NCBI GenBank assembly: GCA_016188385.1 | Contig: JACPHV010000003.1 | Coordinates: 1-35,874, forward strand | DNA length: 35,874 nucleotides | Source: Candidatus Uhrbacteria bacterium | Lineage (GTDB): Bacteria; Patescibacteriota; Patescibacteriia; JACQRZ01 | Direction of reading: 5' to 3' | In this document: one piece after another, positions 1 to 35,874 of the stretch | Layout: every line of letters starts with the position of its first letter | How positions within the stretch are numbered: position 1 is the stretch's first letter | The notes under the pieces: generated by a model | What the model was told of the DNA's origin: nothing | What the model saw: only the letters and a program-made list of their open reading frames with translations | Database searches by the model: none | Program-made: the position numbers and the translations under genes

Positions 1-164
1 AGAAAAAAGACATTCTATGCTCGCTGGGCTCGAACCTGTTAGTAAAAGATAAAAAGCTTTTTATTTACGGTGAAAACATCGCATTACAATTCAGGCGTAT
101 CTCTCCACGGGTACAATCAATTTTCAAAGAGTTCGAACCTGCTGATTTCCTTTCTACAGAAAGG

Positions 165-186
165 AAAAACAGGGCTTTCGACCCTG
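165..186 (-). terminator. Intrinsic terminator downstream of tRNA-Asn
   Basis: Minus strand CAGGG-TCGAAAG-CCCTG followed by TTTTT, just after the tRNA. A second perfect 9-bp hairpin (TTTCCTTTC/GAAAGGAAA, 146-167) overlaps the T-run. Confidence 0.65.
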
Positions 187-200
187 CCTTTCCCATACTC

Positions 201-469
201 CTCCGGGGGTGGGATTCGAACCCACGACCAATTGATTACATGTAACCCACTACTTTCGTAAGGCATGGACTATATCTTCACCATTCCTTGCGGTTTAGGT
301 GCTTTGGTATCTAGTCTCTACGGAGCTCCTTCACAACTGCGAAGGTTCCCACGGTGTTAGCTTTTCAAAAAGATTTAGCGTTCACCGTTATCCCAAAGAG
401 TTCACTCTCGCGTTTCCACGAAAGGCTGCCATTTGACAGTCAACTGCTCTGCCGCTGAGCTACCCCGGA
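201..469 (-). tRNA. tRNA-Asn(GUU), interrupted by a group I intron (exon 1 = 469-436, exon 2 = 238-201)
   Basis: Reverse complement with 197 nt removed reads TCCGGGGTAGCTCAGCGGCAGAGCAGTTGACTGTTAATCAATTGGTCGTGGGTTCGAATCCCACCCCCGGAG: acceptor TCCGGGG/CCCCGGA, D-arm GCTC..GAGC, anticodon stem GTTGA/TCAAT with loop CTGTTAA, T-arm GTGGG-TTCGAAT-CCCAC. Confidence 0.96.
239..435 (-). ncRNA. Group I self-splicing intron (IC3-like), 197 nt, no ORF
   Basis: 5' exon ends in U and intron ends in G. P1 CUGU|C-AAAU-GGCAG has a U.G wobble at the splice site; P2 CTTTCGTG-GAAA-CGCGAGAG; P3 CTTTGG/CCAAAG; P4 ACGGTG/CACCGT; P6 arm CCTTC/GAAGG; P7 GACTA/TAGTC within the S-like element AAGATATAGTCC; P8 CACC..GGTG; P9 with GAAA loop. 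Confidence 0.95.
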
Positions 470-482
470 TCAATTTCTGATT

Positions 483-511
483 ATTCTATTGAATACAGGT
501 TATAATGTCAA
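483..511 (-). promoter_or_regulatory. Sigma70-type promoter for tRNA-Asn
   Basis: Minus strand TTGACA-(17 nt)-TAGAAT, -10 ending 13 nt upstream of the tRNA 5' end. Confidence 0.75.
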
Positions 512-613
512 ACAACGCGACTACACACCATTCATTCTATCTCGCTCTAACGCGTCCCTCTATCCTGAACGAGCATGGTCGTCAGCTTACACAGCGCACC
601 TATTCGATCATTT

Positions 614-1909
614 TTACAAATAATCTCTCAACCGCTCAACACCGACAAGTTTCGCTATTTTGTCGAGCGCTTTTGCTTCGATCTGGCGGATGCGCTCACG
701 TGTCACGCCAAATTCCTCACCGACCTCTTCAAGCGTATGCGACACGCCGTCGGCAAGACCGAATCGCATCTCTAATATCTTTTGCTCGCGCGGGAGAAGC
801 GTGCCGATAATCTCCTGCATCTTTTCCTTAAGAATCTGCAATGCGGCCGCGCGATCCGGTGAAATCGTGCGCAAATCCTCGATAAAATCTTCAAGCGTGC
901 TGTTCTCGTCATCATCCCCTACCGAAGTATCAATAGAAATCGTATCTTGATTGATTTTAATGATATGCCGCACCTTATCGACCGTCTCTCCCATTTCCGC
1001 GGCAATCTCCTCCGGCATCGGCTCACGGCCGAGGTCCTGAATGAGCTGCCGTTGAATATGGTGAAAACGATTGATTGTCTCAACCATATGCACGGGTATC
1101 CTGATCGTACGGGATTGGTCCGCAAGCGCGCGCGTAATCGCTTGTCGGATCCACCAAGTCGCGTAGGTAGAAAATTTATACCCCTTCCGATAGTCGAATT
1201 TCTGCACCGCGCGAAATAATCCCATATTCCCCTCCTGAATCAAATCAAGAAGGGATAAGTTTTTATCCGCAAATTTTTTCGCGATAGATACCACGAGGCG
1301 CAAATTCGCTTCGATCAAGCGCCGCTCCGCCTCCTTGTCTCCTTTATCCTTACGCTTTGCAAGCTGGATTTCCTCATCGCCGGTGAGCAGTGGCACCTTT
1401 CCGATCTCACGCAAATACATCTGAATAGAGTCAGCTGAAATATCCGATAAATCAATGCGCGAAGCGACCGCCGCCGATACGCGAAGAGATTGTTTGGACG
1501 TCCGTGACGCGGCTGCAACCGGAGCAGGCTCGAGCAGACTGGATCGTTTGTCGAGCACTTGTACGCCGTGCTCTTCGAGTTCGTCAAGAAAATCCTCATA
1601 CTTTTCCTCGTATTCTTCGAGATCGGGAAAGTAATACAGAACTTCATCTTCCGTGAGAAATCCACGTGACCGTCCCTTTTCAATCACCATCTCTGTCACC
1701 GATTGCACGGGAAATTGGGGCGCCGCTACAGCTATCTCCTTCTTCTTCTTGGTACCGACGACACGTTTCGGCGCTTCCCTTTTTGATAGCTTTTTAGCCG
1801 ATTTCTTGAGGCGTGAAATCTTTTTGGACGCTTTTTTCTTTTGTTTTTTTACCTTTTTAGCCACGGGAGCCGGTTTCTTCTTTTTTGCCATTTTTTTTGA
1901 AGATTTCAT
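614..1909 (-). CDS. rpoD: RNA polymerase sigma factor RpoD (sigma70) with lysine-rich N-terminal extension
   Basis: Region 2 [57 protein letters not shown] and region 4 [41 protein letters not shown]. Confidence 0.97.
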
Positions 1910-1937
1910 GATAATCCTTTATGGATAGGGTGAAAAT

Positions 1938-3686
1938 TCAGTCCTGTATAGTATACCCTGATGAGACGAGATTTGAAAACTCCCGCGCATACCGATCGAC
2001 CGCTACACTGTCTCCGGATTGCTCGGCGCTCTTCATGAGGGCTCGGAGCTCTTGGATACGGGTCCTCATCACGCGTTCCCGCATCTGCGCTGCCAACAAT
2101 ACAAGGGTGCGTTTTCGCTCTCGCTCATCGAGCGCGGCATAGGCGTATTCGGCATACATGGTAAGCCTGTCCGCGAAACTCTGATCATGCACATTTCCAT
2201 GTTCATAAAGCGTCGCGCAGGCTGCGCGATGTGATTCTTGCAAAAACATTGTCGGGTCAAGAATATCTCGAATGCTGTCGATAAGCGTCGGATCGGAGAT
2301 TAGCAGTGAAAGAATTACCTCTTCGCGATCAGGAGCCGCTATGCGCGATCGTGGCCGCACCTCCTCTCCGCGTTGCGTGGCGCGCTCCTGCCGCCCACCC
2401 ATTTCTTCCCATAACACAGATTCAGACAGATCGAGGGTGTGGGCAACGATTTTAATCCAATGATCCTGCGTGATGCGATCGGGGACCAAACGCAGCACAG
2501 AAAAAAATGCAAGAACCGCTTTTCGCTTTTCATGCGGATCGGTTGACCGCGAACAAGGAGCAAGTACTCGTTCAAAATGAAAATCAAGAAATCCTTTCGC
2601 GTCTTGCACGGCACGCTGCCATGCCGCCGGATCTTTCCTGATACATTCGTCCGGATCTTTGTATGCAGGTCGTCCGTCTTGCGAACGCGGCAATTCGATT
2701 ACCTTCACGTGCGCTCCTTCCGAAAGAGCGACTTCGATACCGCGGACAGTGGCATTCCCGCCAGCCGCATCCGTGTCAAAGGCAAAGAGAAGCGTGTCAG
2801 CAAACCGCTTGATCAATCGCACCTGCTCGGCAGTTAACGCCGTGCCCGAACTTGCCACCACATTCTGCATACCGGCCTGGTATACGGAAAAAAAATCCAT
2901 ATATCCCTCGACTAAAATACAATATCCCTGTTTACGGATTTCCTGCTTCGCTCGATCAAGGCCAAAGACAACGCGGCTTTTGTCATAAACGAGCGTTTGC
3001 GGGGAATTCAAATACTTTGGTCCGCTCCCCTCTTTCTCTTCAAGGATACGGCCGCCGAATCCAACGATATGCCCATGCACATCGCGAATCGGAATCATGA
3101 GGCGCCCGCGAAACCTATCGTATGACCCGTATCCCCGTTCCCGCTTTACGGCGAGTCCGGCATCAATGACATCTTGAAGCGCGAACTTCTTCGATAAGAG
3201 ATACTGCGCGATGACATCACCGTCAGCCGGAGCATACCCAACAAGGAACTCATCGACAAGATCGGCCGTAAGTCCCCGTTCCCGCACATAATCGCGGGCT
3301 ATTTCCGCTCGAGGACTTTTTTTGAGCGATGCGGCAAACGCGTGCGCAGCGTGATCGAGGACATCTGAAATGCGTGTTTTTCTGCTTGACGCCTGCGGAT
3401 CCTGCCGTTGGAGCTCCACACCGGCGCGCTGCGCCAAGATACGAAGACTTTCGGCAAAATCTACGCCCTCATGCTTCATGATAAATTTGAATATATCTCC
3501 GCCATCGTTGCACCCGCCGAAACAATACCATATCTGCTTCGGCTGGCTCACGATAAACGACGGCGTCTTTTCTTGGTGAAAAGGGCACCGAGCCTTATAA
3601 TTCGATCCTGCTTGCCCGAGCTGCATATATTCGCGCAGCAAATCAACGATATCGATGCGTGATTTTATTTCTTCGATTGGATCCAT
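1938..3686 (-). CDS. dnaG: DNA primase DnaG
   Basis: N-terminal zinc-finger CPFHQEKTPSFIVSQPKQIWYCFGGCNDGGD; TOPRIM VEGYMDFFSVYQAG and DTDAAG. Confidence 0.97.
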   Translation of the reverse strand: MDPIEEIKSRIDIVDLLREYMQLGQAGSNYKARCPFHQEKTPSFIVSQPKQIWYCFGGCNDGGDIFKFIMKHEGVDFAESLRILAQRAGVELQRQDPQASSRKTRISDVLDHAAHAFAASLKKSPRAEIARDYVRERGLTADLVDEFLVGYAPADGDVIAQYLLSKKFALQDVIDAGLAVKRERGYGSYDRFRGRLMIPIRDVHGHIVGFGGRILEEKEGSGPKYLNSPQTLVYDKSRVVFGLDRAKQEIRKQGYCILVEGYMDFFSVYQAGMQNVVASSGTALTAEQVRLIKRFADTLLFAFDTDAAGGNATVRGIEVALSEGAHVKVIELPRSQDGRPAYKDPDECIRKDPAAWQRAVQDAKGFLDFHFERVLAPCSRSTDPHEKRKAVLAFFSVLRLVPDRITQDHWIKIVAHTLDLSESVLWEEMGGRQERATQRGEEVRPRSRIAAPDREEVILSLLISDPTLIDSIRDILDPTMFLQESHRAACATLYEHGNVHDQSFADRLTMYAEYAYAALDERERKRTLVLLAAQMRERVMRTRIQELRALMKSAEQSGDSVAVDRYAREFSNLVSSGYTIQD

Positions 3687-3721
3687 AAAGCAGCTTTGGA
3701 TGTTTGGCTGATCACTAATAG

Positions 3722-4054
3722 CTACATCAGAAGATCGCGGATGTCAGGGTTAATCTTGTCCGGCCCCCAGACCGGCTCCCATACGAGATCGATCTTCACA
3801 TCGCGCACATCAGGCAGCATACTCAACTCGGTTTCCACGCGACGCATGATCTCCGGGCCAGCCGGACACCCCATGCTGGTAAGCGTCATGCGAACGGTCG
3901 CGATGCCATGTTGAATCGCCACGCCATAGATGAGCCCGAGATCGACTATACCGACTCCAAGCTCAGGATCAATGACGTTATTTAACGCATCCCAATAGGC
4001 AGCCATCTTCTTATCAGGCTTGGGCGGCATGTATGTTGATGAGTCCTTGTTCAT
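3722..4054 (-). CDS. SufT-like MIP18/DUF59 Fe-S assembly protein
   Basis: WDALNNVIDPELGVGIVDLGLIYGV...TSMGCPAGPEI...VDLVWEP-type pattern; start reassigned to the internal ATG overlapping the upstream stop by 4 nt. Confidence 0.88.
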   Translation of the reverse strand: MNKDSSTYMPPKPDKKMAAYWDALNNVIDPELGVGIVDLGLIYGVAIQHGIATVRMTLTSMGCPAGPEIMRRVETELSMLPDVRDVKIDLVWEPVWGPDKINPDIRDLLM

Positions 4055-4437
4055 CTTTTTTGCTTGCGCTTCTGCTTGAAAATTGTAATCGCTTTTTGCA
4101 GCGCAGTCAATCCAAGCTGCGCGCACTGCTCACGAGCCTTACTCACAGGTATACCGAGCAGATCGGCTGCATCCTGTTGCGTAAGCTTCTCAATGGACCC
4201 GATGCTTTTCCCTTGTATGGAGTCAAGCAAGAGCGAAGTTGCTGCCTGGCTGATCGCGCATCCTGCTCCCAAGAAACGCGCATCGGCAACCTTGCCTTCT
4301 TTCACTGAAATATCGAGCTTGACGATATCTCCGCATAAAGGATTATGCTGCACGATATGCGCCGATGGGCGCGGCAACGATCCCCGGTGGCGGGGATGTC
4401 GGTAGTGGTCAAGTATTATTTCGGAATACAAATCCAT
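4051..4437 (-). CDS. sufU: SufU/IscU-like Fe-S cluster scaffold
   Basis: MDLYSEIILDHYRHPRHRG...NPLCGDIVKLDI...GAGCAISQAATSLL...; adjacent to sufS. Confidence 0.9.
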   Translation of the reverse strand: MDLYSEIILDHYRHPRHRGSLPRPSAHIVQHNPLCGDIVKLDISVKEGKVADARFLGAGCAISQAATSLLLDSIQGKSIGSIEKLTQQDAADLLGIPVSKAREQCAQLGLTALQKAITIFKQKRKQKR

Positions 4438-4444
4438 GAACTGT

Positions 4445-5689
4445 TTATGATCTTCGTTTTGTAAAAGGCAGCTGAAAAACTTTGAATACCTTTTCAAGCG
4501 CTCGCGCTGCCCGATCGATATCGGACCGAGTATTGTACAGATAGAAACTCATGCGCGCTGTTGCCTCCACGCCCAACAAACGGACAAGCGGTTCCGCGCA
4601 ATGCAGACCGGAACGGATAGCAATGCCGCTTACGTCAAATACCGTGGCAATATCATGGGGGTGCACGCCGTCTACCGCAAAAGAAAGCATACTGTTGGAT
4701 TCCCCTTCCGGATGAAAGAGGCGCACGTGAGGATAGCTGCCAAATACCGAACGCGCGTGGGAAAGCAAATCAGCGTCATGGGTTTGGATGGCATCAAATC
4801 CGACTGACTCAAGAAAATCAATCGCGGCGGCAAACGCGATAATTCCCGCAATATTCGGAGTGCCTGCCTCAAATCTCCATGGTGCCGACCGATAGGTCGA
4901 ATGTCGTGGCTCCACGATCTCCACCATATCCCCACCGAATTGATAGGGCGGCATAGTCTCTAGAATTTCTTTTTTTGCATAGAGCACGCCAACACCGGTA
5001 GGTCCGAGCATTTTGTGCGCGGAGAATACAAGAAAATCGCAGCCAAGAAAATGCACATTCGTCTTCGAGTGGCCTGCGCTTTGCGCGGCATCGACGAGGA
5101 CGCGCGCTCCGACCGCGTGCGCCTGTCTGATCATGCGTCGCAGCGGCGGAATTGAACCGAGTACGTTGGATTGCGCGGTAAGGCAAACCAATTTCGGCTT
5201 ATAGGAGAGGAGTTCGCGGTATTTCTTTTCATCGAGAGCAAGTCCCGGCGTGAGCGGGATGATATCAAGACGCGCTCTTTTGACTCGCGCGAGCTCCTGC
5301 CAAGGCACCAGATTCGCATGATGCTCGAGCGCTGAAACAAGGATGCGATCCGTACGTTTGATTGCGGAGGCAGCCCAAGTCGCGGCTACCAAATTGATGC
5401 TTTCGGTACAGCCGCGCGTGAATACGATCTCTGACGGTGATGCGGCATTAAGGAAGCGGGCAACGCGCGTACGCGACTGTTCATACCGATCTGTTGCCTC
5501 TTCAGAGAGCGTATGGATGCCACGATGGATATTCGCGTTCATTGTCGCGTAATACTCCGACACCGCGTCAATAACCGCGCGAGGCTTCTGGCTCGTCGAG
5601 GCATTATCCAAGTATACCAAAGGATGGCCGTTGACGCGGCGGGAAAAAATCGGAAATTGTTTTTTTATGTATTCTCCAAGCTTTTGCAT
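4445..5689 (-). CDS. sufS: Cysteine desulfurase SufS
   Basis: YLDNASTSQKPRAVI, VLVDAAQSAGH, FSAHKMLGPTGVGVLY, SGLHCAEPL. Confidence 0.96.
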   Translation of the reverse strand: MQKLGEYIKKQFPIFSRRVNGHPLVYLDNASTSQKPRAVIDAVSEYYATMNANIHRGIHTLSEEATDRYEQSRTRVARFLNAASPSEIVFTRGCTESINLVAATWAASAIKRTDRILVSALEHHANLVPWQELARVKRARLDIIPLTPGLALDEKKYRELLSYKPKLVCLTAQSNVLGSIPPLRRMIRQAHAVGARVLVDAAQSAGHSKTNVHFLGCDFLVFSAHKMLGPTGVGVLYAKKEILETMPPYQFGGDMVEIVEPRHSTYRSAPWRFEAGTPNIAGIIAFAAAIDFLESVGFDAIQTHDADLLSHARSVFGSYPHVRLFHPEGESNSMLSFAVDGVHPHDIATVFDVSGIAIRSGLHCAEPLVRLLGVEATARMSFYLYNTRSDIDRAARALEKVFKVFQLPFTKRRS

Positions 5690-6291
5690 AATCGAAAGGA
5701 ACGATAAAAACGACGCGCGAGCGCGCTCGGCAATCGATTGATGTCATGTGAAAGAAACCCATTCACGAGCACTACGGTAGCTGCCGACGCTGACAGTCCG
5801 CGGGTACGCACATACACGAGATTGTTCGAGTCGAGCGGAGAAGTGGTGGCGGCATGCCTGGCGGAAACATCATCTGCTTCGATCTCGAGCGATGGCACTG
5901 CTGTTGAGTGCGCGGAGTCAGACAGCAATAGCGCGTGATGAGAAAAATAGGTATCCGCTTGATGGGCGTTTTTTTCGATGCGCGCGCTACCGCGAATATC
6001 ACTGGACGCGGCGCCGCTCAATACTCCTCTTCCATATATATATGCGGAAGTGCCTTTTGCTCTGTGAGTGATCGAAATACGCACCGAGTAAGCATCCATC
6101 GCGTATCCTATGTAAGCATAGCACATCAGCACGCGGGCGCCGTCACCGACAAGATCAATGGAACATTCGACCGGGGATTTTGCCGCTCGACTTACAAGGC
6201 CGCCAATGATCAATGTCTGTCCGCTTCGTACCGTATATGACGCGTCGCGGAATCGTGTGAAAAATACTGTTTTTATAGAAGACTGTTTCAT
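5665..6291 (-). CDS. sufD: SufD-like Fe-S assembly protein, short (208 aa)
   Basis: C-terminal SufB/SufD core: SHHALLLSDSAHSTAVPSLEIEADDVSARHAAT...VYVRTRGLSASAATVVLVNGFL; between sufB and sufS. Confidence 0.85.
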   Translation of the reverse strand: MKQSSIKTVFFTRFRDASYTVRSGQTLIIGGLVSRAAKSPVECSIDLVGDGARVLMCYAYIGYAMDAYSVRISITHRAKGTSAYIYGRGVLSGAASSDIRGSARIEKNAHQADTYFSHHALLLSDSAHSTAVPSLEIEADDVSARHAATTSPLDSNNLVYVRTRGLSASAATVVLVNGFLSHDINRLPSALARRFYRSFRLCKSLENT

Positions 6292-6300
6292 GAGAGAGGA

Positions 6301-7719
6301 TCATCCAACGGAGCCGGTCATTTCCAACTCAAGTAAACGGCGCAGCTCTACAGCGTACTCCATTGGCAGCTGCTTGATAATCGGTTCGGCAAATCCATTC
6401 ACGATCAATGAAGCAGCGTGCTGCTCGGTAAAGCCGCGCGAACGCACATACTGAAGCGCTTCTTCGCTCATCTTTGCTACGGCTGCTTCGTGCGCCACGT
6501 TCGCGCTTGCGTCGTTCACGATCATCGTTGGATAGGTATCAGAACGCGACGATGGATCAAGGATGAGGGCGTCGCACACCACGCGGACGGTAGCGTTGCG
6601 CGCGCTCTTTCCGATGCGGACAAGTCCGCGATAGGAAGTCCTGCCTCCATTGCGGGATATGGACCGTGAAACGATTGTGGCGCTGGTATCTGGCGCAACG
6701 TGGATAATCTTGCCGCCAGCATCTTGATGCTGGTTCGCTCCGGCAACGGCAAGCGATTGGATCTCACCGCGCGCATTTCGGCCGCGTAAGATGATCGATG
6801 GATATTTCATTGTCAGTTTCGAACCGAGATTACAGTCAAGCCATGTCATCCGAGCATCTTGATCGGCGGTAGCTCGCTTCGTCACAAGATTGTATACATT
6901 ATCAGACCAATTTTGGATTGTCGTGTACTGAACCTTCGCGCGTTTTTTCACAAAAATTTCAACGACGGCAGAATGCAGCGAATCGACTGTATATTGCGGA
7001 GCGGAGCATCCTTCCACGTAGTGCACAGAACTATCCTCATCCGCTATGATGAGCGTGCGTTCAAACTGACCCATGGATTGCCGGTTGATCCGAAAGTACG
7101 CCTGTAAAGGCAACGCGATATTCACGCCCGGAGGGACATAAATAAATGATCCGCCGGACCATACGGCGGTATTTAACGCCGCGAATTTATTATCGCTTGA
7201 CGGCACGAGCGTGCCGAAATATGTACGAACGATCTCCGGATACTCACGCAATGCGTCGTCCATACCGAGAAAGATCACTCCTTGCTTCTGCAATTCCTTC
7301 TGTAATGAATGGTAGACGACTTCACTCTCAAATTGCGATCCGACACCGGCGAGATATTTCCGTTCTGCTTCAGGAATTCCGATCTTTTCGAATGTCTCTT
7401 TGATGTGCGGCGGCACGTCTTCCCATCGCTGCGCTCCGCTCTCTGCCGGCTTGACGTAATAGTAAATGGCATTAAAATCGATTCCCGACAAATCGCCGCC
7501 CCAAGCAGGAAGAGGTTTTTCGTAAAAGACTTGGAGAGCGGAAAGCCGTGCTTCAAGCATCCATGAAGGCTCCTTTTTCCTCTCGGATATGAGGCGGACG
7601 GTTTCTCGCGATAGGCCGCGAGGAGCGCGAAATAGCTCACTGGCTTTTGTGCGAAACCCCAATCGATTACCGCTGACAGCGCGACTGATGCGATTTTTTG
7701 TGATTTGTGATACAGGCAT
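6301..7719 (-). CDS. sufB: Fe-S cluster assembly protein SufB
   Basis: NTAVWSGGSFIYVPPGVNIALPLQAYFRIN, QFERTLIIADEDSSVHYVEGCSAPQY, VQNWSDNVYNLVTKR-type motif. Confidence 0.96.
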   Translation of the reverse strand: MPVSQITKNRISRAVSGNRLGFRTKASELFRAPRGLSRETVRLISERKKEPSWMLEARLSALQVFYEKPLPAWGGDLSGIDFNAIYYYVKPAESGAQRWEDVPPHIKETFEKIGIPEAERKYLAGVGSQFESEVVYHSLQKELQKQGVIFLGMDDALREYPEIVRTYFGTLVPSSDNKFAALNTAVWSGGSFIYVPPGVNIALPLQAYFRINRQSMGQFERTLIIADEDSSVHYVEGCSAPQYTVDSLHSAVVEIFVKKRAKVQYTTIQNWSDNVYNLVTKRATADQDARMTWLDCNLGSKLTMKYPSIILRGRNARGEIQSLAVAGANQHQDAGGKIIHVAPDTSATIVSRSISRNGGRTSYRGLVRIGKSARNATVRVVCDALILDPSSRSDTYPTMIVNDASANVAHEAAVAKMSEEALQYVRSRGFTEQHAASLIVNGFAEPIIKQLPMEYAVELRRLLELEMTGSVG

Positions 7720-7729
7720 GCGCTTATCG

Positions 7730-8512
7730 TTACGGTTTCAAAAATGGAGCGAATCCCTTATCCGCCACCAAATCCATGAGATCTTTCGATCCGGTGCGCA
7801 CGATGCGGCCTCGAATCATGATGTGCACATACGAAGGATCAACGTAGCGCAAGAGGCTCGGGTTATGGGTGACAAACACAAAGCCTGCATTGTATTCGAT
7901 CTGATGTTCACGCAACGCATGGAGACATACTTTTAACGCATCAATATCGAGTCCCGAATCTATTTCATCAAGAAAGGCAAACGACGGCTTCAGCATGAGC
8001 AATTGAAGAATTTCTGACTTTTTTTTCTCTCCGCCGGAGAATCCTTCGTTCAGCGAACGCGTCAGAAAAGACTGCTCAATGCCGAGTCGGGACGCTGCCG
8101 TTTTGAGAGTAGCGGCATATGATTTCAAGTCGCTCTTGGGAAGACGGTTGCCTCCGACTGATTGCGCGTGGTTGAGAAGCGAGAGTACGGAAACGCCGGG
8201 GAGAACAGGGGGATTTTGAAATGCTAAAAATAGTCCTTCGGATGCGCGTTTTTCCGCCGGCAACTTCGTGAGCGATTTATTTCCAAGGAGGATCGAACCG
8301 CTGGTAATGCGATACTGTGGCAAACCCATCAAAGCTCCCGCAAGAGTGCTCTTTCCGGATCCATTCGGTCCCATCAAAACATGGGTTTCACCTCGTCGCA
8401 CGACAAGCGAAACGCAACGCACGATCGGTTCCTTTCCGATCGCTACGGAAAGAGAGCGACACCGAAGAGACGTTGGAGAAGACGGAAGTTTTTTTGCCGA
8501 TCTCTTTTTCAT
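7730..8512 (-). CDS. sufC: Fe-S assembly ATPase SufC
   Basis: Walker A GPNGSGKSTLAGAL, signature NEGFSGGEKKKSEILQ, Walker B FAFLDEIDSGLDIDAL. Confidence 0.96.
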   Translation of the reverse strand: MKKRSAKKLPSSPTSLRCRSLSVAIGKEPIVRCVSLVVRRGETHVLMGPNGSGKSTLAGALMGLPQYRITSGSILLGNKSLTKLPAEKRASEGLFLAFQNPPVLPGVSVLSLLNHAQSVGGNRLPKSDLKSYAATLKTAASRLGIEQSFLTRSLNEGFSGGEKKKSEILQLLMLKPSFAFLDEIDSGLDIDALKVCLHALREHQIEYNAGFVFVTHNPSLLRYVDPSYVHIMIRGRIVRTGSKDLMDLVADKGFAPFLKP

Positions 8513-9015
8513 GACTGTACGGACGAGTCTGAAAGGATAAACTCCGCGAGGGTCTTGGAAGTGTAGATCTCGCGAATTTGATTATTCATCCGGGCAAGAC
8601 CGCGGCGAACGCTGCAAAATCTTTCGCGAGGGCATGTACGCGCCCGAACATGAGATTCGAGCAGACAATCCATGAGCGCAATTGGATTATCGAGCGCTTC
8701 TACGATTTGTTTCATGGTCACCTCTGAAGGGCGGCATACGAGAACGTACCCCCCTACTTTCCCGCGAGATGCCCGCACGAGCTCGGCATGCTTAAGACGG
8801 TTTGCGACTTTTTGCAAAAATGAAAAGGAAAGATTGTATTTCTTTGCGATTGAACGGATTGATTGCGGGTCTTTTCCGTTCGCCAAAACGGAAAGAAAAA
8901 AAAGGCCGTAATCCACCATTTGCGTCAAGTGAAACGCGCCCGCCCGTATGTTTGATTTTTTACTTCTGCACCGGCTATTCATACCAAAAAAGGAAGAATT
9001 AGAGATTGGTACCAT
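8509..9015 (-). CDS. Rrf2-family regulator; true start possibly at 8982
   Basis: DYGLFFLSVLANG..SIRSIAKKYNLSFSFLQKVANRLKHAELVRASRGKVGGYVL plus a C-x10-C-x5-C triad; first gene of the suf cluster. Confidence 0.9.
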   Translation of the reverse strand: MVPISNSSFFGMNSRCRSKKSNIRAGAFHLTQMVDYGLFFLSVLANGKDPQSIRSIAKKYNLSFSFLQKVANRLKHAELVRASRGKVGGYVLVCRPSEVTMKQIVEALDNPIALMDCLLESHVRARTCPRERFCSVRRGLARMNNQIREIYTSKTLAEFILSDSSVQS

Positions 9016-9040
9016 AGCAAAAAAGCGGCGAGGGTGTCAA
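9011..9040 (-). promoter_or_regulatory. Sigma70-type promoter for the rrf2-suf cluster
   Basis: Minus strand TTGACA-(18 nt)-TATGGT. The -10 overlaps the first candidate ATG, favouring the downstream start at 8982. Confidence 0.65.
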
Positions 9041-9078
9041 GGCATTCGTCTGCGAATCGGCGAAAGGCCACGAAATAC

Positions 9079-9537
9079 CTATCGCCGCAAATCCTCTAAT
9101 GGTCTGATCTGAATTGTCTGCGCCGTCATGATCCCATCTGAATTGCTTTCCCCTGTCACTGCGACCGGCGCGCCGATCTTCAAGTCACTTGATGAAGCCG
9201 CGCTCAATGTGCTGACCGGCAGAGCGGGTGGTAGCAAGATGATTTGCGAGCCTCCGTCTCGCAGCTTGAGAGTGATACTGGTTTCATCCTTGGAAATAAT
9301 TTCGCCGGCAACAAAACCGCTCCCTTCTCTTCGCCCGCCGCCGCGCGGCGCTTGCGCGTTTTGCAGGCCGCCGCGCTCGCGAAACATCTGTGCTCGTTCT
9401 TGTGAAAAAACGGTACGCGACTCTCTTTGCGTATCGTTTGCATACCGAGTGCCGCCATAGAACCCCGCGCCGAACGCGATAAGAGCGCAGGCAATGAAAC
9501 CGGTGAATTGTTTTACCATACGTATTGAATTATTCAT
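9079..9537 (-). CDS. Secreted or membrane-anchored protein with DUF5666-like C-terminal region
   Basis: N-terminal hydrophobic segment; GSGFVAGEIISKDETSITLKLRDGGSQIILLPP...VAVTGESNSDGIMTAQTIQIR. Confidence 0.6.
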   Translation of the reverse strand: MNNSIRMVKQFTGFIACALIAFGAGFYGGTRYANDTQRESRTVFSQERAQMFRERGGLQNAQAPRGGGRREGSGFVAGEIISKDETSITLKLRDGGSQIILLPPALPVSTLSAASSSDLKIGAPVAVTGESNSDGIMTAQTIQIRPLEDLRR

Positions 9538-10744
9538 AACGAAGCGCGTCGATAGGATTTAAGCGCGAGGCACGGCGAGCGGGATAATATCCGAATGCGA
9601 TTCCAATCACGGCGGCAACGCCAAACGCGAGTAGCACTGCTTGCCATGATACCGAAGTCGCGACTCCGGCAAAACGCGAGACCCCCAGCGAGATAAGCCA
9701 TCCGATAAAAACGCCGATAAGGCCTCCGAGAACTGTCAGCATTACTGCCTCCGCAAGAAATTGCCAAGTAATATCGCGACGACGGGCGCCTATCGCCATG
9801 CGAAGTCCGATCTCGCGAGTGCGCTCTGTCACTGTGGTAAGCATCATATTCATGATTCCGATCCCTCCGACAATGAGGGATATACCGGCGATTGATGCCA
9901 GAAAGATCGTAAATGTGGTCGTCACTTGAGATAATGCTCCAAGGATGTCGGCTTGCGATATAATCGAAAAATCAGGCTCGCTTACGCGATGCGTCGCCAT
10001 CAATACCGTACTCGCTTGCTCTTGAACCACGGGCATTTGATCTTTATCCTCGACGGTGATCGCGATCGTGGAAAGAAAATCAGCGCCTGCAAGAATTTTT
10101 TGCATCGTGGAAAGCGGAACGAGCGCCATATCATCGAGATTGATAAAGCCTGAACCGCCTTTTGATTTCAAAATGCCAATGACTTTAAAATTTACGCGAT
10201 TGATGCGGATGGTTTTATTAACGGCAGCGGCAGGATCGCCGAACAGATCCTGCGCAACGGTCGGATCAAGGATTGCAACACGAGACATGCTGCGCTGGTG
10301 AGTCGGTGAAAAAAAGATGCCGCTCTCTACATCCACGGTACGGACTACCGCATAGTGATCTGTCGTGCCGATAACGGTGGAATTCGTATTATTGCCTATC
10401 TGGGAAGTGATCTGAAAACGTCGCTGGAGTTCCGGAGAGACTGCCTTCACTCCTTCAATCGCGGAAAGAGCTTCAATATCTTCATTTTTTAGATTCTGCG
10501 CGGCCCCTCTTCCGGATGACACGATCCCTCGCCCAGGTTGAACGAATCCCGGCATCACAGTCAACAAATTCGATCCGAGCCCTTCAATACTCGACTGAAT
10601 GCTTCCTTTTGCTCCTTCTCCGATGGACACCATCGCGATCACAGACGCAATGCCGATTACAATGCCGAGCATCGTAAGTCCGGATCGCGCCTTATTGGCG
10701 GTGAGCGAGATTCTTGTTTCATCGAACAGGTCTGAATATCTCAT
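9530..10744 (-). CDS. MacB-type ABC transporter permease
   Basis: N-terminal RSGLTMLGIVIGIASVIAMVSIGEGAK; C-terminal FtsX region GGIGIMNMMLTTVTERTREIGLRMAIGARRRDI; YYPARRASRLNPIDALRYE. Confidence 0.95.
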   Translation of the reverse strand: MRYSDLFDETRISLTANKARSGLTMLGIVIGIASVIAMVSIGEGAKGSIQSSIEGLGSNLLTVMPGFVQPGRGIVSSGRGAAQNLKNEDIEALSAIEGVKAVSPELQRRFQITSQIGNNTNSTVIGTTDHYAVVRTVDVESGIFFSPTHQRSMSRVAILDPTVAQDLFGDPAAAVNKTIRINRVNFKVIGILKSKGGSGFINLDDMALVPLSTMQKILAGADFLSTIAITVEDKDQMPVVQEQASTVLMATHRVSEPDFSIISQADILGALSQVTTTFTIFLASIAGISLIVGGIGIMNMMLTTVTERTREIGLRMAIGARRRDITWQFLAEAVMLTVLGGLIGVFIGWLISLGVSRFAGVATSVSWQAVLLAFGVAAVIGIAFGYYPARRASRLNPIDALRYE

Positions 10745-11457
10745 ACAGGTTCATGGATAGTGGCTACGCGGCGTTTTTTTATCACCGTGTCATCAACGAT
10801 TGATCCGTCTCGCACTTGGATGATTCGTTGGGCGTGTTCGGCTACATACGCTTCATGAGTGATCAGCACAATCGTACGATGTTCATCCCGATGAAGACGC
10901 TGGAGCGTATCGAGAATCATGTCTCCCGTCTTTGTATCAAGATTGCCAGTCGGCTCGTCTGCAAGTATGAGTAAAGGATTATTCACGAGCGCGCGGGCGA
11001 TAGCGACGCGCTGCATCATGCCTCCAGAAAGTTGGTTAGGCATATGGTTCCAAAATTTTTCAGGAAACGAAGATGCGCGCAATGCCTGTGCCGCTCGTTC
11101 ATTCCGTTGCGATCTTGCAAGTCCCGCGTATACGAGCGGCAACGCGACGTTGCGCAGCACTGATGCTCGCCGCAAAAGATGAAACGATTGAAATACGAAT
11201 CCGATTTTGCTGTTTCTGATCAATGCCAGCTCATCCGGATCGAATCCTGACACATCTTCGCCGCTTAACCGGTATTCCCCATTCGTCGGCGTATCAAGGC
11301 ATCCGATGATATTCATCAGTGTTGACTTGCCCGAACCCGACGGACCGGTAATGGAAATAAATTCTCCGTCAGCGACCGATAAAGTGGCGGAGCGCAAGGC
11401 ATAGGTTTCAACTTCCCCTATGCGGTATACTTTTTCAATATTGACACATTCAATCAT
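10741..11457 (-). CDS. MacB/LolD-type ABC transporter ATP-binding protein
   Basis: [62 protein letters not shown] overlap with the permease gene. Confidence 0.95.
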
Positions 11458-11467
11458 ATCGGCGCCA

Positions 11468-13529
11468 CTACCGCATACGAAATCCCCCACCACTCCCACC
11501 GCCGGGAAGCCCCGGAATGCGGAAGGAAGGATTTTGTCCTGACGCGGAATTCGCGCCAGTCGAAGACTGATCAACCGTGCGCATAACGACTAAACTCCCC
11601 TCTTCAATACCGGAAAGAATTTCAATGGATTCATCGTTTGAGATCCCAACCTCGATTGGCACGCGGCGAGGCGGATTTGCAAGAACCACTCCACCGGACG
11701 AAAGAACGGCCTGCTCCGAACTGTCTTCCACAAGATCGATCGCATACTGCTCACCTTGCAGCTTAACAGCGCTCGCGGGAACAATGAGAGCATCAACGCG
11801 CGTATCGACGATAATTGCCGCGCTTACGCTCATGCCGGGTTTTATCCGTTCGTCATCCGTATCAAACGCGATCGTCACGGCATATGACACAACCCCCTGC
11901 GAAACAGAACCGATCGTATCAATCTCGACAATAGATCCGGTGAGCTGAATATCGGGAACAGCGTCAAATGTCAAAGTAGCCTTCTGCCCGATCGCGAGAC
12001 GCGAAACATCAATCTCGTTGAGGCTAAGGTCCGCGATGCTTGTCTTTGTGATCAGGGTTGAAAGTACAGCGCCCGCGTTCACGGTATCGCCTGGTTTAAC
12101 CGCCACGTCAGCCGCAATCGCGTCAAACGGAGCAACAATTCGATAATCCGCAAGTTTTTCCTTAGCGTCTTCCAGCGCATTGGTTCGCTCCAAGATCGCG
12201 ATTTTTTGAGAACGAATGTCAAGCTCATCGAGGGGCTCTTGCAGCTTTGCAATCGCCTCCAGTCTTTCGTTCACTTTTTCTTTCGCGGCAACAATCGTTT
12301 CCCCATCCGCAGGTTCGGTCAATTTTGCCAAAGATTCCTCGCGTTCGTTTTTCCGTTCAATCGCGGTCGCTAACGATTCAGCGTCTGGTCCGTTTTTCAA
12401 ATCTTCGAGGTACTTGTTTTTTTCGGCTAGAGTTCGTTCTGTGCTCGTTATCGATCCTTTTCGATCGTCGATTGAACGCACGATCGTCTGTAAATCCGCA
12501 TATCGGGTATTCATTTTCGCGGTATGAGTGTCCAGAGCCGCCTGATGAGCAATCATCAAAGAGGGTACGGAAAGATTTTTATCCTCCATCACAGCTTGAA
12601 CAAAATCAAGATAGGTATCAGCCGCTTTCACGGAATCATTCACGGCCGCGACTGCTTTAAAGGTATCGATAATGAGCTCTTCTCGATCCTGACTTGGCGA
12701 GACGCGGCTCGTGCGCGTGTACGCGGCATTCGTTGCTTCGGTGCTCGCACGTGCCTTGTCATACGCAGAATTAGCCAGATTTTTCTTTTCAAACGCAGAA
12801 TCGTATTCCCATGTCATGATCCTGTTCGTATACCAATCACTATTGGTCTGCGACCGTTCAATCGTATTCGTATACAGGGTATCTGAAATCCCGTTGAGCG
12901 TCGCTACTAGATCAAGCATTGCAGTAGTGACGCTTGTAAATCCGTCTTCGTATGTCTTCTCAAGGTTTTTTTGAGCGTCTGCATAGCTTTGGTGCGCTTG
13001 CTCTACCGCATGCTCTGCCTGTAGCAACGCAAGCGCGTCCGGAGGTTTTTGCAGATCCTCTAATTCCCTCTTTGCTTGAGCGAGCGCGTTTTGCGCCTGA
13101 AGCAACGCAAGCGCGTCCGGAGGTTTTTGCAGATCCTCTAATTCCCTCTTTGCTTGAGCGAGCGCGTTTTGCGCCTGAAGCAACGCAAGCGCGTCCGGAT
13201 TTTCGCGCAACGCGATCGTCAATTTGGAATAACGTCATGTCTTTTGAAATCTCGCTTCCTTGCTTCACGTTTATTGATACAACGTCACCGGATACTTTCG
13301 TTTTGATGTCGATTTGATTCTGCGCCGATATCTGTCCGGTACCTGAAACTGAAGCAACAATTATACCGCGTTCAGCGCGGGCTAGAGCATACCGAACCTG
13401 TGCCGGACCCTTGGTTGCGGATGAATAAAGATAGTAGCCACCGGCTAGTATCGCGATTACGAATACTAAGCTAATACGCGAACGCGAACGAAAAAATGAA
13501 AACAGGCTGCTGCTTTTTGTTATATCCAT
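11468..13529 (-). pseudogene. MacA/HlyD-like periplasmic adaptor, frameshifted near 13200-13222 (may be sequencing/assembly error)
   Basis: N-terminal part in one frame (MDITKSSSLFSFF...GQISAQNQIDIKTKVSGDVVSINVKQGSEISKDMTLFQIDDR), remainder in another (IALRENPDALALLQAQNAL...VAPFDAIAADVAVKPGDTVNAGAVLSTLI...IRIPGLPGGGSGG-type tail). Confidence 0.88.
13023..13199. repeat. Perfect 78-bp tandem repeat, 2 full copies plus 21 bp
   Basis: 13023-13100 and 13101-13178 are identical; 13179-13199 repeats the first 21 bp. Encodes (PDALALLQAQNALAQAKRELEDLQKP)n in the adaptor coiled coil. Confidence 0.97.
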
Positions 13530-13596
13530 AGAAAAAAGTGATACATTCATTATTGATAATACCTCTCGCGCTCCATGGTTGCACGAGACCAAAGTA

Positions 13597-14160
13597 TCAT
13601 GCCTTCAGTGCGGCATCAACCAATTCCTCGAGCAGCTGCAATACGACATCATCAAAAATCGCTTTCCCGCGAAAACCGTCTTTCGAAACAAGTACCACGG
13701 GCTTGAGTATGCGCACTCCGGCATCGGTCAACTGGCTCATCAGATCAAGCGATGCTTCATATGCAACGCCTTTTTCGGAAAAACAGATCAATCCTGCTCT
13801 TTTTCCATTCAATAATTCCTCCGTAAGGCTAATGACATTTTTCAAAGGCCCTGGAGCCTGCGCGGCATACGCAGGGATGCCAAAAAATATCACATCCGAT
13901 TTTTTTACCATTTCTATGGAATCTCTGGTTGAAAGTCCATATCCTTCAGGAGCGCGCCCGTCACATAAATCAAGATCTGCCGCGCGCAAATCGAGGAGTG
14001 AGTAAGCCACGTTCCGAGCCGACAGGATCCGACTAGCCGCGTCTAACAGAATAGCCGTGTGTGAAGCAGGGTGAAGACTTCCCTGGATAAGCGTAATCGA
14101 GGGGTACCTATTTTTTTTATGATGAAACATCTTTCGTAGACTGACGAGATAATGACGCAC
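13597..14160 (-). CDS. NADPH-dependent FMN reductase / flavodoxin-fold protein
   Basis: SITLIQGSLHPASHTAILLDAAS...DVIFFGIPAYAAQAPGPLKNVISL. Confidence 0.85.
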   Translation of the reverse strand: MRHYLVSLRKMFHHKKNRYPSITLIQGSLHPASHTAILLDAASRILSARNVAYSLLDLRAADLDLCDGRAPEGYGLSTRDSIEMVKKSDVIFFGIPAYAAQAPGPLKNVISLTEELLNGKRAGLICFSEKGVAYEASLDLMSQLTDAGVRILKPVVLVSKDGFRGKAIFDDVVLQLLEELVDAALKA

Positions 14161-14178
14161 GCGTCCTCGTCGAAATAC

Positions 14179-15174
14179 TTAAAGCAGCTGAAACAGTTTG
14201 CCAAGAAAAAACGTGTAAAGCACCAGATAAAACGCGCCTTCCCAAACATGAAAGCGCATGGAGACCCCTGATATGATGAACAGGATGGTAGTCGCGGCAA
14301 GCGCCGGGAGGCCAATGGCATACGTCGGTTCATCGAGCGCCAACGTCTGGAACAAACCGGGGATACCTATCACAGCGAGCACATTAAATATGTTCGAGCC
14401 GAATATATTGCCAAGAGCGACTTCTGATTTGCGTCCGAGCGCGGCTTTTGCTGAAACGATCAGCTCCGGCAAAGAAGTGCCGATTGCGACTGCCGTAATC
14501 GCAAGCGTACCGGTAGCGATGTGCAGCAACGTCGAAAGCGCGATTACAGAATCGATAAGATATTTCGCGCTAAATGCCAGCCCCGCGATTCCAAACGCAA
14601 GAAACATGATATCTTTGGGAAGAATCTTGGGGCGATTCGTCTGCTCTTCATGGAGGAGCGATTCAACCTTTCTGCGTTTATGGAACAACGCACGGATACC
14701 GCTTTCTGCCACCGCTTCTTCTTCTGTGTGCAGGATTGTATAGAGGAGATAAATCGCATAGGCGATCAACAGGAAGATCGCTTCGGGAAAAGTAATGATT
14801 CGATCCCATGCCGCGGCAAGAAAAAGCACCGTGCTTACCGCCAGCAATGGAAGGTCAAGATCAATAAGACTTTTTGTCACTACGATACGCCCTCCCAGCA
14901 GCGAGACAAGACCGACAACAAGGAGGATATTGGCAATATTGGATCCGATCGCGTTCGCTGCTACGATCTCGGTAGCGCCGCTCAACACAGCGGCAATCGA
15001 AGAAACCAACTCGGGAAATGATGTGCCGATACCCACGATCGTTGCGCCGACGATAAACGGCGAAAGACCTGCTGCCAATCCGATCTTTTCAGCGCTGGCG
15101 AGCAGCCAATCCGCGGATCGTACGAGGAGCGCGGTGGTAAGAAAAAATATCACTGCCCAAAACAATATCTCCAT
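14179..15174 (-). CDS. Sodium/calcium exchanger (CaCA, YrbG-like)
   Basis: Two inverted alpha repeats: VGIGTSFPELVSSIAAVLSGATEIVAANAIGSNIANILLVVG and VAIGTSLPELIVSAKAALGRKSEVALGNIFGSNIFNVLAVIG. Confidence 0.95.
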   Translation of the reverse strand: MEILFWAVIFFLTTALLVRSADWLLASAEKIGLAAGLSPFIVGATIVGIGTSFPELVSSIAAVLSGATEIVAANAIGSNIANILLVVGLVSLLGGRIVVTKSLIDLDLPLLAVSTVLFLAAAWDRIITFPEAIFLLIAYAIYLLYTILHTEEEAVAESGIRALFHKRRKVESLLHEEQTNRPKILPKDIMFLAFGIAGLAFSAKYLIDSVIALSTLLHIATGTLAITAVAIGTSLPELIVSAKAALGRKSEVALGNIFGSNIFNVLAVIGIPGLFQTLALDEPTYAIGLPALAATTILFIISGVSMRFHVWEGAFYLVLYTFFLGKLFQLL

Positions 15175-15279
15175 ATTCGCTCAATGATTTACATCTTTTA
15201 CTGGCAGAGTAATCCTAGTATCTTTCTGTCAGATGCGCAATCCATACTCACGCCGTGTGTGATAGCCTCAGTTCCAGCC

Positions 15280-15543
15280 CTAAAGACGACCCTTCAGCCA
15301 GTATTTCTTCAGATAAGGAAGAGTGGCGGTTGAGAGCGCAAACGCCAGTGTTGGAACGACTGCATTGACAAACGGTCTTGGTACGCCCGCAGCGAGAAAA
15401 AAGGCAAAAACTATGAAATACGTGATGACAAGAATGGCGACCTTCCGCGTCAAACTCGTCTCCCATGCTTTGTCGGCTTCAACACGCCGGTTGCGCTCTT
15501 TGAGGGCGGCGACTTCCTGGTTTAATTCTTCGATCGAAAACAT
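15280..15543 (-). CDS. Small two-TM protein of unknown function
   Basis: 87 aa; EVAALKERNRRVEADKAWETSLTRKVAILVITYFIVFAFFLAAG...VVPTLAFALSTATLPYLKKYWL. Confidence 0.7.
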   Translation of the reverse strand: MFSIEELNQEVAALKERNRRVEADKAWETSLTRKVAILVITYFIVFAFFLAAGVPRPFVNAVVPTLAFALSTATLPYLKKYWLKGRL

Positions 15544-15566
15544 AGAGTTCAGTACTTGATCATGAA

Positions 15567-16874
15567 TCAGTTTGTTTGCAATACTCGCACGCTCACCGTT
15601 TTTATCGTTCTCGCCGTCTTTTCCTTTATTTCAAATTCCATATGTTCAACCACAACTTTAGTGCCAACAGCAGGAATGTGCTGGAACGTATTCATGAGTA
15701 ATCCGGAGATTGTGGTGTATGGCGCGTCTTCTGGCAGATGAGACTTAAAATATCTATTGAAATCGACAATACTGATACTGCCGGTAACATCGTATTGCGT
15801 ATTGCTTCGTCTGATTACCAAAGTTTTCACTTCGTCATCCTCATCATTAATGTCACCGACAATCTCTTCCAAAATATCTTCAATCGTGACAATCCCGTCA
15901 ATGCTGCCATGTTCGTCCGTAATGACGGCCAGATGAATTTTCTCTTTTTGCATTTCTTTCAAGAGATCATTGATGTGGCGCGTATTCGGAATGAAGTAAG
16001 GCTTCTGCAATGTGCCGATAAAGGTCGTGATAGAATGATCGCCCTGCAAATTTTTAAGTAATGACTTGGCATTAAAGATACCAATAATGTTATCCATGGT
16101 ATCCTGATAGACTGGCACGCGGGTATAACCTGAATCGATTATTTTTTTCACGTTCGCTTCGAATGGATCAGCGGCATCAACGGCAAATATTCTTGGCCGA
16201 GGAGTCATCACCTGACTGACTGCAATATCTCCAAAATCGAAAATGTTGTCCAGCAACTCATGTTCGTATTTCTTAATAGTTCCTGCTTTGTGGCTTTCGT
16301 ACAGTATGGTACGCAACTCCTCTTCCGTGAGATTCGCTTCGCTAAAGCTCGTTTTGTCTCCAAAAAATTTGAGAACCACATTGCTGGAAGCAGTTAAAAA
16401 AATAGTTATCGGCTGAACGATTTGTGAAAGGACGTGAAGCGGATAAGCGACGGCAAGAGCAAATTTCTCGGAGAATTTGATGCCTAACGATTTGGGAATG
16501 AGTTCACCAATGATTAATGTGCAGTAAGTGATTGCGATGACAACAGTGGCAAAACTGATTGTTTCAGCGTTATTTGCGATAAATGGAAAGGCGCTTTCTC
16601 TCACCGAGGGGGTAATCGCGCCGGCAATCTTTGCGCCTGCAAAAGCCGATGCGATTGTACTGATCAGCGTAATGCCGACTTGTATGGTTGCAAGGAACGC
16701 CTCGGGCTTTTGAAGCATCTTTTCTGCTAACAACGCGTTCTTACTGCCCTCTCGAGCAAGCTGTTTTACTCGCGTTTTCCGAAGCGATATAAACGCCATC
16801 TCGGCGCCGGAAAAAAAGCCATTAAAAAGGATAAGGGCTAATACGATGCTTATTTCCAGTACAATCTCATTCAT
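15567..16874 (-). CDS. CNNM/CorC-HlyC family membrane protein with CBS domains
   Basis: N-terminal CNNM region (LNGFFSGAEMAFISLRKTRVKQLAREG), CBS pair (VMTPRPRIFAVDA...TRVPVYQDTMDNIIGIFNAKSLL), HLAVITDEHGSIDGIVTIEDILEEIVGDINDE. Confidence 0.96.
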   Translation of the reverse strand: MNEIVLEISIVLALILFNGFFSGAEMAFISLRKTRVKQLAREGSKNALLAEKMLQKPEAFLATIQVGITLISTIASAFAGAKIAGAITPSVRESAFPFIANNAETISFATVVIAITYCTLIIGELIPKSLGIKFSEKFALAVAYPLHVLSQIVQPITIFLTASSNVVLKFFGDKTSFSEANLTEEELRTILYESHKAGTIKKYEHELLDNIFDFGDIAVSQVMTPRPRIFAVDAADPFEANVKKIIDSGYTRVPVYQDTMDNIIGIFNAKSLLKNLQGDHSITTFIGTLQKPYFIPNTRHINDLLKEMQKEKIHLAVITDEHGSIDGIVTIEDILEEIVGDINDEDDEVKTLVIRRSNTQYDVTGSISIVDFNRYFKSHLPEDAPYTTISGLLMNTFQHIPAVGTKVVVEHMEFEIKEKTARTIKTVSVRVLQTN

Positions 16875-17161
16875 AGATGATACTCAAAACTTCAAGCTCG
16901 CGGATACTGCGCGATCCGTGCCGCCGCATGGCTGCATTGGCGGAGATTCCCCGCCAAGAAGCGCACATGCTGAAATCTGCTCTCATTTTTTCGGTCGGTA
17001 TGGCGGGTTTTTAGACGGTCTGTCGGGTCGGGAGGGCAAAAAATCTGCGTGGGCCGGAATTGGAAATTCCAAACTGCCAAAGAACCTGAAAACAAATCGG
17101 CTCGAACCATATTTTGATTGATAAATCCTTTTCCTTTTCGCCCCAAAAACAATACGAATTG

Positions 17162-17184
17162 GCCGCCGAGCGAAGCCAGGCGGC
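17162..17184 (-). terminator. GC-rich hairpin downstream of tRNA-Ser, possible terminator
   Basis: GCCGCC-TGGCTTCGCTC-GGCGGC on the minus strand; TTTTT follows only about 12 nt later, so termination is uncertain. Confidence 0.4.
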
Positions 17185-17221
17185 TTCCTCTGACTTGCAA
17201 AACCCTGATTCTGAAATTCTT

Positions 17222-17306
17222 CGGAAGGGGCGGGATTCGAACCCGCGGTACCTTTCGGTACACAGTCTTTCCAGGACTGCCAATTAAACCGCTCTTGCAC
17301 CCTTCC
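17222..17306 (-). tRNA. tRNA-Ser(GGA)
   Basis: GGAAGGG/CCCTTCC acceptor, anticodon stem-loop CAGTC-CTGGAAA-GACTG, long variable arm GTACC-GAAA-GGTAC, T-arm GCGGG-TTCGAAT-CCCGC, discriminator G. Confidence 0.96.
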
Positions 17307-17958
17307 ACATTTGGTACTTACCATTGATCCTCTCATTCGACGTATTAAAAACTGAAAGATATGAATGAACGGCTTTATCACTATACAAATATATACTCCT
17401 CATCTGCTTTGCGTAGTGTGGCTGCACACCATTTTCCGCCAAGATATTCCCGACCGATACAAGAAGTTTTTTTGAGTAACTCACAAAGCAAAAACCAATA
17501 TTCCAATACCTATTGCCGCTAACGCTATGTTTATGTGTATACAGGCAACCATCGGTATCAACGAGTCCACGAACAAATGCTCGCTTATATTCTGACCTAC
17601 CCTCTATCCATGAGGGTATATCAATTTGCTGTTCTATCTTGTTTCCACGCACCGCCCCCATCTTTACAAGAAAATCAACGAGATTCGTGCTGGAAAATCT
17701 TAGTACCAGTGCTTTGCTTTTTTTTTCTTTTTTGGCTGCAGCTTCAATACCAAAAAGTTCTTTGCCTAATTGTATAACATATTTGGCATACTCTCTATCT
17801 GCCACTGAATTTACCGTTACCGTAAGCTGCCAATCGTTATTAATTCCACCGTCACCAAAAATTATACCCATGAACTCTGCTAATTTTTTTGATTTTTGTG
17901 GATATTGGATTTCCTTCCTATGGCTTTTTTTAGGGTATTTCAATTCCGATAAAAACAT
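17284..17958 (-). CDS. LAGLIDADG-type homing endonuclease-like protein; C-terminus runs into tRNA-Ser
   Basis: Two LAGLIDADG-like motifs: LAEFMGIIFGDGGIN and FVRGLVDTDGCLY. The track ORF begins at GTG 18000; ATG at 17958 is a more likely start. Confidence 0.85.
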   Translation of the reverse strand: MFLSELKYPKKSHRKEIQYPQKSKKLAEFMGIIFGDGGINNDWQLTVTVNSVADREYAKYVIQLGKELFGIEAAAKKEKKSKALVLRFSSTNLVDFLVKMGAVRGNKIEQQIDIPSWIEGRSEYKRAFVRGLVDTDGCLYTHKHSVSGNRYWNIGFCFVSYSKKLLVSVGNILAENGVQPHYAKQMRSIYLYSDKAVHSYLSVFNTSNERINGKYQMWKGARAV

Positions 17959-17973
17959 ATGAGGAGCTCTCAG

Positions 17974-18014
17974 CGATTTAATACATGCGCACTCGACCAC
18001 TATGCGAACCCTCC
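17974..18014 (-). other. Putative orphan 5' half of a class II tRNA (tRNA-Ser-like)
   Basis: GGAGGGTTCGCATAGTGGTCGAGTGCGCATGTATTAAATCG looks like acceptor 5' strand, D-arm (GCA..TGC) and start of an anticodon arm; no matching 3' half (..GGTTCGA..ACCCTCC) seen downstream. Confidence 0.45.
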
Positions 18015-18050
18015 CTAATGCATGCGAGTAAAAATACGGTCACTATTGTA

Positions 18051-19205
18051 CTAACTTTCTTCTGATTTCTCAAGTGCCGTGTTCTGCGCGTCAGTCTGCG
18101 CGGGACTTTCGATTTCATTTTTAATTTTATCAATAATCCGCGTAAGGGCGCGATCGCGTGTTCCTGCCATAGCGACGAATTGCTTGTCTACCTGCTCGAT
18201 TCGCGCGCCGAGCGTATCAATCGATTCTGAAAACTTTTCGTACTCTTGCTCAAACTTCTGAATCAAACCGATCACATTGTGCAAATTTTCTTGATAGCGA
18301 AAATTCGTATACGCCTGTTTGACCATGCGCAACAAGGCAGTAAAGCTAAAGGGTCCTGCTAACACCACCTTTGAACGCAACGCCGCTTCCCATACTTCCG
18401 GCAGCTCGCTATAGATAAAGGAAAAGATCATCTCGTTCGGAATAAACAGCACAACAAAGTCCACTGTCCTGTCTTCTATATTAATATAATCCCGACTCGT
18501 CACCTGCTTGATTTTTTGTTTCACATCCTGCGCAAACTGGCGCACATACCGTTCACGTTCGCCTCTATCTTCCGTCTCCGACATCTTCAGGAGCGCGGCA
18601 TACGGAAATTTCACATCAACGTTGATTTTGGTGCGGTCCGGCAAATACACAATAAAATCGGGACGCGTACTGATCGACTCCTGTTCTTTATTATGCACAT
18701 AGTCCTGCCCGGAAACAAATCCAGCCATCATTAAAAGATTTTCTGCGACATGTTCGCCGAACGCGCCGCGAAGCTGATTATTCGACAGTACGCGCTTCAG
18801 ATCGGTAGTCGTTCCTTGGAGATCCTTGAGCACTTCCCGTTGAGCGGAAAGCTCCTGCTGCAGGGCGGCAAAACTCGAGATTCTGCCTTTATCCGACTCC
18901 TCCAAATGGCGCTTGCTCTCGAAGAGATCGCGCCGCATCTCTTCTACGAGGGTTACGATCACGTCTTTCTTGTGTGACAACTCGGCTGTGGATTGATCCT
19001 GGAGCGCGCCAAAACGCTCTCGGGCCAGTGAAAAAAATTGCTCTTGCGTTTTATTGAGCACATCTGAAGCCAGCCGCGAAAAAGCCGTTTCGAGATTTGC
19101 TTGCACGTGTTTGTTAACATCGCGAGAACGAAAAAAAACCCACACAAACAGTGCTCCTACAATAAAGGATCCACTGATCAATACAAAGGCAAACGGGAGT
19201 GACAT
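18051..19205 (-). CDS. rmuC: RmuC-family protein
   Basis: N-terminal TM, coiled coil, then LRGAFGEHVAENLLMMAGF...RPDFIVYLPDRTKINVDVKFPYAAL...FVVLFIPNEMIFSFI. Confidence 0.95.
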   Translation of the reverse strand: MSLPFAFVLISGSFIVGALFVWVFFRSRDVNKHVQANLETAFSRLASDVLNKTQEQFFSLARERFGALQDQSTAELSHKKDVIVTLVEEMRRDLFESKRHLEESDKGRISSFAALQQELSAQREVLKDLQGTTTDLKRVLSNNQLRGAFGEHVAENLLMMAGFVSGQDYVHNKEQESISTRPDFIVYLPDRTKINVDVKFPYAALLKMSETEDRGERERYVRQFAQDVKQKIKQVTSRDYINIEDRTVDFVVLFIPNEMIFSFIYSELPEVWEAALRSKVVLAGPFSFTALLRMVKQAYTNFRYQENLHNVIGLIQKFEQEYEKFSESIDTLGARIEQVDKQFVAMAGTRDRALTRIIDKIKNEIESPAQTDAQNTALEKSEES

Positions 19206-19206
19206 T

Positions 19207-19235
19207 TTGATTCAAAAGAAAAAATTTGTTAGGAT
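19207..19235 (+). promoter_or_regulatory. Candidate sigma70 promoter for the P-type ATPase
   Basis: TTGATT-(17 nt)-TAGGAT; the -10 overlaps the ATG at 19234, favouring ATG 19270. Confidence 0.5.
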
Positions 19236-19269
19236 GAATCAATCGCTAAACCATCATAGCAATAGCATC

Positions 19270-22023
19270 ATGAAAGAACAAGAACGCCAACAACAAAGCG
19301 CGATTCCATGGCATACGCTTCCGTTAAAATCAGTCGAGGATACGCTCCAGACGCCGTTCGCGACAGGGTTGACTTTTGACGAGGTAAAAAAACGGCTCGC
19401 GACGTACGGAGCAAACCAGCTGCCGGAAGAAACCTATGATTCTCTCACGATTATTTTTTTTCGCCAATTCGCCAATCCGCTGATCGCAATCCTTCTTCTC
19501 TCATCGGTCGTGATGATCTTTATTCGACACTTCTCCGACGCCATTATCATCACGGTCGTTTTGGTGTTCAACGCGGTGATCGGCGCGATCCAAGAAGGTC
19601 GCGCGCAGAAAACGCTTTCCGCTCTAAAGCGGTTTGCCGTCACGAATGCGGTGGTGCTCCGTGAAGGCCAAGATCGTATTGTGCCGGATACGGATGTAGT
19701 ACCCGGCGACATTCTCTTAGTCCAAGAGGGGGCAAAAATACCGGCAGACGCGCGCATCATCGAAGCATACGGATTGCGTGTGGACGAAGCCGCCCTTACC
19801 GGGGAATCAGGACCGATCGATAAGCAGGTAAAGACCTTCAAAGACCCGCTCATGCCAGTTGCAGATCGCACCAACATGATATTAAAAGGAACAGCGGTAT
19901 TGAGCGGCAACGGCATTGCCGTAGCCGTAGAAACAGGCTTGCGCACGGAATTCGGGAAGATCAGCACAGCGATTTCAAAAATCGAATCAGAAATTCCGCT
20001 CAAGCGCGACATCGAAAAACTCTCGCGTTTTATCCTTATAGCCATATCTACCATCTCTGTCGCTCTGTTCGGATCCGGTGTTTATTTCGGCGCCGATATT
20101 TTTGAAATGTTTGTAATCGTGGTGGCTTTGGCAGTCTCCGTAGTACCGGAAGGCCTTCCCGTCGTGCTCACCATCGTACTTGCCAACGGCGTGTGGCGAA
20201 TGGCGCGGCGAAATGCGCTCATCAAACGCCTGCAGGCTGTCGAAGCGCTTGGGCAGGCTGATATCATCGCGGTGGATAAAACAGGAACAATCACGAAAAA
20301 CGAAATGGTGGCGCGGCTTGCCTATGTGGAATCTACCGCTTTTACGATTACCGGCGACGGCTATGCGCCGAAAGGGGCTATACTTCGCGATGAAATGCCG
20401 ATCGACCCGAAAGAGCATGGATCCTTACAGTTGTTTCATCGCATAGGATCGCTCTCCGCGAACGCTCATACCGCCTACAGCGAAGCAGAAAAAAGATGGA
20501 CCATAAGCGGAGATCCCACGGAAGCTGCTATGGCGGTATGTTCCGCCAAATGCGGCGAAACAAAAGAAAGCATTGATCAGACATATCCGCGCATTGCAGA
20601 AATCCCGTTTACCACGAGCACGAAATATCATGCCGCCCTCGCGCGCGGCGGAAAAAACACCATGCTGCTTGCAATCGCGGGAGCGCCGGAAGCAATCATG
20701 GCAGTCAGTAAAAAAATCCGAGAGGGCGGCAAAGATGTCGCACTGAGCAAGGCTCGACAAGAAGCGTTTGAAAAAGCATACCGCGCCGCATCGCATAAGG
20801 GACTGCGGGTCATCGCTGTTGCCTATCGAGAATTTCCAAAAAAGAAAGATCAGCTCGCCGTCGAAGATATCGCGTCGCTCACGCTACTCGGATTTTACGG
20901 CATAGAAGATACCATCCGCGCGGAAGTCAAATCGGCCGTGGAAAGCGTTCGGCGCGCGGGCACTCGCGGCGTCATGATCACCGGCGACCACAGACTCACC
21001 GGACAAGCGATCGCGCAAAAGGCCGGAATCTTCCAGGAAGGCGATGATGTGATCACCGGAAAAGAATTGGAAACTTTGTCGACAGAAGAGTTGAAGCAGC
21101 GGCTCGCGCGTGTTACGGTATTTGCCCGCGTTACGGCAGAACATAAAATGAAAATTATCGAATCGTATAAAGCCCGCGGTGAAATCATCGCCATGACCGG
21201 TGATGGAGTAAACGATGCCGCGGCGCTGATGGCTGCCGATCTCGGTATCAGCATGGGGAAAGTCGGCACTGATGTGGCGAAAGAAGCATCCGATATCATA
21301 TTACTTGATGATAATTTCGCAAGTATTGTGGCCGCGTTGGAGGAAGGCCGCGCCATTTATCGATCAATCAAGCGCGCGCTCCTGTATCTCTTCTCCACGA
21401 ACATAAGCGAGATGCTTATTATCATCATTGCCGTACTCGGTGGTTTTCCTCTCCCGCTCACGGCGGCGCAAATCATTTGGCTCAACCTCGTCACAGATAG
21501 TTTTCCGGTAATTGCTTTGGCAATGGAGCCGAAATCAAACGAAATGCGGCCACGGACGCCCGCGCAAAAAAAGCAAGGTATTTTTGATACGCACATGAAA
21601 AAACGCACCATACTCATGGGGCTTACGATGACCGCAACGACGTTTATGATATTTGCAGGGTATTTCCAAACGGATCTCGCGAAAGCGCAAACAATGACAT
21701 TCGTCACTCTTGCGTGCGCGCAGCTCTTTAATTCTCTCAACTGCAGATCTCGGACGAATTCGCTTTTCAGAATGAATCTGTTATCAAACCGATGGCTGAT
21801 CGGCGCGATCGCGTTTGCCGCGGCATTGCAATTCATAGCAGTCTACTCGCCACTGCTCCGATCGTTGCTCCATACGGTGCCTCTCTCCGCGCAAGAGTGG
21901 GGAGTGGCGATCGGCGCCGGATCAGTGGTGATACTGGCAGACGAGATACGAAAATTCTTTGGCGGCAATAAACAAAATCACCAACTCACTCTATGGAATC
22001 ACTCCTCCACTTCGACCTCATAG
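19270..22023 (+). CDS. Cation-translocating P-type ATPase (P2-like)
   Basis: VVPEGLPVVLTIVLANGVWRMARRNALIKRLQAVEALGQADIIAVDKTGTITKNEM; MTGDGVNDAAALMAADLGISMG; track start at 19054 overlaps rmuC and is too far upstream. Confidence 0.95.
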   Translation: MKEQERQQQSAIPWHTLPLKSVEDTLQTPFATGLTFDEVKKRLATYGANQLPEETYDSLTIIFFRQFANPLIAILLLSSVVMIFIRHFSDAIIITVVLVFNAVIGAIQEGRAQKTLSALKRFAVTNAVVLREGQDRIVPDTDVVPGDILLVQEGAKIPADARIIEAYGLRVDEAALTGESGPIDKQVKTFKDPLMPVADRTNMILKGTAVLSGNGIAVAVETGLRTEFGKISTAISKIESEIPLKRDIEKLSRFILIAISTISVALFGSGVYFGADIFEMFVIVVALAVSVVPEGLPVVLTIVLANGVWRMARRNALIKRLQAVEALGQADIIAVDKTGTITKNEMVARLAYVESTAFTITGDGYAPKGAILRDEMPIDPKEHGSLQLFHRIGSLSANAHTAYSEAEKRWTISGDPTEAAMAVCSAKCGETKESIDQTYPRIAEIPFTTSTKYHAALARGGKNTMLLAIAGAPEAIMAVSKKIREGGKDVALSKARQEAFEKAYRAASHKGLRVIAVAYREFPKKKDQLAVEDIASLTLLGFYGIEDTIRAEVKSAVESVRRAGTRGVMITGDHRLTGQAIAQKAGIFQEGDDVITGKELETLSTEELKQRLARVTVFARVTAEHKMKIIESYKARGEIIAMTGDGVNDAAALMAADLGISMGKVGTDVAKEASDIILLDDNFASIVAALEEGRAIYRSIKRALLYLFSTNISEMLIIIIAVLGGFPLPLTAAQIIWLNLVTDSFPVIALAMEPKSNEMRPRTPAQKKQGIFDTHMKKRTILMGLTMTATTFMIFAGYFQTDLAKAQTMTFVTLACAQLFNSLNCRSRTNSLFRMNLLSNRWLIGAIAFAAALQFIAVYSPLLRSLLHTVPLSAQEWGVAIGAGSVVILADEIRKFFGGNKQNHQLTLWNHSSTSTS

Positions 22024-22601
22024 CGCTTGTACAGACGGTAGGCATTATCGGCATCGCGGCAATCATTTTTGCCGAAACTGGTCTGCTCATCGGATTTTTC
22101 TTTCCCGGCGACAGCCTTCTGTTCACCGCCGGATTTCTCGCGTCGCAAGGTATGTTTCCGATCGTTTTGCTCGTCGCGGTCTGCTTTAGCGCGGCAGTTG
22201 CGGGCGACAGCGTAGGATACGCGATCGGCGCTCGGCTTGGGCCGCGCATTTTTACAAAAGAAAAATCGCGGCTGTTCCGCCGCGAACATCTTGAACGCAC
22301 GAAAGCATTTTACGCGCGGCATGGAGGCAAGACCATCATCCTCGCGCGCTTCATCCCGATCATCCGCACGTTCGCGCCAACACTCGCCGGCGTGGGTAAG
22401 ATGCCATATCCGACATTTCTCGCCTACAACATGGTTGGCGGATTTCTATGGGGCGTATGCGTGCCGCTCGCGGGATATTTCTTGGGCAGCGCGATCCCCT
22501 CGGTTGACAAGTATCTCGTCCCGATCGTCGGGGGAATCATTATCGTTTCTCTTATCCCCGCCATTCGAGAATACACACGAATGCGCGCGGGACGGACATA
22601 A
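21993..22601 (+). CDS. DedA-family membrane protein
   Basis: FAETGLLIGFFFPGDSLLFTAGFLA...AGDSVGYAIGARLGPRIF...FYARHGGKTIILARFIPIIRTFAPTLAGVGKM. Confidence 0.95.
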   Translation: MESLLHFDLIALVQTVGIIGIAAIIFAETGLLIGFFFPGDSLLFTAGFLASQGMFPIVLLVAVCFSAAVAGDSVGYAIGARLGPRIFTKEKSRLFRREHLERTKAFYARHGGKTIILARFIPIIRTFAPTLAGVGKMPYPTFLAYNMVGGFLWGVCVPLAGYFLGSAIPSVDKYLVPIVGGIIIVSLIPAIREYTRMRAGRT

Positions 22602-23636
22602 TCACCACTCCAGCGTACCGCCAGTCGAATATTCCGTGACGCGTGTCTCGAAAAAATTTTTTTCTTTGGAAAGGTCAATCGCTTCCGACATCCAGGGAAA
22701 AGGATTTTGGCTCCCGTATTGTACCGGCAGACCGATGCGTACGAGCCTGCGGTCGGCAATATATTGGATATATTCTTTGAAGCTGTCGGCATTCATGCCG
22801 AAAATGCCTTTGGGAAATACCTCGCGCGCGAACGTATATTCAAGCTCGGTTCCTTTGCGGATCAAATCGACCGCGTGCGCTTGAAAATCAGCAGTCCATA
22901 CTTCCGGCTGTTCTTCTTTGATGCCGTTGATAATGTTGATGCCAAAATTCAAGTGCTGCGATTCATCGCGCATGATGTATTGGATCTGCTCCGCCGATCC
23001 CACCATTTTATTCTGCCGCTGAAAGCCAAACATTACGGCAAAAGAGCTATAGAAAAAGATCCCTTCCATAATGATAGAAAATACAATCATGTTTTCCACG
23101 AATTTCTGATCTGCCGCGAGCGTACCGGTCTTGAATTGCGGATTAAACAAACCCTCGTTGAAGCTCAAAATGAATTCATCTTTGTTGTATATCGCATCCA
23201 CCTCGCGATACATGTTAAAAATCTCTCCTTCGTCAAGGCCGAGGCTCTCTACGATGTATTGGTATGAATGGGTGTGGATCGCTTCTTCGTATGCTTGACG
23301 CAGCAGATACATGCGGCATTCAGGTGACGTAACATGACGGTACGCCGCAATGACAATATTATTTGCCGCGATCGAATCACCGGTAGTAAAAAATCCAAGC
23401 ACTGTCTTGAATGCCTTGCGTTCATCATCGGTAAGCACAGTGGAAGATTTCCACTGTTCAATGTCATTTTGCATCGTGATTTCGGTCGGAAGCCAGTGGT
23501 TGGCGTTGCCTACATTGTAGGCAGTCCAAGCAAACGTATGCTTCATGGGATAGAGCTGGATGACATCGGCGTCTTCACCGTTGATAATGCGTCGCTTATT
23601 GATGTTGACTCGCTCTGAAGTTCTTATAATAGGCAT
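22602..23636 (-). CDS. nrdB: Class I ribonucleotide reductase beta subunit
   Basis: TGDSIAANNIVIAAY...QAYEEAIHTHSYQYIVESLG (radical Tyr context) ... MRDESQHLNFGINIING; C-terminus STGGTLEW. Start moved to internal ATG. Confidence 0.95.
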   Translation of the reverse strand: MPIIRTSERVNINKRRIINGEDADVIQLYPMKHTFAWTAYNVGNANHWLPTEITMQNDIEQWKSSTVLTDDERKAFKTVLGFFTTGDSIAANNIVIAAYRHVTSPECRMYLLRQAYEEAIHTHSYQYIVESLGLDEGEIFNMYREVDAIYNKDEFILSFNEGLFNPQFKTGTLAADQKFVENMIVFSIIMEGIFFYSSFAVMFGFQRQNKMVGSAEQIQYIMRDESQHLNFGINIINGIKEEQPEVWTADFQAHAVDLIRKGTELEYTFAREVFPKGIFGMNADSFKEYIQYIADRRLVRIGLPVQYGSQNPFPWMSEAIDLSKEKNFFETRVTEYSTGGTLEW

Positions 23637-23649
23637 AGCGGATGATTGC

Positions 23650-26523
23650 TTACTGGCACGACTCGCAATCGGGATCTTCAATCTTGCAAAGAGGTACGGA
23701 AGATACGGCTGACGCAGGAGCCGCGGCAGCAACGATCGAATGTTGAGTCTGTCGCGCCTGTTGTTCGTTTTTTTCAGCTTTCTGATTACCGGGTATCTGC
23801 ACCGCGATTGAAATCGCGGAGCGGACTTCTGGCTGCTGTTTGCGAAGATGCGTACCGGAATACTCTGCCGCATCCAGCGTGGCTTTCTCTACCTGCGAAG
23901 CGGCAAGCGTCCGAAGATAGTACGTGGTCTTCAATCCGATCTGCCACGCATAGAGATACGTATCAGAAAGTTTTTTGCCGGAAGCGCCGTGGAAAAAGAC
24001 ATTCAACGACTGGCTCTGATCGATCCATTTGCCGCGATAGGCAGCTGCTTTGACAATCCATACAGGATCAATCTCGAACACTTCCTTGTATGTGCGCCGT
24101 AACGATTCCGGAATTTCATGGATTTCTTGGATGCTGCCATCATGATACTTTATCTTGCCCAGCATCTCGTAATCCCAGAGTCCGGCCGCCTTTAGGTCTT
24201 CAATCAAGTAGGGATTAACGACGGTGAAATCGCCACTCATGTTCGATTTCACGTAGATATTTTTATAGATCGGCTCAATGGATGGCACGGTGCCTGCGAT
24301 GTTGGATATCGTTGCAGTCGGCGCGATCGCAAGACAATTGGAATTACGCATACCATAACGGCGTACGGATTGACGCACTACGCTCCAATCAAGTTTGCCA
24401 ACACGCGGGATGTCTATCTTCTGTCCGCGCTCCTGTTCTACAAGATCAATCGTATCTACGGGGAATAATCCGCGATCCCATTTTGACCCGCTATAGCTTG
24501 TGTATGATCCCCGCTCGCGGGCCAAAACGCTGGATGCCAGGATTGCGTGATACGCCACAATCTCCATGCTTTCGTCGGCAAATCGCACACATTCCTCGGA
24601 ATCGAATTGAATGCCTTTCAAGTACAGCGCATCCTGAAAACCCATGATGCCTAACCCTACGGGACGATGCCGAAGGTTAGAGGTACGCGCTTCTTTTGTG
24701 GGGTAATAATTTACATCAATTACATTATCCAACATACGCATCGCCACGGGAATGGTGCGCGCGAGTAATTCCACGTCGAGTTCGCCCGCCTTCATGTGCT
24801 TGGAAAAATTAATCGATCCAAGATTGCACACGGCGGTTTCTTCCTCGGAGGTGTTCAACGTGATTTCCGTACAGAGATTGGAGCTGTGCACGATACCAAT
24901 ATGATCCTGGGGAGACCGCACATTGCAAGGATCCTTAAACGTTATCCATGGGTGTCCGGTCTCATAAAGCATGGAGAGCATTTTCTTCCACATATCGCGC
25001 GCCTTCACGGATTTGGTAAGTTGGAATTTCCCATCGCGCGCATCCTGTTCATATTTCACATACCGCTCCTCAAAACGCTTCCCGTAAAGATGGTGCAAGT
25101 CCGGCACTTCATGAGGTGAGAACAATGTCCACATCCCATCTTCCTGAACCCGCTTCATAAAAAGATCGGGGATCCAATGAGCGGTATTGATGTCGTGGGT
25201 GCGGCGGCGCTCATCACCTGTGTTTTTGCGAAGCTCCACATAATCCTCAATGTCATAATGCCATGTTTCGAGATATACGCAGGCAGCGCCGCGACGTCGG
25301 CCGCTACGATTGATGGCATGAGTCGCGTCATTTGATACTTTAAGAAATGGCACTACGCCTTGGCTTTCGACTCCGATACCCATGATCAGCGCGCCGGTTG
25401 CTCGGACATTGCTCCAATCCGTGCCGATGCCGCCTGACCATTTAGAGAGCTGGGCATTATCCCCCACCACTTTAAAAATATGGTCGAGGGAATCCATTAC
25501 GGTATTTAAGTAGCAAGAGGAAAGCTGGGGATGCTCGGTGCCCGCGTGAAAAAGCGTAGGTGTCGATGGAACATAACGCAACGTCGATGCCACTTCGTAA
25601 AATTCCTTCGCGCGAAGCATCTTTTCTTTTTCCTTGAGCGCGAGTCCCATCGCGACGCGCATCCAAAATGCCTGGGGAGTTTCGAGTACGCGTTTTGCGT
25701 ATGGATCACGTAAAAAATACCGATCATACAATACTTGCGTGCCGAGATAGCGCAGCAAATCATCCCGCTCAAGCACGAGCTCTCTGCTTAAGGCATCCAG
25801 ATCAAATGTGAGCAAACGCGGGTCCAGACGGCCGATTTCAACGCCTTTCTTGATATTCGTCACAAATGCCGCGCGGTAGTGCTGTTCCAGTTTCGATGCG
25901 TCAAAATTATCGCCGATTGCTTCGCGATACAAAGAGTGGAGCAACAAACGGGACGCGAGACGAGAGTAGGCGGGATCAAGCTCAATCAGAGCGCGTGATG
26001 CCATCATCAAACCATAAAAAACTTCGTTTGTCGCGATGCCATCAAACAAATCATTACGGCATTGACGAGCGACTAAAGCCACATCAATTTGTTTTTCAAG
26101 ACCTGCGGTAAAATGAGCAAGGCAATGCTCAAGCTTTTCAAGCATGAATTGCTCGCGCGCGCCGGATCGTTTGATCACGACAAGTTCATTGCGTTCGATT
26201 TTTTCGCGGAGCTCCTGCTGTTTAGCGGCGCGTTGTTTGGTGTGCTCGTAACGGTAGATTATGTACGCGCGTGAAACGTCAAAGTAGCCGCGCTGGGCGA
26301 TAATACGCTCCGCTATATCCTGCACGTCTTCCACGCCGGGGATGACGCCATCACGGATGCGATCTTCGAGAAGTGAAACAACTTCATCGGTGAGTGTCGG
26401 AAAAAAACTTGAATCCACGATAATGCCGCACGCATTGAATGCTTTTTGAACCGCGCTTTCGATGCGGTAGCGGTCAAACTCAACGATAGAGCCGTTGCGC
26501 TTCTTGATCTTTGTGAGAGCCAT
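23650..26523 (-). CDS. nrdA: Ribonucleoside-diphosphate reductase alpha subunit
   Basis: N-terminal ATP-cone (KKRNGSIVEFDRYRIESAVQKAF), PSTPTLFHAGTEHPQLSSCYLNTV, NLCTEITLNTSEEETAVCNLGSINF, C-terminal CESC. Confidence 0.97.
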   Translation of the reverse strand: MALTKIKKRNGSIVEFDRYRIESAVQKAFNACGIIVDSSFFPTLTDEVVSLLEDRIRDGVIPGVEDVQDIAERIIAQRGYFDVSRAYIIYRYEHTKQRAAKQQELREKIERNELVVIKRSGAREQFMLEKLEHCLAHFTAGLEKQIDVALVARQCRNDLFDGIATNEVFYGLMMASRALIELDPAYSRLASRLLLHSLYREAIGDNFDASKLEQHYRAAFVTNIKKGVEIGRLDPRLLTFDLDALSRELVLERDDLLRYLGTQVLYDRYFLRDPYAKRVLETPQAFWMRVAMGLALKEKEKMLRAKEFYEVASTLRYVPSTPTLFHAGTEHPQLSSCYLNTVMDSLDHIFKVVGDNAQLSKWSGGIGTDWSNVRATGALIMGIGVESQGVVPFLKVSNDATHAINRSGRRRGAACVYLETWHYDIEDYVELRKNTGDERRRTHDINTAHWIPDLFMKRVQEDGMWTLFSPHEVPDLHHLYGKRFEERYVKYEQDARDGKFQLTKSVKARDMWKKMLSMLYETGHPWITFKDPCNVRSPQDHIGIVHSSNLCTEITLNTSEEETAVCNLGSINFSKHMKAGELDVELLARTIPVAMRMLDNVIDVNYYPTKEARTSNLRHRPVGLGIMGFQDALYLKGIQFDSEECVRFADESMEIVAYHAILASSVLARERGSYTSYSGSKWDRGLFPVDTIDLVEQERGQKIDIPRVGKLDWSVVRQSVRRYGMRNSNCLAIAPTATISNIAGTVPSIEPIYKNIYVKSNMSGDFTVVNPYLIEDLKAAGLWDYEMLGKIKYHDGSIQEIHEIPESLRRTYKEVFEIDPVWIVKAAAYRGKWIDQSQSLNVFFHGASGKKLSDTYLYAWQIGLKTTYYLRTLAASQVEKATLDAAEYSGTHLRKQQPEVRSAISIAVQIPGNQKAEKNEQQARQTQHSIVAAAAPASAVSSVPLCKIEDPDCESCQ

Positions 26524-26607
26524 ACGGGTAGCTTGTTAGGCTTTAGACGTCAGGCATGGAGTATTGTGTTCTCCTTCCATACAGGACGCCTGGAGCCAAC
26601 AAGGGAC

Positions 26608-26645
26608 AAAAAAACGGACCCATAGGTTGTATCAGAGGCCGTTTT
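26608..26645 (-). terminator. Intrinsic terminator or attenuator in the trxB-nrdA intergenic region
   Basis: Minus strand AAAACGG...CCGTTTT stem (26645-26639 / 26617-26611), extended by CC/GG with a bulge, ending in T7. Confidence 0.65.
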
Positions 26646-26713
26646 CTATTCATCGACATCAAGGATATCAAGCGACTTCGAGAGAGTCTGTGCATCGTGC
26701 CAAGGCGAATGCT

Positions 26714-26742
26714 ATCCTATCAATATCCGGTATGGGTGTAAA
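26714..26742 (-). promoter_or_regulatory. Candidate sigma70 promoter for nrdAB, upstream of the terminator-like hairpin
   Basis: Minus strand TTTACA-(17 nt)-TAGGAT. Confidence 0.5.
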
Positions 26743-26768
26743 GTGGATAAGTGCGGGTTTTGCGAGTC

Positions 26769-27737
26769 TCAACCGATTCCGTCAGGAGCTTTGCCATGCA
26801 GCTTGCACAGATCTCCGTGAATCTTATAGTATTCATAGGCGGACGTGGCGGCAACCGCGCCCATGGCGGCGGCTGTGATATCCTGTCTGAAGCCTTCAAA
26901 CAGGTTAAAAATATCGCCCGCTACGAATGCTCCGGGCACATTGGTGCGCATCATCTGATCGGCTTGAGCGTATCCCTTCTCGTCAAGATCAATACCCGCT
27001 TTTTTCAAAAGCTCGGAGCGCGGCAGCAGACCGACTTCGATAAAAAGACCGTCAACGGCTAAATCGGTTGAGCCATTGACCGGTTTGGATAACACGGCTT
27101 TTTCGAATTTCCCTTCGCCGACTATTTCTTTCACTTCGGTTTCAAAAAGCACCTCTACTTTATCGCCGAGTCTTTGCATGCGCTCATAATTAATCGGCTC
27201 GGCGGATACTTTTGTGCCACGAACGATGAGATAGATTTTTTTCGCGTATTCCGCTGCCAAATTAACTCCTTTTATTGATGAATCCCCGCCGCCGACAACC
27301 GCAATCGTCTTCCCGCCATAGAGCGGCCCATCGCACGTCACGCAGTAATGCACGCCTTTGCCGGTAAGCTCTTTTTCATTCGGGATGCCGAGCCGGCGGT
27401 GCTCCGTGCCGGTGGCGATTACAAGGGTATTCGAAAAAAATTCCTCCCCCTTTTTTGTGCGTACCGCAAAGCAACCGCTTTCAGTGCGTCGGATATCTTC
27501 AACACGGCCGTCTCTGATCTCAATGCCAAGATCCGTAGCCTGTTTTTTCATATTTACCATCAGATCAAATCCGTCGATCGATGAATATCCCGGATAATTT
27601 TCGATCGGACCCGCAATACTGGTATACCCGCCGAATTCATCGCCGATCACGAGGGTATTCATGCGATAACGGCCGGAATACACAGCCGCTGAAAGACCGG
27701 CAGCGCCGGAGCCGACAATGATAAGATCGTAAGACAT
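26769..27737 (-). CDS. trxB: Thioredoxin reductase
   Basis: IVGSGAAGLSAAVYSGRY, GVHYCVTCDGPLYGGKTIAVVGGGDSS (CVTC active site), GAFVAGDI. Confidence 0.96.
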   Translation of the reverse strand: MSYDLIIVGSGAAGLSAAVYSGRYRMNTLVIGDEFGGYTSIAGPIENYPGYSSIDGFDLMVNMKKQATDLGIEIRDGRVEDIRRTESGCFAVRTKKGEEFFSNTLVIATGTEHRRLGIPNEKELTGKGVHYCVTCDGPLYGGKTIAVVGGGDSSIKGVNLAAEYAKKIYLIVRGTKVSAEPINYERMQRLGDKVEVLFETEVKEIVGEGKFEKAVLSKPVNGSTDLAVDGLFIEVGLLPRSELLKKAGIDLDEKGYAQADQMMRTNVPGAFVAGDIFNLFEGFRQDITAAAMGAVAATSAYEYYKIHGDLCKLHGKAPDGIG

Positions 27738-27758
27738 GCCTGCGGTTTGTTCTTCGAA

Positions 27759-27938
27759 TTATTCTTTCTGACAACACTTGCAGCCGGATCCGCTTTCTTC
27801 CGTGCAGCATTTCGCGTCATCGGATTCCTTTTGCTCGCAGCATGTGTTCTTATCCGCGCAACACGCTCCCTGACAGCATTCCCCTTCTTTGCATAGGCCT
27901 CCTTCGCATTGTTCGCATGTTTTTTTGTCGTCATGCAT
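27759..27938 (-). CDS. 59-aa cysteine-rich (14 Cys) metallothionein-like small protein, absent from the ORF track
   Basis: Own translation: MHDDKKTCEQCEGGLCKEGECCQGACCADKNTCCEQKESDDAKCCTEESGSGCKCCQKE*. Fills the trxB-grx gap; AGGA upstream of ATG. Confidence 0.8.
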   Translation of the reverse strand: MHDDKKTCEQCEGGLCKEGECCQGACCADKNTCCEQKESDDAKCCTEESGSGCKCCQKE

Positions 27939-27971
27939 ATGAATCGTCCTGTTATGAATATCTTTGATGTA

Positions 27972-28211
27972 TTACGCTTCCAATCCGAGCAAACTCGCGA
28001 GTTTCGCTTTATCAAATCCAACGACAAGCGTACCGTCAATATCGATCACCGGCACGCCGAGTTGGCCGCTTTTCTGGACCATTTCATCGCGGGCAGCCGC
28101 ATCAACGCTTACATCTTTCTCTGTATAGTGCACATTATTCTCTTGGAAATAGGCCTTCGCCATTTTGCAATATCCGCATGTCGGAGTGGAATAAATCGTC
28201 ACATTTGCCAT
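27972..28211 (-). CDS. Glutaredoxin-family / NrdH-like redoxin (CGYC)
   Basis: MANVTIYSTPTCGYCKMAKAYFQENNVHYTEKDVS...GQLGVPVIDIDGTLVVGFDKAKL. Confidence 0.92.
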   Translation of the reverse strand: MANVTIYSTPTCGYCKMAKAYFQENNVHYTEKDVSVDAAARDEMVQKSGQLGVPVIDIDGTLVVGFDKAKLASLLGLEA

Positions 28212-28240
28212 AAAGCATGATCTTACGAGTAAGTATTGGC

Positions 28241-28268
28241 AGTATAAATGCTCGCGATAGAAGTGCAA
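28241..28268 (-). promoter_or_regulatory. Candidate sigma70 promoter for grx-(Cys-rich)-trxB
   Basis: Minus strand TTGCAC-(16 nt)-TATACT, about 30 nt upstream of the glutaredoxin ATG. Confidence 0.6.
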
Positions 28269-28327
28269 AGGGGATAAGTTGAGACTGGTGAAACATAGCT
28301 TCACCATTGTCGTCAGTGGGGGGATTT

Positions 28328-28930
28328 TTACTGCCTCCGATAGCGGCCGATAAGCTCGGCGCTGTCAAGGATATGTCCCTCCATAGCTTGTTGCGCGGCC
28401 GCCTTTGTTGATCCGGCGGGAAGATCGAGTAGTGTGTCAAGCGCGTAGAGCCTGAAAAAATACCGGTGCTCGCTGTCCGGCGGGCACGGATTATAGTAGC
28501 GCCGACTGCCCGCGGTATTGCTGCCTACCACGCCCGACGGCACTTCCCCTTCGCCGATACCGGTGGAAGACGGCGGGATATTCCATACTACCCAGTGGTC
28601 AAACATGCCGTCAGGCATGATGCTTTTCGGCACGTCAGGGTCGTCTATGAAAAACGCGAAACTTTTTGTCTCTGCCGGTACGCCGGTAAACGCAAGCGGC
28701 GGACTTATGCCATCTCCGTCGCATGTATAAACAACGGGAATAAGGCTATTGTGCAAAAATGCGCTGCTCGTGATTTGCATACCGTCAGTACGATTAAAAA
28801 TAAAATACTTTTGCTTCTGCTCAAGCGACGGTCGGACGATCGGCTCTGTCTGCCGGGAAAACCGTAAATATGTCGTTGTCCCCACAAGGACTAGTCCCGC
28901 GATAAGCAGAGCAATAGTACGCGCACGCAT
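28328..28930 (-). CDS. PEBP / YbhB-YbcL family (Raf kinase inhibitor-like) protein with N-terminal TM
   Basis: IPVVYTCDGDGISPPLAFTGVPAETKSFAFFIDDPDVP...DHWVVWNIPPSSTGIGEG...YNPCPPDSEHRYFFRLYAL. Confidence 0.95.
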   Translation of the reverse strand: MRARTIALLIAGLVLVGTTTYLRFSRQTEPIVRPSLEQKQKYFIFNRTDGMQITSSAFLHNSLIPVVYTCDGDGISPPLAFTGVPAETKSFAFFIDDPDVPKSIMPDGMFDHWVVWNIPPSSTGIGEGEVPSGVVGSNTAGSRRYYNPCPPDSEHRYFFRLYALDTLLDLPAGSTKAAAQQAMEGHILDSAELIGRYRRQ

Positions 28931-28935
28931 AATAT

Positions 28936-30084
28936 CTATAGTATACTATCACCGAGACGTTTTGAAAAAGACGATAACACTTCTGCTCCGTTTGCGCGCA
29001 CGACCACCGTATCCTCTATTCGTACGCCTCCGGCAGGTATAGATCCGAGCTGCTGCGGATAATACAATCCCGGCTCTATCGTGACGACCATCCCCTCCTT
29101 CAGCTCGGAGTGGCACGATCCAAGACGCGGCTCTTCATGAATTTCGAGACCTACGCCATGTCCGAGACCATGAATAAACCCGTATACCGGCCGTGAAGAT
29201 ACATTTGTCGGATAACCTTTTTCTTCAAAAAATTTTTTTACCCACGCATAGATTTCAAAACCATCGACGTCGGCGATAACTTTTTCCGTTGCTCCTGTCT
29301 GCGCTTCATATACCGCTTCGTAGAGCGCTTTCATTTCTTGTGATGGTTCGCCTTTGAATACCGTGCGCGTGCAATCGGTGAAATACAACGATGAACGGGA
29401 TCGCGGAAATATATCAAGTACGATCGGCTGGTATGCTCGGATCGGGCCGCTCCCTCTCATGTGCGGATCAGCCGCTTGCGCACCGCAGGCAACGATTGTG
29501 TCAACAGCAAGATAGCCCTCTTGATAAAGCGAATGTTCAATGATATCACGCAGAATCTCTGATGTAAGGCCCTGGGAGCCGTATGAGGAGTGCGCAATAT
29601 ATTCGCCGTTGATACGCGCTTCACTCAAAACGGTACATACCCGCTCCAATGAGCGATCCACTGCCGCTTGGGCAGAAGCGATTTCAGCTATCTCGTGCGG
29701 CTGTTTGCGCACGCGGTCGGGGTAAAAAGCATCACGACAGACGGACACTGGAAAATGTTTTGACAAATTATCCCCCACATGAAATGGGATGCCGCCGGAA
29801 ATCTCTACGGTATCAACGCCTTTACTCTTTAGAAACGCAACGAGCGGCGAGACCCCTTGTGCATGTGCATTGCCCGCGAGAGATTCAATATAGACAACCT
29901 CGTCAACGCGTGCTTGCTTTTGCGCCCGTTCCACTTCGAGTGAAGATACGAGCAGATGCCGTTTGCCGTCGATTTCGACAAACGTGACAGGATCAGGCAC
30001 GCGAAACTGCGCGCGCCACAACAGATCGGCGCAAAAATGCGGCGATCCGAGATCAGTTGCTCCATGAAGTATTTTGGCATGCAT
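28936..30084 (-). CDS. M24-family Xaa-Pro aminopeptidase-like
   Basis: LDIFPRSRSSLYFTDCTRTVFKGEPSQEMKALYEAV; YGFIHGLGHGVGLEIHEEPRLG; LKEGMVVTIEPGLYYP. Confidence 0.95.
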   Translation of the reverse strand: MHAKILHGATDLGSPHFCADLLWRAQFRVPDPVTFVEIDGKRHLLVSSLEVERAQKQARVDEVVYIESLAGNAHAQGVSPLVAFLKSKGVDTVEISGGIPFHVGDNLSKHFPVSVCRDAFYPDRVRKQPHEIAEIASAQAAVDRSLERVCTVLSEARINGEYIAHSSYGSQGLTSEILRDIIEHSLYQEGYLAVDTIVACGAQAADPHMRGSGPIRAYQPIVLDIFPRSRSSLYFTDCTRTVFKGEPSQEMKALYEAVYEAQTGATEKVIADVDGFEIYAWVKKFFEEKGYPTNVSSRPVYGFIHGLGHGVGLEIHEEPRLGSCHSELKEGMVVTIEPGLYYPQQLGSIPAGGVRIEDTVVVRANGAEVLSSFSKRLGDSIL

Positions 30085-30129
30085 AGATTTGAAACATCTG
30101 TAAAAATCGCGGGGGTAATCAGATGCTCG

Positions 30130-30948
30130 TCACTGAATGACGTTTGCGATCGCGTGCAATGCATCGCTTGCGAGCGTCCCCTCGCCGTATTTCTTCGCGG
30201 CACGCTCCCCTGCTTTGCCATTGATGTATGCGGCAGCAGAGGCGGCTTGCAAAGGATCAATGCCGCGCGCAAGAAGCGCGCCGCATATACCCGCGAGCGT
30301 ATCGCCAAATCCTCCCTTGGTCATATACGGTGTACCGGTGCGGTTGCGGACTACTCTCGTTCCATCGGAAATGATATCAACATTTCCTTTTAGAAGAATC
30401 ACAGCGCGAAAACGAAAAGCTGCTTGTTGTACTGCTCGTTCGCGTTCACGAAGCGCGGTGCTTGGCAATACACCGGTAAGAGCGCGAAATTCGTCCGCAT
30501 GGGGAGTAATAATCGTGGTTTTTCCTCGTACGGCTTTTTCATTTTGCGCGATCGCTCGGATCGCTTCCGCATCAATCACAAGCGGCAGCTGGCATTGTTT
30601 CAAAAACGTACGGATCGCTCGATATGTCTGCGGGCTACGCGCCAAACCGCCACCGATCACACACGTATTCGCGTGTTCGCTTATCGCAAGCGCTCTCGGG
30701 ATATGCTTCATGAGAAACTCCCCGTCAAGCGGCTCGGTGATCATATCCGGCGCATGGTGCGCTGCAGCATCCATAGCGCGTTGCGGTCCGATCAAATAGG
30801 CGAGATCAGCGCCGGCGCGCAATGCCGCCATTGCATTAAATATCGGCGAGCCCGTATGGCGTATGCTTCCCCCGATTACAAGCACGGTTCCAAAATCGCC
30901 TTTATGCGACCATCGTGGTCGTTTCTTATATATATCCCTAAAATTCAT
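30130..30948 (-). CDS. nnrD: ADP/ATP-dependent NAD(P)H-hydrate dehydratase (YjeF C-terminal type)
   Basis: HKGDFGTVLVIGGS...GSPIFNAMAALRAGADLAYLIGP...TIITPHADEFRALTG...TPYMTKGGFGDTLAGICGALLARG. Confidence 0.93.
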   Translation of the reverse strand: MNFRDIYKKRPRWSHKGDFGTVLVIGGSIRHTGSPIFNAMAALRAGADLAYLIGPQRAMDAAAHHAPDMITEPLDGEFLMKHIPRALAISEHANTCVIGGGLARSPQTYRAIRTFLKQCQLPLVIDAEAIRAIAQNEKAVRGKTTIITPHADEFRALTGVLPSTALRERERAVQQAAFRFRAVILLKGNVDIISDGTRVVRNRTGTPYMTKGGFGDTLAGICGALLARGIDPLQAASAAAYINGKAGERAAKKYGEGTLASDALHAIANVIQ

Positions 30949-31026
30949 TACCTGTTTGTTAGCTGCTAGCCATATAATATGAAGCACGTAATGACATTTA
31001 ACTGTATTTTGATATACTGAATCAAT

Positions 31027-31889
31027 ATGAAACCTTTTACTCACACATTTTTCCGCCTGTTTGAATCCTATGTTTTTGTAATGGCATTTTCCCTTTCACT
31101 CGGATTGGCTTTTCCGACCCAATTCCTGATATCGCGCAGCCGCTTCGTCTGATTATCGTGCTTGTCGTTATGTTAATCGCGTTTCCCATTATAGCATATC
31201 CTCTCGCGAATTTCTTCGTGCCGGATGCCGGTGTGGGCATCTTTTTGCTCGCCGCGATGCCATCGGCTATGTCGGCTCCCCTCTTCGCTTCGCTTGCGGG
31301 CGGATCAATAGAGCTTGCGCTCGTCTTGTCGGTATTCACGTCATTGCTCGCGCCGTTTACCATTCCGTTCGTTGCCGCGATTACATTTGGCAGCGGCATC
31401 GACATTGCTCCGCTCAAGATGCTTACCGACCTCTTGCTTATCGTATTTCCTCCCATGATACTTGCGCAAATCGTACGTAAATTTTTTCATCCCCACATCG
31501 AGCCGGCGAGTTTCGCGCTTAAGCCTCTCTCCATACTGCTCTTAGGGTTAATTACCACGGGAATCATAGCAAAAAACGCGGCAGACATATTCGCGAGTTT
31601 TACGATCGAACTGCTCCCTCTCTTTTGGGTGGTGCTTATATTTGCCGTCATTACGCATGGAGTCGGCTATCTTATCGGAATCGGAAAATCCCATGCCGAT
31701 AAAGTAGCGTACGCGATTTCGCTCGCGTATATGAATATCGTACTTGCAATCTATCTCGCCGGCAGATTTTTCCCGCATCCAAAAACAATCCTGACAACAA
31801 TCATTGCTCTTCTATTTTGGACAGTGCTATTTGCGGCATTTCGGACAATCGCGCTCAAAATGGCCGCGATAAAAACGAAATCGTCATGA
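31027..31889 (+). pseudogene. BASS (bile acid:Na+ symporter-like) family transporter with a frameshift near 31121-31128
   Basis: Frame 1 from ATG 31027: MKPFTHTFFRLFESYVFVMAFSLSLGLAFPTQF... stop at 31150. The next frame continues ...DIAQPLRLIIVLVVMLIAFPIIAYPLANFF...LLAAMPSAMSAPLFASLAGG to 31889. Confidence 0.75.
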
Positions 31890-32873
31890 TGCGATCTTGC
31901 GCACAAACGTATACTGATCACTATCGCCCTGCGACGCAAGCGGAATGAATGAAAATCCCCGTTCGCGCCACTTTTGTCTGTATATCTCATTGCTCCTGTT
32001 GTCAACTCTTCCGAGCAGAAGATCCTGGAGCTCTTGAGGCGTAAGACTATGTGCAATGCTTTCTAATGCGTGATCGGACAAGAAATATCCGCCTTGTACA
32101 AGCGCGGCGCTCACCGCCGGATCTTGATCAAAATCAACTCCGGTGGTGCGATGACCTAAAATCATCCCGACCCGATCGGGTATTTCAAATCGAGGCGGGA
32201 TGCTATCCTTTCTTGGTTTGTAGTCAGGCGCAAAACGGCCTGTTCGCGTACGCCACTCTTCCTTCACTTCATCTGTCACGAAAGGGTCATCGGGATCTTC
32301 TTTAAGGATGGCGGCGACTCTCTGGATACCGACTGCTTCATTGCTTTCAGTTTGAGCCGCCGCGTACGCCTCGGGCGCAAGAAATAAATCGGGATGAAAT
32401 GTAATGAGCACATCTTCCTCTCCTTTGCCGAAATCAAATTTGAATTGCAATCCATCGCCAATCCATTCCGGTTGATGAGTAATAATGGCTGATACATGAT
32501 CCTTTACTTCAGCGCGCATCGCCGGGTCTCGAAAAATCGGATCTACCATCATAAGAGTGCGGGATCCTAAGCAAAGAGGATACTCGATGTCTTTTCCTGA
32601 CCCGACATATACCGTGGGATGTCTCGTAAGCAATTCCTCATCGATCAGACGGTCGGAGCGGATATCCACGATGAATGCTCTTTTTTGCGCGATCGCGCCA
32701 TCCTTATTGCCTGTTGCCGCATCGATATGCGCGTACGCGAGCCGTACATGCTCTGTCGGCAACACGCTGTCTGACGGATGCGCGTAATCGCGCGGTGCGC
32801 GTTCCGGTGTACGAAACCGGTCCGGCACGCTTATCTGTTTTGGCTGAAAACCCTGTTCTCGTGATGTATCCAT
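31884..32873 (-). CDS. Hypothetical protein, 329 aa
   Basis: Long ORF, charged; VYVGSGKDIEYPLCLGSRTLMMVDPIF resembles a nucleotide-binding-fold motif, but no family recognised. Confidence 0.75.
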   Translation of the reverse strand: MDTSREQGFQPKQISVPDRFRTPERAPRDYAHPSDSVLPTEHVRLAYAHIDAATGNKDGAIAQKRAFIVDIRSDRLIDEELLTRHPTVYVGSGKDIEYPLCLGSRTLMMVDPIFRDPAMRAEVKDHVSAIITHQPEWIGDGLQFKFDFGKGEEDVLITFHPDLFLAPEAYAAAQTESNEAVGIQRVAAILKEDPDDPFVTDEVKEEWRTRTGRFAPDYKPRKDSIPPRFEIPDRVGMILGHRTTGVDFDQDPAVSAALVQGGYFLSDHALESIAHSLTPQELQDLLLGRVDNRSNEIYRQKWRERGFSFIPLASQGDSDQYTFVRKIAS

Positions 32874-32879
32874 ATATGA

Positions 32880-33311
32880 TCAATAGTCGGGTATGCGCGG
32901 CTGTTTACGGCCCTCTTTTTTCTCGGCACGCTCGCGTTTTGACGACAACCGCCGTTCGCGCGCGCGGCGCGACGGTTTGGTCTCTTTGCGTTCCGGTTGT
33001 CCGATAAGCGCTCCTTGTACCAGGGACGTAAGCCGCCTGACCACCTCTTGTTTGTTTCTTAACCGCGAACGGTACGTGCCGCAATGCAGGATGATGTCTC
33101 CGGACGCGGCGATCCTATTCTTGAGCTTTTCACGCAACATCAATCGCTGCTCCTCGGTGACACTCGTTGACCGATCGATATTCCATGCAACCGTCACGCG
33201 TGTTTCAACCTTATTCACATTCTGACCCCCGGGCCCGCCGCTCCTGCTCGAAGCAAAAGCACATTCGGATTCAGGGATGAAAAACGGCTGTTCACGAACA
33301 TTCTCTGTCAT
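32880..33311 (-). CDS. arfB: ArfB/YaeJ-like peptidyl-tRNA hydrolase (GGQ release-factor domain)
   Basis: FASSRSGGPGGQNVNKVETRVTVAWNI plus Arg/Lys-rich C-terminal tail. Confidence 0.93.
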   Translation of the reverse strand: MTENVREQPFFIPESECAFASSRSGGPGGQNVNKVETRVTVAWNIDRSTSVTEEQRLMLREKLKNRIAASGDIILHCGTYRSRLRNKQEVVRRLTSLVQGALIGQPERKETKPSRRARERRLSSKRERAEKKEGRKQPRIPDY

Positions 33312-33320
33312 AAAACTTTT

Positions 33321-33737
33321 TCACCATGCCTGACGGATCAAATCTTTCAAGCTTTGATTGCTGACGGAAAAAGCATCTGAAAGAAACTCCTTCTTCGTCA
33401 CCCAACGAAATTCATCAATCATCTCTTCTTCATCGTCTGTTTGCAAACAGAGAATTTCCGGATTGTTCGGCACACAGAAAAAAGTCGTACAGATAACCTG
33501 GGTAGTATCGTAAGACCTCACGAACCACCATACGCCCGCGCATCCCATAATGGTAATGTCAAGACCGACTTCCTCTTTCACTTCACGTGCAAGAGTATCG
33601 TAAGGCGATTCCCCATACTCTACTCTGCCGCCTGGCAGATCCCAAAATATCTGTTCTCCGACAATCTGTTTGATGACAAGGAATGTACCATTGCGACGTA
33701 TGATAGCTTTCGCGGCTGCGATGACCAGCGGAGGCAT
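33321..33737 (-). CDS. Nudix hydrolase
   Basis: Nudix box GGRVEYGESPYDTLAREVKEEVGLDI; start moved to internal ATG at 33737. Confidence 0.93.
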   Translation of the reverse strand: MPPLVIAAAKAIIRRNGTFLVIKQIVGEQIFWDLPGGRVEYGESPYDTLAREVKEEVGLDITIMGCAGVWWFVRSYDTTQVICTTFFCVPNNPEILCLQTDDEEEMIDEFRWVTKKEFLSDAFSVSNQSLKDLIRQAW

Positions 33738-33747
33738 ACGCCTTAAT

Positions 33748-34674
33748 TCATTCCGTATGCTTCTTGTGATTTCCGATGCCGGGCGCTCCAATCCGCTCAA
33801 ACGCGCGGAGAATCTCGAGCGGCACGGCAAAAACAACGGTATTCGATTGATCGGAACTGATATCGTTGATGGAATGCAGCGTACGCAAATGTAAGGCGCC
33901 GGGAACGCTTGCAAGCACATGTGCGGCGTCCGCGAGATTTTGCGATGCGATCTTTTCCCCTTCCGCCTTGATAATGACCGCACGACGTTCACGTTCCGCT
34001 TCCGCTTCCTTGCTCATCGTACGCTTCATGTCTGAAGGAAGCTCGATATGCTTGAGCTCAACCGCGTTCACCTTGATGCCCCACGGATCTGAAGCTTTGT
34101 CAACGATTTCTTTTATCCTCGTTGATATCTGATCGCGTTTGCCAAGCAGCTCATCAAGCGTCACTTCGCCAACCACATCGCGCATCGTGGTCTGCGCGAG
34201 CTGGGATACCGCGTATCTGAAATCCTCCACTTCCAACACGGCTCGCGGGGCGGCGCTGATAAGGTAGTAAAGGACGGCATTCACATTGACAGACACATTA
34301 TCGCGCGTCATGCAATCTTGATCAGGAACATCTACGACTTTCACGCGCAGATCGACGCGGATCATACGCTGGATTACGGGAAAGATCCAATGCAACCCCG
34401 CTTCGCGCGTGCTCGTGTAGCGGCCGAGCGTGAGTACGACACCGCGCTCATAGTGGTTAATCACTCGCAATCCCGCGAAAAAAAACAGAACGAGTATAAG
34501 GATCGGTATGAAAAGAAGTGCCATAAACAGTGAGATGGCGCCAACCACGGAAACCAACGCCGTGATAATCGGCATGCCAAAAAATATGAATAAGAAAAAT
34601 AACACGATGAACCTGCTCGCTTGGGGTGGGATGGTTATCTGGGAAGGAGGCGGGGGCAGTCGATTTTTTTTCAT
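33748..34674 (-). CDS. SPFH/stomatin-family protein (slipin)
   Basis: ERGVVLTLGRYTSTREAGLHWIFPVIQRMIRVDLRVKVVDVPDQDCMTRDNVSVNVNAVLYY...SKEAEAERERRAVIIKAEGEKIAS. Confidence 0.96.
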   Translation of the reverse strand: MKKNRLPPPPSQITIPPQASRFIVLFFLFIFFGMPIITALVSVVGAISLFMALLFIPILILVLFFFAGLRVINHYERGVVLTLGRYTSTREAGLHWIFPVIQRMIRVDLRVKVVDVPDQDCMTRDNVSVNVNAVLYYLISAAPRAVLEVEDFRYAVSQLAQTTMRDVVGEVTLDELLGKRDQISTRIKEIVDKASDPWGIKVNAVELKHIELPSDMKRTMSKEAEAERERRAVIIKAEGEKIASQNLADAAHVLASVPGALHLRTLHSINDISSDQSNTVVFAVPLEILRAFERIGAPGIGNHKKHTE

Positions 34675-34686
34675 ACGAAAACCATA

Positions 34687-35874
34687 TTATTTCCGCAGGA
34701 GTCCGCCCCACTCGACGAGAGTGAACCCGGTGCGAGGAGGCGCTGTGAGTTTTTGCTGCGGCAGATCAATTAGATGATCGATCCCTTCGAAATCAAGAAA
34801 CACACGGATCACCGTATCAGGTTGCGGTCTCACGTCAAGCGGGGCAAGCTCGTTCATTTCGCGCGTGGTCAGCCAGCTTAAACGCACATGGGACGAGTCG
34901 GGCATGCGCGGCAACCAAAATGCCTCGAAATCTTCGCGCTCCTTTTTATGAAGCCCAAGCTGCCGCAAGTGAGTATCGATCGTGTGTGATACTTCTGTCC
35001 GCGGTACGACAAAGCCGGATCGAATCCGCGGATATGCCCCGCTCCCTTGCCCTTCCCAAAACAGTGAATCATAGGTGCTGCCATCCTGCATCGTGAGTGT
35101 CCCATCCGGAGATGCGTGTGCGTACCATCCGTTCCCGTACGAAGGATCGGATACGCGGATCGCGGCATCGACTCTCACTGATACTTCGGTAGGTTCATCC
35201 GGATACAGATAGATGACAGGCTTGCCGCACTCAACAGCCGGACCGTAAGCGGAATTATTATATACAACATATCTTCCAAGCGCGTCTTTCACGATGAGTA
35301 CCGGATGCTTCCGGGAAAACTCCTGAAATGTAAGGGTGCGCGCTTCTCCGTCACCGGAGTAATAGGTCCCATTATTTGTATCATACAAAAACCGCGCTAC
35401 CGGATTATCAGCATTGGAAAATTCATAGACCGCATCGCCGTTTGCCGCGACACCGGCTGATACAAGCCGCGACGTTACGCTTGGCGCGACAAGCGCCAAA
35501 AACGCGCCTGCCCCGCAGCCAGTCGTATTAACCAACTGAAACGTATCTGTGTTGCGCTTACCTGTGTTCCATGTGACATCCGCAACGCCGTCATCCCCGA
35601 GCACAAACGATTCAACGAGCAGATCTTCTACCTCGCCGGGACGCGCTTCAGAATACAGGATACCATAAGGGGTTTTCGCGATCGCCTTCCGTGACTGCGC
35701 CGGAGAATCAAGTCCGAAAAATCCACCAAAATTCTGAAGCTCAATTCCTTGATAGGTGAGAGTATCTTGCTGAAGGATAGACCGGTATGCCTTTTCATAA
35801 TTGATTGCTACGCTTTCGATGGGCTCCGCGCCATAGAATTCTTTGGTTTTCGGATCGTAGGCATCAGAATTTTG
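34687..35874 (-). CDS. Large protein with C-terminal KPVIYLYP-type domain; 5' end beyond window
   Basis: Frame stays open from the GTG at 35604 to the window edge (QNSDAYDPKTKEFYGAEPIESVAINYEKAY...LVESFVLGDDG...); C-terminus GKPVIYLYPDEPTEVSVRVDAAIR...YGNGWYAHASPDGTL. Confidence 0.85.
   Translation of the reverse strand, partial: QNSDAYDPKTKEFYGAEPIESVAINYEKAYRSILQQDTLTYQGIELQNFGGFFGLDSPAQSRKAIAKTPYGILYSEARPGEVEDLLVESFVLGDDGVADVTWNTGKRNTDTFQLVNTTGCGAGAFLALVAPSVTSRLVSAGVAANGDAVYEFSNADNPVARFLYDTNNGTYYSGDGEARTLTFQEFSRKHPVLIVKDALGRYVVYNNSAYGPAVECGKPVIYLYPDEPTEVSVRVDAAIRVSDPSYGNGWYAHASPDGTLTMQDGSTYDSLFWEGQGSGAYPRIRSGFVVPRTEVSHTIDTHLRQLGLHKKEREDFEAFWLPRMPDSSHVRLSWLTTREMNELAPLDVRPQPDTVIRVFLDFEGIDHLIDLPQQKLTAPPRTGFTLVEWGGLLRK

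Follow-up and report, generated by a model that had tools for sequence, protein, structure and literature searches.

Fungal mitochondrial mORFs with a replacement C-terminus have been described in Allomyces atp6 and in Glomus atp6, atp9, cox2, and nad3, and their mobility is stated to have been shown biochemically (PMC3630166). They are the nearest described system to the cassette reported here and follow the same logic: a LAGLIDADG ORF (in the mORFs, alternatively a GIY-YIG ORF) lies inside an essential gene, a foreign and divergent replacement part adjoins the ORF, and the orphaned native part matches close relatives. In the mORFs, the affected gene is a mitochondrial protein gene and the replaced portion is its 3' part, encoding the C-terminus. 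The cassette is not a member of the mORF type, because it occupies a bacterial tRNA gene and replaces the 5' part, with a full tRNA at its far side; it is also distinguished by a phylum-wide distribution over several isoacceptors.

HomeR, an engineered, Cas9-based home-and-rescue gene drive in Drosophila (PMC7968924), shares with the cassette a nuclease directed against an essential gene and a functional replacement that is carried along. The cassette differs in being a natural single-protein LAGLIDADG system in a tRNA gene, and the analogy is one of working, not of kinship. LAGLIDADG insertions in CPR rRNA genes are known, some of them classed as introns, and tRNA is absent from the main text of that report (PMC11270868). 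These insertions and the cassette have in common the host group and domain families that include LAGLIDADG_3, but the former are rRNA insertion sequences, whereas the latter contains no intron and corresponds to a gene rebuilt at the DNA level. Genomic islands that integrate into tRNA genes are driven by an integrase, regenerate the 3' end of the tRNA, and leave a fragment behind. The cassette is likewise inserted in a tRNA gene, with a regenerated tRNA and a leftover fragment, but it has no integrase, the regenerated end is the 5' end with a changed sequence, and the fragment is itself a 5' end. No report of homing endonucleases replacing tRNA genes was found in the open-access literature searched; a replacement-carrying endonuclease element at tRNA genes is the feature that sets the cassette apart from the known systems.

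The locus lies in a stretch of 35,874 nucleotides (the window) from the 1.03-Mb genome of a Candidatus Uhrbacteria bacterium which, like every genome used, is a metagenome assembly. On the minus strand, rmuC is followed by an orphan 5' piece of tRNA-Ser(GGA), by the ORF of a homing-endonuclease gene (HEG), and by an intact tRNA-Ser(GGA) (Table 1). As an earlier note on this DNA had proposed, tRNA nucleotides 1 to 23 double as the final codons of the ORF (...WKGARAV-stop), with the TAA falling in the D-loop, and both ARAGORN and Rfam recognized the intact tRNA-Ser(GGA) that it had placed beside the ORF.

Table 1. Features of the cassette locus in the window
Feature	Position	Strand	Basis or remark
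rmuC	18051..19205	minus	Pfam RmuC 1.4e-62; left neighbor of tRNA-Ser(GGA), synteny in 11/11 family genomes
Candidate -10 box (TACAAT) in the promoter of the original tRNA-Ser(GGA)	18045..18050	minus	Read from sequence; common to G001
Orphan tRNA-Ser(GGA) 5' piece (native, displaced; nt 1 to ~26-31), left insertion border	17984..18014	minus	Identity to relatives
LAGLIDADG homing endonuclease ORF	ATG 17958 to TAA 17286-17284	minus	224 aa; Pfam PF14528
Intact tRNA-Ser(GGA), non-native type	17222..17306	minus	Rfam tRNA 50.4 bits; ARAGORN 17307-17221

The LAGLIDADG assignment of the ORF, also made in that note, was borne out by a match to the Pfam profile PF14528 (LAGLIDADG_3) above the cut-off (E = 2.4e-8), and the same profile was matched by all 16 aligned family members. 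The reading frame is open further upstream, to a GTG at position 18000; the ATG listed in Table 1 was picked as the family-consistent start by analogy with loci L055 and L220 (MxxxLxYPxKSHRK). Numbered from the GTG, the single chain contains two LAGLIDADG motifs, GIIFGDGG (D50) and RGLVDTDG (D150), whose catalytic-type Asp residues (DG/DTDG motifs) are invariant in the 16 aligned sequences. The AlphaFold2 model of the product shows a LAGLIDADG fold (pLDDT 87.3), with I-Tsp061I as its best PDB match in Foldseek (E = 8.4e-13). Judged by these motifs and this fold model, the ORF encodes a LAGLIDADG endonuclease with predicted site-specific cleavage and homing activities, and the filled and empty alleles described below fit homing. 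The LAGLIDADG gene is the only recognized gene within the insertion, which contains no integrase. The phage and plasmid collections searched gave no match, and the viral contigs searched gave a single short partial match. Most family members (L032, L034, L035, L036, and L046 to L048) are extended at the N terminus by a part that gives helix-turn-helix matches and bears an RKKKWxEWW motif; the window ORF and L055 lack this extension.

The arrangement of rmuC followed by tRNA-Ser(GGA) is kept in all 11 genomes of the window's family (f1). Comparison with the empty site had been set beforehand as a refuting test, and its outcome favored the earlier note: HEG-free relatives do carry tRNA-Ser(GGA) there, each of the 10 having a single copy. 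In eight of them, the native tRNA-Ser(GGA) starts with GGAGGGTTCGCATAGTGGTCGAGTGC or a near variant, and the orphan piece is identical to these syntenic genes at 23 to 26 of 26 nucleotides, the full 26/26 being reached with G002; the best match in 100 shuffles of the upstream region was 18/26. A native tRNA-Ser(GGA) query recovered nucleotides 1 to 31 at the orphan piece in the window's genome (94%), with the exact match fading beyond nucleotides 26 to 31, at the D-arm/anticodon-arm border. Thus, the upstream 5' half that the earlier note had recognized is indeed a piece of tRNA-Ser(GGA), but it stops at this border and does not reach well into the anticodon arm as supposed. The native 3' half, which the note had likewise not found, was absent from the window's genome in the search with native tRNA-Ser(GGA): for the remainder of the query, the only matches besides the intact tRNA and the Ser(CGA) gene were short, conserved segments within other tRNAs, indicating that this half does not lie elsewhere in the genome. 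Two HEG-free relatives, G001 and G008, have a non-native tRNA-Ser(GGA), and these copies are possibly footprints of lost cassettes. The HEG-free tRNA of G001, which belongs to the same genus as the window, is near the window's own; this counts against the cassette reading, as replacement and loss may have come in either order in this genus. A similar trailer (GAATTTCAGAATCAGGGTTTT or variants) occurs 3' of several tRNA-Ser genes in G000, G008, G009, and relatives.

The intact tRNA is the sole Ser(GGA) gene in the window's genome, and it is identical to the native-type orphan piece at only 14 of 26 positions over nucleotides 1 to 26. Its 5' part matches HEG-linked tRNAs at 21 to 24 of 27 positions, versus 16 to 19 of 28 to 29 for natives of type A, the native D-arm type. 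This 5' part and the anticodon arm resemble HEG-linked tRNAs of other genomes; over the variable arm and the T arm, the tRNA is at no greater distance from the natives than from HEG-linked tRNAs. Such a pattern of likeness fits a crossover inside the window's tRNA, without proving it. Since the orphan piece matches the native gene, the intact tRNA differs from it, the 3' half is absent, and the gene is single, the native tRNA was broken at this locus and a different tRNA-Ser(GGA) is now serving; the case for this structure of insertion, retained piece, and different tRNA is strong. The earlier suggestion that one tRNA was destroyed and another fused to the ORF is therefore supported on both counts. 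The intact tRNA, however, is no surviving neighbor: it is non-native and resembles HEG-linked tRNAs.

The type A D-arm was found in none of 22 HEG-linked tRNA-Ser(GGA) genes versus 22 of 34 HEG-free genes (two syntenic loci), a difference with a Fisher P value of 4e-7 when kinship is ignored; an independent-pairs test of HEG presence against D-arm type had only three pairs available (P ~0.5). The near-perfect orphan pieces (L214, L220, L221, L226, and the window; 25 to 26 of 26, shuffle maximum 18) are all of type A, and the tRNA beside the HEG is non-native in every locus that retains such a piece. At L219, the HEG-linked tRNA differs from the HEG-free native tRNA of L248 only at D-arm nucleotides 11, 16, 20, 23, and 25, and the changes at 11 and 25 are paired, preserving the D-stem. 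Weighing against the cassette reading, a clear orphan piece is kept in about one-third of the GGA-type loci, and it is unrecognizable in others (L055, L219, and L222).

We consider it likely that a mobile HEG cassette targets tRNA-Ser near the D-arm/anticodon-arm border and brings a divergent rescue 5' part of the tRNA. According to this model, the LAGLIDADG enzyme would cut the native tRNA-Ser(GGA) gene near that border, and repair would copy the cassette from a donor, with the tRNA 5' piece as the left homology arm and tRNA 3' sequence as the right one. The product has the structure seen in the window, namely, the native piece (nucleotides 1 to ~27), the HEG, and a full tRNA whose 5' part would be cassette derived. 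The incoming tRNA retains serine identity and the anticodon and differs in the D-arm; it could for this reason replace the host tRNA and presumably escape cutting, as it would no longer be a target. A cassette of this structure would therefore destroy and rescue the host tRNA gene in a single step. The orphan piece would persist because it serves as the left homology arm, and the model accounts for a tRNA that differs exactly where the insertion lies.

A second empty site was found at an unrelated locus, htpX-tRNA-Ser(GGA), which holds the cassette in L220, L221, and L226. Across the L220 family (59 genomes), the tRNA at HEG-free htpX loci has either GGAGGCGTCGCATAGTGGTCTAGTGC-ACCGCCTTGG... 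or a D-arm of a second type; the cassette loci consist of nucleotides 1 to 26 of the first D-arm type, the HEG, and then a tRNA with another D-arm. The filled locus L221 and the empty locus L230, which are on contigs of one MAG, have closely similar flanks except for a 70-nt gap, and they agree exactly up to tRNA nucleotide 27 and diverge thereafter. They are a near strain-level pair of filled and empty alleles. The htpX tree shows five scattered occurrences of the HEG and 11 changes of D-arm type. A recent transfer, considered on account of the identical tRNAs of L212 and L221, was rejected, as the HEG-tRNA segments are just 68% identical. At two loci, a tRNA 5' piece precedes an intact tRNA-Ser with no HEG present. 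One is L254, at the htpX locus, where the intact tRNA rather than the piece is of type A, a reversal of the usual order; the other is the Ser(UGA) locus of G003:C25 (L271). Both pieces are likely scars of an endonuclease gene since lost.

Relatives of the ORF were gathered by protein similarity alone, with search patterns free of tRNA, yielding 78 family loci among 84,980 species genomes, in Patescibacteria and some Omnitrophota. A tRNA-Ser was present near the 3' end of the ORF in 74 of the 75 loci with enough downstream sequence, the exception having a tRNA-Arg. In most cases, the tRNA-Ser overlaps the ORF or sits at most 50 nt away, with its 5' end facing the ORF end, and the isoacceptors comprise GCU, UGA, CGA, and GGA. 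Sequence resembling the tRNA-Ser 5' end, as scored with a position matrix, is enriched upstream of the ORFs relative to other parts of these loci (P = 3e-9). The HEG tree is sorted by isoacceptor, with 10 changes versus a shuffled mean of 36.7 and none of 200 shuffles as low; the nearest relative of the window's HEG (54%) belongs to another family. In the GCU lineage (e.g., L155, L156, L159, L162, L169, and L173), the upstream sequence reads TATAAT-GGAGATATGGCTGAA, and its ATG starts the HEG. This tRNA-like piece may have been turned into the start site of the HEG, possibly for a leaderless transcript.

More distant relatives of the endonuclease were found at tRNA-Tyr and tRNA-Gln genes, and other LAGLIDADG genes at tRNA-Leu. 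Upstream of the altered intact tRNA-Gln of G007 is TGCGGGATCGTCTAATGGTAG, which resembles the native Gln gene of the family (TGCGGGATCGTCTAACGGCAG in G000); similarly, the altered intact tRNA-Tyr of L058 is preceded by TTACCGAAGCGGTCAAA, which resembles the Tyr gene of G000 (TTACCGAAGCAGTCAAA). In L065 (G018), a different LAGLIDADG gene is preceded by a 5' piece that resembles Leu(UAG) and extends to the anticodon, and it is followed by an intact tRNA-Leu(UAG). Lineages of one endonuclease family thus appear to act at the Ser GGA, UGA, CGA, and GCU isoacceptors, and relatives probably act at Gln, Tyr, and Leu. We lean, on balance, toward viewing these elements as a natural home-and-rescue drive, in which each endonuclease lineage would cut one isoacceptor at the D-arm and carry a recoded, uncuttable copy. 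This would have led to repeated wholesale turnover of tRNA-Ser, -Gln, -Tyr, and -Leu genes in Patescibacteria and Omnitrophota, with scars after endonuclease loss.

The arrangement in the window, where an intact tRNA-Ser(GGA) accompanies a broken one, could also have arisen by entry of the HEG between, or into the first of, two preexisting tandem tRNA-Ser(GGA) genes, with survival of the downstream copy, and the similar non-native tRNA present without a HEG in G001 is in agreement with such an origin. However, none of the 10 HEG-free relatives has a pair at the rmuC locus, and none was reported at the HEG-free htpX loci. The arrangement is found again in dozens of genomes and at four isoacceptors of serine, each case calling for a tandem duplication of its own, and the intact tRNA is non-native wherever a near-perfect piece remains. 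Survival of a tandem copy is accordingly improbable; of the readings proposed in the earlier note, insertion into a tRNA-Ser gene is supported and insertion between tandem genes is not, given the single copy in each of the HEG-free relatives. Nor do we give much weight to a free-standing, vertically inherited HEG in the leader of the tRNA, for which the orphan piece would be a tRNA-like promoter or start region. The GCU-lineage sequence does combine a promoter and a start codon with only partial likeness to tRNA, but the piece is identical to native tRNAs at 25 to 26 of 26 positions in the window, L214, L220, L221, and L226; moreover, the empty allele L230 is the same as the filled one through the piece and diverges at nucleotide 27, and the HEG is scattered on the htpX tree.

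Because introns often harbor LAGLIDADG enzymes and the gene is broken close to the anticodon arm, the 5' piece and the ORF might be read as belonging to a split tRNA gene or to a tRNA intron, of either group I or archaeal type. This possibility has almost no credence in our view: no group I intron was found at any threshold, nor any other intron or RNA family of Rfam around the ORF, the native 3' half that would form the exon is absent from the genome, and the downstream tRNA is complete, with a 5' part of its own. A last alternative accepts homing and attributes the D-arm change to drift or isoacceptor exchange rather than to protection from cutting. Several D-arm types do exist at loci that lack a HEG (12 of the 34), and on the htpX tree the type changes often. 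In contrast, the D-arm type of the orphan pieces is missing from all 22 HEG-linked tRNAs, and the L219 tRNA departs from the native one in the D-arm only, with paired changes at positions 11 and 25. We regard drift or exchange as unlikely.

The usual view is that tRNA genes are conserved and inherited vertically. Under the home-and-rescue reading, a selfish gene has apparently overwritten them time and again, throughout a phylum, with altered copies of foreign origin. If true, this would explain the strong D-arm variation of tRNA-Ser among closely related members of these bacteria, represent a natural equivalent of the engineered home-and-rescue drives, and offer, for new endonucleases, ready target pairs of which one member would be cut and the other is predicted to be spared.

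An inverted copy of the native D-loop (ACTAGACCA, 8 to 9 of 9 positions) precedes the likely -10 box of the HEG in L201, L212, L218, L219, and L226, and an imperfect copy is present in L213. It could serve as an operator to which the endonuclease binds. As a general promoter feature of GGA-type loci it was rejected, being absent from the window, L055, and L222. Finally, L268 (G000:C9:6310-6384) is a 75-nt tRNA-like gene with the anticodon UGA and no long variable arm; ARAGORN calls it Ser, the Rfam score is low (39.2 bits), and it is perhaps a degenerate tRNA.

Follow-up and report, generated by a model that had tools for sequence, protein, structure and literature searches.

A 59-residue, 14-cysteine, metallothionein-like protein encoded between glutaredoxin and thioredoxin reductase genes in a Candidatus Uhrbacteria genome

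A short cysteine-rich gene between two redox genes

The locus considered here lies in the window, i.e., the whole stretch of 35,874 nucleotides that we analyzed, which belongs to a genome (G000) of 1.03 Mb in 46 contigs. It raises the question of whether the DNA between a glutaredoxin gene and a thioredoxin reductase (TrxB) gene encodes a small protein and, if so, what this protein might do. An earlier note had placed an unannotated ORF for a 59-aa protein with 14 cysteines at 27759-27938 between these two genes; we found it exactly there, on the minus strand, in the following setting.

27972..28211, minus strand: glutaredoxin of the YruB family, 79 aa, active site STPTCGYC (TIGR02196, 95.2 bits at a cut-off of 88.55; PF00462)
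27947..27950, minus strand: AGGA, a ribosome-binding-like motif read from the sequence, 8 nt before the ATG of the small gene
27759..27938, minus strand: 59-aa, 14-Cys metallothionein-like protein; ORF whose cysteines and frame are kept in two relatives
26769..27737, minus strand: thioredoxin reductase-like flavoprotein, 322 aa (TIGR01292, E 4.6e-86, below the equivalog cut-off; PF07992)
23650..26523, minus strand: nrdA, large subunit of class I ribonucleotide reductase (NF005544, 1275 bits)
22602..23873, minus strand: nrdB, small subunit of ribonucleotide reductase (NF005550, 537.5 bits, residues 75-423); the true start is probably inside this ORF

The small gene runs from an ATG at 27938 to 27759 and starts 33 nt downstream of the glutaredoxin gene, while its end is 21 nt (at most 31 nt) upstream of the gene for TrxB. 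Its product, MHDDKKTCEQCEGGLCKEGECCQGACCADKNTCCEQKESDDAKCCTEESGSGCKCCQKE, has a mass of 6.35 kDa and a pI of 4.6, consists of 24% Cys, and contains one Ile/Leu/Val and no Phe, Trp, or Tyr. Between successive cysteines lie 2-4-4-0-3-0-5-0-9-0-7-1-0 residues, giving five CC motifs, one CxC, and one N-terminal CxxC. The protein is thus within the size and cysteine range of metallothioneins (<10 kDa, about 15-35% Cys) and shares their motifs (CC, CxC, and CxxC, with few or no aromatic residues), in line with the metallothionein-like composition that had been proposed. No signal peptide is obvious. As also anticipated, a second ORF overlaps the gene in a different frame on this strand (27659-28039, TTG start, 126 aa), and a length limit of 60 aa would drop the 59-aa ORF.

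The cysteine content of this ORF is far beyond what chance would give. In the window, six-frame translation yields 180 ORFs of 40-80 aa, of which the next Cys-richest listed have 4-6 Cys, and in 50 shuffles of the window, the maximum per ORF of this length was 8 compared with 14 in the small gene. Across 460 kb of related DNA, 1,969 ORFs fall in this size range, and the single one with more than 17% Cys also lies between glutaredoxin and TrxB genes.

The expectation that a genuine frame would be kept in relatives was borne out. Orthologs in two genomes (G001 and G005; 59 and 62 aa, 71% and 69% identity) retain all 14 cysteines as well as their spacing, except for a 2-residue insertion in one linker in G005. 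Pairwise comparisons of the three orthologs gave a pN of 0.17-0.21 and a pS of 0.87-0.97 (saturated); 12 of the 14 Cys codons vary as TGC/TGT only, and only the frame of the small gene gives an intact ATG-to-stop ORF in each of the three genomes. The near-saturated synonymous sites, the low pN, and the restriction of Cys codons to TGC/TGT support purifying selection on the reading frame. Because the flanking genes have a pS of 0.60-0.66 and a pN of 0.06-0.07 (G000 versus G001), the small gene evolves faster than its neighbors, yet is constrained. The 59-aa ORF is a real, selected gene.

With regard to transcription, no operon promoter was found above chance, terminator-like sites were likewise at chance level, and no Rfam elements were detected in 22000-30500. 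It is therefore the spacing of the genes that suggests cotranscription with the glutaredoxin and TrxB genes. The TrxB-like protein has a CVTC motif at residue 132 and a GGGDSS motif; it lacks the HRRxxxR motif for NADPH, with IVRGTKVSAEP in its place, and judging from these residues, its electron donor may be other than NADPH.

The glutaredoxin-TrxB slot in related genomes

Searches of Pfam, NCBIfam, and the PDB by sequence and profile returned no match for the 59-aa protein. The sole PDB hit, a disintegrin (E 0.82), was rejected as a chance Cys match. Membership in the known bacterial metallothionein family, raised in the earlier note as something to check, was not borne out: PF02069 (Metallothio_Pro) matched neither the protein nor anything above the cut-off in 192 genomes of the class, including that of the window, while the same search gave a match in the control, Synechococcus elongatus. 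A profile of the three close orthologs found nothing beyond these three in 381 class-wide genomes. AlphaFold, run on the single sequence without an alignment, gave a low-confidence model with no clear fold (pLDDT 64, pTM 0.38), a result that carries no weight for an apo Cys-rich protein.

We also read the slot between the glutaredoxin and TrxB genes directly, anchoring on TrxB in 11 family genomes and on glutaredoxin in 286 genomes of the class. Eight genomes carry a Cys-rich ORF in the slot, i.e., 7 of the 11 family members (G000, G001, G002, G003, G005, G006, and G008) and G012 from another family. In addition to the three orthologs, the occupants are as follows.

G002 slot ORF: 66 aa, 11 Cys
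G003 slot ORF: 47 aa, 13 Cys
G006 slot ORF: 50 aa, 10 Cys
G008 slot ORF: 53 aa, 6 Cys
G012 slot ORF (other family): 44 aa, 8 Cys

All five are on the same strand as their neighbors, start shortly after the glutaredoxin gene, and are followed by TrxB; a YruB-type glutaredoxin and TrxB flank the slot in 8/8 carriers. The slot proteins are alike in composition (4.4-6.7 kDa, pI 4.1-4.6, few aliphatic residues, and hardly any aromatic ones), and they differ in the number and spacing of cysteines. With the window protein as query, a genome-wide search matched none of the five diverged ORFs, so that members outside the close trio are detectable by position only. We infer that the diverged slot proteins are homologous from their position, strand, size, acidity, and Cys content. 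Each carrier has a single copy as judged by a profile of all eight proteins, the scores of which are not independent evidence of homology because the profile was built on these proteins. Among 333 phylum-wide genomes, this profile found nothing beyond the window, and no relatives of the small protein were found in viral contigs, plasmids, or phages.

Four of the 11 family genomes have no such ORF: hardly any DNA separates the two redox genes in G004, G009, and G010, and the roughly 150 nt between them in G007 contain no Cys-rich ORF. In six further genomes of the class with adjacent genes for glutaredoxin and a TrxB-like protein, the slot is likewise without such an ORF. On the TrxB tree, this distribution needs at least four changes and is explained equally well by a gene present in the ancestor and later lost as by one gained repeatedly.

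We note three arrangements elsewhere in these genomes. A 37-aa ORF with six Cys (L067, 2422-2535, plus strand) and a gene for a 48-aa SEC-C-motif protein (L070, 1619-1765, minus strand) each lie just upstream of a glutaredoxin gene in another family of the class. G008 has a second TrxB-glutaredoxin cluster on contig 56 (L011) that has no Cys-rich ORF; in it, a gene for an ArsR-like regulator immediately precedes that for glutaredoxin.

A proposed metal-thiolate buffer and its alternatives

Based on these data, we suggest, with a probability of roughly 60%, that the small protein is a cytoplasmic, metallothionein-like metal-thiolate buffer, the thiols of which are kept reduced by the flanking pair of reductases. 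A lineage-restricted type outside the named families is the best explanation for the metallothionein-like features. In the proposed mechanism, the small protein is probably produced together with the glutaredoxin and TrxB; being acidic, Cys-rich, and largely unfolded, it would wrap soft metal ions, perhaps Cu(I) or Zn(II), in metal-thiolate clusters in the cytoplasm and so buffer them, and the two reductases would keep its cysteines reduced and metal competent, in a cell apparently without glutathione and with no glutathione synthetase detected. What we infer here is that the protein binds metal, that TrxB and glutaredoxin reduce it, and that the three genes are cotranscribed. Among the slot proteins, Cys content persists although the precise arrangement of the cysteines changes; this is easier to reconcile with metal-thiolate or thiol buffering than with a fixed catalytic fold. 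Similarly, a shared composition without shared Cys spacing speaks for a flexible protein, a metal-thiolate or thiol buffer, rather than for an enzyme or zinc finger with a fixed fold. The earlier suggestion of metal sequestration or of a thiol buffer reduced by TrxB fits the place that the protein keeps next to glutaredoxin and TrxB in all eight carriers.

Several observations count against the metal-buffer reading. No gene for a metal regulator or transporter adjoins the small gene, there is no homology to known metallothioneins in the libraries searched, and the occupant in G008 has a mere 6 Cys. In addition, the presence of the small protein does not track with HMA genes: an HMA match is missing from the carrier G003, whereas three genomes without the protein (G004, G009, and G010) do have HMA matches. 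ArsR genes likewise showed no clear co-occurrence with it. A point in favor of this reading is an apparent CsoR-CopZ-CopA copper-export set, in a row, on another contig of the genome of the window (contig 12; L146, 971-3180), with CsoR and CopZ named by eye; HMA-domain proteins are present in this genome.

The main rival to the metal-buffer account is a primarily redox role, which we regard as unlikely. The protein would then be an electron reservoir or substrate for TrxB and glutaredoxin, a gene-encoded substitute for a low-molecular-weight thiol, with its vicinal Cys pairs cycling between dithiol and disulfide and with metal binding being incidental. Such a role would suit the strict position of the slot in all eight carriers, the five CC pairs, the lack of adjacent metal genes, and the finding that no glutathione synthetase domain (PF02955) was detected in the 12 genomes examined. 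However, the combination of CC and CxC clusters with a lack of aromatic residues is more characteristic of metal-thiolate proteins, one small protein makes a modest thiol pool, and because four family members have the glutaredoxin-TrxB unit and do without the protein, it is not a required partner of this unit. A speculative extension, to which we assign a distinctly low probability, is that the Cys-rich protein replaces glutathione in Uhrbacteria-like cells as both metal buffer and thiol pool, is reduced directly by the glutaredoxin and TrxB of the operon, and evolves at such a rate that nothing but its position gives it away.

The earlier note had also linked the protein to ribonucleotide reductase through its place in the gene block, and a metal chaperone that delivers to NrdB, or to Fe-S enzymes through the SUF machinery encoded in the window, would be in keeping with such a link. 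The window has nrdA and nrdB after TrxB, the C terminus of the nrdA product (CKIEDPDCESCQ) contains a Cys pair, and nrdA likewise follows TrxB in G001, G002, G005, and G008, i.e., in five of the seven assessable carriers (excluding G012). By contrast, G003 and G006 carry the protein, yet no nrdA was seen in the roughly 1.5 kb after TrxB, and G007 is the reverse case, with TrxB-nrdA present and the protein absent. A special tie to ribonucleotide reductase was thus not upheld: nrdA and the small protein probably have no functional connection, and metal delivery to the enzyme is disfavored since the slot tracks glutaredoxin-TrxB, not nrdA. Moreover, the number and spacing of cysteines are too variable for a specific docking partner, and we consider a chaperone role very improbable. 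The same low standing applies to a lineage-restricted, zinc-finger-like protein with a structural or regulatory role, or an unrelated peptide that happens to be Cys-rich. The small size, the N-terminal CxxC, and the members in G008 and G012, which look like loose zinc-ribbon fragments, would agree with a zinc protein, but CxxC knuckles do not recur in fixed pairs. A zinc ribbon or zinc finger was rejected as an assignment, given the lack of a Pfam, NCBIfam, or PDB match and a Cys spacing that is not kept across slot occupants.

Relation to known proteins and other features of the window

To our knowledge, few bacterial groups are known to have metallothionein-like proteins, and a search of an open-access paper library turned up no paper combining metallothionein with the Candidate Phyla Radiation. 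Eukaryotic metallothioneins are coupled to the thioredoxin and glutathione systems, and the metal load of their metal-thiolate clusters depends on the thiol redox state, a functional idea that the proposed buffer shares; the window protein has no homology to them, and its link to redox chemistry is the gene order with glutaredoxin and TrxB. Like SmtA/BmtA (PF02069), it is small, Cys-rich, and predicted to be cytoplasmic and to bind several metal ions; unlike them, it lacks a conserved internal His and the signature of a zinc-finger fold, and its sequence does not match theirs. SmtA is a four-Zn(II) protein, and bacterial metallothioneins often use His as a ligand (PMC10612145). A precedent for an overlooked Cys-rich metal protein is MymT, the 4.9-kDa Cu(I) metallothionein of M. 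tuberculosis, which is rich in Cys and had escaped annotation (PMC7558416). The window gene is likewise a short, formerly unannotated Cys-rich ORF; it differs in its setting beside glutaredoxin and TrxB, and no similarity between the products was detected in the searched libraries. The copper storage proteins (Csps), Cys-lined Cu(I) stores in bacteria, are also Cys based; however, they are folded four-helix bundles (PMC7558416), whereas the window protein has almost no hydrophobic residues. The small gene represents a case of a hidden gene that is below gene-calling length limits, has diverged past sequence search within one family, and is marked by gene order. If its neighbors do reduce the protein, the locus would offer a clean bacterial system for thiol redox control of metal buffering without glutathione.

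Elsewhere in the window, genes for SUF-type Fe-S assembly together with an Rrf2-like regulator lie at 3722-9015 on the minus strand, and a 238-aa ORF at 17284-18000 on the same strand resembles a LAGLIDADG homing endonuclease, both as judged by eye. A membrane-fusion/HlyD-like secretion gene beside an ABC transporter (11468-13592, minus strand) is split into the overlapping ORFs 11468-13222 and 12960-13592; the split sits at the short tandem repeat DALALLQAQNALAQAKRELEDLQKP, which suggests a frameshift or an assembly slip in the repeat.
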